From Owenia fusiformis (taxonomy: Eukaryota; Annelida; Polychaeta; Sabellida; Oweniidae), in contig CAIIXF020000002.1 in assembly GCA_903813345.2 (NCBI GenBank), forward strand, positions 15,818,467-15,882,466: a stretch of 64,000 nt of DNA. The letters are read 5' to 3'. Below, piece after piece: positions 1 through 64,000 of this stretch (the stretch's first letter is position 1; each line of letters opens with the position of its first letter). Below the pieces are notes generated by a model that ran no database searches, was not told where the DNA came from, and saw only the letters and a program-made list of their open reading frames with translations. The translations under genes were made by a program, and so were the position numbers.

Positions 1-322
1 TTGAAAAAATTGGTCAATTCGATGCAAGTTGAAAAATACCTTTTTGACCAGATTTGAAGTTTTAAGAACTTGTAGATTATTTTGAAAAAATAGTTTGGTC
101 AATTTGAAAATACCTTTATGACCCTTTTTGACCTAGAGAAGGTCATTGAAGGTCAAACCTCAAATCTAGTCATATTTGAACTTCTGAGAACTTGTAGATG
201 ATTTGAAAAGTCAGTCTAGTTATTGGAAGTTGTAAGAATATGTTACAGAAGCCAACTGCCAAACACTGTCAGAAAAAATGGAGACCTAACAATATGTCAC
301 CACTTTTTGGTGGTGACATAAT
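1..322. mobile_element. 3' part of a TGTCACCACC-family MITE
   Basis: It ends AATATGTCACCACTTTTTGGTGGTGACATAA, the characteristic terminus. The preceding 250 bases contain two diverged copies of a TTTGAA...GAACTTGTAGAT block. The left end is outside the window. Confidence 0.65.
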
Positions 323-636
323 TATCAAATGGTCAGCAGTACCTATCAGTTCAAGAGGATGGGGAGACAAGCCATAGTTCACAGTTGACTTTATTTACCA
401 CTCACCACTTTCATTTGGTTCAAATTCACCATCATTCATATGTCTTTGACCAATCAGTAATGATGACATGGTGTAAGAAAATGTCTTTGTATGATGGGAG
501 TTGAAAACCCTCCTTTATTGAGTCAATCACTTCAAAGAGTTAACATTATCTGGATTATGAGATTAATGGAGTTTTTAAACTGTTTGGTGATCATTGTTGG
601 TTAAGTAACCAGTTCAGTAATTTGTCAAGACAATTA

Positions 637-961
637 CTCGGATGCGAGCAGGTAGTTACCAGTTTCACCACTAGGTGGCTGATTCGGGGGAATTAACATG
701 GCAGGGTATTACAAAATTCTGTTAAACTTGAATATGCATCAGTTTTAGTGGTTCACTTTTCATATTACCCTTATGTATCTGATAGTTATACAAATTAAAA
801 TATGTCCAGTAAAAGAAAATAATATCTGCCCAACAGAAGGAAAGATACTTCACTTTTTTTTGGTTTTACACCATGGGGTCTATGGGGAATCTCCCGACCT
901 AGAAGTCACATTTTCAAATTTTTAATGACGTAAATCAAGATTATTTCTACTCGCATCTGGG
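637..961. mobile_element. MITE family copy (GATGCGAG termini)
   Basis: The sequence GATGCGAGCAGG...CTACTCGCATCTGG has short inverted termini. It is about 80 percent alike to 44,680-45,080 over most of its length, including GGGGTCTATGGGGAATCTC and GACGTAAATCAAGATTATTT. No coding frame. Confidence 0.75.
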
Positions 962-1334
962 ATATTGATTAGTATTTGAATTATTCCATGATCAAAGAAG
1001 GACAACTGGGATAACAACTCCAAGGATTGCGTTTGGTTTGTACAGTGTAATTGGAACAAGTGAAGACAAAACTGAGTGAATATATTCATTTATTCAAGTT
1101 CAACAATGTCCACATATATCATTATATTTTGTGCATCCATACATACAATCCATACAAAAGCCAATCTGGAAATATCTCTCAACTTGAATGAAACATTAAA
1201 TACAGTTCCTTGTATGATTTCTACATAAGTTACTATGGTAACAAACATACTATTTTTCACTGTTAATGAAGTCGAAGTGTCTTGCACATGTAGATAAACA
1301 AATCAGCACAGTTCGTTGAAAGAGTTTTCTATTC

Positions 1335-1470
1335 GACTTCCTAAAGGCAGAATTATTGTGACTTTTTTTCTATTTTACCATGCTGACTTCCTTAAGACAG
1401 AACCATTGTGAGATTTTTTCTATTTTACCAGGCTGACTTCCTTAAGGCAGAATCATTGTGACTTTTCTTT
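1335..1470. repeat. 50 bp tandem repeat, under three units
   Basis: GACTTCCTTAAGGCAGAATC...TATTTTACCA starts at 1335, 1385 and 1435. Confidence 0.8.
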
Positions 1471-1857
1471 TGCACCACCATTCTAAGATCTTTACATCAG
1501 AATCTCCATTACATTTTATCATCACGGAGATGAACCCATTCAGTTCATTAGTAAGTATCAAAGTATATATTAAAGTATATATTAAAAGATAGATAGGAAT
1601 AAATATATTGTCAATATGCTCATAATACTGAAGCATGCTACCCAAATACAATTTACAACGATTATTCACAATAACTGACATTTTGTTATATTAACTATGG
1701 TTACCATACAAAATGTCCAACGAGAGCAAGTTCATCCATCAAGTCACTCTACCCTGTCCTGATATCTGAGTTTACAGTATGTACATATTACATAAATTCT
1801 CAGGCTTCAATCACAGCAACAGATATTTCATCAATGAAAGGGGCAGACATTGCGGCA

Positions 1858-2253
1858 AAAGGACGATTCTCGGTTTGGAGAACGAAGTTCATCAATCTAA
1901 ATGAGCATTATCCCTGCTTCGGACAAATTTCTTTTTTTTTTACATAATATAGATTTGAATGTCTTCTTTTGAATAGTCATAATTTAATTTGGGTAATATT
2001 TCTAGATTTTTCGCAAAAAAATATTAGCGCAGTACACTGATGAACTTCTTTCCCCAAATCGAGACTTGTATTTTATTGAATCGGTCAAATTGAACGTTAT
2101 CCCTGCTTTAGACCAATTTGTTAATTTTACATCTTGTAGATTTAAATGTCCTCTTTTGAATATTCATAGTTTAATTTGGGTAATGTTTCTATATTTTTCA
2201 TTAAAAAAATTATAAGCCCAGGAGACTGTTCTCCAAACCGAGAATCGTCCTTT
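1858..2253. mobile_element. Foldback/MITE with 26 bp perfect inverted repeats
   Basis: The repeat aaaggacgattctcggtttg... (26 bp) at 1858-1883 is found inverted at 2228-2253. The interior is a diverged tandem dimer: the ATCCCTGC...TTTAATTTGGGTAAT block occurs at about 1,910-2,040 and again at about 2,100-2,225. A third, decayed copy of the terminus lies near 2,040-2,070. Confidence 0.85.
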
Positions 2254-2874
2254 CTAAATATTATCATAATGTACAAAAAACTAACTATGCTACTGTACAT
2301 GTACTATTTCAAACACTAAGATACAAGGCCTGTCATGTCATCTAAAATACTCTAAGTTCAATCATGATGCTGTCAAGTTGCAAGTTAATGCATGATACAC
2401 TAAGTTGCACTTTAACGCACCAGTTGGAATAGTCATAAAGTATGACTTGAAACATCATCCTTTACTTCAAAAACAGAAAGTAGGCTCATGGTGATACATG
2501 TTGAATAGAAGACATTATAAATGGCATTATCAAATTGCTTGACAAAATTATTACTTTCGATATATCAGTGTTTGAGGTTAAGTAACACCTTTTTGGGAAA
2601 ACTTGAACATGTAATACTGCAATAGTTCCTCGAGAAAGTACTCCCCAAGAAACTAGAACTTTACACATTCATATTCTTTAAAACAACTTTAACCTCCCTA
2701 TCGCTAGTACCTAAATCTACATACTCAATTTTGATTGGTCGATCTGTAGTTTCAGTTTCCTGTGATGTGACATAATTTGCACTGGCAACTTTTAACTATA
2801 CAGATTATAATTTTTCTAAATTTCAATTAAACTATATACATCAATAATCATGTACAGTCAACTACATGTATCAG

Positions 2875-3122
2875 CAAGGCATTAACATGCAAAATGTCAC
2901 CACCTTCCATTTGTTGCAGACACCAAACTCCAAACGCTGACTTCTGGAACCAAACACCATACACAAAAAATGGAGACTATTACAATATCTGTGACATATT
3001 GTTATAGTCTCCAAATTTGTTGTGGACAGTGTTTTGTCTCCACAGTTTGGTGTTCAGAGTCTGTACCAAATAAGGTCTGCAACAAATGGTAGGTGTTGAC
3101 ACTTTGCATGTTAATGTTTTGT
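2875..3122. mobile_element. TGTCACCACC-family MITE, head-to-head pair
   Basis: AAGGCATTAACATGCAAAAT...CACCTTCCATTTGTTGCAGAC on the left is repeated inverted at 3,077-3,120. The middle is also inverted around 2,990-3,005. This is two copies end to end, or one long foldback. Confidence 0.75.
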
Positions 3123-3149
3123 TGATAGTTATGTGCTGTATTTTTATGC

Positions 3150-3500
3150 ATATGCAGTGAACTGCATGTATCAATGTACATGTACAGTGAACTACATATA
3201 TAAATAGTCATGTACGGTGAACTACATATATAAATAGTCATGTATAGTGAACTACATGTATCAATAGTCAGTATACATGTATAGTGAACTACAAGTATCA
3301 ATATGCATGTGTAGTGAACTTCATGCATTATGTACAGTCAACTACATTAGTATGAATAGTCATGTACAATGAACTACATGTATCATTGTGCATGTACAAT
3401 GCACTACATGTATCAATATGCAGTATACATGCAATGCACTACATGTATCAATGTGCATGTTCAGTGAACTATATGCATCAATACTCATTTGAGTGAACTA
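3150..3500. repeat. Diverged minisatellite
   Basis: About ten diverged units of 30-38 bases with the core TGTACAGTGAACTACATGTA followed by TCAATA. The 108-codon minus-strand open frame over it is repeat-derived. Confidence 0.85.
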
Positions 3501-4065
3501 CATATCAATATTCATTAAGTGCATTTAACTACAAGATAGATATATTCAATATATAAAGATAATAGAGTAAATAATATACATGTAACAATACAATATACAT
3601 ATTATATGTATCAATATTATATACAAATAGAGACATGTATCATAGGGTTATGATACCAAACTATCCACAGGACTAGTTATCAAGGATTTCTACGTCAAAT
3701 ATTTAAAATCGTGATGACCACAACACTTACTTATTTACACCATATTAACAACGTTAGCTTTTAATTCAAAGTTATTATATGATACTAAGAATATAAGTCA
3801 TTATAAATATGGCCCACTTACAATAATTGCTAAATACAAATATACATATATATATAGATGTATTACATACCCAGCGAAGCATTTGTATTGAAGTCAATGG
3901 AGCTGAAGGTCGGCTATATATTCCTGTATAGCCGCCAAACCTTTTACCATGACAATCTTATGACGTCATCGGGACATCATGTTTCATTTCTTCCTACTTT
4001 CACTCGCACACAGACACGTGGCATCATTGATATAACATAGCCATGATATAAAAGTATGTAATACA

Positions 4066-4184
4066 ACAGTTATGTCCGTATCATTGAATATATGCCTTCG
4101 GTCTGTCGTAATATAACCCTCGCAAGCTCGGGCTATATTGGTGACAGACCGTAGGCATATATTCAATGATAGGGACATAACTGC
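4066..4184. mobile_element. Inverted-repeat element, 42 bp arms
   Basis: ACAGTTATGTCCGTATCATT...GGTCTGTC is followed after about 33 bases by its inverse with two or three mismatches. The spacer carries CCCTCGCAAGCTCGGG. Similar TATAGCC words just upstream at 3,912-3,935 may belong to the same element. Confidence 0.75.
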
Positions 4185-4469
4185 TAAATATAATGCAATA
4201 CTGTATGCATTTCACTATTTCAGAACATATGAGAATAGAATTCAAAAGTGCCATATCACCCTAATTTTCAAAAATGACGAAAAATTCAGAAAAATGAATT
4301 GTATCTACACATTGATATTACGAAGCAAATATTAAAGAGATGGTCTAATAAACTATGTGAAAGTATGAACAGCATTGCCCTGCACACACACTGTTCACCC
4401 ACACATGATAAAAATGGTCTTGATAGCACATACATACTGTGCATATGGTCAACTGCCTTCACACCCGCA

Positions 4470-4640
4470 CTGGCGGATCCAGGGGGTGGGCCAAGAAAGA
4501 AAAATTTGGGCTCAAAACTTTTGTAGGGCCTCAATTATTGGTGGGCCTTTTAGGGCATTACTTGGCCTTTTTAGGCCAAATTGTCAGAAATGGGCCGCAA
4601 ACTTTGAAAAGTTTTGAGCGCAAGCACATAATTTTTTTTG
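4470..4640. mobile_element. Decayed repeat fragment
   Basis: It starts CTGGCGGATCCAGGGGGTGG and continues with GGCC-rich sequence (GTGGGCCTTTTAGGGC...). The overlapping small open frames in this stretch look like by-products of the repeat, not genes. Confidence 0.4.
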
Positions 4641-5745
4641 CCAATTTACATTTTATATACTCTTTTATCATAGACCATGCTAATATTGAACATTTAGCAA
4701 AATAACTTATCAATATTTGATTCACTAACTTGAAAAATGCTAAACCACCTTAAAACTTTATAATATGTAACGAATATTGCGTAGAATGACTGTTAAATAT
4801 GAATGTAATCTCTTCCCACTGCCACAAGAATAATACATGAATTTGGCAATAACTGGGTACATATACAGTATATATATATGTATGTATACGATTGGTCATA
4901 AAGTGATAGAATATGTATATTTATTCTGATAGTTCAGACATATGCTTTCATCACCAATGGTGTCAAGAGTTTCTCGATTTGTGGACCACTCTCCAGTTCA
5001 ATAGTTAACATACACCAAATAGCATACTGAATATCTATCAAAGACTAATTTTGTCATTTGAAATGGTCCAGTTTCTAGCTCTTATACTTGTATTATTTGT
5101 GCAAGGTATAGTAGAGTGAGTTTTAGAAAATAGCAATGTATAGTACTGTCCAGCACTGTTTCATAAAAGCGCTGTATAGTACTCTTTGGGATTGGCAGTG
5201 TATCATCAGGAAAAACCGTATTCTGTTATCAAACCAGAGAGGAAGATCTAAAGAAAATAATGAATGTGATTATTTCAGGGAGTGAATACCATCACAGGTT
5301 GATCATTACTATACTGACCATCAAATAAATCATGAAAGGTATCAATATTTGAAAGGTATAGACTTTTTCTTCAAAGCTGGGATTTACCCAATGTCAGTTG
5401 GTTAGTCATAAGTTAAATTCAGGTTTATTTACGATAAAGCCCACTTATATGCATTCACGTTTCAATTTTCATAAGCATGTCTCATAGACCACAGCTTAAA
5501 ATGGATATTTCCTCACGACAGGACTTTAATCAATACCCTTGGTATATTCACAAGCCATTCAAAAATTGAATAAAGCCCAGCTATTTGGGTTTCATCCACC
5601 TAAGAATTATACCATTGTGAATGGACATTTACAAATGGTTGATTTTTCAAGGTGATTATGTAACTGAAGGTCAATATGTCCAATGGATGTCTCTAGCAAC
5701 TGTCCCGAGACCATATAGTGAAAATACTGAAAATACATGGGACAC

Positions 5746-7403
5746 TCAGTCCCATGTGGCACCATCCTTCTTTTTAACTAAAAGATATGTTTTCATGTCA
5801 CCCTTTCCTTTAACAAAGATTTCTCCACGATATTCAAATTCAAATACATCTTCCATGATATTTTTTGTATCCTCTGTGACTTGAATCTTGCCCCTAGCGC
5901 CCGTAGAGTACATCCTCGAGGCTATATTCACAGTGTCCCCCCAAATATCATAATGCAGCTTTGTAGTACCTATAACACCTGCAGTCACATCACCGACATT
6001 GAACCCAATTGCCATCTCAAAATCAAAATTGAATATTGACTCATTGAACTGGTGAATGACCTCAAGCATGCCCAAGCAAAAGTCCATCAATTCGTACAAA
6101 TGCGCTTTCTCATTTTTGTTTTGTTCCCTGCATTCTGAATTCAGACCCCCAGCTGCCATGAAACAGCTGCCAATTGTTTTGATTTTTTCAATATCTTTGA
6201 ATCTTTCTTCATCAAACAAATCTTCAAAATCTGCTACCAGTTCATTAAGGACTCTATAGTATTCCTTCCCACCTTCGAACGACTCTTCATAGAATTCGCT
6301 AAAGTTGACGATGCTAGCAAATATAACTCCAACCTGACGATGATTCTTGGAGTACTTGGATGTGGTCTTCAAAGTTTCTGATAGGTATTCAGGAATAATG
6401 TTCAAAAGCAACCAATCACATTGGTCCTTCTCAACCTCCATTTGTCGCTTGTCGGCAGCTGCCTCAACATCACCATGGAAACTCAAGCGGTACGCGATTT
6501 CAAACTCACGATTGAGGAAACAGACCAATAGAAGCATGAGTACCATATCCAGGATAATCTCAAACCTGAGCACTGGGTGCCCCACCCGGGAGTACAGGCC
6601 TGGAGAAGGTGTGGTACTGGAGGTATTGTTGTACTCGCTGGCGTTGAATGGCTCATTGAAGACCACTATAGAAACTGTGGTCATTGCATTCTCTGGGCTG
6701 ATCTCACCACATATACCAACACTGAGGAGAATCAGCAACACTGCTCCGGCAATAATTGCCAATCCTGACTTCATCCATGATGAGAACATGGAAAAGTTGC
6801 AGAAATGCAACAATGATACCACGATGAGATATGCAAAGAACTTATCGGCATCATTATCCAACTCACATGAGAAGTTTGTGTAAACGGCTCCCGACGGCAA
6901 CGAGGCTATGACCACACCAACGATATGACGTGGATACCAGCTTGTAAAAAATGTCATGATTTTGCCAAACTCTGCTTCGCTATTGTCAATAAATATGTTC
7001 CTAATAAGGGGTATAAGTACAGCAATTTCCAGAATCATGCCGACACAGAAAAATGCAATCCATTGAGGTGTTGGGTGGAACATCATGAAACAGCACACTG
7101 ATATAATAACCATGACTAGAAAAGATATTGCCATATCAAACAATGCGCTGAATCTTGGTGAAGCAATTGTCTTCACAGTTTGGACATCTACTAGATAATG
7201 ATCACGATATTCCACTTCCTCCTCAGAACGTAGAAAATTCAACGTAAAGAGATTTATAGGTGGTTTGTAGAAGTAGTTGACTCCCATGATGTTTTCTTCA
7301 ATACATTTGGTGAGCTGGATGTCACTCTGGTCCCTGACTTGGCGAAACTTTGTCAGCGTCTCATTGATAGGAACTAGCATTGGGTCCATCTTCAAACCAC
7401 TCC
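5746..7403 (-). CDS. ADCY9: ADCY9 exon 6: second membrane block and C2a catalytic domain
   Basis: The exon encodes residues 640-1191. A conserved pre-membrane segment (NYFYKPPINLFTLNFL) is followed by about six hydrophobic segments. The extracellular loop between the last two contains potential N-glycosylation sites (NAS, NTS). The C2a domain has VIFASIVNFSEFYEE, IKTIGSCFMAAGGLN and YDIWGDTVNIASRM; N1132 and R1136 fit the transition-state-stabilising Asn and Arg of the family. The protein stops 20 residues after the VKGKG motif, so it lacks a long C2b tail. The stop codon is at 5748-5746. A candidate polyadenylation hexamer (AATAAA on the minus strand) lies at 5429-5424, about 320 bases downstream. 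The long open frame at 6347-6883 on the plus strand is an antisense shadow. Confidence 0.95.
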
Positions 7404-10400
7404 CTGGAAACAAATATGGAGAGAACATTAGAAAGGTGAGAAAACAAACATGTAAAAATACCATTTTGCAAAAAGTACATGTCCCTTTATAAATCTAGTG
7501 CCATGGGTAACTGGCTCAAATAAGAAGGTGCTTTCAACAAAAGTAGCAATACAATCATTTTGACATCTATCAAGAACAGTATCAAGTTAATACTGTAAGT
7601 CAATAGTATTTAAGTTAACCTAAAATCAAACTACAAGTACAAGTAAATTTTCAAACAAATTGTGATGTACATGTAATATTTTCGGACATACGCAAAAAGT
7701 GATATTTCAACAAAGTAGGCCACATTTAAATATTGTTATGTGCCAGGCTTAAAGTATTCACATGTCAAATATTAACAAAATCGCTCCACTTCTTTTCGAG
7801 TTATAGTAAAATACGTTAAAATGGCGGCCATTTTTAAAATGGCTACCTTCTACCAAAAGCGTTATTAGAAATAGACAGTGTGCCATGTTTATAGTATTCA
7901 CATGCCAAATATGAACAAAATCGCTCCACTACTTTTCGAGTTATAGTAAAATACGTTAAAATGGCGGCCATTTTTCAAAATTGTTTTCAAAATGGCCGCC
8001 TTCTACCAAAAGTGTCATAGGACAGTGTGCCATGCTTATAGTATTCACATACCAAATATGAACAAAATCGCTCCACTACTTTTCGAGTTATAGTAAAAAA
8101 TGGCGGCCATTTTTCAAATTTTTTTTCAAAATGGCCGCCTTCTCCCAAAAGTGTCATAGGACAGTGTGCCATGCTTACAGTATTCACATACCAAATATAC
8201 AAAATCGCTCCACTATTTTTCGAGTTATAGTAAAATGCGTTAAAATGGCGGCCATTTTTCAAAATGGCCGCCTTCTACCAAAAGTGTCATAGGACAGTGT
8301 GCCATGCTTATAGTATTCACATACCAAATATGAACAAAATCGCTCCACTACTTTTCGAGTTATAGTAAAATGTGTTAAAATGGCGGCCATTTTTAAAAAT
8401 GGCCGCCTTCTACCAAAAGTGTCTTAAGGCAGTGTGCAATGCTTATAGTATTCACATACCAAATATGAACAAAATCGCTCCACTATTTTTTGAGTTACAG
8501 CCAAAATCGTAAAAATGACGAGTAAAGGCCGCCATTTTTCAAGATGGCTGCCATTGGCTTCTTTAATATCTACATTTGTAGCATTATTAATGTCTTTTAT
8601 AATTTTTTTACATTTAAAACATATTGCTATTACAGTTTTACATATTGCACCTAAATTACTGTAAAATCGTCACTAAAATGGCCGCCATTTTGAAATGAGT
8701 GGCCATTTTGAAAATCGGCTTTCGAGCAGAACTTCTACCTCCATAGGGTATATGTGTACAAAATATGAACAAAATCGGTCCAACGGTATTTGAGTTATTG
8801 CCCGGACGGACGGACGTACGTACGGACGGACGGACGGACGGACGGACGGAGGGAGGCGTTCCCTATATCCCTCCGAACTTCGTTCGATGGGATAACAATC
8901 TGTTACAGATGTTGACACCCAGCTCAGGTGCAAGCTGAATGCCTGCTTAACAAATGGTGGATATAACAATATGTCACTTTTTCGTATAACATTAAACAAA
9001 GTATAGACACGTCGCAAATAGTTCGCACACAAATTGTTACACATTTTCGCTTTTAAACGAGACAGAATGTGACGTTTTTGAGAAAAAATCCTCCACATTT
9101 ACCTCTAAATCTCAAAATATTTAATACGAAAAACTCTGATATCTTATACATATTAACAATGTCTTAGGAGCATCATAAAACACAAATCAATTGATATTCT
9201 AGGTGAAATAAATATATGTGTTGCTATGTTTGAAAATAGGTGAATGGCCTAAATTCACCTATTTTAATGATTTTTGAAAACCTTTCATCCTCCCCTTTTC
9301 CACATACAGGAGAAAACACACATGTTTGAGAACAAAATCAACTATTTATTAATAAACTACAGTTTATGAGCAAAATAATCATGTATGATTTATTAGAAAT
9401 TGGTTTCAAATTTTTTGTTTAAGGTACACCTGAAAAGTTGAAGGTAACAAAAAATGAGCAAAAAAGGTCGCTGTCGACAGATTCTATTTTTCAAACTATA
9501 TGACGTCACAATATGGGACACTTACTAGAATTCATCCTTTGAAATAACACTTTCATCTACCTTTATCAAGACGAAAAAAGTATAATAGGCAAATATTGTT
9601 TGAGTTATGAGTGTTTAAAGATGGAAAATTATTCAAAATGTAACATGTCGACAGTGGATATTTGCCAGATTTTTGGGTAAAAAACTATTTTTTAGTTGTT
9701 TCATTTAAAATATCAATACAAGTGATGCTAAATTAATTAAATGTTCACTGTTTCAGTTTATAGTGGTTTTCTAGTTAAAGACATATTCAGTGATTTTATC
9801 AAGTTTTTCAAGTTGAGAGGTTTTAATGTACATAGCAGTATTTCTATTCCTTTAAACACAAAACAATATGCTGGCATATCTGAAAAGAAGCACAAATATT
9901 CAAAATTAATAAGGAAGTGGACTTGAATGCACTATTTAACAGAATATAAAAAATTGTTGCAATAAAGCGTCTTGTCCTCCAGTGAACCATTTTCATACCA
10001 ATGAAAGCGCTGTTGTCTTGACCTTTATTCTAATTTTATATGAATCATGTGACTCTAATGTGGCTATAAAGCAGGTTGCCATCTGCATCATATTAATTAC
10101 AAAGAAGATTAGCATTTAATCAGACAGGTATTTGCAAGAAGCATATACATAAAATAGGTAGTGAGATCATCTAGACAGCCAAGTGTCCAACTCTACAAAG
10201 CTGCTGAGAGAGCCACTGTTATGGAGGACAGCAAACAGCACATCATACTGGTGCATGGTTACCTCCTAAGAGGGCCAGGCTCAAACATTTACTCCTGTAA
10301 CTTGGCAAAGACATGGAAGGCTCAGGGACATGCTGTTACTGTGTATTGTCAGGACCCCCAGGCTAAGCTATACCCCTGGGTAGATGATTTCATTGGACCA

Positions 10401-13400
10401 AATGTAAGGAAATTCTTTTTTATATTATTGTAAATGTCGCACTGTACTTACCATATGATAATAAACTGCTTAGGCTCAAACATTATATGTATCATTCATA
10501 CCGTTATTCATTTTTAACACAGCATGAATATACATGTACTATATCGAACATTCCATAACAAAGTCACATTGAATCATGCCATCTATATTTTCCAAGGCCT
10601 CACCATTACAAATATGGCGTGGCAGGTCCAGTACATAACATACTTCACGACATTCATCACATTTCATCTTTAACATATTATAAAATTACTATTTTGAAAA
10701 TATCATCTGTATTAGGCTTTTATGAGATGCATGCCAAATTCTGAAATGTCTTGAAACTTTACAATGAGATTCCAAAAATAAGCATATTAACTATTAAAGA
10801 ATTTTGAGTGATTCCCCACTATGACGTCAATATAGTAAAATATGAGCCTTCTAAACTAGCACTAGGTAAGGTGGTAATAATTAGGTTTTTCAGATATTGC
10901 ATAGATAATTAGATATTTTCTGAAAGGGTTTCATGTTAGAGTTTGAGGTCACAATTATACATGCATATCAATATGGTAATTTTATAGGAACAGGTAATTG
11001 GGCATCTATTTCACTTGAACTCTAACTCACTGATGCGGTCAGGTTAACTTAGATTGCACATCATTTAGTTTATGTTTCCATTTAAAGATGGCACCCTTAT
11101 AATATCTCAATAAGAGAATTATGTTTGACACAAAGCTATATTAGAATTAAATCTATCAATTATTAAATTGTATGATACATCTTTCATGTTTTCTTGAGAA
11201 CATTCAATTTATTTCATAGGGCCTCAGGGTTCTAATATTACTTCTAAAATAATCACGAAAGCCTCTATTTAGTGACCAGCTTTACAGAAGAGTCAAATTA
11301 AATTCATCTACTGAATATTCCAAATACAAATATTTGCAGTGATGTCGAATTAATGGTGTTTGACTTAACAGTAATGTTATTTTACAAATATAACATATTT
11401 TGCTAATTGGCGCTTTGTTATTTTGTCAGGAGTGTCTCCCCGAAGCGAGGATCTCACTAGGCAAGGTGAGGGTGGTAGTGCCAGACATTGGGGGTCTGCT
11501 GCCTGTCTACAACTATGACAAATACCCTGGCTACACTGTCAAGACCATTCCTCAATGCACAACTGATGAAATTGAAGCACATATTAGGAAGATGTCTGAG
11601 GCTATACGTAGAGGCATCAACTTATGGGGGTGTGATCAAATAATAGCCAATCACGCACTGCTTTCTCCTGTCAATGTTAAACGAGCAGTTGAGGGCTTAA
11701 ATGTCCCATTTAAAATCAAAATCCATGGGAGTGCTTTAGTATTCACACTACAGCCATTCCCAAAGTTCAAACCTTATGCCATTGAAGCTTTCAGAGAATG
11801 TAGCCACATAATTGCAGGAACACATCATGTTGTTCAACAACTGAAAGGCATATTTGAAGATGATTATCTTCAACTCAATGATAAACTGATAATCATCCCA
11901 CCAGGCATGGACCCAGATTTATTCATCCCATCAACAAACATGCACGAGAGTTTGCAAGAATTCAGGGCAACAATAAAAAATCATATCCAAACTGAAGAGT
12001 ACAAAGGGAGAAATGCAGCTATTATTTCCTATCCTGCAGCTGAGAAAAACATCCACAATGAACTGAAAAAACTTGGAACTGGTTATAATATTCGGGTATG
12101 TGATTCTGATCTCTTGGAAAGAATTCCCGATTTACAACTGGAAGATCCCATAATTATATACTTTGGAATGATGATGCCATTCAAAGGTGTGGCTGAGATT
12201 CTGTTGTCATGGTTACAAGTAACAAAGAGATATCACAGAGCTAAATTAATTCTTGTAGGATTTGGTGAATACAGAGAACACCTGGAGACAATGATCTATG
12301 CACTTAAACATGATGATATAGCATTATTTGAATCAGCTGCTCTGAGCCCTAATGATCAGGGGGTTACCTTCTTGGAACAAGGGATTGATGTGAGGCAATA
12401 TTTTCCTCGTACTCTCAGCAATAAGGATGGTCGAAGCGTTCTCCAAACTTCACAGCTCAATAGACAAGGAAAAAACACCTGCGACAAGGAAACAAATGGG
12501 CATAATGGTGTTGATATTTTGGAAAAAATATTGGTGACTGGATATCTAAACCATGATGAGCTGCACTGGTTGCTGCCCCTAGCTGACATAGCAATCATGG
12601 CACCCAAAGGCCCAGAGGCATTTGGTAGGTACCACATACATTTTGGTAGGTATCACATATAATTTGGTAGGTACCCCATATATTTTGGTAAGTACCCCAT
12701 ACATTTTGGTAGGTACCCCATACATTTTGGTAGGTACCCCATATAATTTGGTAGGTACCCCATATATTTTGGTAAGTACCCCATACATTTTGGTAGGTAC
12801 CCCATACATTTTGGTAGGTACCACAATCCACATACATTTTGGGAGGTTCAAATTGATATGTTGACAGCCAATAGTTCAGATGCCATTGGAAGGTTGCATA
12901 CACATCATGGCAGCCCATTGTTCAGAGCATTTTGGCAGCCTTAAGATTTTAAATTTTGTCGAATTGATAAATGCATATAAAAAAATATTTTAATGTCAAT
13001 CGCGCAAAGGCATTACAGACATATTCAAATATAATGCATATAAAAACAGACTCAAGGCAAGAATTTAAAGCAATAAGCATCATTGGCATGTTGCTACATT
13101 GCAGGTATGGTGTCTGTAGAGGCCATGTCTGCAGGTGTGCTTCCCCTCCTGGCAGCCCATTCTGGTCTACTAGATGTACTGGATACAGTGAAACAACTGG
13201 ACCCTGAGCTGGAGGAACAAATGCATATCACAGCAGTAGCTGGGGGTCAATTCAAAGCTATGCATGGACAGCATCTAGTAGAGGTATACTACTGTTTTTT
13301 TTTTTTTTAAACAATAGGTTTATTTCATTGATATATTTTTCATGGCATAGTACACAATCATGCGGCAAATCGCCTTCTGGCATTTTATGTCCGCTTTCAA

Positions 13401-16400
13401 TTACAATGTTACATATAAATATACGAAAAATTCAAGAAAAATAAAACACACCCACTGTTTAGATGTGGCATGTTATAAATGAAGTGTACTGACGGGGACC
13501 TGCTGCAACATAGATGGGGCGACCAATTACACATAGGGGTTGAGTAAGTGGGGTCTAAGGTAGTCAGATTATGTACAACCATGCACAACCATTAACAGTT
13601 TTCTAAAAGAAATGTTGCTGTCAACTGAAATAGTTTGTCTAATTTATCATGGGTGAGTTCGGGATCACCAAAGAGATATAAATCAATTTTATCCTGTTGG
13701 GTTTTATAACGTGATATATCATCCACAATTAACTCAATGGCTTCATTGAATTGATGGAGTTTATTCATTCTCATGGGGCAGCTAAAAAATAAATGTCTAA
13801 AGGTCTCAGGGGACCCACACTCACAGTTTGGGGAGTCAACATTATTCCAGTTGTGAGATATCAATTGGGTCTTCAAAATAAGGTCGACTCTGGCTCTGTT
13901 GAGGTACATCTCTTGCCTGCGATTTAGAATATTAAGGGACACAGTAGATATAATCCCAGGGAACATTTCGATTCTTAGTCTCCTTTTAAAGGAGGCCAAT
14001 GAAGGAAGGGACTTCAGATAAGGCTGATCACGTTGTACATTGTTCCATATCTCGACCATCTTGTATATTGGTGATTTTCTGGGATAATTAATAGGCATGA
14101 TATAGTCTCTGTTAAAACGCGTATTTCTAATATTGACTCTTTTATAAGGAATGAATATGTCTGTTATATATGATGGAATGAGGGCATTGTCGACTTTATA
14201 CATAAGACTCTTAAAATGAAAATTTCTACGATCAAGTAAGCAAGACCAATTTAAAATTTTGAATACTTTACAGGCACTTGATCCTGACAGAGCTCCAGAC
14301 ACAATTAGACCAGCTTGGTACTGTAAACTACTAAGCTTTTTTAGGTCAATTTGGTTTGCACCATCATATAGAACATCACAGTAGTCAAAGAGTGACTGGA
14401 TATAGGCATTATACATGATATTGAGATGTTTGGACATCAGTCTTCCTTTCAGAGCTTTCATTGGATTAAGTGCTGTCTGGATCTTAGAGGCTAAATAGTT
14501 GATGTGAACTGATCCACATAGCTTATTGTCAAAGTAGTAGCCAAGATGTTTGTGGGTGTCAGTTCTTGTGATTGCGTGGCCATTTAACATAATTGGAGGA
14601 TAATTATTTGCATTATTATTTTTAGAAAAAATCAACTCTTTGCTTTTTTCTGGCTTAAATTCAAGTTTCCAGATGTCAGACCATTTTTCTACCTTTTGAA
14701 TATCATTTTGGAGTTGAATATGAGATAGGTTGTCATTTGGGCTTGTTGGCAAAAATATTGACGTGTCATCGGCGTATATGAAGCATTTTGAAGATAAAGT
14801 ATCAGGCAGGTCATTAATGTATATAAGGAAGAGGAGTGGCCCAAGGATACTTCCTTGAGGGACACTGCAGTTTATATAGTTGTCCGGGGATGTTTGAGAT
14901 GATTTACCATTTACTGTGACCTTTATTTTTCTATTTGAGAGGTATGAAATAATAAAATTCAAGAGCTTTCCTGAAAAGCCATATGCTTTCAGCTTATGTA
15001 TTAACAGATGGTGTGGTACCCTATCAAAAGCGGCCGAAATGTCCAAAAAGACCGACCTAGTATCGAAGCCATTACTAAAATTTGTCCAAATAAAATCATG
15101 AATCGCTAGAAGTTGGATTTCATTGCAATGACCCTTCAAAAATCCGGATTGATATTTGTAAAGTAGATTGTTTTCAATAAGGTGCTTGTACATTTTATCA
15201 TAGACTATCCTTTCAATGATTTTGGAAACAATGCTAAGGAGAGAGATAGGTCTGTAATTGTTAAGATTATTTTTGCTATCTTTTTATGTATAGGGCAAAC
15301 ATTCCCAAGTTTCCAAATTTGAGGAAAAGTGTTTGCCTGTAAAAGTTTATTGAATAAAATGTAGAGAGGAAATGAAATTGAATTTGAGCATATTTGGAGC
15401 ATTTTGATGGTGATTTCATCAGGGCCATTGGCCTTGGAAGGGTCAAGATTATTTATTATGTTAGTAATATCCTGTCTATCAAATGTAATATCACTTAACA
15501 GATTATCGCACCTCTGAGGAAATGGAGTGTCAAAGTGGTCAAAATTTTCATTTGAATGATTTTTTTCAACAAAGAAGTTAAGAAAGGCATCAGATTTCTC
15601 TTGACTAGAACTGAAGATTATGCCTGACTGTTCCAATGTCGGAATTTGACTATTAAATTTTTTGCCTAAAAGTTTTTTGATAAGTACCCAAAATTTGTCA
15701 TTGGCATGAGTCTCGCCATTCAATGAGTCAACCTGTTCATTTGTAAAATTTTCCTTGGTAGATATTACGAGATTTTTAACAACTTCAGCTTGGGCCTTAT
15801 AAGCCATATAGTGTTGCTCTGAGTTGCTTAACTTAAACTTCAAAAATAATTTTTTCTTTTTTTGAATAGCATGAGCAATTATCTCATTATACCAGGGTTT
15901 ATCGTTGGCTTTTACTTTTTTGAGTTTGCTTGGAATGTGCAATGTAAACAATGCCATCATTTTATTTGTAAACACTTCAGTCAAAATATTTACATCTTCA
16001 AACTGATTAAAAAATTCATTCCAGTCAATATCCTCTATGTCTTGATTAAGTGCTTCGATATTTGCTAAATTATATTTCCATACACGTTTAAGTTAAGTAT
16101 ACTACTGTGACAGATCATATCACAGAGTCACATTACAAATTATGTTTGGAAAGGAATAGAGAGAAACATGTTGGAAACAAACAAGCACTCAGTATTACAA
16201 CTATGGTTGAGACTAGAATACAGTTTTTTGAAATTAAGTTTTTAAGTCTATTTCGAAATACTACAATACTATTTTCTTCCAGTGCAAAGCTTAACATGTA
16301 CTGGTCATGGTTGAAGCAGCCGGTTCAGTTTGTTAATTCGGATTGAATTTCATAAATTTCACTAGATTAAGTTCCAGTTTTGATTTACTTTATTTTTCAA

Positions 16401-19400
16401 AATTTGCAGTGAATAGAATACTTGAATACGAAACAAAAAATAAGATAAAATACTTTTGTTTAGATTTGGTTTATATGATTTGATTGATGTTTCTAGGTTC
16501 TGCCTGGCAAGATCTGTACTGCACTGGAATTCCTCTACCCAGTGGAGCAGGGTGGTTTGAATGACCATACAAAGAGACACAGTGTTGGACGCCGCCTTAG
16601 AGACATTGCCACCAAAACATGGTCCTGGGATGGTATATGTAAAGCCTTGATAACCCAATGAGAACTTATTTTAACTTCATATTTTACTGGATGCTTTCAA
16701 AACGATGGGCTAGCATAAGAGGAAATGATTTGCACTGCTGTAATTACATTTCAATTAACACTCCATGGGATGGAGGATAGATGGTGCTGACCATTTTTCA
16801 AACACCCAGCACAATGTTTCACAATTGAGACCTTAAAAACAAAGTAAGAGAATCCAGTGAATGAAATGTTACTATTAGAACCAGGGTACCTTTTTCTGTT
16901 GTTTCATCCAGGGCAAGTTCGGCAGTATAGAGTCCACTTCCCCTTCTGTGCAGTAGGGCTGTTGGTGACATGCCATTCAGTGCCTCCTGCTGGAAAATAC
17001 AACACAAAAGATATATAAGGGTTATGCACTGGAAGGTTTTGGATACAATCTTTATCCCAAGTGTAAAGAGAAACTGCTCTACAAAGTTACAGCTCGACAA
17101 TACAACATTTCAAGTTATTTATGGATTAAGCCAAATACAGAAAATATTGTGCAGAGTCTGTATATCACAAGGCTTCAAATATGCTGTTGTAAATAGTTTT
17201 TCAACTAATATATGATTATCTTGACGTGTTAGACTTCAGGTAAACTAAACTATAAAAGTCTCCAAGTGTATAGTATACAGGGTGTTTCATAATGACCATC
17301 CCCCATCAATCACCAATGCTATAGATGGCATACCTCCATTGTTTGTTCAATTCTGGACTTATCGAAGCTAACTTTGATTTAGCTCATATCGCTACAAAAA
17401 GGTGCTCATTTGATCTATGGCATATAATCGAACAGCCACATTAATCTCTAAGAAATAAGCAGTGTACCTTGTTAAAAGGGTCTGCAGTAATCAGAAACAA
17501 AAGTGATCACATATTGGTAAAACACTCACGCCATCTTTAAACAATTTTCAAAAGAAAATACACATAACCAAGGCTCAGCTATTACCTATAGTAAATTAGT
17601 AATGTAACAATTATAGTATTTTATGGATGCTGAGGAAATATTTTAATGATATTTGAAAGAATTTAAAAAAAATATCTTAAACTACCCAGATAGCTATAAA
17701 TGATACAATGAATTATACATCTTCTTATCTTCTCTATATCAATTATAAATGCCAGTCATAAATTGACCAAATTAGGGTAATGGTGACAACAAAACATAAG
17801 TTCACAAATTACATTCCCAATGATCAACATGCCAGGCCAATGAGTCCAACATTCAATAAGCTTTTTTATGATATATAGATTATGGGGCCATGTGATCTAG
17901 GACTGGCTGTGGATTGGGGGGGATGTCATTATGAAACACCCTGTACATAGAATTAAAATAAAGTAAGTTTTGTTAACCTGTGGTTCAAGGTGATTTTTCA
18001 TCATGCCCTTCCTCAAGCTGTCCTTTCTCTCCAAATCCCCAGAATCCTAGAATAACAGAGGTTAACAATTATTGATATACAACAACAAATACATTTTCAA
18101 ACTTGATCAACTGTACACAACCCTAAGAGAAAACTTAAGATGTATTATGTTAAATAGATCAGTTTCATGTTTATGATGTAAAACTTCCATTCAGAAATAT
18201 CAATTATACGTATGTAGACTAGACATGTTCTTGATTTGAAATGAAGATCTTTGCCAATTTTCAAAGTACAGTGACCTCTAGAAGAGGAACACCTCTGTTA
18301 GTGGAACACTTTTCAGACTCTCAAGACCAACTGACTTAATGTTAAATGAACCTCTATAAGTGGAACACCTCCCAAGTGGAACATTTTTAGAGGTTCCAAA
18401 GGTGTTTCACGTAGACACATTTTGAAATTGACTGGCTACTACTAATTAATGTCTTTAATGCTAGAAACCAGGTTTAGCAATCTGGATACAATGTGTGAAC
18501 ATGATGTAATCACTGTTGACAACAAGCAAATAACCCATGTCATTGAATCCCACTACTTGAGAGAGGTTTATTGCAAGGTAGTGAATGTATCAATGGACCT
18601 ACCGATGGAATTTCTACAGCAACTTCACCAGACTCTGCAACTGGTTCTTTCTCTTTTTTATGTTTTGGCTCAGTAGGGGGTGTGTCTGTAACTGATCGCA
18701 GATCCTGATTGGAGGAATCTTGGCGATTCTTACGCCCTGTGATGAAGTATGTCTTTAAATCTGGAAAGGACACAGTCGTCAAGATTAATGCACAACACTA
18801 TGTCCAATTTTAGCCATATAATATTAATGTTATACCCAAATTTAGCTCCCATATTGTACCCAAGTTGAGCTGCAATGTTATAATCAGTCAACCTGTTATG
18901 TTCTTAACTGCAATGCTATATCCATACACATGTGCAATGTTATTCAAATGCAGCTACAATGCAATAGTAGCTATACCCAGACACATCTACAATGTTATTC
19001 AAATGCAGCTACGATGCAATAGTAGACATACCCAGACACATCTGCAATGTTATTCAAATGCAGCTACGATGCAATAGTAGACATACCCAGACACATCTGC
19101 AATGTTATTCAAATGCAGCTACAATGCAATAGTAGCTATACCCAGACACATCTGCAATGTTATTCAAATGCAGCTACAATGCAATTGTAGCTATACCCAG
19201 GCATATCTGCAATGTTATTCAAATGCAGCTATGATGCTATAGTAGCTATACTGCAATGTTATTCAAATGCAGCTACAATGCAATTGTAGCTATACCCAGG
19301 CACATCTGCAATGTTATTCAAATGCAGCTATGATGCTATAGTAGCTATACTGCAATGTTATTCAAATGCAGCTACAATGCAATTGTAGCTATACCCAGGC

Positions 19401-22400
19401 ACATCTGCAATGTTATTCAAATGCAGCTATGATGCTATAGTAGCTATACTGCAATGTTATTCAAATGCAGCTACAATGCAATTGTAGCTATACCCAGGCA
19501 CATCTGCAATGTTATTCAAATGCAGCTATGATGCTATAGTAGCTATACTGCAATGTTATTCAAATGCAGCTATGATGCTATAGTAGCTATACTGCAATGT
19601 TATTCAAATGCAGCTACAATGCAATTGTAGCTATACCCAGGCACACCTGTTACAATACACCCAGGTTGAACTCTTACATCATGCAATGTTAGATATCAGT
19701 GTAAGTCCAAGTTATGTCAGCTTTACAGTCACATCTTTGTATGGATAGTACCTGCTCAGTGGGTTCATATCAACATTGACATGCTTACAAGCCACACTGG
19801 ATATAATCCAGAATAATTGACTATTTTGGGTCTGCATTATAATTAAATATTGATGAACAATTTGACAGAATTTGACATATATGACAGAATATGGCATTTA
19901 TATGACATTTATATTGCGTTTATATTTATATGGTGAGGAAAGCTTATTACATTCATCGAATATTCACCTCATGAATTTAGCAATCCTGAATGATAGGTTC
20001 ATATGATCTATATGTTCCTATAATGTATCACCACAGCGTCATCATTTAATGAATGATTAGACATTATAAACTTATTATGCTTGTAAAATGTGGAAAAAAT
20101 ATTTACCTGTCTTTTCCTGCACATGCTGGACTTTGTAAGACTGTGTGGCTGTATCATAGTCTTCTGTCAAAACTTTGTGCTTGCGGTTATCTGAAAATAG
20201 AGAAGAATAAAGCTGAATATGAAAATGTCTCTAAGTATGTTTATATACAAGGCATTAACTTGGAAAATGCCACTGCCTGCCATTTGTCATTGATGCCAAA
20301 TGCTGAACACAAACGCCCAAACACTATCCACAAAAAGTTAGAGACAATAAAAAATATGTCACCACTTGTGGCGGTGACGATAATAAGTCATATGTACTGT
20401 ACTGGGAGGTTTTGGACACAGAGCATATCCTAAAGGGATAAATCCCATATCTTAAACTGACTTTGCATAACAGATGTATTCCATAGCTACCGTATTTCAA
20501 CAAATATCCTATCTAAGTTTGAAGAATTTAAAAAACAGATAAAAAAACTATGAATTATGTGGATAACAAAACCTAATAAGCTGCCACCTCAACATATATT
20601 TTTTTCATTACATTATTGGAAATAAATAAATGAATTTCGAAACGAAACCGCCATTGACTTTATTTTGACATATTTGATATATCACTTGATATGCATATAT
20701 TTATAGATACAAGGTCCGGGTACTTTATATTATTCAGAATTGGGAGACATGTTTAATTTATAATGTTCTATGAAATAAGCTCGCATTTCTTCATATCTGC
20801 AAGGGAGGCACATATGTTTTTTTTTATCTGTCATGGAAAAGGTTTTAAATGAGGAATAAGGCGGGTGTCAAATAAGCAAGGCATTATTGATTGGACCCGT
20901 TGTCTCTCTATAACAACGAGATTAGTCTCTAGTTACAAGAAGCTTAGGTAGCAGGAGACATGCACATCTTTAATCTCGCATCCCCACGGTAATATTGTCA
21001 TAGTCCAGCGATGCTCCCTGCATATTAATAGTTACAAATGAAAATCAGTGTCGTTATTATGTCAATAAAAGCCCAGTGCTCTCCCCAGGATTTTTTCTCA
21101 AGTGGGTGCAAATTTCTCATTTTCACAATTCACACTGAAACTCTCACAATTGCAAGCACTCTCATTTTCAAGTGGGTGCAAGCCTGTTTTTTAAAATCTG
21201 AGGTGGGTGCTGCGCCCACTTGCTCAATGCTGGGGATATCATTGAAGCCCCTGAAAAGGATTATCTATTGTTCAGTATTTATCCTAGAATATTAGAACTA
21301 TGAGGGGAAATAAAGATGTATCAGTATAATGACTGGTCTTAATCTCTGAGATTTTTTAGAACAAAGAAGAGATTAGTGACAATCCTTGCATCTGAGTTAA
21401 TTGTAATCCATCTTCCCAGTAGTTCAATGACTATTAAGGATGGAGAAAGGTTTTGGACTGAACCTATTCTTTAGCTGCTGCTTCTAGGCTCTAAGGTGAT
21501 ATTCCCATAAATAAAGGACAATAGAAAACTTCTACATGTTTGTCTTATAATTGAATCCTCGTAGATTATGTATTTCATGATACTTTTTGAGATAATACAC
21601 CCACTTGAGATACTAAGTTAGCCATCAGCAACCATAATGTCATTGACAATATGACAACCAGAGTTTAGTAGTTGCAAGAGCATCAATTGAATACCCGCAG
21701 CTGAGATGATTTCAATAAGAAAAATTATAAAAGGTCACTGAAATAATCAAATATGACTCTAGATCCCACTCTAGACTACCCTGCGTGCAGAGTCTAGTTA
21801 AACTACACTCTGCCTAGTAGAGACCATATTACAGTTTAGTAGCCCCGCCCCCACGACAGGTAACCGTGACAGTTTGGGAAATAAATCACTTCTGACCTAA
21901 GAGCTGACCTTTCTTTCACTAATCAGCGAGCTTTAAGAAACATACGCCAAATGCGTTCTAATTAAATATGCGCATGTCATTGGTCAATTCCGGGCTCAGC
22001 GATGACGTCAGAAGGAATGACCATATATAGAACGTCGGTCAAATTTGGCCGACGAACACTGATTGGCGCGGTGAGTTCACAGGTTCATTTTAGTTTGAAA
22101 GAGTGATGACGAGTCTCTCTTTTAAGAAGTGAAGTCAAACGAATGCAAAGGGTAACTCTAGACCTGGCTTAGCTCCAGATCAAGACCAGATCTTTGTGCA
22201 TTTCCATTGTGAATTCAGTTTTGAATTAATATATAATTGCATGGTTTAATTCATTTTAATGACTGCTTACATTCCAATATAAAGGAGTGGTATCGATGTG
22301 GTGAACTTTTTGAACATGCGCTTCTCTTAAACCAGTCATCAAAACATTCTGAAAATTTTACACATCGTCAATTTAATGGTCATCTTTTGGATGGTAACAT

Positions 22401-25400
22401 TATCATTTGAAACATATATCTATCCTTTTCTCTATATTGTTTTAGAAAACACATCAGACACTTCTTTTTTTGTTCTTGGTATCATATGTTCGGAATGAAA
22501 TGAAACATCTATCTGAACCTCATTGGAACAAAACGACATAAACACAATGTGTTTAGGTCTCTCAATATTGCAATTGTACAAAGGAAAGTTTGGTTGATTT
22601 TAAAAAAGTATCTTGTTAATGAAATAAAAGGGTTATCTTAATTTTATCTATTTTGGGGGGTTTTGTTTCAAGTTTTTTGGATATTTTTTGTTAAATCAAC
22701 CAACATTTCTTTTGTATAACTGTAATATTGAGAGGTCTAAGAAAATGTTGTACATGTATATGCTATTTTGTTCCAACAAGGTTCGGAAAGACATCTCATT
22801 TCATTCTCAAGAATTGGTAGAAAGGAACAAAAAACAATTGAACTAAAAAACAAAAAAAGTTAACAAAAACAGTTATATAAAATATATATAGATAATTTTT
22901 GCATTAAATTGTTGCCAATCAGTCAACATTACATTAAGGACCGTGTTTTTTAAAGAATGTTTTCAATAATTGGTTGAAGAGAAAAACATTTTTGAATTCA
23001 TTTCACCATATCGATACCTATCCTTTAAATTGCAGAATATATGGTAACTTGGAAGAAATACTCAATCAAATCATTGATAATTTTAAAGTGACCAGTGATA
23101 ACGTTTTGAGATGCTTTTTGATTGGTCAATCAACCTGAAGTCACGCATCAAACTGTCTCAGTATTGATATGTTAAAGACTCACACTGCCATGGAGTATGG
23201 TCAATACGATTATCAACACATGTACTGGTCACAAGGTCATCTTGCCTATAAATACAAATTTGTGATAGCCTTAACAAATACGAAGGATTTATGGAATTCT
23301 CGAAATCGTTGAATAGCCTTTCATAATATCAGTGGAGATGGAAGGGATGCCACAAGGCAGTATATTAAATGAACATCAAGATAATTAAAAGATATAATAC
23401 CGACTTGGGCAAGACTTAACAAGACTTAACAAGACTTTGCCAAAGTGTTTCTGACTTTGAAAACTTGATCTGTTATCAGGGCTTGGTATCTTTCTAATTA
23501 AAGCATTTTTAGTTACTGATATCATAGATAAACTTTCAGAGAATATATCTTTCATAGATTTATAGATTTAATCAAGGGCTCCTATGGCAACCTGTATATC
23601 AAGAAATGTGTATGCAGAAATGGTTAACTTGAGTTACAATAAAAAAATTCTAAAACAAATAATTGGGCGCCAATAGGATTTATTCATTTCCTGCAATTGA
23701 TCGAGCCATTTCTGTGCTGCAACAGATATACTTATTATTACATGTAAACTATATAATAAACTCATTCATGATAGCCTTAAAGTGATGAGTTAAAAGCTAT
23801 AATGAATGTTAATTCTGACCATTGCAATATCGGTCAACATTAGACACTCGTAGTGTGCCATGGAAGTTTCAGATCCAGAAATATTTCTACATATATCTTT
23901 TCCAGCAAAAACAAACATTTTAAATGAGGAAATTAATTAAATACACTAATACTTGGCCATATATTTATCATTCAAAAATCTCTGGGGATTATTTAATTCG
24001 AGGCTTCTTCTTGGGAGATGCATTGTGCGTATATAGGAGGGAATATGGTATACCACTTGGCGATACAAAGTATTATATATGTATGTATGCTTCCAAGAAA
24101 ATAATATTGCCACGGATATAGTTTTAATTAAACACATGAGGCTGGTTTACTTCATTTCATTGAAAATCATTTTTTACTGCAGAAAATTCTGTAGAAATTA
24201 TCTGATAGACTGTCTAGTTTAGTAACCATGGTAACTACATTTACCATATAGCAGTGTCTATTGAACAACTAGGAAGTCTTGTACTTGCATCATTATGAAT
24301 AAAACAACAAATGGCTATTCATTGTATATTAAGGGTCGATTTGAGTTCTATACCATTCTTCATTGAAAAATCTATTAATATATATTTTGAAACAATAACA
24401 CATATATTTCTCATATAGAATTTCTTTCTTGTATGCTCCCAGTCTTAGTTAAGCTTAATATCCAGTTTACAGGAACTATGCAATAAATCATTTCATAAAT
24501 CATGGAGTCCTGGGTTTTTAGCCTTTAAAGGCCCTATGTAGAGTTGAAACGATATTTGCTTATATTGTTGCCTTACCCAATATTATCAAAATACAATAGG
24601 TGACTTTGACTTTTATTTAAAAATCAAGTTGTCACACACATCTATTTATAATAGGGGTCTCGCGATTCATCAATATATCAATGCATCGGCTCGTTTGGTG
24701 ACGATACGAGTATAACGATACGAAGAGTCAAATATTGATACACCAAAAATATTGTTAACATACTCGAAATCCATCATATTTAGCCAAAATCTACTGAATA
24801 TTTGACTTTTTGAGAGATTGTTTTTATATTTTTTGTTTGGTTGCTCACTGGACATGACGCACCCAAAATGTTGTATAAATACGAACAGAATGATTAGCGG
24901 ATTGTCAGTCAAGAAAAATCCTCAGTAAAGGGGAAAGCACAGCCAGACTTCAAAAGAAATTGCAAAATATGCATGACTACTATTGGCTTACAGAACTGGT
25001 AGGCTTGATACTTGATACCCCCCCCCCCCCCCCCCCCCCCCCGTTCAACCACACTATTATGTATCATATCTTTGCTCTTATCGTGACCTGAGTATCGAGA
25101 TATGTATCGTATCGTTTCATAATGTATTGTGGGACCCTAAATTTATAAGCATGTAATTCATTGATCCTTGATCTATGCATAAAAATCAAATCAAATCAAT
25201 GTGATGTTGAGATCATATAGTTTTTACGAAAAATGTCCCAAACAATTCTTCATGCTATTAAATTAATATTTGGATGATTAAACTAGTGTGCAACTTTACA
25301 TTGGGCCTTTAATCAATGTATAATAAAAATTAGTTTGTGTTCAATTTCAATAGGTTCCTGGATACATGGATAGGCTGAATGACAGATGGACAGGTCTTAC

Positions 25401-27391
25401 CAAATCCTTACCTAACTTCATTCATTGGGGTTATAAATAGAAAATTCTTATGCATTCCAATTATTCACAAATCCATTTGAAAGCCAAACTTTCATAAACA
25501 ACTTTAATTATTTTGGCAACAATATTTAAAATTATTTCTAAAAATGGCTTATTATTTTAAGTTATTGAAATGGAGAGTGTGCCCAGTAAGTTTTATGGTA
25601 TTGTCCGAGGCAATTTAACCTAAACAAGTAAGTGGGTGATTTACAATGGCTCACCCATGTGAGGTAAAATAGAGCAATTCAGGGATCACAGTACATTATA
25701 TAGAACAAGGCATTGACATGCAAAATGTCATCACCTGCCATTTGCTATAGATACCAAATGCCAACCGCCAACCAGAGAATGCTGTCACAAAAAATTGAAG
25801 ATCATAACATTATGTTACCCTTGTGGGTGACATGGCCTTTTATAATTAAGCCTTGTTTATACATTTAAATAATTAGGCTGAGAGAATATTGGTCAAACCA
25901 AACTTTAACAATGCATTAACATGACAAAATGTCACCACCTATAAAGCAAGATAAAAAAGACATTTTTAACTTTGAGGGGGTCATTAAAGGTCAAATCTAC
26001 TTTTGTCCCCACTTTTTGGTGGTGACATAAAAATAAACTAGGAAAGGACCACAGTGCAATATCAAGGAAAAATACATATTCTGACCAATTTTGGTCTGAA
26101 TTATGAAAATGAGAATTTTGCACCCACTTGAGAAAAAATCCTGAGGAGATTTACTATACTGCACACTCGGGACTGCACATAAATCCCAATGTCTAAAATA
26201 TAAGTTTCGTATCAGAATTCACAAATGTATCTTTCTATATTATTGGTTTTTGGTCCGTTTTTTGGTTTATTTTTAGGTCTGATTGACTCATATTTTTACT
26301 ACATGAGATTATAGGTAAACTGTTCAAAGTTGAGCAGCTTGCTGATCAGGACCAGAATACTAGAACAACTCTATTAACAACAGCTTGAATAAATATCACA
26401 ATCAATTATACTAAAAAAAGCGATGTATGCAAATGAATTGATAATTTTTTTCAAATTGGCAAAATGCACATTTGCAAGGTTCATTCTAGTGAAACGTACA
26501 CAAGTGGTAGAATATGAAATCAATAGAAATCTTGAAATAAATCTTTCTATAGTTAATGTTAATTTATTTCTTATTCGTGTTACATTGATAGACTTAGGAA
26601 TAATCGATTCTGTCAAACTGTACTTATTCAGGCATGTTATTCGAATTCATGCAATAATCTCCCCATACGAGGGCTGTTCAATAAATACTAATACAACTGG
26701 TCTCCTTCCATCAGCAATATCAAACTGGTCACGACTACCAAAACGATTACGTAATTTGAAAACTCTCCAATCCTTTAAAAAACACCAAAAGATTTTGTTC
26801 AAAAACCAAGAAAGTTTTATTAGCACCTCCAAACTCAATCTAAAAAGATCTCATGAAATTTTGATTAACCAATTTAGAGCTGATCTTCTTTTCAAAGCCC
26901 AACTTTATGCTCACAACTTTACTTATGTTGAGAATCCAAACTGTAAATGTGGAGCCCCCCAGACAGAAAAACACTTCTTCTTTCAGTGTCCCCTTATTAA
27001 AGAAAAGATAACAAAATTAAAAACTGATATTATTAATATAACTGGACTATCAGATAAACATTTAACTCAGAATGATCTCCTTTACTTAATGAAACATGGC
27101 TCTGACAATATTTCCCTTGATCTAAATTCACATCTCCAAACCTCAATCGCTGAATTCATTGAAATGAACCTATAACGTTTTCCCCTCCCTACATACTATA
27201 TATACTATACTTTATTTTATATTATCCACACTTAATATTTCCACCCCATGGCCAACCACAAGTGCAGAGTGAACCCCTTGACCTAATCATAATTTTGTAT
27301 TTTGTGCTATTAATGTACCCTTCTATAATGCCTTCGGGCGACTGAAGGGATTTATATTATGATATTTTTATGAAGCAATAAATATTTCTTA

Positions 27392-27424
<33 letters not shown>

Positions 27425-30400
27425 GGTCTCCTTTTTATGTTTCTTGAATTAACATGAAATTTTCAGGAATTATTGTCAATTCCAATGTGCATAAGGTAAT
27501 TTATCTATAAAGTTAGTATAAAAGCTTAAAAATGTCCGGGTCTATGGCTGTCATGGCAACATAGTATTCTGTACCCTAGAGCATTTTAATAATTAAACAT
27601 CATGTTAATCATTCAATCCAACACATAATCTTTATCTGATAAAAATAATATATGAATATTTAATTTTCTGGTAACCCAATTTAAAAACCAGAACAACGGC
27701 AACGCCAAAGCGTAGCGAATCCCATCGAACATTTTTCAAAAGGGGCACCTTCTACCAAAAGTGTCATTAGACAGTGTGCCATGCTTATAATATTCACATA
27801 TCAAATATGAACAAAATCGCTCTACTACTTTTCGAGTTATAGTAAAATACGTTAAAATGGTGGCCATTTTGAAAAATGGCCGCCTTCTACCAAAAGTCTC
27901 ATTAGACAGTGTGCCATGCTTATAGGGGTTCACGTACCAAATATGAACATAATCGCTCCACTACTTTTCGAGTTATAGTAAAATAAGTTAAAATGGCAGC
28001 CATTTTTCAAAATGTCCGCCATTTTTCAAAATGGCCACCTTCTACCAAAAAGTGTCATTAGACAGTGTACCATGCTTACAGTATTCACATACCAAATATG
28101 AACAAAATCGCTCCACTACTTTTCAAGTTATAGTAAAATACATTAAAATGGCGGCCATTTTGAAAAATTACCGCCCTCTACCAAAAGTGTCATTAGACAG
28201 TGTGCCATGCTTATACGTATTAACATACCAAATATGAACAAAATCGCTCCACTACTTTTCGAGTTTTAGTAAAATAAGTTAAAATGTCGGCCATTTTTCA
28301 AAATGTCCGCCATTTTTCAAAATGGCCGCCTTCTACCAAAAGTGTCATTAGACAGTGTGCCATGCTTATAGTATTCACATACCAAATATGAACAAAATCG
28401 CTCCACTACTTTCGAGTTACAGCAAAAATCGTAAAATAACGAGTAAAGGACACCATTTTTCAAGATGGCTGCCATGTGCTTTTTTAATATCTACATTTCT
28501 AGCTTTATTAATGTCCTATATAATTTTTTTTACATTTAAAACATATTGCTATTACAGTTTTACATATTGCACCTAAATTACTGTAAAATCTGCAGTAAAA
28601 TGGCCGCCATTTTTAAATGAGTGGCCATTTTGAAAATCGGCTTTCGAGCAGAACTTCTACCCCCATAGGGTATATGTGTACAAAATATGAATAAAATCGG
28701 GCCAACGGTATTTGAGTTATTGCCCGGACGGACGGACGGACGGACGTACGTACGGACGGACGGACGTACGTACGGACGGACGGACGTACGTACGGACGGA
28801 CGTACATACGGACGGACGGAGGCGTTCCCTATATCCCTCCGAACTTCGTTCGATGGGATAATTAAGCCAATGAAAGAAAACATCCAAAATGAGTTTATCA
28901 GCTCTATGTTACTTGAATCCTTGATTAATTTAGGAAGGGCTTTCGACTACAGACAGTTCAGGAGGAACATTGTTAATTTTGTGAAGAGGAAAATGCTTAT
29001 TTAAGAACTTTTGAAATAAACAGGATGTTCCCAGATATTCTTTTTCATAAAATATAGAATTCTGTATGTACTAGTATGGAGACTTAAAATGTTAAAATGT
29101 TTTTGTTAAAGATGATGGCAGATAAAAAACTAATATGCCTTTTATTAAAGACCTAGTTGTAAAATAACACAGAAATGATACGACATCCTTGCAGCATTCA
29201 TTTTGTTATTATTACTGGAATATAAATCATAGATTTCAGCCAGTCAATGCTCATACATGTACTGTTTTATCGAATACAGTATTATAACAATATTGTAAGA
29301 AGAATAACAATATTGATAATAAAGGTATGTAGTTATTCAAAATTCAAGTTATTCAGTGATTTGATATTGAAAAATTGCCAGAGAAAGATAATAATGAGAT
29401 ACATCCTTTAAAGTAGAAAATGTTTTATTTGTTTTTTCAGTCTACGATTTCGTCTGTCGCACCTCGCCAAATGGAAATGAAACTGCTGAGGCGAAAATGA
29501 GCTAAAACAACTTGCCACGCGTGTCTAGAACAAAAGACCATTATTTTGGCGACTATAGTATCAATACTTACTTGAAATATCCCGACCATTGAACAAAATA
29601 AACCACTCTTTCGTGACGTGAACTCCTGATTTGTTTTCATAATTTTTTTACATTACGCGGGTCGGTTCAATTCAATGCTTCAATTATCAGACCCCCTCTG
29701 GGAGTCATTGCTACGCAGGCAATCTGCGCTGGTTTCTCCCCTCTGGTTCAGTATTTGATTGGTTCAAATATTATGCTGAAATATTCAATGGTTTCGAGAT
29801 TTCCATAATACCTACGCTATCAGGGGTATCGCGAAACCTTATTGATTGACAGATATCGCGTAGACACGACGTGTGACTTCAGGCTGAATGACCAATCAAA
29901 ACGTTATCAGGTTGAGCTGCCTAAACAAAACAAACTTCCCATCTATGACTTGAAATTCAATGATCTGATCCAGTGTTTCGTTAGAGTTACAATATATTAT
30001 GTAATTAAATGTACATTGGAAGGTTAGAGTCATTAATATAAATTAAATCATGCGATTCAATGTTGATTTAAAACGGATTTCGCGATGAAAATGCACGAAG
30101 ACCGAGTCCAATGTAGCGGGTCATGTTGTCGTCGATCGGTGATTGAATCAGCCTACATGTTCAGCGATCGTTTCAACGTTTATTGTTGAAATCTTCTCAC
30201 CTTTGGTTATCCAATCGATGCCCCGGCATCCACTAAACTCTCATTGATATTTATCTGATAAAATATTTGTATTTTCATGATGAATTCGTGCTCAGATTCA
30301 GGTGAAAAGTGTACTTGTTTTTGACCGTGCATAATAATGAGCTAACGCTACAGGACATCAACAAACTGTCGGTAAAGCACATGGCTTTCTCTTTGGTACA

Positions 30401-33400
30401 AGGCGTCATAATAGAAATCAAGATAAGTAAAAGAGACCGACTTGGGCAAGGCTAGAGACATATTTACCTTGCATAATTTAACCACATGTCTTTGATTCTT
30501 TCAGTAATCTTTCAGTAATTTGTCCCATAAAGATTTTTGAGGTTTTATTTTCATTTCAAAGGGAAATTAAAAACCCGGGATTAAAAATCCAGCCCCGGGA
30601 CGGCGGGAGCTAGCCCCGGGACTCCCGGGAGCCAGATCAAATGAAATGATCAACACTTCTGATTTTTTAGCTTATATCTTTTGAACCGAGCTGATGGAAT
30701 AGCAGTTTTATGTGTCGTGTCTCTGTTTAATTTATGTGTCATTTCCAGATCAGCCATCTAGTTCGAAAGGAAAGGGATTCAAATAAGGGGGTGCTGGAAA
30801 GGCTGTCCCAGTTCTCAATCTTCTTCAAAACAATTAAGCATTAGGCATGACAAACAAAAGGGTAGGTTCAACCCTATACTTTAGAATGAAACAAGTACTT
30901 TCCTATAATCATTAATAATAACTATAAACTGCCTGAAAATATCTGACATACTAACTATGTCTTGCTACTGCAAAACAGAACAGAAAACACTTTTAATTTT
31001 CTAACTTGAAGCGAGTAAAGGTTGAAAAAAAATGATCTAGAGAAATTGCCTGCATAACTTGAAATGTAAGAGGGTTTATCTTCAACCAATGTTCAGTGAA
31101 TTTTCTAAAATCCCCCTTCTAAATTTGCTTGTAAATTAAAGTGCCAATATATTTTTGAGTGATATATAATTATTGTGTCACTTGGCTACTAATTTTGGCC
31201 ACATGCATATTATTTTTACATTTACAAGGGTATTATTATTGCCTTCAATAAGTCATTCTGATATCCATCACATGTTTCTGCTGTCAAACTAGCAATAAGC
31301 GCAGAATACATGTACTTTTTTACTGTCTAACATCTTGTGTCCAAAGCATAATAAAATGCCTTCATTTAACATAGGACATTGAAACGATGACATATTAGCT
31401 AATAATTTTCTTGGTGATGCACAAATTAAACTGCTTTAACAATTCAAGAAAAAATGTTTTTTTCTGAGCAATTATATTGTATATCACTATTCCTTATCAA
31501 TTTAATAATTCTGAGAATATTCATTTGAGTAAATCAACAGATGGCACTTTAAAGGTCAGGTTTTATGCAGTTAACATCTGAGACCTGAGAATATATGAAT
31601 GACCCAGCAGCTCATCCTGAATATTATATGTACCATATTCTCTGTAATTAGTGCCGGGCATTTAGAAAATTGAAAATACATCCTTCAGGCCATTCTAATA
31701 AGCACCCATATACTGTATAACACAATGTATTCGCGTGCATGATGAATTTGCGTAAATTCGCGAGGGTATGTATTCGCAAATTCATCGTGTAGCGAAATAA
31801 ATATGTAGGCTACTAAGACATAAAATGAAAATTGTTAAATGTGATGGCGCCATTTCCAAAGTTTACCATAGGGTTATTTTTGTAAACAGTCAACCTTGAA
31901 TGTATTGATGTTTGCAAACCAGGAAATAAAACAAATATGTTTATAATCATCGTGTTTATTGCTTCATATTGTAAAATGAAACATCATACCATAAAAAAAA
32001 CTATTGTTGTTGATATTGTTTAAAACATGTAAAAACAAGTCAAACGTCCAGATCAAACTTACGATAAATCATCAGTGATTTCCTGCATAGATTTGTAATT
32101 TGATCGGCGTACTATTAATTCTGAAGTCAATTAGAATCCAAGTATCAGTCATGCAGGATTCCCAAGTATCCATGAGAACTAGTTGTGTGCACCCGTGGTA
32201 CATTTCTTAATCGATTATCGAAAAATATTAATTGATCAATTATCGATTAATCGATTCTAACATATTTTTATATAACAAGTCCCGGTTAAGTTTTTTGAGC
32301 AGAAAATTATTGGCGACGTTGTAGCTTTTCCCCTGGAGTCGTCGCCATTTCTTGACCGTTTCTAGACTGAATAAAATTATAACTTTTAAATACACCAACA
32401 TTCACCTTCCGTTTGATTGCATACTTGTATTGAAGAAACTTATGGGATATATTGGATCAGTAAAACACAAAAAAACAAAGGTAATCGTCGGTATTCAGGG
32501 TAATTATAGTTTGTTTGGCAGTTTGAGCTTAGCGTGTCAGTTCTCAAATCAGTCAATGACGTCACGTAAGCTTACTCGCGGCGATTAACCTTATTATAAA
32601 CAAAGCGCTATTCATAGAATTAATTCTTTATCTGTTTATTGGCCGAGTCAAATATGTGGTCAAACAATCACCGGGGGAATCTCATTTAAATTGATACATG
32701 CATAATTCGCGATGGGCACAAAACGCAAAATTAAAATGACGCAAATTAATGATGTAAATGAAAAACGCAAAAATTTAATGCGCAGATTTAATGTGTTATA
32801 CAGTACTGAATGTTTGACATGTACACATTTAAAAAAAACGTATATCTTAAAGAAGCTGTATAACATAAGATTCTTTCCTTAGACAATCAGGTATGTCCTA
32901 TAATTATTGCTCATATAATACCTTATATACCTTGGATATATCTTGAGAATTACTTATGTTAGAATTATGGTCCTCTGTGGATTAGGTCTCTCATTTACTT
33001 GGCCGATTGAGTATAAAGGTATATGGAAATAATTGTAATTAGGTCCCAGAATAAATGAAATGATAGGGGGACAGTCATCTCCTAGGGTCAAAATATTACA
33101 TGCTCGCATACATGTTCTCTTACATACATGTAACTTAACCTCCCTATTTAAACTCTGGTAGCTATACCTACACAAAGGACACTACTTCAGTTGCGTTTAG
33201 TTGAGTCTTAATCAGTCTATATATATCTAGATTTGACATTTATAGTGTTTATATAGAATTAGTGAGAGTGATTCATTTGGTGAAAGCAATATTTTTATCT
33301 AACATTTAATATGATGATAAAGCATTACAAGGCATTAACAAAATACTACCACCTGCAAATGGTAACAAAAGTGCAACAATTGTTACAATTTACTGACCGC

Positions 33401-36400
33401 TTCTTAGTGGTAACAAAAATGAGGGATACCATTACCATGATTGATAACCATGTAGTTTTTTCTATTTGCTTCATATTTCAGTCTTAAAACAAGGCATTAA
33501 CAAGCAAAATATCACCACCTGCCATTTGCTAGGTGCTGACTGCCGACCACCATCCACAAAAATGAAAACTATAACAATATGTCACCACTTTTGGTGGTAA
33601 CATAAAAACAATTTGATATTTTGTTTGCAAAATTATCAAATAAAAATTAGGAAATTATCAAATAAAAATAGTTATTGTCTCGCATATAAAAGTTAATTTA
33701 CAATGAAAAGATAACTGGAATAATTTCAAACATGTACTTAGAATGTATTTCTGAGCTCATTTCATGTTTTCTCTTGATTTGTCAGTGTCCATTAGGACCA
33801 CCATATACAACAGTGACATCCTCAGCTTCTGGTGTATGGAGAAAAAGCTGTGGAGTTCATTGTTCAGATTATTAAACTTGGCAAACATGAGCCTAGACTC
33901 TCCCAAAGGTTAAATAGAAATGATTTCCTGAACATAACCGTTCAGCAAATAATGGTATAAATACTGGCAACAACTATCCACAAAATAATGACCCCATGGG
34001 AATATTTTTAGAATTACAAATTATTCTGGCAAATGTTTCAGTGTTAAGGTAAGAAACCTTGAACAAATGTTTCAGTGTTAAAGTAAGAAACCTTGAACAT
34101 AGTAAGGTCAGGAAGTTGTTCTCTCTCCACTAATTGAAGGTCACATTCAGTCCTTCAAAGAGACAAGTGTTCATTGCACAACTATTCCACATTTCTAATA
34201 CCATGTATAAAAGTCTGACTTGGACTTTGAGAGTCTGGAACTGGAAATCTTAAGGCAATACTCATACTGGAATTTCAGGATAGTAGTCATACTGTTAAAC
34301 CAGTATTCTTCAGTCATGGAATACCTGATGGATCAAGATGGGCAACAGTCAGTCATGAATGTTCTAGATAATGCAACACTTTAATTAGCCTGCCCAATAT
34401 GGATTCCCATGGCAATCCCTTCATTGAGGAAAAGAGACAAAATGTAACGTGACTACTACAACTAGTTTCAATACAAGAACATCAATACCCTGGGCACAAC
34501 ACTTTAGTCTGCTCTGTAAAAGTGTATGATGGTTAGATGTACCATTGTAATCCGTCACATATTTAGGCAGTGATCTCCCCAGCATTAAAGCAAGTGGGCG
34601 CATCTCCCCTGAGATTTTGAAAATAGGCTCGCACCCACCTGAAAATCTACTTGCACCCACTTGAAAATCATGAAAAATTGGCATAGTTTGACCAATTTTT
34701 GTCTGAATTATGAAAATGAGAATTTCGCACACACCTGGGAAAAAATCCTGGGGAGATCAATCCATAATAGGGCTAAGACTTCTTCGAGGAAAGTGCAATC
34801 TAAATATTAGAAAGGGAAGTGCTCTCCCAAGAATCAGCAATAACTTACTTTTCCAAGACAGATATGTTTCACACTTGAAACAACAACTCAGTCAAAATTA
34901 CCTTGAGCTTGTTATATTTAGAATCTAGAACACCCATCAATAAACTTACATGAACATGTAACTTTTAATATTCTGGAGATGAATGTAAGTTTTGATAGGT
35001 CAGGACAATATCTGCAAATTTTGTGATTTAAGGCAATCAAAGTATCATTTATATGCGACTGCTAGTGATGAGACAAATACTAAGGCACTTCTATGTTCTA
35101 ATTTTCTTAGTTTTTCACAAATGTTTACCATATTGTAAAAGGGCATGAAAAACAAACATTTATGTCCAAGGCTTATACCTTAAAGTTGAAAATGCACTAT
35201 ATCTATGATATGTGACCTATTTGTGACCATCTACACTATTTCACAATATGACTTGTGACCATCTAATAACGCTCTATTTCACAATATGGCATTTGACCAT
35301 CTAATAACTCTCTATTTCACATTATGATATTTGACCATACCTCTATTTCATAATATGGCATGTGACCGTCTAATAACTCTCTATTTCACATTATGATATT
35401 TGACCATCCCTCTATTTCACAATATGACATGTGACCATCTAATAAGTCTCTATTTCACAATATGGCATGTGACCATCTAATAACTCTCTATTTCACATTT
35501 TGATATTTGACCATCCCGCTATTTCACAATATGACATGTGACCATCTAATAAGTCTCTAATTCACAATATGATATTTGACCATCCCTCTATTTCACAATA
35601 TGACATGTGACCATCTAACAAGTCTCTATTTCACAATATGGCATGTGACCATCTAATAACTCTCTATTTCACATTATGATATTTGACCATCCCTCTATTT
35701 CACAATATGACATGTGACCATCTAATAAGTCTCTAATTCACAATATGATATTTGACCATCCCTCTATTTCACAATATGACATGTGACCATCTAACAAGTC
35801 TCTATTTCACAATATGGCATGTGACCATCTAATAACTCTCTATTTCACAATATGACATGTGACCATCTAATAAGTCTCTAATTCACAATATGATATTTGA
35901 CCATCCCTCTATTTCACAATATGACATGTGACCATCTAACAAGTCTCTATTTCACAATATGTCATGTGACCATCCCTCTATTTCACAATATGACATGTGA
36001 CCATCTAACAAGTCTCTATTTCACAATATGGCATGTGACCATCTAATAACTCTCTATTTCACAATATGACATGTGACCATCTAATAAGTCTCTAATTCAC
36101 AATATGATATTTGACCATCCCTCTATTTCACAATATGACATGTGACCATCTAACAAGTCTCTATTTCACAATATGTCATGTGACTAACTAATAATCCAAG
36201 CATTATTTTTTATTCATTCTAAAATAGTACATACATCAAGCAAACAAGGCAATGATCACAAACATGAGAAACATAATAGAGAATTAGAGTAATAACCATT
36301 CATTGTAGAGAGATATGGTATAAAGATGAATGACATGATAGGGCTAATTGGATATTGATCCATTCTAGCCAGACCATTTCACAACTCTCCCTGCTTGTAT

Positions 36401-39400
36401 GGAAATGAGAGGACATGTTCAGAAAGGGTTACCATGATTTTATATTGTATGTATTGAGAAGTACAAAACATTAATATGAGAAAATGGAAAACATAATAAT
36501 TGCACTTGTGTGTCTGTATGAGATAATGATTAGAGACCAATCCCAGAATTTCTATTTAGCTGTTCTGAGTCTGGATACATTCCTCATCTGAGATGTCTAT
36601 TGTGGTGCCTAGATTGTAATGTATCAAATGAATGAATGCAATTCCATATACAATCCTACCTAAATGCTTTATTAGGGTTTTCTTTACAATGCTGTATAAC
36701 ACCCCATGCAGACGGATCGCCAAAAAGTACATTCATATGATGTGAGACTCGACATTCACCAGGAAAGTAGAAACATTTTGTCACCCATGAAGCAAATTAA
36801 TTTTTACTGCTTAATAAATGGTCAAGGACAGTAACATTAAGTTCTATAAGCATGAGAATAGCATGACGTCTTGATATTTCAAGGTAACTCGTTCAAAAGT
36901 GATCGAAATTACGATGTTAAGATAAAGCAGTGATGAAATATTTGTTGATTTCTTTGAAAAACTAAGATATATACAACACATATAGACTTTTTTAAAACAG
37001 AAAAAACATGTATAAAATGTAAGGCCTGCAGGTCAGATTTTCCCTGGTAGCATTACATTGGTCTCATACATGTCATACAATTAATTTTTGCAATACACCT
37101 ATCATTCGAACTTATGATCGGACATAAGTATGATGTTACTTTATAAATATTACATTGAAGTACACATCATATTTATGTCCGATCATAAGTTAAGCAGTAA
37201 AAAATTAATTTGCATCATGGCTGACAAAATGTTTCTACTTTCCTGGTGAATGTCGAGTCTCACATCATATAAATACAATTTTAGGCGATCTGTCTGATGG
37301 GATGTATTAGGTTTTTCTGTGCAAAACTTTGAGCCAAAACAACAGGCCAGAGCACAATACATGTACATGTACAGGGTGATCACTAAGTTCTGGGAATTGG
37401 TCTGTCATTTCAATATTTTTCAACCAATTCAGTTGAAACTTCCAGCAAATGTACATTGTATAATTCTGAATTGACAGACAATGTTTCATGGACATATTAC
37501 TTTTACAATTTATTTTATTGCAATTATAAAAAAAGTAAAAGTGGTCAGCGGGTCAGCAAATTTTGACTGACGTTAATTTGAAAAATATCCTGCTAAAACA
37601 TATTCATCTTGCCTAGATCGTTGGTTCAAACTTATTGTACTAGAGGCAGAACAGTACTCTTGAAGTCATTTATTCAGAAGTATTCTTCATTGCTGGTAGG
37701 ATCATTTCATTTATAATGATTTCCATAGGCCTGAATGCCTATGTATTGTTGTCAAACCTACTGTAGTCCATAAAGTTGCTTTCCAGTCCTCCCCTTGGTA
37801 TCCCTTTAAAATTTGCTCAAGCTGTTGAGATCAGTCCCTCATTGGAACCAAACTTATGATGATCTCTATATGAAGCTTCAACAGTCAAATTTAGTGAACC
37901 TAATGGTGGTTCATCTGGTGAACATTACATGGTGAATATGGGGCATGAACAACTTGTGTGAACCTTAATTCTTCAAGACTAGTATGGGCAATTTGAGGAA
38001 TGGGAAGAAAAATAGTCACAATGGAAGATAACTCCCCGCTATTTTGAGTCATGATTGTGAATTTGAGAGTCTGACCAATGATAAGAAAATTGAGCAAAGT
38101 GGACTCTTATATCACAATACAGATGTTACTTTAAAAACTAAACTTAGAAATATTTGAAAACATAAAAAATCACAGAAATTTCTCTACCAAATAGGTATTA
38201 ATTAACCATACTTTTGGATCAAGTAAAATAAAAATGAATTCAAGTTTTTCTTGACCCGCTACGCCATTTGTCATGTTGCTATAGTAACAATAATTATCCA
38301 TTGTGACATCATATGACAATGAAACTGTTTTATCCAACCCAAAACTATATTCTCCATTTACCTTGAAAATTTCAAGTAGATTGGTTGAAAAATAATGAAA
38401 TGACAGATAAATTCCCAGAACTTAGTGATCACCCTGTATTTATGATTAATATAAGATGATCATAATAAGGAGTAAAGGCACATGTATATCAGAAATATCT
38501 TTGTCTTCGATCAAAGGAATTCTCAAAGATGATGAGAGGATGAGGATAAGTTTTTTGAGATTTAGTAGAGATTGGATGGTTTAGATATGACCGCGAAGCA
38601 AATAAAATAAAATTCACACAGATTTGCACAATATAGAGTATTACTGATACGATATTGGTAGTTCATTATTCCAATGGATGAGTTCGTGTTCCCCAGAATT
38701 TTCCTCAATTAAGTGTATGCAAAAATATCATTTGCACATTACTGACAAACATTGATCAAAGCAATCTAATTTTTTATGAATTTTCTCGTTTTCAAAAGTG
38801 CAACAATCCAATTTTTCATGAATTTTCCAATTTTCAAAAGTACAAAGTAAAAGTAGGCCTTTTTTCAAAATCTTAATTGGGGAGCATCCACTTGCTTCAA
38901 TTCTGGGGAAATCACTGTGTTAGTTTTCTAGAATGATGATGCACCTACCTAAAATGGGTTCTCCTTCTTCCACCTCATAGATGTCCTTGCAGAATGCATA
39001 TGTACACTCGGATATGTGCACTCGTCCTGGTTTGCCAGATGACTCCATAAGATTTGCCATTGTTACATCGTTGGACCATACATCAAACTTAAATCTGCGT
39101 GTGCCGACAAGTCCACACAGTACTGTGCCAGTGTGAACACCTACTCTCATATTCACTTCTTCATTATTATCTTCATCAAATTGTTGGATTGCTTTAATCA
39201 TTCCAATGCCCATTTCGACGCAGCATTTGGCATGATCAGCTTTAGGTTCAGGGCAGCCAGACACACAATAGTAACAATCACCAAGTGTGCTGATTTTCTC
39301 GCAACCACTCTTAGTACACAGTACATCAAATCGTCCAAAAAGATCATTCAAAAGTGCGACTAGATGTGCTGCAGTCTTATTGGAGCTCATTTTCGTGAAT

Positions 39401-40481
39401 CCAACAATATCAGCAAACAGAATACTGACGTCATCCATTTTTGACATATAAAAGTTTCGGAATATTTCTTGACCCTTTTGTTTCTTGAGACTACTGCTAC
39501 GTTTCCTCCCTGTGCTTATGTACTCATCCATTTCCTGTTGCTCGTCCCCCTCACCAACACGCGACTTCATCACTTCATCAGCAACCACCTCGGGCATAAG
39601 AGAATGAATCATTTTTTCTTTAAGCTGCTTTTCGATCTCAAGATCTCGACGGGCCATAATACTCTGACCAACTTTCCAAAATGTGCTCCGTTTCCTAACC
39701 TGCGAGTTAATGAATATATGAGTGCCAATAAGGTGAATGCATACGTGCAGTAAAGCCTTCCCAATGGTGAACTGAATTGGTACATTTTGGTGTGTATACC
39801 ATGCTAGGATTTCATAGACCACTGAGTAAGAGCCTCCAATGATAAGACACAGGTAGAGAGGCATTGGAAACACTGTGTACATCATCAGAAGGATTTGAAT
39901 AGAGCCAGAAAAACTCCCTACGGTTGACATGGATGACAAATTTTGCTTGCTGCGGTGGAAATTTGAGAGCGCAAGTCCACATATGACTACAGAGATGAGT
40001 ATTGACGTGGGCAGATAGAATCTTTCATAGTATTTAGTGTATGTGAATACTAGAATGACCACGGTGAACACGAGCAAGGCGACTCCTCCAGCCACATATT
40101 CCACCCAGCATTCCTTGCCCATCGCTGCAAAGAAGATGCTCCAAGCTGCACAGGCGAGAATGATGTAGAATAATGCATATTGGAATCTCCGCTGTGTTTG
40201 AGGGAATGCATTCTTCTGGTGTTGAGCTTCTAAGACAGGGCTATCAAATGATGGATTCCACCATGCATTTGAGGCTCGCTCAAACAAAATTGGAAAGATT
40301 GATGGTGATGCGACTGAAGTATCCATGTTCAATACAGTTCCACTGAATCGGTTTTTCGTACCAGAAGTTTTTATATCCACCTTTGGTTCGACTATCCCAT
40401 CTTCATTTTTGAATTCAACAGTCGGGTCAGTGACTTTATCAGATTCCGATGTCATCTTTGAAGCACGGAACTAAGATCCAC
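5746..40481 (-). CDS. ADCY9: Adenylyl cyclase type 9 (complete, six coding exons)
   Basis: Membrane adenylyl cyclase making cAMP from ATP at the plasma membrane. I place coding exons at 40455-38949, 20190-20107, 18760-18603, 18046-17978, 16989-16890 and 7403-5746. All junctions are GT-AG, phases agree, and the sum is 3,576 nt or 1,191 aa. Order: cytosolic N-terminus, first membrane block, C1a cyclase domain, short C1b linker (exons 2-5), second membrane block, C2a cyclase domain. ADCY9-type signatures are the ASNAWWNPSFDSPVLEAQ stretch before the first membrane block, the YFYKPPIN motif before the second, and VIFASIVNFSEFYEE in C2. Human ADCY9 is longer (about 1,353 aa), mainly in C1b and the C-terminal tail. 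An acceptor 26 nt upstream of the ATG (exon from 40481) implies an upstream non-coding first exon that I could not locate. A complete glycosyltransferase gene lies antisense in intron 5. Family assignment is strong; exact splice sites are inferred. Confidence 0.95.
7404..10059. other. ADCY9 intron 5, part upstream of the nested gene
   Basis: Apart from the composite repeat at 7,720-8,901 and a fragment of the TGTCACCACC MITE at about 8,936-8,975, this is AT-rich unique sequence. I see no further exon in it. Confidence 0.6.
7720..8901. repeat. Composite repeat: ATGGCGGCCAT tandem array plus conserved 3' segment and CGGA run
   Basis: About six units of 133-147 bp carry ACCAAATATGAACAAAATCG, CTTTTCGAGTTATAGTAAAA and the palindromic AATGGCGGCCATTTTT/AAAATGGCCGCCTTCTACC. 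A non-tandem segment (about 8,500-8,800) follows, then a CGGA/CGTA run (about 8,811-8,852) and the terminus AACTTCGTTCGATGGGATAA. A near-identical composite occurs at 27,700-28,862. The minor open frames inside have no coding support. Confidence 0.9.
10060..10220 (+). promoter_or_regulatory. Candidate promoter and 5' leader of the GT4 gene
   Basis: A TATAAA box lies at 10065-10070, about 150 bases before the chosen ATG. A CCAAT pentamer lies some 70 bases upstream of the box (near 9998). The spacing suits transcription starting around 10,095 with a leader of about 125 bases. This is inferred from sequence only. Confidence 0.35.
10221..16661 (+). CDS. Glycosyltransferase family 4 protein (GT-B fold), complete, four exons, nested in ADCY9 intron 5
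   Basis: Predicted cytosolic GT4-type transferase moving a sugar from a nucleotide-sugar to an unknown acceptor. Exons: 10221-10403, 11430-12624, 13105-13283 and 16497-16661. Junctions are GT-AG, phases agree, and the total is 1,722 nt or 573 aa. The N-terminal Rossmann half has LVHGYLLRGPGSNIY (residues 10-24), the glycine loop expected near the substrate site. PPGMDP is at 218-223. The second Rossmann half starts at IIIYFGMMMPFKG (302-314). The family E-x7-E motif falls exactly across the exon 2/3 junction: PEAFGMVSVEAMSAG with E457 and E465. There is no signal peptide or membrane segment. The overall pattern (HGYLLRG..N-IY, VPDIGGLLPVY, KIHGSAL, VGFGEYR) resembles bacterial, notably actinobacterial, GT4 proteins more than any animal enzyme I recall. 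I chose ATG 10221 because the upstream open frame has no ATG. The specific substrate is unknown. Confidence 0.9.
10404..11429 (+). other. Intron 1 of the GT4 gene
   Basis: Donor AAT|GTAAGG and acceptor TTTTGTCAG|GAG, phase 0. AT-rich; no repeat or gene recognised. Confidence 0.8.
12624..12840 (+). repeat. 21 bp minisatellite beginning on the exon 2 splice donor of the GT4 gene
   Basis: About ten units of GGTAGGTACCCCATACATTTT (21 bp, with GGTAAGT variants) start at the exact exon 2/intron boundary TTTG|GTAGGT. Every unit therefore carries a donor-like TTTGGTAGGT or TTTGGTAAGT. Units 2-5 recur as units 6-9, an 84 bp higher-order duplication. Reading on from exon 2, unit 1 is open, and the second donor (after 12645) would add seven residues in frame. 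A TAA at 12660 closes the frame after that. Confidence 0.92.
13295..16096 (-). mobile_element. 5'-truncated LINE (non-LTR retrotransposon) with intact target-site duplication
   Basis: The element is antisense to the GT4 gene, in its last intron. The 3' poly(A) tail appears as 14 T at 13295-13308. A 12 bp target-site duplication (gtatactactgt) is at 13284-13295 and 16097-16108. Reverse transcriptase reads from about 16,080 down to 13,592. Motifs are the GSILGPLLFLIYINDLP region, the catalytic FIYADDTSIF, the thumb and connection region, and a C-terminal CECG...HLFFSCP zinc-knuckle-like motif. A single-base deletion near 15,285 shifts the frame just after VCPIHKK. The endonuclease domain is missing, so the copy is 5'-truncated. 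The architecture fits the Jockey/CR1 group; the clade is not certain. Confidence 0.9.
13592..15984 (-). pseudogene. LINE reverse transcriptase ORF, frameshifted
   Basis: There are two overlapping reading frames. 15984-15205 holds the linker and the first reverse transcriptase blocks (KANGPDEITIKML, LANTFP-type region). 15193-13592 holds the remaining 533 codons, including the YADD active site. They join by one missing A in an A run near 15,285. The protein would otherwise be intact from the linker to the C-terminal zinc-knuckle-like motif, so the copy is young apart from its truncation. Confidence 0.85.
16890..20190 (-). CDS. ADCY9: ADCY9 exons 2-5: end of C1a and the C1b linker
   Basis: Four small exons are inferred from splice signals and phase. 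Exon 2 is 20190-20107 (84 nt, phase 1 to 1) and encodes an insert with DYDTATQSYKVQHVQ. Exon 3 is 18760-18603 (158 nt) and carries DLKTYFITGR, the conserved end of the C1 domain, then a charged low-complexity stretch rich in K, E and P. Exon 4 is 18046-17978 (69 nt; DLERKDSLRKGMMKN). Exon 5 is 16989-16890 (100 nt; NGMSPTALLHRR). The C1b part is short and divergent compared with vertebrate ADCY9. Exons 2 and 3 are separated by a minisatellite-bearing intron, and exons 4 and 5 by a mariner-like element. Confidence 0.85.
17278..17943. mobile_element. Non-autonomous mariner-like element, TA target site
   Basis: Terminal inverted repeats start CAGGGTGTTTCATAATGA at both ends and continue to a CCCCC tract. 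They are flanked by TA on each side (17276-17277 and 17944-17945). The element is 666 bp with no transposase frame. It sits in ADCY9 intron 4. Confidence 0.85.
18870..19650. repeat. Minisatellite with higher-order structure in ADCY9 intron 2
   Basis: Units of about 59 bases contain GCAATGTTATTCAAATGCAG and GTAGCTATACCCAG. In the second half they alternate with a 43-base short unit, giving a repeating block of roughly 102 bases. Confidence 0.9.
20246..20396. mobile_element. TGTCACCACC-family MITE copy
   Basis: AAGGCATTAAC...GCCATTTG...AATATGTCACCACTTGTGGCGGTGAC; about 150 bp, without coding capacity. It lies 56 bases from ADCY9 exon 2. Confidence 0.75.
21073..21244. mobile_element. Copy of the TGATCTCCCCAG MITE (inverted)
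   Basis: CTCTCCCCAGGATTTTTTCTCAAGTGGGTGCA at the left and GCCCACTTGCTCAATGCTGGGGATATCATT at the right match the 34,568 element in opposite orientation. Confidence 0.7.
21777..22154. mobile_element. TACCCT/AGGGTA element with 9 bp target-site duplication and promoter-like interior
   Basis: The element starts TACCCTGC and ends GCAAAGGGTA. The nonamer actctagac is duplicated at 21768-21776 and 22155-22163. The interior holds a CCAAT box (ATTGG at 21979), a perfect CRE TGACGTCA at 22003-22010 and a TATATAG at 22024-22030. A donor-like GTGAGT follows near 22,071. No coding frame is present. A shorter relative at 41,435 shares both ends. A 9 bp duplication suggests a MULE-like or related superfamily; this is not certain. 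Confidence 0.85.
24652..25140. mobile_element. hAT-like non-autonomous element carrying a poly(C) run
   Basis: The ends are TAGGGGTC and an imperfect inverse GGGACCCTAA. The octamer atttataa is duplicated at 24644-24651 and 25141-25148. Inside are diverged GATACGA and ATCGTATCG words arranged as subterminal inverted repeats, and a run of more than 20 C near 25,019-25,042. ADCY9 intron 1. Confidence 0.8.
25707..26033. mobile_element. Two TGTCACCACC-family MITE copies in tandem
   Basis: The first (about 25,707-25,846) runs AAGGCATTGACATGC...TGGGTGACATGG. The second (about 25,910-26,033) runs GCATTAACATGACAAAATGTCACCACC...TTTTTGGTGGTGACATAAA. They have different interiors. Confidence 0.7.
26708..27420 (+). 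mobile_element. 5'-truncated LINE 3' end with poly(A) and target-site duplication
   Basis: The sequence opens inside the connection region (AISNWSRLPKRLR) and has the C-terminal motif NPNCKCGAPQTEKHFFFQCP. It stops at 27175 and ends in a long A run to 27420. The flanking duplication aactggtctcctt is at 26695-26707 and 27421-27433. The same region of the 13,295-16,096 LINE has a related zinc-knuckle-like motif, so both belong to similar families. The 250-codon open frame starting at 26423 is a chance fusion of host DNA with this copy. Confidence 0.9.
27700..28862. repeat. Second copy of the ATGGCGGCCAT composite repeat
   Basis: It opens with GCGAATCCCATCGAAC and closes with GTTCGATGGGATAA, an inverted terminal match. 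About five units of about 145 bp are followed by the same 3' segment and a longer CGGACGGACGTACGTA run (about 28,725-28,822). Confidence 0.9.
29430..30240. promoter_or_regulatory. CpG-containing, repeat-poor segment in ADCY9 intron 1; candidate internal promoter
   Basis: This stretch keeps many CpG dinucleotides (CGCGTG, TCACGTCACG, GCGGGTCGG, TCGCGAAACC, GTCGTCGATCGG) in surroundings that have few. On the minus strand a CCAAT box near 29,757 precedes an ATG at 29,640, and a donor CAA|GTAAGT lies near 29,572. These could form an alternative first exon for a transcript in the ADCY9 direction. There is no conserved protein sequence to confirm it. Confidence 0.3.
33329..33610. mobile_element. 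Two TGTCACCACC-family MITE copies
   Basis: A diverged copy (33,329-33,417) runs GGCATTAACAAAATACTACCACC...TAGTGGTAAC. A better copy (33,490-33,610) runs GGCATTAACAAGCAAAATATCACCACC...AATATGTCACCACTTTTGGTGGTAACATAA. Confidence 0.7.
34031..34098. repeat. 34 bp tandem duplication
   Basis: Two units of AAATGTTTCAGTGTTAAGGT...CCTTGAAC, with one mismatch (GGTAAG against AGTAAG). Confidence 0.85.
34568..34760. mobile_element. MITE family with TGATCTCCCCAG termini
   Basis: The sequence runs AGTGATCTCCCCAGCATT...ATCCTGGGGAGATCA, about 190 bp. Internal GTGGGTGC or GCACCCAC words sit near both ends. Related copies or fragments are at 21,073-21,244 (inverted), 26,085-26,150 and 38,688-38,918. Confidence 0.75.
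35200..36190. repeat. 1 kb minisatellite in ADCY9 intron 1
   Basis: Units of about 37 bases with CTCTATTTCACAATATGACA and TGTGACCATCTAATAA, with shorter TTGACCATCC units interspersed in recurring blocks. Confidence 0.92.
36709..37297. mobile_element. Foldback element with ~105 bp inverted arms
   Basis: The left arm (about 36,709-36,813) runs GACGGATCGCC...CACCAGGAAAGTAGAAACAT...TTTTTACTGCTTA. The right arm (about 37,187-37,297) is its inverse with a few mismatches. The interior contains a second, short inverted pair around TTATGATCGGACATAA. No coding frame. Confidence 0.85.
37372..38436. mobile_element. Non-autonomous mariner-like element with long inverted repeats
   Basis: The ends CAGGGTGATCACTAAGTTCT match in inverted orientation for about 55 bases at roughly 90 percent, through a shared CAACCAAT segment. 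TA flanks both sides. It is 1,065 bp without a coding frame, in ADCY9 intron 1. It shares the outermost CAGGGTG with the 17,278 element. Confidence 0.85.
38688..38918. mobile_element. Diverged copy of the CCCCAG-terminus MITE
   Basis: It begins TTCCCCAGAATTTTCCTCAA and ends CACTTGCTTCAATTCTGGGGAAATCACTG. An internal duplication of AATTTTC...TTCAAAAGT is present. It abuts the donor side of ADCY9 exon 1, ending about 30 bases from it. Confidence 0.65.
38949..40455 (-). CDS. ADCY9: ADCY9 exon 1: N-terminus, first membrane block and C1a catalytic domain
   Basis: The exon encodes residues 1-502 plus one base. Residues about 1-90 are hydrophilic. Residues about 95-260 hold the first cluster of hydrophobic membrane segments. 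A basic and glutamate-rich helical linker follows, then the C1a domain from about residue 335. The FADIVGFT motif carries the first metal-binding aspartate (D349) and LGDCYYC the second (D393), so the metal site is intact. The MRVGVHTGTVLCG and FDVWSNDVTMANLME motifs are also present. The exon ends ATTTTAG|GTAGGT at 38949 in phase 1. ATG 40455 is the first in-frame methionine after the inferred acceptor (TATTTTCAG|G at 40481), so I take it as the start. Confidence 0.95.
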
Positions 40482-41434
40482 CTGAAAATAGAAAAATTTG
40501 TATTCATTTTTGATCCAAGCTAATGAGGGTATTACAAAATGACAGATCCCTCATTCTCAAATTGAAGAAATTTTACTCTTAAAAATTATTTCCTTTTCAT
40601 GTAACTTTGGAGGAGATCATCGTGTTGAAGAGTAGGTGTACAACTGTACACGTCCTTCCTTACCTGCTGGTTGACGCCAATCATATGAAATTTATATCAT
40701 TATCATATTGCGGCTGCATTTGTGCAAACCTTAAGGCTAATCGTAAATCCGGTGCTTTCCAAAACATTCAATCGTCCAATCGTCTTGGTAAGTAGATTTA
40801 TTAGACTTACTCCCTCAATTTTTTGCCTTAGATTGTTTTAATCGTTTTTTTAAACTTGCTTCGATTGAATATAGATGCAAATAATTTTTACTTATGTTGT
40901 AAACCGAATCTTGGAAATTATCATATGTTACATAATGATGATTGAGCTATATTTATGAAGCGATATGTCTAAAGATGTCTGGCTATAAATAAACATAATC
41001 TGTACGTTTGGTAAGTGTAACAGCCAATTATGATAAGTTTTATAAAGATGTCTCTGATGCATGTAGCGGGAATTATAAACTTTTTGAAAGTTATGTCACA
41101 TGAAATATACCTCTTCAAGACCACGACACAACATCAATAAAATATAGTGGCACAGCTACATGTATTCAAAGTAAGCACATGGACTAAACGTTTTGTTGAA
41201 AAATCTAATTTCCAAGAGAAAAATAATATTTTTAAGAAACATAAAAGAAAAAATATAACATTTGTTATAATCTAGAGTACAGTAGCAAAGATATAATGAA
41301 CAAAGTATCCAAAATAGTCAACTGACTTTGTTCATTTTCCATGCTATCTGGTAATATGCATACAGATTATTTAAAAATTCATAATTTGCTTTAAAGATTA
41401 GGGATAATGTGGATTTACTATATTTGCACATAGC

Positions 41435-41515
41435 TACCCTGCGCGCAGAGTCTAGTTAAACTACTGAAGACGAAGCTCTCTTTTAATAAGTGAAGTCAAA
41501 CGAATGCAAAGGGTA
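41435..41515. mobile_element. 81 bp internally deleted copy of the TACCCT/AGGGTA element
   Basis: It carries the first 30 and last 46 or so bases of the 21,777-22,154 element and nothing between. The nonamer gcacatagc is duplicated at 41426-41434 and 41516-41524. Independent duplications at two sites confirm the element ends. Confidence 0.9.
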
Positions 41516-42874
41516 GCACATAGCCATCTCTCAGGAGATAGCTTTGTGCAAACTAAGTAAATGTGGATCAACATATTATGAAAGTCAAGGGTGGATATGT
41601 GGGTATAAACTATTTTGGCTCCCAGTTTATATTATTTATTCAAATTTAGGCTACTTTGGCACTTAATAAGGAGGGACCACTCAAGAAAATTTGATAAAAT
41701 TACAGAATTACACTATGACTATAATTGATTAAACAATAAGATAATTTAATTCACCAATTGCTTTGCTCTTTGTATTTATATATTAATTTCCATCAAAATA
41801 TGCCATGGCATTTAAATTTCACTATGCCCTATGGGATTTGCATTTAAAATAACTTGACTGAAAACAAAAAAAACAACATTGCAATGGGTAAATTAAATTA
41901 TTTGTATAGTATACAAGTATAGTCAAAGGACCTGGTATGGTATGGCAAGTGATTTTAGACAGACATATCTTTTACTGTGATTACTTTCTCAATTAAACAT
42001 AACATTTCTCATCAACACAATATGTTATATTTCCAGTAAATTCTCAAGAATAAGAATATCACTCGAACAATTCCCAAAATTATGAATAGAGAGCCCATGT
42101 CAAATTTTTTTTCCAAATTGGGAACCTATTTACACAAAAGAGGATTTTATTTTTTCTGATTTTCTGATTGCATGAAAAGATTATCCAACAAGGGGTGTAA
42201 AGCATCCTCAAAAGTAGAATAGGATTGAAAGTCTAGTTTTCAATTTTGGATGACCAAAATTATGCTGAAAACAATGGATAGCATGAGTTCTCTTTTGGAA
42301 TATAACATGGGATATGCAGTTTTTAACTTTATCACATTTCAATACACTTTTCAGAAGTTGTTAATATGATGTGGAAGAAACTTTTGTTATATTTATATTG
42401 AGAGAAACAAGATCCTCTTTCTAGAAAAAGCCTAACATTTTGAAAAAGAGGTGAGGTCTTAATCAGAGAGTTAGATTGATATCTTTATTATTACAGAGAT
42501 TTCATTTGAAAGAAAACATATTGTTATAAGATGAACATACTGTACATTATTTACCAAATTACATGTATCCATGAATAGTTAATAGTTAGCCATTACTACT
42601 AGAGGTTTATATGATTAAAGGTCATTGAAATTTAGTAAATTAAGGTCACAATAAGTATAAATGATACAATGATAATATTTATATGGGATATTCCATGATT
42701 TATAAGTGATATGATTTTTATCCAAGAATGGATATGGTATCTGCATGAGCGAGCATAGTGAGATATGAGACATATCATGAGTTAATCTTTGGATGTTCTT
42801 TTCATTTCATAGTTTCCAAAATCTCTGATCAGCCATTGTTAATGTCAGCCTCCTTTGGGCAAAGTAACAACAAG

Positions 42875-44346
42875 GACACAAATGTGTACAAAATGTCCCC
42901 ACCAAGTGGTGATCCCATCAAATGGTTATCCTGAAAATGAGTAGACAAGACTTTACCAACACAATTTGAGGACGGAAAATCCAAAGTGGCCACCTTAAAA
43001 TTTACCCAGAACGCCAAAAATTTAGTCAGTTCTAGTTCTAGATGTAAACAAGACTTTACAGACAAGATTTCAGGATGGAAAATCCAAAATGGCTGCCTTA
43101 ACATTTACGCAGGATGCAAAAAAACTAATCAGAGGTAGATTTTCATACAAAGAATCATCCCTGAAAATTTGAAATTGATCTACCAAACAGTTCACCTGAA
43201 AACGAGTAGACAAGACTTTACAGGCAAGATTTTAAGACGGAAAATCCAAAATGGCTGCCTTGACATTTACACAGAATGCAAAAAAACTAATCAGTTCTAG
43301 ATTTTCATACTAAGAATCATTCCTGAAAATTTGAAATTGATCTACCAAACAGTTCACCTGAAAACGAGTAGACAAGACTTTACAGACAAGATTTTAGGAC
43401 GGAAAATCCAAAATGGCTGCCTTGACATTTACCCAGAATGGCAAAAAACTAATGAGATCTAGATTTTTATACTAAGAATCATCCCTGAAAATTTGAAATT
43501 GATCCACCAAACAGTTCACCTGAAAACGCGTAGACAAGACTTTACAGACAAGATTTTAGGACGGAAAATCCAAAATGGCTGCCTTGACATTTACCCAGAA
43601 TGCCAAAAAACTAATGAGATCTAGATTTTTATACTAAGAATCATCCCTGAAAATTTGAAATTGATCCACCAAACGGTTCACCTGAAAACGCATAGACAAG
43701 ACTTTACAGACAAGATTTTAGGACGGAAAATCCAAAATGGCTGCCTTGACATTTACCCAGAATGCCAAAAAACTAATGAGATCTAGATTTTTATACTAAG
43801 AATCATCCCTGAAAATTTGAAATTGATCCACCAAACGGTTCACCTGAAAACGTGTAGACAAGACTTTACAGACAAGATTTTAGGACGGAAAATCCAAAAT
43901 GGCTGCCTTGACATTTACCCAGAATGCCAAAAAACTAATGAGATCTAGATTTTTATACTAAGAATCATCCCTGAAAATTTGAAATTGATCCACCGAACGG
44001 TTCACCTGAAAACGCGCAGACAAGACTTCACAGACAAGATTTTAGGACCGAAAACTCCAAAATGGCCGACAATAAAAAAGTCCTTATGAGTTTTTGCTGA
44101 TTTCTTTTTACAAATTTATCACATATAACTACTGTTAACAATAAAGTAGGCTTTTACAACAAAGTACATCTGAAATTATTTATAAAGCTACTAAATTGTT
44201 AAAGTATGAAAACTCAAAAACACCATTCAATATGATACAAAGTATTATCGTGCGCTAACTTTTCTTAAGACATTCAAAATGGCTGACAGACAGTCAGACG
44301 CGCCTAGGCCGACAATATGGCCCCACACTATGTGGTGGGGACATAA
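42875..44346. repeat. Element with TGTCCCCACC ends and an internal array of 162 bp units
   Basis: The outer sequence reads AATGTCCCCACCAAG on the left and GTGGTGGGGACATAA on the right, inverted relative to each other. Inside, CACCTGAAAACG recurs at about 43,193, 43,355, 43,517, 43,679, 43,841 and 44,003, a constant 162 bp, preceded by one diverged unit. Units contain GACGGAAAATCCAAAATGGC. The termini are a one-letter variant of those of the TGTCACCACC MITE family. Confidence 0.88.
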
Positions 44347-44679
44347 AAATCCATTTACCATTGGATGTGGCACCATATCTCATGGTTGATTTAAAAGCCA
44401 TAGTCTGTTGAATGTAAAAATACCAATTTTACTTTGGCGTGATATTGTATATGAATATTACAGTAACTATAGAACAAATAGAGGTCATTTATGATGAGGT
44501 AAGCACCAATATATTGCCTGACATATAAAACCCATATTAATTCCCAATCAGGAAATAAGTATTTTATCAAAATGGATTGTTTGAAAGTAACTAAATAGAA
44601 GAAAACCAAGTGAATAAGATTCCAGTACAGGGGATAAATGGGTGAATGTGGTTTTTCAATAGGTTTTCAATATCAATTA

Positions 44680-45080
44680 CTCAGATGCAAGTAGGTAGTT
44701 ACCAGTTTCGCCACCAGGTGCCTGATTCGGGGGAAATAACATGGCAGGGTATTACAAAGTTCCCTTAAACTTGAATATTCATCAGTTTTAGTGGTTCACT
44801 TTTCATGTTACCCTTACGAATCTGATCTGAAATTTAAATATGCCAAGTAAAGAAAAATGTTATCTGCCCAACACAAGAAAAGATATTTCACTTTTTGTGT
44901 TTTTACAACATGGGGTCTATGGGGAATCTCCCCGACCTAAATTTTTATTAAAGTTGATAAACTCTTTTCAAAACCACATTTCTAGATGTAATTTTACATG
45001 TAGATTCCAAATATGACATCAGTTTGACTGAATCTTTAATTTTTTATGACGTAAATCAAGATTATTTCTACTCGCACCTA
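44680..45080. mobile_element. Second copy of the GATGCGAG-terminus MITE
   Basis: It matches 637-961 in the same orientation. About 75 extra bases lie after the GGGGAATCTCCCCGACCT block and before the shared GACGTAAATCAAG end. Confidence 0.75.
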
Positions 45081-46010
45081 GTCTATTGTATTCATGTTGT
45101 TATTTCCTGGGAAGTAATAGTATAATTGGTATAAAATATTCAGTATATGGAGTACTTCAAATTACACTGGTCAACTTTAAAGGCAGAGTCAGATCTATGG
45201 AGGTGACAAAATTACAACAACATGTACAGTTGACCTACCAATCTATTCATTACAATCTCAAATACAATATCTCCCAAAAGATTATGATATGTTATAAATT
45301 GACGAAGTTATCATGGATTCAAAGTGAAAAAATGAGGGAAAAATGTTTAAATTCTCCCAAATAATATAGAAAATAATACATTACTGTAAAACCTTTTGTT
45401 TTCTTGAAATAAAGTGTGCACTTTGGGGATTTTAAGAAAACAGACATGACAAGGAATGAAATGAGCCAGAAATATTCTAAAATAGAAATAATTTTTGTTG
45501 GCCAGCTCGCTAGATCTGATTCTCTCTTCAAGAAACAACTAACAACAACTCTTCACAATTAAGCAACAAATAAACAATATACATACATGTGTACATTCAA
45601 TCTATATTTGTTCCAATATATACATTGTTATACAAAGCAATAAATAATGATAACTCTTAATAAATATAAAGATGCACATGTACCAATTAGAAGAGTTTAA
45701 CAGTGAGTCCATAATATTCTGAGGTATTAAAGCAATTTACATTTTGTCTCCCACCTTGAGTTGAAAGCTGGCTCTGACTTGAAATACATTGTACTAACTC
45801 CTAAAAGGCAATTTAAAATATGACTAAAATAAAACAATTCCACAATGAATGTATTTGATAACATTGTCCTTATATCAGAAATGTGAAAACAGTTTGTCTT
45901 GCTCTTCATGGTATCTGTGTTAAATCTTAACTGCACACGGTCAGTGTGATGTCACACTGGAGCCCATGTGACCTGCTCCAGCTGTATAAATATGACATCA
46001 TTGGTCCTGA

Positions 46011-46250
46011 AAATGTGACTTTTGATGTCAGTGTTCACATGGAGTCCAAATGTGACTTTTGATGTCAGTGTTCACATGGAGTCAAAATGTGACTTTTGTT
46101 GTCAGTGTTCACATGGAGTCCAGATGTGACTTTTGATGTCAGTGTTCACATGGAGTCCAAATGTGACTTTTGATGTCAGTGTTCACATTGAGTCAAAATG
46201 TGACTTTTTATGTCAGTTTTTACATGGAGCCCAAATGTGACTTTTTACTT
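46011..46250. repeat. 37 bp minisatellite
   Basis: About six units with TGTGACTTTTGATGTCAGTG and TTCACATGGAGTC, upstream of ADCY9. Confidence 0.9.
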
Positions 46251-47574
46251 CTATGTTAATGTTACTATGCAATCTATTGAGACTGTTGAGGATATATTTG
46301 CATAATTGTAAGATTGAGAAATCTGCATTGAGTTTTCAATATTGGCAGACAAAGAAACCTATTTTATACAGGCTTTAAATTAACAGCAACATGACTAAGA
46401 ATCAGACATCTTACTGATCACAATTTGGTATTAAAGATAAAATAAAACTGTTTTGTTAAAGCTGTTGTAAAATCAGCAGGGCCTGTATTCATTGTTGATT
46501 GAAGACCAAATAATGCTTATTCATCTTAACCCTTTCTCTCTCTATTTCCTACCAGCAATAAAAGAGACTGAATTGTTGAATCATTTATCTATTGATATTA
46601 TTGATATGTCTGTTATATAACTCACTAAATGTAATTGTAAATACATGTCTACATCACAGAGTATAGTCAATGAAAGACTAGATGCTAAAATACAAAGCAA
46701 GTCATAAAACAATCATTATGAATTTACTATTTTGTAATGAAAAGGAGACACATCCCTTCCTTAGAGTATGTCCCCTATGTTTCTCAAAAGAGCATGTCTG
46801 CTACAGAAGACTAAAACTTTTAAGATATGCTAATATTATGCATTGTGTTATGGACAAAAAAGTCCATGATTGTACACATACACCTTCTACAATGCTTTAA
46901 AATAATACATACATTTACTACAATTATGTACACATATGCATTTCATGTCCTTTGGAGCCTTAGGTGAGTTCGGTCAGCCTTCAAGTAGCATGGGGAAGAC
47001 AAGCAGATACCAGTTATGATACATTAGTTATGATACACTTAGGTTATAATGTGAAGAATCAACTCATACATCACTGTACAAAATATACAATGTAAATCTA
47101 CAGGCTTTATAATTAACAAGAACACAGAGTGGACAATATTGCACCCTTGAGTAGTTCATCACTAAATGACACCCATTAGCAACAAAATAAGATATAATCA
47201 TTTGCTTTTGAGGAATTTTAGGAGATTGAAACTGTAAATGTGATAGGAAAAACCCAGAATGGTTAAATTGAATTTACCAAGCAGGCCCAAAAACTGACCA
47301 GTTGTCATAGCGATAAACATTGGTGCTATAAAAAGCTAATGAAATTTAAAAAAGCAGAAATGAGTATAAACAGTACACATGTTGCAAATTGTTGAATGGA
47401 ACTCTAAGTTTAAATATCCAGTTTTGTCCAGTAATGTTAGTGCTACATCTAAGTTACTGCAATATGGTTGGTATGGCAACATACATCCAGTTGTTTTGGT
47501 TATAATGAATTATACAACTTCATATTGAATACATTTGAATTGCTCTGCAGGGATACTGTTCCAATGGTTATAAA

Positions 47575-48036
47575 TAGGGGTGAGACTAGTCGAAAAAATC
47601 TGATTCGAGTCGAATCCGATTCGAGTCAGAAAATGACGATTCGAGTTTCGAATCCGTTTCGAGTCAGATAAAGTGCGAACAACATCGCTTTTGACCGTTC
47701 GTATTTTTAATGCGTCAATGGTGGAAAGCCGGAAATATAAACAAACACAATTCGTCGTAAGTTTATTCTGATTTTATTACATATATTCTTTCATTTATGT
47801 GTACATACAATATAATAATTTAATACAAGCATATCCAAGTCATTGAAACTTATATATTCAACGCAATATCGAGTAAAAACATGCATATTGACAGTATTTT
47901 TCTGAATTTTTTTATTTTTTCGAATTTTTTTCTCAACTCGAAAATGATTCGATTCATCAACTTCGACTCGATTCGACTCGACTCGAAGCCCCAAACCCGC
48001 GAGTCCTCGACTCATCGGGTTGTCGTCTCACCCCTA
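47575..48036. mobile_element. hAT-like non-autonomous element with 8 bp target-site duplication
   Basis: Perfect terminal inverted repeats TAGGGGTGAGAC, with gttataaa duplicated at 47567-47574 and 48037-48044. The 462 bp interior is full of CGAGTC and GACTCG words near both ends and has no transposase. An 8 bp duplication with a TAGGGG terminus is typical of hAT elements. Confidence 0.92.
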
Positions 48037-49139
48037 GTTATAAACTACCATGGTGACTATATTTAAGGCATACAACGTTGCCATGGTGACTATATTCAAG
48101 GCATACAATGTTGCCGAACATTGTGTTGAAAAAATTCCAATAAAAATCAATCATCATTACCATGGTAACTGTAACTTCATCTTGGTACCTCCCTGAAATA
48201 AAAAGAGAAAGAAGTCAATGTAAAGTCAATTTTAGTTAAAGGTTAACAATAATATTGTTCAATTAAATGTTAAAGGGAACTTCCTTGAGCCTATTTCCAC
48301 CTTGATATGGTTTATTTCATTGGTCCACAGCAGAATGATACTAAATGGAGTCATCATTTTGACAGACATTTTAATATTACAATTTTTTTTACAATATAAC
48401 TCATTTGGGTTTCACCAATTATAAGTACATGTAGAAATAGGAAAGATAGACAAAAACGGGAAAAATAGACAGACAGAAAATGGGAAAATCAGCAGCCACC
48501 AACAGTTTCCATAATTCTAAGATTCTATTGTTTGGCTCTGATCCGGATCTGGATCCTACTTTAATGATATGTTGCTCCATTATCCTTTGTTCAAACCCTT
48601 TCAAATAGACATTCAAATGGCATGATGTTGTTAACATACTGACCAATTTTCAAGTTCATACTCTGTACACAGGGTTAAGATTTATGAAATAAATAAATTG
48701 AATTGAAAAATGTAAACATCCTGTCAAAAACACACGTTCCAGACTTCCAGTGACCCATATTGCATCACCTGTCACATGTAGAACATATGTTACCCGTGTG
48801 ATAATCCTTAATCAAGTGCTATCTTGAGAAATTGTTTGGCTTTAGTGTCAAAGAAACTCTTCTGCCAGACAGACACAGGTTTTGTTTAATTAAGATTTTT
48901 TCTCTGCTGCAGACAAGGAATTAATTGCAAGATGTTTCAATGAAAAGGGTTGGAGGGGCAAAATTGCGTAAGAATGCCTGTAGAAAAGGTGGATAAAATA
49001 TCCATAAAGAAAGTCTTTGATCAGCAAGTTGAAAGGACAAGATCTGTAGAAAAGAAGTCAAGCAATGGACAACCAAAAACTGTTTGTTCTTAAAGAACTG
49101 GGATTTAAATTGTATAAGGGATGATACACAACAAATGAA

Positions 49140-49765
49140 CTCTATATATGTAAAAGCTACACAGCAAATGATCTGTATACTAGTACCTTAAAGAAAGTAG
49201 AAGATACACAGCAAATGGATTGCAAACCTTTTAGTATGTAAAAACTATACAGCAAGTTAACTGTAAACCTTTAAGCATGTTAAAGCTGCACAGTAAATGA
49301 ACTGTAAACCTTTAACCATGTAAAGGCTACACAGCAAAATCAATTTTATACCTTTAAGCAATTGTAAAAGCCACACAGCAAATGAACTGTAAACCTTTCA
49401 GCATGTTAAAGCTACACAGTAAATGAACTGTACACCTTTAAGCATGTAAAAGCTATACAGCAAGTTAACTGCAAACCTTTAAGCATGTAAAAGCTACACA
49501 GCAAAATCAACTTTATACCTTTGAGCATGTAAAAGCCACACAGCAAATGAACTGTACACCTTTAAGCATGTAAAAGCTATACAGCAAATGAACTGTAAAC
49601 CTTTAAGCATGTTAAAGCTGCACAGTAAATGAGCTGTAATCCTTTAAGCATGTAAAAGCTACACAGTAAATGAACTGTAAACCTTTAAGCATGTTAAAGC
49701 TGCACAGTAAATGAGCTGTAATCCTTTAAGCATGTAAAAGCTACATGGTAAAGTAACCATAAACA
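49140..49765. repeat. 41 bp minisatellite just downstream of the JIP gene
   Basis: About fourteen units with CTGTAAACCTTTAAGCATGT and AAAAGCTACACAGCAAATGAA. The nearest unit lies about 320 bases beyond the JIP stop codon, so it could fall in the 3' UTR. Confidence 0.9.
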
Positions 49766-50087
49766 TCCAAACAAATCAAATCCACTCAACAAGCTAAGAT
49801 ATGCTATAACACATGCCACCTATTACCAGTAAACAAACATTTATCTATCTGTTACCAGGGTCTTTCACAAGAAGGCTTCAAACTGCAACATGCCAACTTA
49901 ACAGAAACCAAATACAATTATCATAAGAACAAGAATAAAATTTATGCACTTAATCTCTAGGAGTCTAGGAGCAAACCAAAGAAAACCATCAGCCTACAAA
50001 GACTTACAACACCGATGCATGCTAAATCTTGACACATGAATACCTGATTAGGTGTTAAACAGTGGAAAGAAGGAAAGCTGACACTTG

Positions 50088-53000
50088 TTAGAGATCGGAG
50101 CGTGTCACTTGCCAAACTATTAAATGACTCCTATCTCCTTTGCTAATTGACATCTTTTCCTTTTCTCCCTCCCCTTGTGAAGAGCTCCCCTCATCCTCAT
50201 CATCTGTGTCTCCTGAAAATGAAAAAATGAAATCATGAAATATGCAAGCTCATTTATTTTAACATATGAAGTCTCGTCAAGAAGAACAATAATACTGCTT
50301 GTTTGTCAAAAATGTGATGTTTTGATGACAAAAAGGCTGATTTCTCCAAAAGGGTCCAGAACCAATCATGTAAATTACCAGTATGGATTTCCATAAAATG
50401 GAAATGAAGAATAGTTGAGATAAACGGCAGTTTTCATCTGTCTGAAAATTATTGAAAAATGGACAAAGGGAATTTCATTCTGCGTTTTCATCTACTAATA
50501 TATGGATAGAAGAATAGACATCTGAGCCAAAAAAACAGTATCAGAGTGCAAAATGAAATCTGTACCTATTCTAAAATCGACATAACCCTCTCCTCCAGAC
50601 ATGACCAGGACATTCCTGGACTGGTTGGTGATTCCCTCTGGCTTGGCCAGTTTGCTACTTGATCCGTCAGTCACCTTACTAGAGAGGCCTTTCTGGGCTG
50701 CACCTTCAAAATATGAAGTTTCATGTACTACAATTTTAAACAAATTACTGCTAGTGAGCTATAAGCAATCATTTCTAACAGATTTTGATAAGAAAATAGA
50801 TGTATTCATATTTACATGTAATTCTTTATCAATATTCATTTAGTTACTCAGTGTTGGAAACTTGAATTCCCATTGTACGCAATTAAATTGTGATCTTACA
50901 AGCATTAAAACATATGGGTTATACATGTACAGTGTATATAATATGCCACACAGTTGAAAATCTCTATACATCCTGTCAATAGGTTGAACTATTGTCATAT
51001 TATTAGGACCAAGTTAAAAACACTGAAAACAGCCTGGATATCAATGAACATGATAACCACATGGATAGCAGCTACATTTTGAAAATCATTTCTTTGCTAA
51101 ACTTCTGCTATTCTTATATTGACTTATAACAGGGGGTATCATATTGACTTATAACAGGGAATATCATATTGACTTTTAATAAGGGTTATCATATTGACTT
51201 AACAGAAGGTTTTCATATTGACTCATAACAGGAGTATCATATTGATCTATGGGGTATCATAGTGACTTTTAAGAATATTCTTAAAAATGCATAAAATGCT
51301 TAAAATCAATGATTGTATCATACATACAGTAATAAACAGCACTTACCTGGTACAGCAACAAAGAACTTGACTGCATAAACAGCACTTACCTGGTACAGCA
51401 ACAAAAAACTTGACGGCATCTTTATGTCCGTGGAATGACAGTTGTGCCTGGGCCATAGAGCAGTAGGGGATGAAACTGCCTGGAGTGATATTGTCCGAGT
51501 TGGCATCACTATAGACACGGACGACTCCACCTGGTTTGCCTCCCTTGCTATCAGGCATCAAGTGCTGCTTTGCAGCTACAAGTAGAGTGTAGCAACACAT
51601 ATTATTCAATGTGTATCAAACATTCAAAGTGCATCATGCATGGTACTGAGACAGGGGTTTCATTAGCAGCAGGCAACATGCGATTTTCACCGGTCGTCTG
51701 CACAAAATTGCCTGTTGTTTTTAGGGACTGTCCATGTTAGATTTATGATTTCCATTAATTTTGCCTGTTGTTCTCATTTATTTAGCCTGTTGTGAGAAAT
51801 TCTAGTGAAACCCCTGCGAGAGATGGAAACATGGGCTTAAAGGTGTTTAGAATGATACTTTGTAATGTCAGAAGAACTATTAGTTATGAAAATGATCAAG
51901 ATGAGTTTATATAATGCGGTACTTTGTCTATATTTATATTCAGACTCAATATGGTTTCAACTGCCACCAAACACATAGTGCAGCATTGAAAGTTAAGACA
52001 TACAAGCCTGAAAACATTGACAAGTATTTATGACATGAAGGATAAGGCTAGCACGGCACAATGGACATCATATAGAAGGGTGGTAGGAGGCACTTTTACT
52101 CTGCTTCATATTTCTTCAGATATGTTGTGCTAAAGCTATTTTAGTGAGGACCCTGCGAAGGGGTGTACTAAGCCAAGAGGTCTACCAAGAATCTGAGTTT
52201 ACTTACATGAAGCTGCCTCACACATTATGACTGGCAGTAGAAAGAAAGTTTTAATTGTCAATGAAGCAAAGAATCAGTTAACTGAAGTGTAAAATGTTAT
52301 ATTTGGTATTCCTCTTTCAATTTTGTGAGTTATGACTGGCATTTGCCAAAGTACAATGCTTGACGAATTAAATACAGCATTTGATATGCGTGTTAGTGCC
52401 CACATATCCTCATCCAGATACATGAATGTCATGACTTACTGCTATATGAGTGAATCACTCCATTACTTTCACCTAGTCTCAAGGAAGTAAAATAATATAC
52501 AAACTGTACTGATAACAAAACACAAGGCACAAAGTGATAAATATCGCACTTTGAAGAGCAAAATGGTCACATGCTGAAAATCTAATCAAATCTTGGCACT
52601 TTTCTGCTCTTACATCTGTTAAAACGTGCAAAAGATAAGCTAATTTCCTGGAATTTCGATGACAAGACAATTTAAATATAGCAATATTTCAAAGTGCGAT
52701 AAAAATATAATTAAATGCTGTTGATCAGATTGTCTATGTTCATATCAAGGCATCTTTTACAATCAAAACATTCTTATTAAAAAGATGCCTGCAAAATACT
52801 GAAATGCATATGATTGTTTCCCATGTTTGATTGAGGTGAAAATAATTATCTCGTGAGACCTCCAGGAATGGCAGAATGGCTTCCCCTCCCCAAATCGGAA
52901 AAAAACGAAATAAAATAAAAAATAAATAAAAAAACAATAAAAATAATAACTTAATTTTGAGTTGAAGTTACCTTAAAATGAATCAGTAGATTGTTAATTA

Positions 53001-56000
53001 CAGCATATGAGCGAATAACTGGAAATTCTAATGAAGCATGATACATAAGTCCATAATATAACACGATTCATCTTTCTACAAGGGTGCATGAAGGCATTTT
53101 CAGAGTTTTACCATGCATCATAGATAAAGCCATTATATTTTAGCCATTCGCTACTTTGTCAACTAAAATAATATAAAGGCACTTACATTCAGAGAGAGGC
53201 ACAGAGATGACAACACCATTTCCTGTACCAATCCAGAGTCGATTACACCCGACCAATAATGATGTGATTCTGACAAATGAGAATCCCAATTTCCCTGTAC
53301 CTGAAAAGAATACATAATGTTACTTTACTAAAGCAATCATAGAATTAGGACAAAAACATTAAAATTAGGAAAGACAATTAATCAACAATTAAGTTAAATG
53401 AAAGTAGTTAGGATAAATATTTATGTACAATACAATACTAAATTGATAAAATCTGTTATTTTCTTTTCAAGAGTCTAAAGTGTATGTACTAAAATTTCCC
53501 AAATGTTCGTTCTTGATGTTAAATATTTTTACGTTTTGCCAATAAATTCTGACTCAAGTAAGTTTGGCTAAGATTATTTCTAAATTCTATGAAATAAAGC
53601 AGCTGCCAAATCAAACCAAGTAACATATAAATGATGAGAATATATAATGTTACTAAAGACAACAGGTAAACAAAAATATGATTAAACACTAAACATTAGA
53701 TTTTGTTGGCAAATATAATGTTACTGTGCTATTCAAAGATGTCTGTATATGACACTCTCTCATTATAGAAGTGATTGAGTGGACCCCAATAAGAGCTGTC
53801 AAGAATATGTACTATACAAATAGCTCCTCCAGGCCCATAGCCAGGATTTGCCAAGGGGTGTTGACTTTTTAAAAAGTTCCCGGGGGGTTCACGATAGACA
53901 ATTTTGGCCAAATATGGCCGAAATCACTTGAAAAGTACTCAGAATGGAGAAAAACTGCATGATTTAGAAAGAATATTTGGCCAAAGGGGGGACCCCGTGG
54001 CTACTGGCCTGGGCTCACTTATTATAATGCACAAATACCATCCCATAGACATCTTATCCACACAGTCATATTATATTAGTAATATTAAGAGATTGATATC
54101 GTTTTGTTCTTATCATCTTTTGCAAAAGACCTACGATTGTTTGCTACTAATAAGTCAACCATAGCTCTTCCAAAATATCTAGCTACAACTTTGCTGTCCA
54201 TTTCATAAACTGTAATAAAATTCATTAAACACTGGGGTGTTAATGCGGAAGTTATCAAATAGACAATATATGGATCGCTCTATATGCATTCACAGTGAAG
54301 ATTTAAAGTCAATCTAAATGTTAACTAAGTCAATGCAAATAACAGAAGTGTAACAATTGTTACAGACACTGATTTCTAACCTCAAACACTAAATGCAGGT
54401 CTCCAAAATGGTGGCCATAACAATATGTCACCATTTCTTGATGAACTTGAAAGAAAACAGATTATTTTGTTCTCTTAATAATCAGATAAAGCCAGAGAAA
54501 GAACACAGAACCAGTATGTGAATTTGGTATAAGACATAAAACAATTGGAAAAACTTACCAAGCATTTTGCTAACATAAGGCTCAATGTCTACATCTTGTA
54601 AGTGTTCAAATGTGTAAGCGTGGTAAAGCCTGAGGGTACTGTCTAGGCGAATTGAGACCCACACTCCATCTCCTACCCAGGCTAATTGACGCACCTGACT
54701 CTCCTTACGCGGATGAGCATCAAATGTTCTCTGAAACAATCAACATAATTATGTAGATCAAAAGTGAACTTTCTATAAAGCTATATACTCTTGAAGCTTG
54801 AAACTGCAATGGGTTTTCAAAAGAAAGCCCATAAAATAATCTAAGAATTTAGTCTAATTCCATAATCAGGTAACCACTTTAAAACCTTGTAACTCAGATA
54901 TAAGCATAAAACTCCTACCTCCAGTGCCAATGTTTTTGGGTTGACCACATGTATTTTATTGCGGTAACCGCACCACATGGTCTTATTTGCCACAACAGTC
55001 ATACAGCGAATAGAATGATGCGGCCTTCCCAGATCCAGAAGATGGTAGTTCTTCAAGTCCCACTGGCCATCTGCAATAACAAGTTTATTCATCAAGGTTA
55101 TTTTTAACCTTGTCACTCAGAAGTATATTCCTATGATCAATAAATAACTTAGATTTAACTTAATCTTGCTACATCTAATTTTCAAAGAAACATAATTCTG
55201 CTAAAATATTTGTAATCATCCTCAATCAGGCTTCACTGCTGTTGAAGCTATAGAAAAATGTGAATCATTTGGAATACTTGAAATCCATTTTTTCAAATAC
55301 TTGAAATCCATTTGATAATGACCTCAAGTTTACAAGTTTAGCAGGGCAATCTGACTCACATTTGTGAGCCTTTGTGTATTATTTTTGTTCTCTATGTATG
55401 TAATATGTAATAAAATCTGACCTGCGTCCCTATGGAAGACTGCAACTGTACCATCAGCCAATGCAACAAACACCCTTCCTTTAATGTGCCTGCAACAACA
55501 AGGGATCTCCAGGAATTATATATGGATATCTATATCATTTCTACAGAGCAAGAAGTAAGACAATCCTAAATGTTCAAAACTGATCAAATTGGGTTGATGG
55601 AATTTGAATATTGGCTACTTACACAATGTGCAAAACAGAGTCTCGAAGCTTGACGGAGTGCAAACATCTCTTCCATTGCCTCACTGCAGAGTGGACATAT
55701 AGACTGAAACAAGATGTCATAAACAAAATTACATCAGAAAGAAGCAACCAAAAAGTTAATAAACTGACTTGGTACCCTCTAAAATGTGTAAGAATTTGAA
55801 CAAGATCCGACAAGCTGTTTTTCTGGAATGGCAATATGGTGAGTGAATTTTAGAATGGCTCACTGAAAACAAGATGGCCACCCAAAGATTAATCGGCTTT
55901 AGAACTTGGTCATCTGTAACATGTGTATGATTTTGAGAAGGACATTAGGGATTTTCTTTCATTTGGAAACATCTGTCTACAATTTCATAATGCTTTGTAT

Positions 56001-56288
56001 TATGAAAAACTGATCCTCAAAAGGAATTCCTGTAGAAACCTAGGTGCTTTAAAATGTTTATTATACGTGTTTATTTCATTTTACAGAAGATCATGTATTG
56101 CACAGTACAAATATACCACCTAAATTAAAAACCATGTTGCCAATAAAACCTTTTTGACGTGAATGTGTGACTTGTGTGTACCTTCCACTTTGTGAGCCCA
56201 ACCACATGGTTGGCAGCATACTGCTCATCTTCTCTGCTTCCTCTGTCACAAGCTCCTTGTCAGCAGACATTGTGATGCCATCTTTCAC
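50088..56288 (-). CDS. SPAG9/MAPK8IP3: JNK-interacting protein 3/4 (JIP3/JIP4, sunday driver), C-terminal nine exons
   Basis: Scaffold linking JNK pathway kinases and cargo to kinesin and dynein motors. Exons: 56288-56182, 55703-55623, 55489-55422, 55070-54919, 54730-54559, 53300-53187, 51575-51390, 50703-50566 and 50212-50088. They sum to 1,143 nt, phase-consistent, giving 380 aa plus stop. They encode the conserved WD40-like C-terminal domain: [132 protein letters not shown]. The end is [11 protein letters not shown] followed by a short tail. The N-terminal coiled coils, leucine zippers and motor-binding regions must lie beyond 64,000, so a plus-strand exostosin gene would sit inside one of its introns. 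JIP3 and JIP4 are vertebrate duplicates; an invertebrate copy normally corresponds to both. Confidence 0.95.
51110..51275. repeat. ~28 bp tandem repeat in a JIP intron
   Basis: Five or six diverged units of ATCATATTGACTTATAACAG with GGGGT, about 115 bases beyond the duplicated splice donor. Confidence 0.8.
51332..51417 (-). repeat. 43 bp tandem duplication of a JIP exon end with its splice donor
   Basis: Two 43 bp units, 51375-51417 and 51332-51374, are 41/43 identical. Each contains the last 28 coding bases (AVKFFVAVP) plus CAG|GTAAGTGCTG and 15 intron bases. The first donor in transcript order (exon end 51390) keeps the frame of the next exon. The second donor lies 43 bases on and would shift the frame. 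Both mismatches between the units fall at third codon positions and are synonymous. Confidence 0.93.
51652..51816. mobile_element. Short hAT-like MITE in a JIP intron
   Basis: CAGGGGTTTCATTAG at the left and its near-inverse CTAGTGAAACCCCTG at the right. The interior repeats TTGCCTGTTGTT. I see no clear target-site duplication. Confidence 0.55.
53829..54010. mobile_element. Decayed terminal-inverted-repeat element in a JIP intron
   Basis: CCAGGCCCATAGCCAGGATT at the left pairs imperfectly with GTGGCTACTGGCCTGGG at the right. The interior has GGGG runs and TGGCCAAATATGGCC. It is related in style to 4,470-4,640, which has CTGGCGGATCCAGGGGG. Confidence 0.5.
54345..54445. mobile_element. TGTCACCACC-family MITE fragment in a JIP intron
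   Basis: It retains CTCCAAAATGGTGGCCATAACAATATGTCACCATTTCTTG, the distal part of the family consensus. Confidence 0.5.
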
Positions 56289-56777
56289 CTGCACATTACA
56301 GAGAGAGGTAATTAGGCATATGTCTATATGTCTATAAAATCTGAGCCAAATCCATCCATCTGTATTTGAGTTATTGCCTAAACATATATATGTCTGGGCA
56401 GTTATATAAATCGACAGACTTCTTCTTTATATCTATTAACATAATTATAGGATATCCTAGGATATGAGGCCCAACCCCCTCCCCCTTTTGTGAGCCCAGA
56501 AAAAATTTCGAGCGGAATTGAGTGGTTTGGGAGCCCCAATAGGATTCAAAACATCAAAAATATTTGTCTACAAATTCTCGAGTTTTTGAGAGAAATAGTG
56601 AGAATTTCAACTAAATAATTGTTGACAAACTGTGTGACCACACAAGGAACATACGAGTGGAACAAATAGTGGATTATAATTCAACTGTCTTTTCAGCAGG
56701 TATTTTGACATTTTATGACTTCAATATTATTATGTGCACACACATAAAACATTTGTATATGGAATACATACAGTGGC

Positions 56778-56923
56778 TAATGCCTGGGTCACATTTGCTG
56801 CGATTCATCGGCTGGCGCCCGGCCGATTGAGTATTTTGTTCCAAACTGAATACAATTTTGAACAAAACACTCAATCGGCCGGGCGCTGGCCGATGGATCG
56901 GAGCAAATGTGACCCAGGCATTA
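56778..56923. mobile_element. 146 bp near-perfect foldback MITE
   Basis: TAATGCCTGGGTCACATTTG at the left is inverted at the right. The arms continue through GGCGCCCGGCCGATTGAGT to meet around a GAATACAATTTTGA centre. The whole element can fold into a single hairpin. It lies upstream of the JIP exons and next to the decayed LINE. Confidence 0.88.
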
Positions 56924-57023
56924 CTAGTAGCATATTAACTATTCCCCTCAAATAAAAATCAGTGAGGCCTCCAAAGGACTATTCTGCAACACTAAGCTAT
57001 ATTGGTGGTTAACAAAGTAAATT

Positions 57024-58975
57024 ATGGGTAACTTGCGGAAATCGTATACATCAATCCCCACTTCATGGGATGAGGATGAGAGTATAATAGTATCACCATC
57101 GCCAAAGCGCGTAAACCAGGAGAAGGAAGTCAGTTCTATTTATTATGATGAATCATTGTCACAATCTATTGAAGAAGTTGACCAAAATAGAGAGTGATCA
57201 TACATACCCAGACCTGAAATAAACATTGGGCTACTCAATATTTGTGGCCTAGCTAATAAACTACCTTTCCCAGAAACCATAAATTTCATCAAACAATATG
57301 ATATTATTATTATTCTGACACAAAAACTGACAAAAGCAATGATAAAAGACTTGATGATATTGTCTCAAAATTTGGATATAGACTTAAATTAAAAAACAGA
57401 GCAGCATTGTCGAAAAAGAAATCTGGTGGGATCGGAATTATTGTGAAGAGAAATTTATTTGATGTAATGAAATTTATTGATAGTGACTCAAATTATGTAA
57501 TGTGGGCCACATTACCACAAACTCACATAAGCAATAAGTATGATTTGCTGATTGGAGCTGTGTATGTACCTCCGTATAATACCAAATACTCAAAACTGGA
57601 AGCATTCAATGAAATTGAAAGTGAAATCATGATGCTGAGAGGCAATAAGGAAATATGTCTTTGTGGGGACTTCAATGCACACACAAGCAATGTATTACAT
57701 ATTCTTGAATATGAAACTGGTGGAGATTCTATACCCTATATTGAAACTGAGATTATTTGTAATAGCGCAAATGAAATAAAGGACACCTTACTACACTTAA
57801 TATGCCTATTATTTGCGTAAGTGTGGATGTGAAATTAGATTTGTATGGGACTCGACTGATTGAACTATGTAAAATGGTAATAATGAACAGTCGATGTGGC
57901 CTCAACAATAAGATAGGAAAATCAACAACCAGAGAGATTTCCGTAATTGTTACCGCATCTTTACTGTGCGAGATAAATGAATTTAAAGTGTGTGCTTTTA
58001 ATGGAATAATATCGGACATACATTGTGGAATTGACTTTAACATCTCAGCCCCAATACAGCACAAACCCTCTGATTTACAACCTGGAATTAATGAACCGGC
58101 AAATCTACAAAAAAGACCGAAAAGATGGGAAAGTAATCAATCCACTTATTTTTGTGAAAACATTGAGGATTCAATGGTGGATACTATTACTGAAAAACTA
58201 AATGCAAATACAATCACCACTGAAAATGCAGCTGAATCAGTAAATGAATTATTTTATAATGCTGCAATTACAACATTTGGTGCAGTGTCAAGGAACCAGA
58301 AACCTTCAAGGCTGAAAAAGAAAAAACCTTGGTACTCAAATGTGTCAATCCCATAGAAAAAAATATCATAAATGCAAAACACAATTTTATCTTAATAAAT
58401 CTGACTCTAATAAAGTGGCTTTAATAAATTCACGTAATTCATGCAAGCAAGCAGCCATTTGAAAGGCAGGAACACATTTCAAGAGAAAACAGATCAAAGA
58501 TCTAAGAACTCTTAAGAGTAATAACAGTAGAGTCTATTGGGCTATTTTGAATGAGAAAAAGGAACTGGAATGTAAGGCATCTCTAGATTCCTACATTTTT
58601 CAAAACATTCAACAATGATAATGTTAATTGTCAAAATAATAATGTTAACATGAATGATGATATATTAAATAACAATTTAATAGATTGTTCTGATCTGAAT
58701 TGTCAAATTACACCTGAAGAGATCAGGATGATAGTTAAAACTTAAAGATGGGTAAAAGTCCGGGTGATGATGGTATAATTAATGAATATATTAAGTATTC
58801 AATTGATAAGTTAATACACCTTTATACATTGTTATTCAATAAAGTTTTAGCAGAGGGCGTGGTACCAGAATCATGGCTTATTGGTATATTCAAGAATAAA
58901 TGTATTCTTTTGCAAATTAAAGAGGAAACACACTTTTATCGTGCCTTGGAAAGTTATTTAGTGCAATTTTGAACA
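57024..58975 (+). pseudogene. Decayed LINE: N-terminal part, endonuclease and start of reverse transcriptase
   Basis: A leader frame from ATG 57024 ends at a TGA near 57,196. An apurinic-type endonuclease then begins INIGLLNICGLANKL (from 57,217) and continues through SGGIGIIVKR, IGAVYVPPYN and CGDFNAH at about 57,670. Frame shifts lead into the 57,802-58,356 frame, with the end of the endonuclease and the linker (KKKPWYSNV). The first reverse transcriptase motif (MGKSPGDDGIINEY) is at 58,748, and a trace of LNKRLYLFIENKL near 58,967-59,010. Catalytic YADD blocks are absent. The copy is inactive. Confidence 0.85.
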
Positions 58976-59010
58976 AACGACTGTATTTATTTATAGAGAA
59001 CAAGTTATGC

Positions 59011-59611
59011 AACGTGAGGTGGGTGTCATTTTTGTGTCACCCTGTATACGGAGTGTTTGTGTTACCTCCAAACCCTATGTATTACCAGTGATATATGGAA
59101 TAAACCCACTGTCCTCTTTCTGAGGAACCATGTACATTTCATAAATAATTGCAATAAAAAACACCCGTCTTATGCGTTATTGTTACTTAAAAGCATGGAT
59201 TTTGTTTTATACCCTATTTACTTGTAACAGGGTCATAGAAAAATTAAATCATGTTAGAAGAACGCAGGAATTTTTTTGCACTATTGCTCTAAAAACTTAT
59301 CATCCTGGTACCCCAAATCAAACATATGAATGTTAACTTTCCTCCTTTTTCTGGCAACTTTGTTGACATCCTTCACAACTGATGAAAAAATTTAAAATAT
59401 CATTCAAAATCTCGATTCTTCCAAAGCATGCAGAGCTGATCGATACCATCATATTATAAAAAGAAGGCAGACAAATGATAGCAAAAACACTTGTTTTTGC
59501 TTGAAAAATCTGTTGAATTGATTTTGTTTTGTGAGAAATATAATTGAATTTTAAATCATGATTCATAAACAGATGTTCAAATATTGGAAACATAAAACAC
59601 ATATTTCCTTG
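59011..59611. other. Non-coding filler between the two LINE remnants
   Basis: AT-rich sequence with no coding potential I can support; the 89-codon minus-strand frame at 59602-59333 has no recognisable motif. It replaces the region where reverse transcriptase palm motifs would be expected, so it is either a later insertion or what remains after a deletion and rearrangement. Confidence 0.4.
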
Positions 59612-60140
59612 GTGTTACAAATGATAAGAACTTTAGTTCAAAGACCGTATAAAATCAGTTGAAACTAAGGTTTCTCAAACAATATTGGAGAATTAAGTGT
59701 ATACACTAATTACAAAAGACGCATTTTTAAAAATATACGTACTTATCTATTCTCATATTAATTACTGCAATTTGATATGGGGCAATAGTTACAAATCAAA
59801 TCTAAACAGAATGCTTATTGTTCGACTTGCATATAATAAAAATCAACAAACCCACTCAACTCCCCTATTCAAGGATCTTGGTATTCTCAACATCTTTGGA
59901 AATACACATTAAAACAAGAATGGTAAATTTTTGGGGTAAATTGATACAAAGTAAAGCAACAAGTAGTTCCATTTATAAAGCTATGCTTCAATTACATATA
60001 AGGGGTATATACAGCTCACCATGGTTAAGTACAGTAAAAAATATTTTAAATGTCTGTGGATTTTCATATAGACAAGCATAGACAAGAGTTTATATCAAGG
60101 GATGCGTTGAAGCATATGGTGAAGAGGAAACTAAATAAAA
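59612..60140 (+). pseudogene. Decayed LINE: C-terminal reverse transcriptase remnants
   Basis: Several frames carry typical post-palm LINE sequence: LGVTNDK-like start, then YSHINYCNLIWGNSYKSNL (about 59,750-59,810) and PLFKDLGILNIF. After a frame change comes TRMVNFWGKLIQSK and SPWLSTVKNILNVCGF, then a frame with RQEFISRDALKHMVKRKLN. This may be the tail of the LINE that begins at 57,024, with the middle lost and replaced, or a second copy. Confidence 0.75.
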
Positions 60141-60185
60141 AATCAATCCTACAGCAATGGCTATCAGACTTATATATATAAATCT

Positions 60186-60305
60186 AAAACTTTGTTGATA
60201 CACGGACAAAAAACCTTTGTTGACACACTGACAAAAAACCTTTGTTGACACACTGTCAGAAAACCTTTGTTGACACACTGTTTAAAACATTTGTTGACAT
60301 ACTGA
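60186..60305. repeat. 25 bp minisatellite upstream of the GT47 gene
   Basis: About five units of ACACACTGACAAAAAACCTTTGTTG. A 20 bp duplication (ATAATTGGAAACTACAACAG, imperfect) follows at about 60,437-60,476, just before the GT47 start. Confidence 0.85.
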
Positions 60306-60498
60306 CACTGATGTTGAAACACAGTTAAACAAGTATGAGGTTGAACTAGCTCACGAAAGACCGCAATAGACTAGTTTGATATATCACCTTGGAATTCTGT
60401 AGTGATAAGTGATGATGTTGTGATTGAAGTTTAATAAATTGGAAACTACAACAGATAATTGGAAACTACAACAGTCTTCAAATACATGAATTGCTAGA

Positions 60499-62112
60499 AT
60501 GAAGTTAGAACATAAAAAAACGTTCATTTTAATAACAGCTGCATGGACAGTGATACTGATAGGTGTCTTTCATCATCAACATACAAAAGGAACATCAATT
60601 AACAAGAACACTTCAAGGAGAACAATAGTTAAATACAATCAAACAATCCAAACTAACATACCAGGAATAAAATCAAGCATACAACACCAAATGACAAACA
60701 AAAAGGAAGTGATTTCAAAATTAAATGGAAAACATGACATAAATAGTCAAAGTCAAGAAACTAAAATATATGAAACGTTTAGGTCAAACAAGACAAATAA
60801 AGGAGAAAAGGAAAATAGAAATATCTCAGTTTCTATAACAGAAAGAACTAAAATTATTAAAAGACATAAAATACATGTAAATGACACTAAAGTACTCCAA
60901 AGAGTTGAACATTTTCAACACATTGATATCACTAACCTTCGAGTTTTTGTCTATGAGTTGGACCCAAAGTTAAACCTAGATGCAGTAGAATGTCTTAATA
61001 AAAGACCAAAAAACTACACACACGGTGTTGCTTGCCACTATGATGAAAATCTTGGCTATGGACGTGCTAATGGAGAATTAGCTAGAGGGGTGAAGACCTT
61101 TAGGCAGTGCCAACATGGTATAGAAGTGATATTTCATAACAAACTCTTGAAGAGTCCATTTAGAACAGAAAATCCTGATGATGCTGATTTGTTTTTTGTA
61201 CCATATTACGCTTCCTTGATTTGCTTCTGCCAAGAGAATGTGAAACATTCAGACACAGCAATTTGGAAGGTACTTAAAGTATCAAAGCCGTACATACAGA
61301 AGAAGCCTCATTTCTTTGCCATAGGAGTTCCACAAGGGGATTTATTCTCAAATCCAAAATGGACCCCCCACTGTCATTTTCTAAGGAACAGACCACACTT
61401 GGATTTCGTGAAGTATGCACACATTGAGTCCAGTCCTCTGTTAAAAGATGGCGTCGATATACCAAGAGAATCATATATTCATTTCGACACCCCTGATGTA
61501 GAGTTACCACGCATCAATAAAGACATTTTAGTCTTCATGGCAGGAAAAACACTTGGAAAGTCCCTTCGGAAAATACTGATTCGACAGTTAACTGATAAAC
61601 GAGCCAATAATTCAAGGAAAAATGGGACATATTTTGACATGACCAGGGGAAAAAAGTCTTGTTCGGATTCTGCATCAAAGGACATGTTTAAGTGTTTACT
61701 CAAGACAGCACAAAGGAGCATATTTTGCCTCCAGCCCCCTGGGGACACCCCGACCAGGAAGTCATTCTATGATATGTTGCTGACAGGGTGTATACCAGTG
61801 ATATTTACCCCCCACCCGTCATATTTCTACCCCTTCCAGAATCTCATCAAGTATAACTATCCTTTCAATTATGACAAATTTACCATTTTTATCAAAGAGA
61901 AACGTATTACTAAACGAGGAGAGAACATCATTGATATATTGTCCAAAATCCCTAAACATAAGATCCGGAGTATGCAGGAACATTTGAAGATGATTGCCAA
62001 ATATTTCCAGTATGGGACATATGGGAATGGGGAGGATGCCTTCACTATGAGCCTAAGGACAATTCTAACTGCATTCCATATTGAAGGAAAATTTCTAAAG
62101 AAACAAACATGA
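60499..62112 (+). CDS. Exostosin-like GT47 glycosyltransferase, intronless, type II membrane protein
   Basis: Predicted Golgi glycosyltransferase of 537 aa. A short cytosolic N-terminus precedes one hydrophobic anchor (residues about 8-24). A basic, asparagine-rich stem reaches about residue 145. The exostosin/GT47 domain (about 147-525) begins LRVFVYELDP. It includes NPDDADLFFVPYYASL, HLDFVKYAHIE and the nucleotide-sugar-binding motif CLQPPGDTPTRKSFYD (from residue 410) followed by LLTGCIPVIF. That motif resembles plant xyloglucan/arabinan GT47 enzymes more than animal EXT1/EXT2. The GT64 half of EXT proteins is absent, so it is not a heparan sulfate polymerase. The ORF has no intron. A polyadenylation signal AATAAA is at 62206-62211, 94 bases after the stop. 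It is antisense to and probably within a JIP3/4 intron. The substrate is unknown. Confidence 0.92.
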   Translation: MKLEHKKTFILITAAWTVILIGVFHHQHTKGTSINKNTSRRTIVKYNQTIQTNIPGIKSSIQHQMTNKKEVISKLNGKHDINSQSQETKIYETFRSNKTNKGEKENRNISVSITERTKIIKRHKIHVNDTKVLQRVEHFQHIDITNLRVFVYELDPKLNLDAVECLNKRPKNYTHGVACHYDENLGYGRANGELARGVKTFRQCQHGIEVIFHNKLLKSPFRTENPDDADLFFVPYYASLICFCQENVKHSDTAIWKVLKVSKPYIQKKPHFFAIGVPQGDLFSNPKWTPHCHFLRNRPHLDFVKYAHIESSPLLKDGVDIPRESYIHFDTPDVELPRINKDILVFMAGKTLGKSLRKILIRQLTDKRANNSRKNGTYFDMTRGKKSCSDSASKDMFKCLLKTAQRSIFCLQPPGDTPTRKSFYDMLLTGCIPVIFTPHPSYFYPFQNLIKYNYPFNYDKFTIFIKEKRITKRGENIIDILSKIPKHKIRSMQEHLKMIAKYFQYGTYGNGEDAFTMSLRTILTAFHIEGKFLKKQT

Positions 62113-62205
62113 AATCAGATTAAGACATCTAAAAAACTAGGATTACTATATTCATTCAGTAGTTGTTGGGAGTTAACTTCGTTGAATCCCCAAATTACTT
62201 TATTC

Positions 62206-62211
62206 AATAAA
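62206..62211 (+). terminator. Polyadenylation signal of the GT47 gene
   Basis: A canonical AATAAA lies 94 bases downstream of the GT47 stop codon, in the right orientation and distance for a short 3' UTR. Confidence 0.55.
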
Positions 62212-62889
62212 GCCTATATGGATGTCCAAATTACCCCCTCTCTGTGTTAAGAAGGTGGTAAAGTATATGTTGACAGTCAGTTAAGTATGTTTTTTGTTGT
62301 TGTAATTTTGACATATCTTCTGTATCATCTGTTTCTGGCTTTAAAATAACATTCATTCACATTACCATCTTGGCACAAGGAGGAAACTTACAGATATGTG
62401 CTACTTTACATTTCAATGTTAATGTGAATGGTGATCCCAAATCTCTTTCAAACCTCTTAGTCTCTTTTATAATAGGAGTAAATTAGTGTTGCATTGACCT
62501 TTTGCGATCAGAATTCAGGTATTTTGTTTATGGATACTGTTGTCATGTATTTCGTCTAATGGGTATCACGTCATATAAAAATGATATTAGACATGATGGA
62601 AAGACAAAATGGAGGACACATGGCAGTTTTGAGCTGTAAATATTATCATTTCTTTTATGAAAACCATGGGTCGGATATTTACCAGGTATGCCGATTTGAC
62701 TAGATCATGAGTCTATCTTTATATGTGTGAAGTTTTGGTGAAATTCATACTAAACATCGATGCCTATAAGCATTTTTGTCAAAATCAGGGGGCGCTTAAC
62801 CGTTATCTCAATCATGTCAGTAAGATATAAGACTTGGCATGTGCTTAGAATGAATGTTGATCTAGTCAAATCGATCACTCTTGTGAAAA

Positions 62890-64000
62890 ATAAATCAACT
62901 AGAAAAACAGCAACTCCACGGAGTAGCAAATCCCACCGAACAAAACATATTTAGATTATTAGTGGCCATCTTGAAAAATCCTTCTTGAACGCTTGTTTGT
63001 CCCTAAGCATCACCATATAAAATGTAAACCATATCCATAAATTAAAATTTGAGTTATCAAAGATTACATTCTTTTTTACTAAAAATGGGGGCCAATTCTG
63101 CAGTCATTTTGAAAATCTTTCTCGAACAGAGCTATAGTGTCCCTAGGTATCAGCATATAAAATTTGAATTAAGAAAAATGGCAACCATTTTGAAATTCAG
63201 CTGCCATTTTGAAAATTCTTCCTCGAACAGAGCTACTGTGTCCCTACTGTGTTCGCTGGTATTAGAGTTATCAAAATTTTATGTTTTTTTTTATGAAATA
63301 TGGCCACCATTTTGAAATTCAGTGGCCATCTTGAAAAATCATTTTTGAACAAAGCAACTGTGTCCCTAGCAATCACCATATAAAATTTGAACCAAATCCG
63401 TTCACTGGTATTTGAGTTATCAAAGATTATGTTTTTTTAACGAAAAATTGCCGTCATATTGAAATAAAGTGGCCATCTTAAAAATTCTTTGTTGAACATA
63501 GCAACTGTGTCCCTAGGCATCATCATATAAAATTTGAACCAAATCTGTTCACTTGTATATGAGTTATCAAAGATTACGTTTTTTACGAAAATTGGCCGCC
63601 ATCTTGAAATTCAACCGCCATCTTGAAAATTATTTCTTGAACAGAGCTACTGTGTCCCTAGGCATAATCATATAAAATTTCAACCAAATCTGTTCACTGG
63701 TATTTAAGTTATCAAAGATTACGTTTTTTACGAAAAATTGCCGCCATTTTAAAATTAAGCGGCCATCTTGAAAATTTTTTGTCGAACATAGCTACTGTGT
63801 CCCTAAGCATCATCACATAAAATTTGAACCAAATCCGTTCACTGGTATTTGAGTTATCAAAGATTACATATTTTTACGAAAAATGGCCGCCATTTTGAAA
63901 TTAAGCGGCCATCTTGAAAATTTCTTTTTGTGCAAAACTACATAGTCCCTAGGCATCAGCATATAAAATTTGAACCAAATCCGTCAACTTATATTTGAGT
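62890..64000. repeat. Related composite repeat with ~145 bp units, running off the window
   Basis: The start GTAGCAAATCCCACCGAAC matches the left end of the 27,700 element. Units contain TGTGTCCCTAGGCATCATC, ATATAAAATTTGAACCAAAT, GTATTTGAGTTATCAAAGAT and GGCCGCCAT. Unit starts near 63,358, 63,505, 63,648, 63,796 and 63,940 give a period near 145 bp. The right end is not in the window. Confidence 0.85.

What the first reader, a model, noticed from the sequence alone, without database searches (positions are those of the whole stretch)
12615..12840. A minisatellite built from a splice donor: ten tandem 5' splice sites at one exon end
The 21 bp array starts on the exact donor of exon 2 of the GT4 gene, inside the codon that completes the catalytic E-x7-E motif. 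Each of about ten units repeats TTTGGTAGGT or TTTGGTAAGT, so the intron begins with a row of near-equivalent donors. The period is a multiple of three. The second donor would insert exactly seven residues (RYHIHFG) between E457 and E465; donors beyond 12660 bring in an in-frame stop. Array length could therefore tune productive against truncated transcript.
Basis: partly seen in the sequence, partly recalled or inferred. Interest (0 to 1): 0.8.

Follow-up and report, generated by a model that had tools for sequence, protein, structure and literature searches.

The report
Minisatellite repeating an exon's splice donor
In an unnamed, animal-like genome a 21-letter stretch holding a gene's splice signal has been copied about ten times at the end of one exon, a kind of repeat already described in humans, which probably leaves one useful transcript and some broken ones.

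Summary
A 21-bp array (12621-12822, 9.6 units) begins 4 nt inside exon 2 of a four-exon GT4-type glycosyltransferase gene. Ten units carry a donor, with near-equal predicted U1 pairing. Homology supports donor 1 (exon end 12624) as the productive one. Donor 2 puts RYHIHFG inside the catalytic E-x7-E motif, which I expect to be inactivating, and donors 3-10 give a stop after residue 471. So 'productive' most likely means donor 1 only.

That array length tunes output is untested: no transcripts, alleles or whole genome are held. The simplest account is a tandem duplication across a donor, tolerated because the first copy keeps the exon intact. Tandem repeats cover 11.6% of the window, so an array on a donor is unremarkable under random placement, but mildly unusual if arrays avoid coding sequence. 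Two more donors here are duplicated by other routes: a 43-bp tandem duplication and a retrotransposon target-site duplication.

The kind is known: the human IFI6 (6-16/G1P3) minisatellite 'provides multiple splice donor sites' (Turri et al. 1995; not held, seen as citations and one paper's one-line summary). Verdict: real, new member of a known kind, modest interest.

The parts
10221..10403 (+). GT4-like gene, coding part of exon 1 (ATG to donor AAT|GTAAGG)
   Evidence: joined reading frame; Glyco_transf_4 (PF13439) match starts at residue 20 of the joined protein
11430..12624 (+). GT4-like gene, exon 2; its last 4 nt (TTTG, 12621-12624) are the first 4 nt of the array
   Evidence: PF00534 24.4 bits alone, 52.8 bits when joined to exon 3
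12621..12822 (+). 21-bp minisatellite, 9.6 units, consensus TTTGGTAGGTACCCCATACAT; ten donors with exon ends at 12624, 12645, 12666, 12687, 12708, 12729, 12750, 12771, 12792, 12813
   Evidence: TRF; units and frames; U1 pairing
12642..12809 (+). higher-order repeat: units 2-5 (12642-12725) and units 6-9 (12726-12809) are 82/84 identical, a block duplication inside the array
12660..12662 (+). in-frame TAA in unit 2, reached by transcripts that use donors 3-10
   Evidence: a second TAA in frame lies in unit 6
12823..12851 (+). decayed right end: insertion in unit 10, then TTTTGGGAGGT, where the donor GT has become GG
   Evidence: sequence
13105..13283 (+). GT4-like gene, exon 3 (acceptor TTGCAG|GTATGG), completes G460 and carries E465
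16497..16661 (+). GT4-like gene, exon 4 with the stop codon

Best explanation
A short tandem duplication that spanned the end of exon 2 and the start of intron 2 expanded into a minisatellite (single units first, later a four-unit block copy). Each unit carries a usable-looking 5' splice site. The first donor makes the working glycosyltransferase. The copies inside the intron are decoys that the spliceosome may use at some level, giving a +7-residue protein that is probably inactive (donor 2) or a message with a premature stop that nonsense-mediated decay would be expected to remove (donors 3-10). The array is tolerated because the upstream copy keeps exon and donor intact; it need not have a regulatory role. 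Shown: anatomy, frames, stop, pairing energies, block duplication. Inferred: origin order, real use of the downstream donors, decay, inactivity of the +7 form.
For: Array, units and frames. Donor 1 gives a gapless GT4 motif: the joined protein raises PF00534 from 24.4 bits (exon 2 alone) to 52.8, and all 9 printed alignments (8 distinct solved sequences, of three kinds: sucrose-phosphate-synthase-like, tetrahydrobiopterin glucosyltransferase, GlgA glycogen synthase including fusion proteins) run across the exon 2/3 junction without a gap there. Donor 2 lowers PF00534 to 43.2 bits. Near-equal U1 pairing of ten donors. Block duplication 82/84. GTAGGT is an ordinary donor here: two exons that I assign to a nearby adenylate cyclase gene end in |GTAGGT. 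No notable RNA fold would hide the donors: z -0.45, 59 of 200 shuffles fold as well. In a second gene of the window a donor is also duplicated in tandem with its first copy coding.
Against: No transcript evidence at all, so use of donors 2-10 is a prediction. Any 7-residue insertion lowers a profile score, so one search does not prove inactivity. If arrays must stay almost out of coding sequence (at most 4 nt), placing the window's arrays at random covers a donor in only 3.4% of trials and two in 0.06%, which leaves room for something beyond chance.
Confidence: 0.6

Rival explanations
1. The array is inert: donor 1 is used exclusively (first good donor, helped by exon signals or by an hnRNP A1-like factor that binds the UAGG in each GTAGGT unit and pushes choice to the exon-side donor), and the rest is passive intron.
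For: Eight of ten units carry UAGG inside GTAGGT (that this is an hnRNP A1 core motif is recalled). A paper's passage states that hnRNP A1 activates the intron-distal 5' splice site (PMC5585400).
Against: Downstream donors pair with U1 as well as or better than donor 1. In the IFI6 case two downstream repeat units are reported as used (PMC4526556 introduction). In the DOK7 case the intron-proximal of two competing donors is preferred.
Confidence: 0.2
2. Length-tuned attenuator: donors compete about equally, so the productive share falls as units are added (about 1 in 10 at this allele if choice were uniform), and unit-number alleles set enzyme output.
For: Ten near-equal donors, eight of which lead to a stop. 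The 82/84 block copy shows that the array has changed length in jumps. Alternative 5' splice site choice that lowers mRNA abundance exists as a principle (PMC4222953, title and start of abstract only).
Against: No expression or allele data. A uniform choice would cost about 90% of the message, which selection should resist. Length mutation alone does not make a regulator.
Confidence: 0.1
3. Donor 2 makes a second functional isoform with seven extra residues (RYHIHFG) near the nucleotide-sugar site.
For: It is in frame and stop-free, and donor 2 has the best predicted U1 pairing of the ten, -10.7.
Against: The insertion falls between the two glutamates of E-x7-E, where none of the 9 printed alignments has a gap, and the profile score drops by 9.6 bits.
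Confidence: 0.05
4. The unit count is partly an assembly artefact (collapse or expansion of a short repeat).
For: The 84-bp block is repeated at 82/84, a pattern that assembly errors can also make.
Against: At about 200 bp the array is shorter than long reads, and units differ from each other. No reads were available to test it.
Confidence: 0.05

Closest known systems
Human IFI6 (6-16, G1P3) exon 2 minisatellite (Turri, Cuin and Porter 1995, NAR 23:1854; PMC306954)
   Same: [quoted passage not shown] another paper says two downstream repeat units are used as donors, giving three mRNA species (PMC4526556 introduction).
   Different: There use is reported; here it is only predicted. Unit size (12 bp, recalled) differs from 21 bp. 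Recalled: its downstream isoforms are full-length proteins with +4 and +8 residues; here only donor 2 stays open and donors 3-10 hit a stop. Host, gene and sequence are unrelated as far as I can tell (not tested by alignment).
Tandem GYNGYN donors (Hiller et al. 2006, cited in PMC4336493; RBM10 exon 10)
   Same: Two near-identical donors at one exon end that compete for U1 and give in-frame variants (PMC4336493 passages).
   Different: Only two donors 3 nt apart, not a minisatellite; nothing there expands by repeat mutation.
Competing 5' splice sites with frame-breaking choice, DOK7 intron 4 (PMC5585400)
   Same: Two nearby 5' splice sites, one giving the working protein and the other a truncated one (passages).
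   Different: Two unlike donors 11 nt apart, conserved in mammals and regulated by SRSF1; no repeat array.
Intron gain by tandem genomic duplication (PMC4974935, listing only)
   Same: Tandem duplication that includes splice-site sequence (title and start of abstract).
   Different: There a duplication creates a new intron; here an existing donor is multiplied and no intron is gained.

Membership tests
Donor-supplying minisatellite (IFI6 type) | Tandem array straddles the end of an exon and the start of the intron | tested here: met
   array 12621-12822, exon end 12624
Donor-supplying minisatellite (IFI6 type) | Each unit carries a sequence that fits the 5' splice site consensus | tested here: met
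   ten units, U1 duplex -10.2 to -10.7; 10 of the window's 18 best + strand GTs
Donor-supplying minisatellite (IFI6 type) | Unit length a multiple of three, so that downstream donors keep frame | tested here: met
   period 21, frame kept; but the stop in unit 2 closes the frame for donors 3-10. That IFI6 has this feature is recalled (12-bp unit)
Donor-supplying minisatellite (IFI6 type) | Downstream units are really used as donors in transcripts | not testable with these tools
   no RNA data; no genome held for the window
Donor-supplying minisatellite (IFI6 type) | Unit number varies among individuals | not testable with these tools
   one sequence only; the block duplication shows past length change, not present variation
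GT4 glycosyltransferase (host gene) | Pfam GT4 domains above the curated cut-off | tested here: met
   PF00534 52.8 bits (cut-off 26.4), PF13692 37.1 (27), PF13439 31.2 (28.5)
GT4 glycosyltransferase (host gene) | E-x7-E catalytic motif intact in the joined protein | tested here: met
   E457 and E465 with donor 1; broken to E-x14-E with donor 2

The most novel reading that the evidence does not exclude
The minisatellite is a heritable splice attenuator: the number of decoy donors sets what share of transcripts reach the one productive junction, so that unit-number alleles act as a dial on enzyme level in nature. Three duplicated donors in one 64-kb window would then be examples of a broader way in which this repeat-rich genome makes and tests decoy donors.
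Probability: 0.1. Interest if true: 0.55.

Novelty: new member of a known kind. Interest (0 to 1): 0.3.

Why it matters
If downstream donors are used, this is a natural titration of competing identical 5' splice sites: ten copies at fixed 21-nt spacing, with a clean readout (normal, +7 or truncated protein). It could test how the spliceosome chooses among equal donors, and whether decoy number changes gene output. If they are not used, it shows how easily a duplicated donor is tolerated when the upstream copy stays intact. Either way the kind was described three decades ago for IFI6, so the gain is a second and cleaner example rather than a new principle.

Tried and rejected
RNA structure that hides or exposes donors: the array plus flanks folds no better than shuffles (z -0.45; 59 of 200 shuffles as good). 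Rejected.

A dispersed repeat or mobile element as source of the unit: only one 3-mismatch match outside the array, at 15676, among 11 matches in the window. Not supported within the window; the rest of the genome could not be searched.

Selection keeping the donor part of the unit: among units 1-9 the variable positions are 8, 12, 14, 19 and 21 of 21, so one of the ten donor-side positions and four of the eleven others vary. With a block duplication inside the array these are too few independent changes to argue from.

Prokaryotic relatives of the protein for a deeper motif alignment: the scan of genome contigs matched 7 stretches, none a relative by tblastn.

The DDX3Y/MSY2 minisatellite as precedent: from the passages seen it is a promoter and transcription-start case, not a donor array (PMC3039753). 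Rejected. Literature searches for other donor arrays: (9 of 10 allowed). From their listings I recognised no donor array other than IFI6; the listings were capped, and many listed papers were not opened.

Chance estimates: a first version used 13 donors with one placed a base off and one left out; it gave a rotation mean of 1.46 with P(2 or more) 0.45, and random placement 1.40 and 0.42. The corrected version with 14 donors is. The overlap limits of 43 and 4 nt were chosen after seeing the data, and the coding map is approximate and incomplete.

Full report
The observation. TRF reports one array at 12621-12822: period 21, 9.6 copies, 91% matches, score 327. The nine clean units and the partial tenth are printed. 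The array starts with TTTG, the last four bases of exon 2, followed at once by GTAGGT; the last exonic base is 12624. Eight of ten donors read GTAGGT and two (units 4 and 8) GTAAGT. At the right end the array decays: unit 10 has an insertion of 7 nt, and the next unit-like stretch (TTTTGGGAGGT) has lost the GT.

The host gene. Four exons join into an open frame of 573 aa: 10221-10403, 11430-12624, 13105-13283, 16497-16661. The product carries GT4 domains: PF00534 52.8 bits, PF13692 37.1, PF13439 31.2, all above their curated cut-offs; PF20706 at 21.2 is below its cut-off. Exon 2 alone gives PF00534 only 24.4 bits, below the cut-off of 26.4, so joining exon 3 through donor 1 restores the motif. 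The NCBIfam matches are weak and far below cut-off, so the substrate is unknown.

Which donor is productive. With donor 1 the motif reads PEAFGMVSVEAMSAG, with glutamates at 457 and 465. Against solved structures by sequence, 7 distinct sequences matched the full protein at E up to 0.1 and 49 matched the 76-residue motif stretch at E up to 10. Alignments were printed for 4 and 5 of them (8 distinct sequences), and none has a gap at the exon 2/3 junction; some have a gap a few residues away. Donor 2 puts RYHIHFG between the two glutamates and lowers PF00534 to 43.2 bits. Any insertion would lower the score, so this agrees with inactivity but does not prove it. Donors 3-10 all run into the TAA at 12660-12662 and end at 471 aa, before E465. 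Exon junctions lie downstream of that stop, so nonsense-mediated decay is expected from the usual rule (recalled, not tested).

Donor strength. Predicted pairing with the U1 5' end (sequence recalled) is -10.2 for seven of the ten donors, -10.5 for units 4 and 8 and -10.7 for unit 2. Across 14 donors that I could place in the window the range is -4.8 to -13.2, so the array donors belong to the stronger ones, and the other two donors of this gene are much weaker (-4.8, -5.8). Of 3130 GTs on the + strand, 18 pair at -10.2 or better; ten are the array and 8 lie elsewhere.

How the array grew. Units four apart are most alike (mean 20.4 of 21 identical, against 18.7 to 19.1 for distances 1, 2, 3 and 5), and units 2-5 match units 6-9 at 82 of 84 positions. 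So a four-unit block was copied after the single units existed. This shows past length change; it does not show present variation. The order of steps is inferred.

Chance. The window is rich in tandem repeats: 31 merged arrays cover 11.6%. Two of 14 identified donors lie wholly inside an array. Rotating the arrays over the window gives a mean of 1.57 and 2 or more in 49% of rotations. If arrays may overlap coding sequence by at most 43 nt, the mean is 0.24, with one or more in 22% and two or more in 2.4% of trials; with at most 4 nt it is 0.034, 3.4% and 0.06%. So the coincidence is ordinary under blind placement and unusual if arrays must avoid exons. Birth in place by duplication across a donor would explain it, since the upstream copy keeps the exon intact, but two cases are too few and the limits were set after the fact.

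Other duplicated donors in the window. On the minus strand an exon of what I take for a JIP3/JIP4 gene (name recalled; the joined piece had no Pfam match) ends in CAG|GTAAGTGC, and a 43-bp tandem copy repeats exon end and donor (51332-51419). Use of the second copy shifts the frame into stops. Both donors pair at -13.2. Read from the alignment, the two differences inside the coding part of the copies fall at third codon positions and are synonymous in the first copy's frame. Third, a non-LTR-like element (RVT_1, 112.6 bits) sits in intron 3 of the GT4-like gene, flanked by a 12-nt direct repeat (13284-13295 and 16097-16108) whose first copy begins exactly at the exon 3 donor. Its target-site duplication has thus copied that donor too.

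What is known. [quoted passage not shown] The paper is not held; I saw it in reference lists, in an in-text mention (PMC3618361), and in a one-line summary that two downstream repeat units serve as donors and give three mRNA species (PMC4526556 introduction). The present case has the same anatomy. It differs in unit length, in the stop that closes the frame after donor 2, and in lacking any evidence of use. For choice between competing donors, passages of PMC5585400 state that SRSF1 favours the intron-proximal and hnRNP A1 the intron-distal site, so either outcome is possible here.

Verdict. The mechanism offered is possible but untested and narrower than proposed, because only donor 1 is likely to be productive. 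I rate it a new member of a known kind, interest 0.3. The whole genome and transcripts, which would decide it, are not held.

Noticed in passing
51332-51419 (minus strand): Second tandem-duplicated splice donor: a 43-bp unit spanning the end of a JIP3/JIP4-like exon and its donor CAG|GTAAGTGC, repeated twice; using the second donor shifts the frame into stops. Gene name recalled; no Pfam match.
   Followed up: partly
13284-13295 and 16097-16108: A 12-nt direct repeat flanks a reverse-transcriptase element (minus strand) in intron 3 of the GT4-like gene and starts exactly at the exon 3 donor, so the target-site duplication has copied a splice donor.
   Followed up: partly
5749-40470 (minus strand) around 10221-16661 (plus strand): The GT4-like gene lies on the opposite strand between two exons with adenylate/guanylate cyclase domains (38923-40470, 200 bits; 5749-7494, 180 bits). 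With small exons that I assign by eye at 16.9-20.2 kb it appears nested in an intron of an adenylate cyclase gene (type 9-like, recalled).
   Followed up: partly
10221-16661: The GT4-like protein found no relative in the scan of bacterial and archaeal genomes by its own short peptides and matches NCBIfam and Pfam only as a generic GT4; its substrate is unknown.
   Followed up: no
35224-36194, 43044-44066, 18915-19649, 63251-64000, 7984-8517, 27730-28427: Many other tandem arrays; TRF lists 51 rows, which merge to 31 arrays covering 11.6% of the window. Arrays at 7984, 27730 and 63251 have AAATGGCCGCC-like stretches in common.
   Followed up: no
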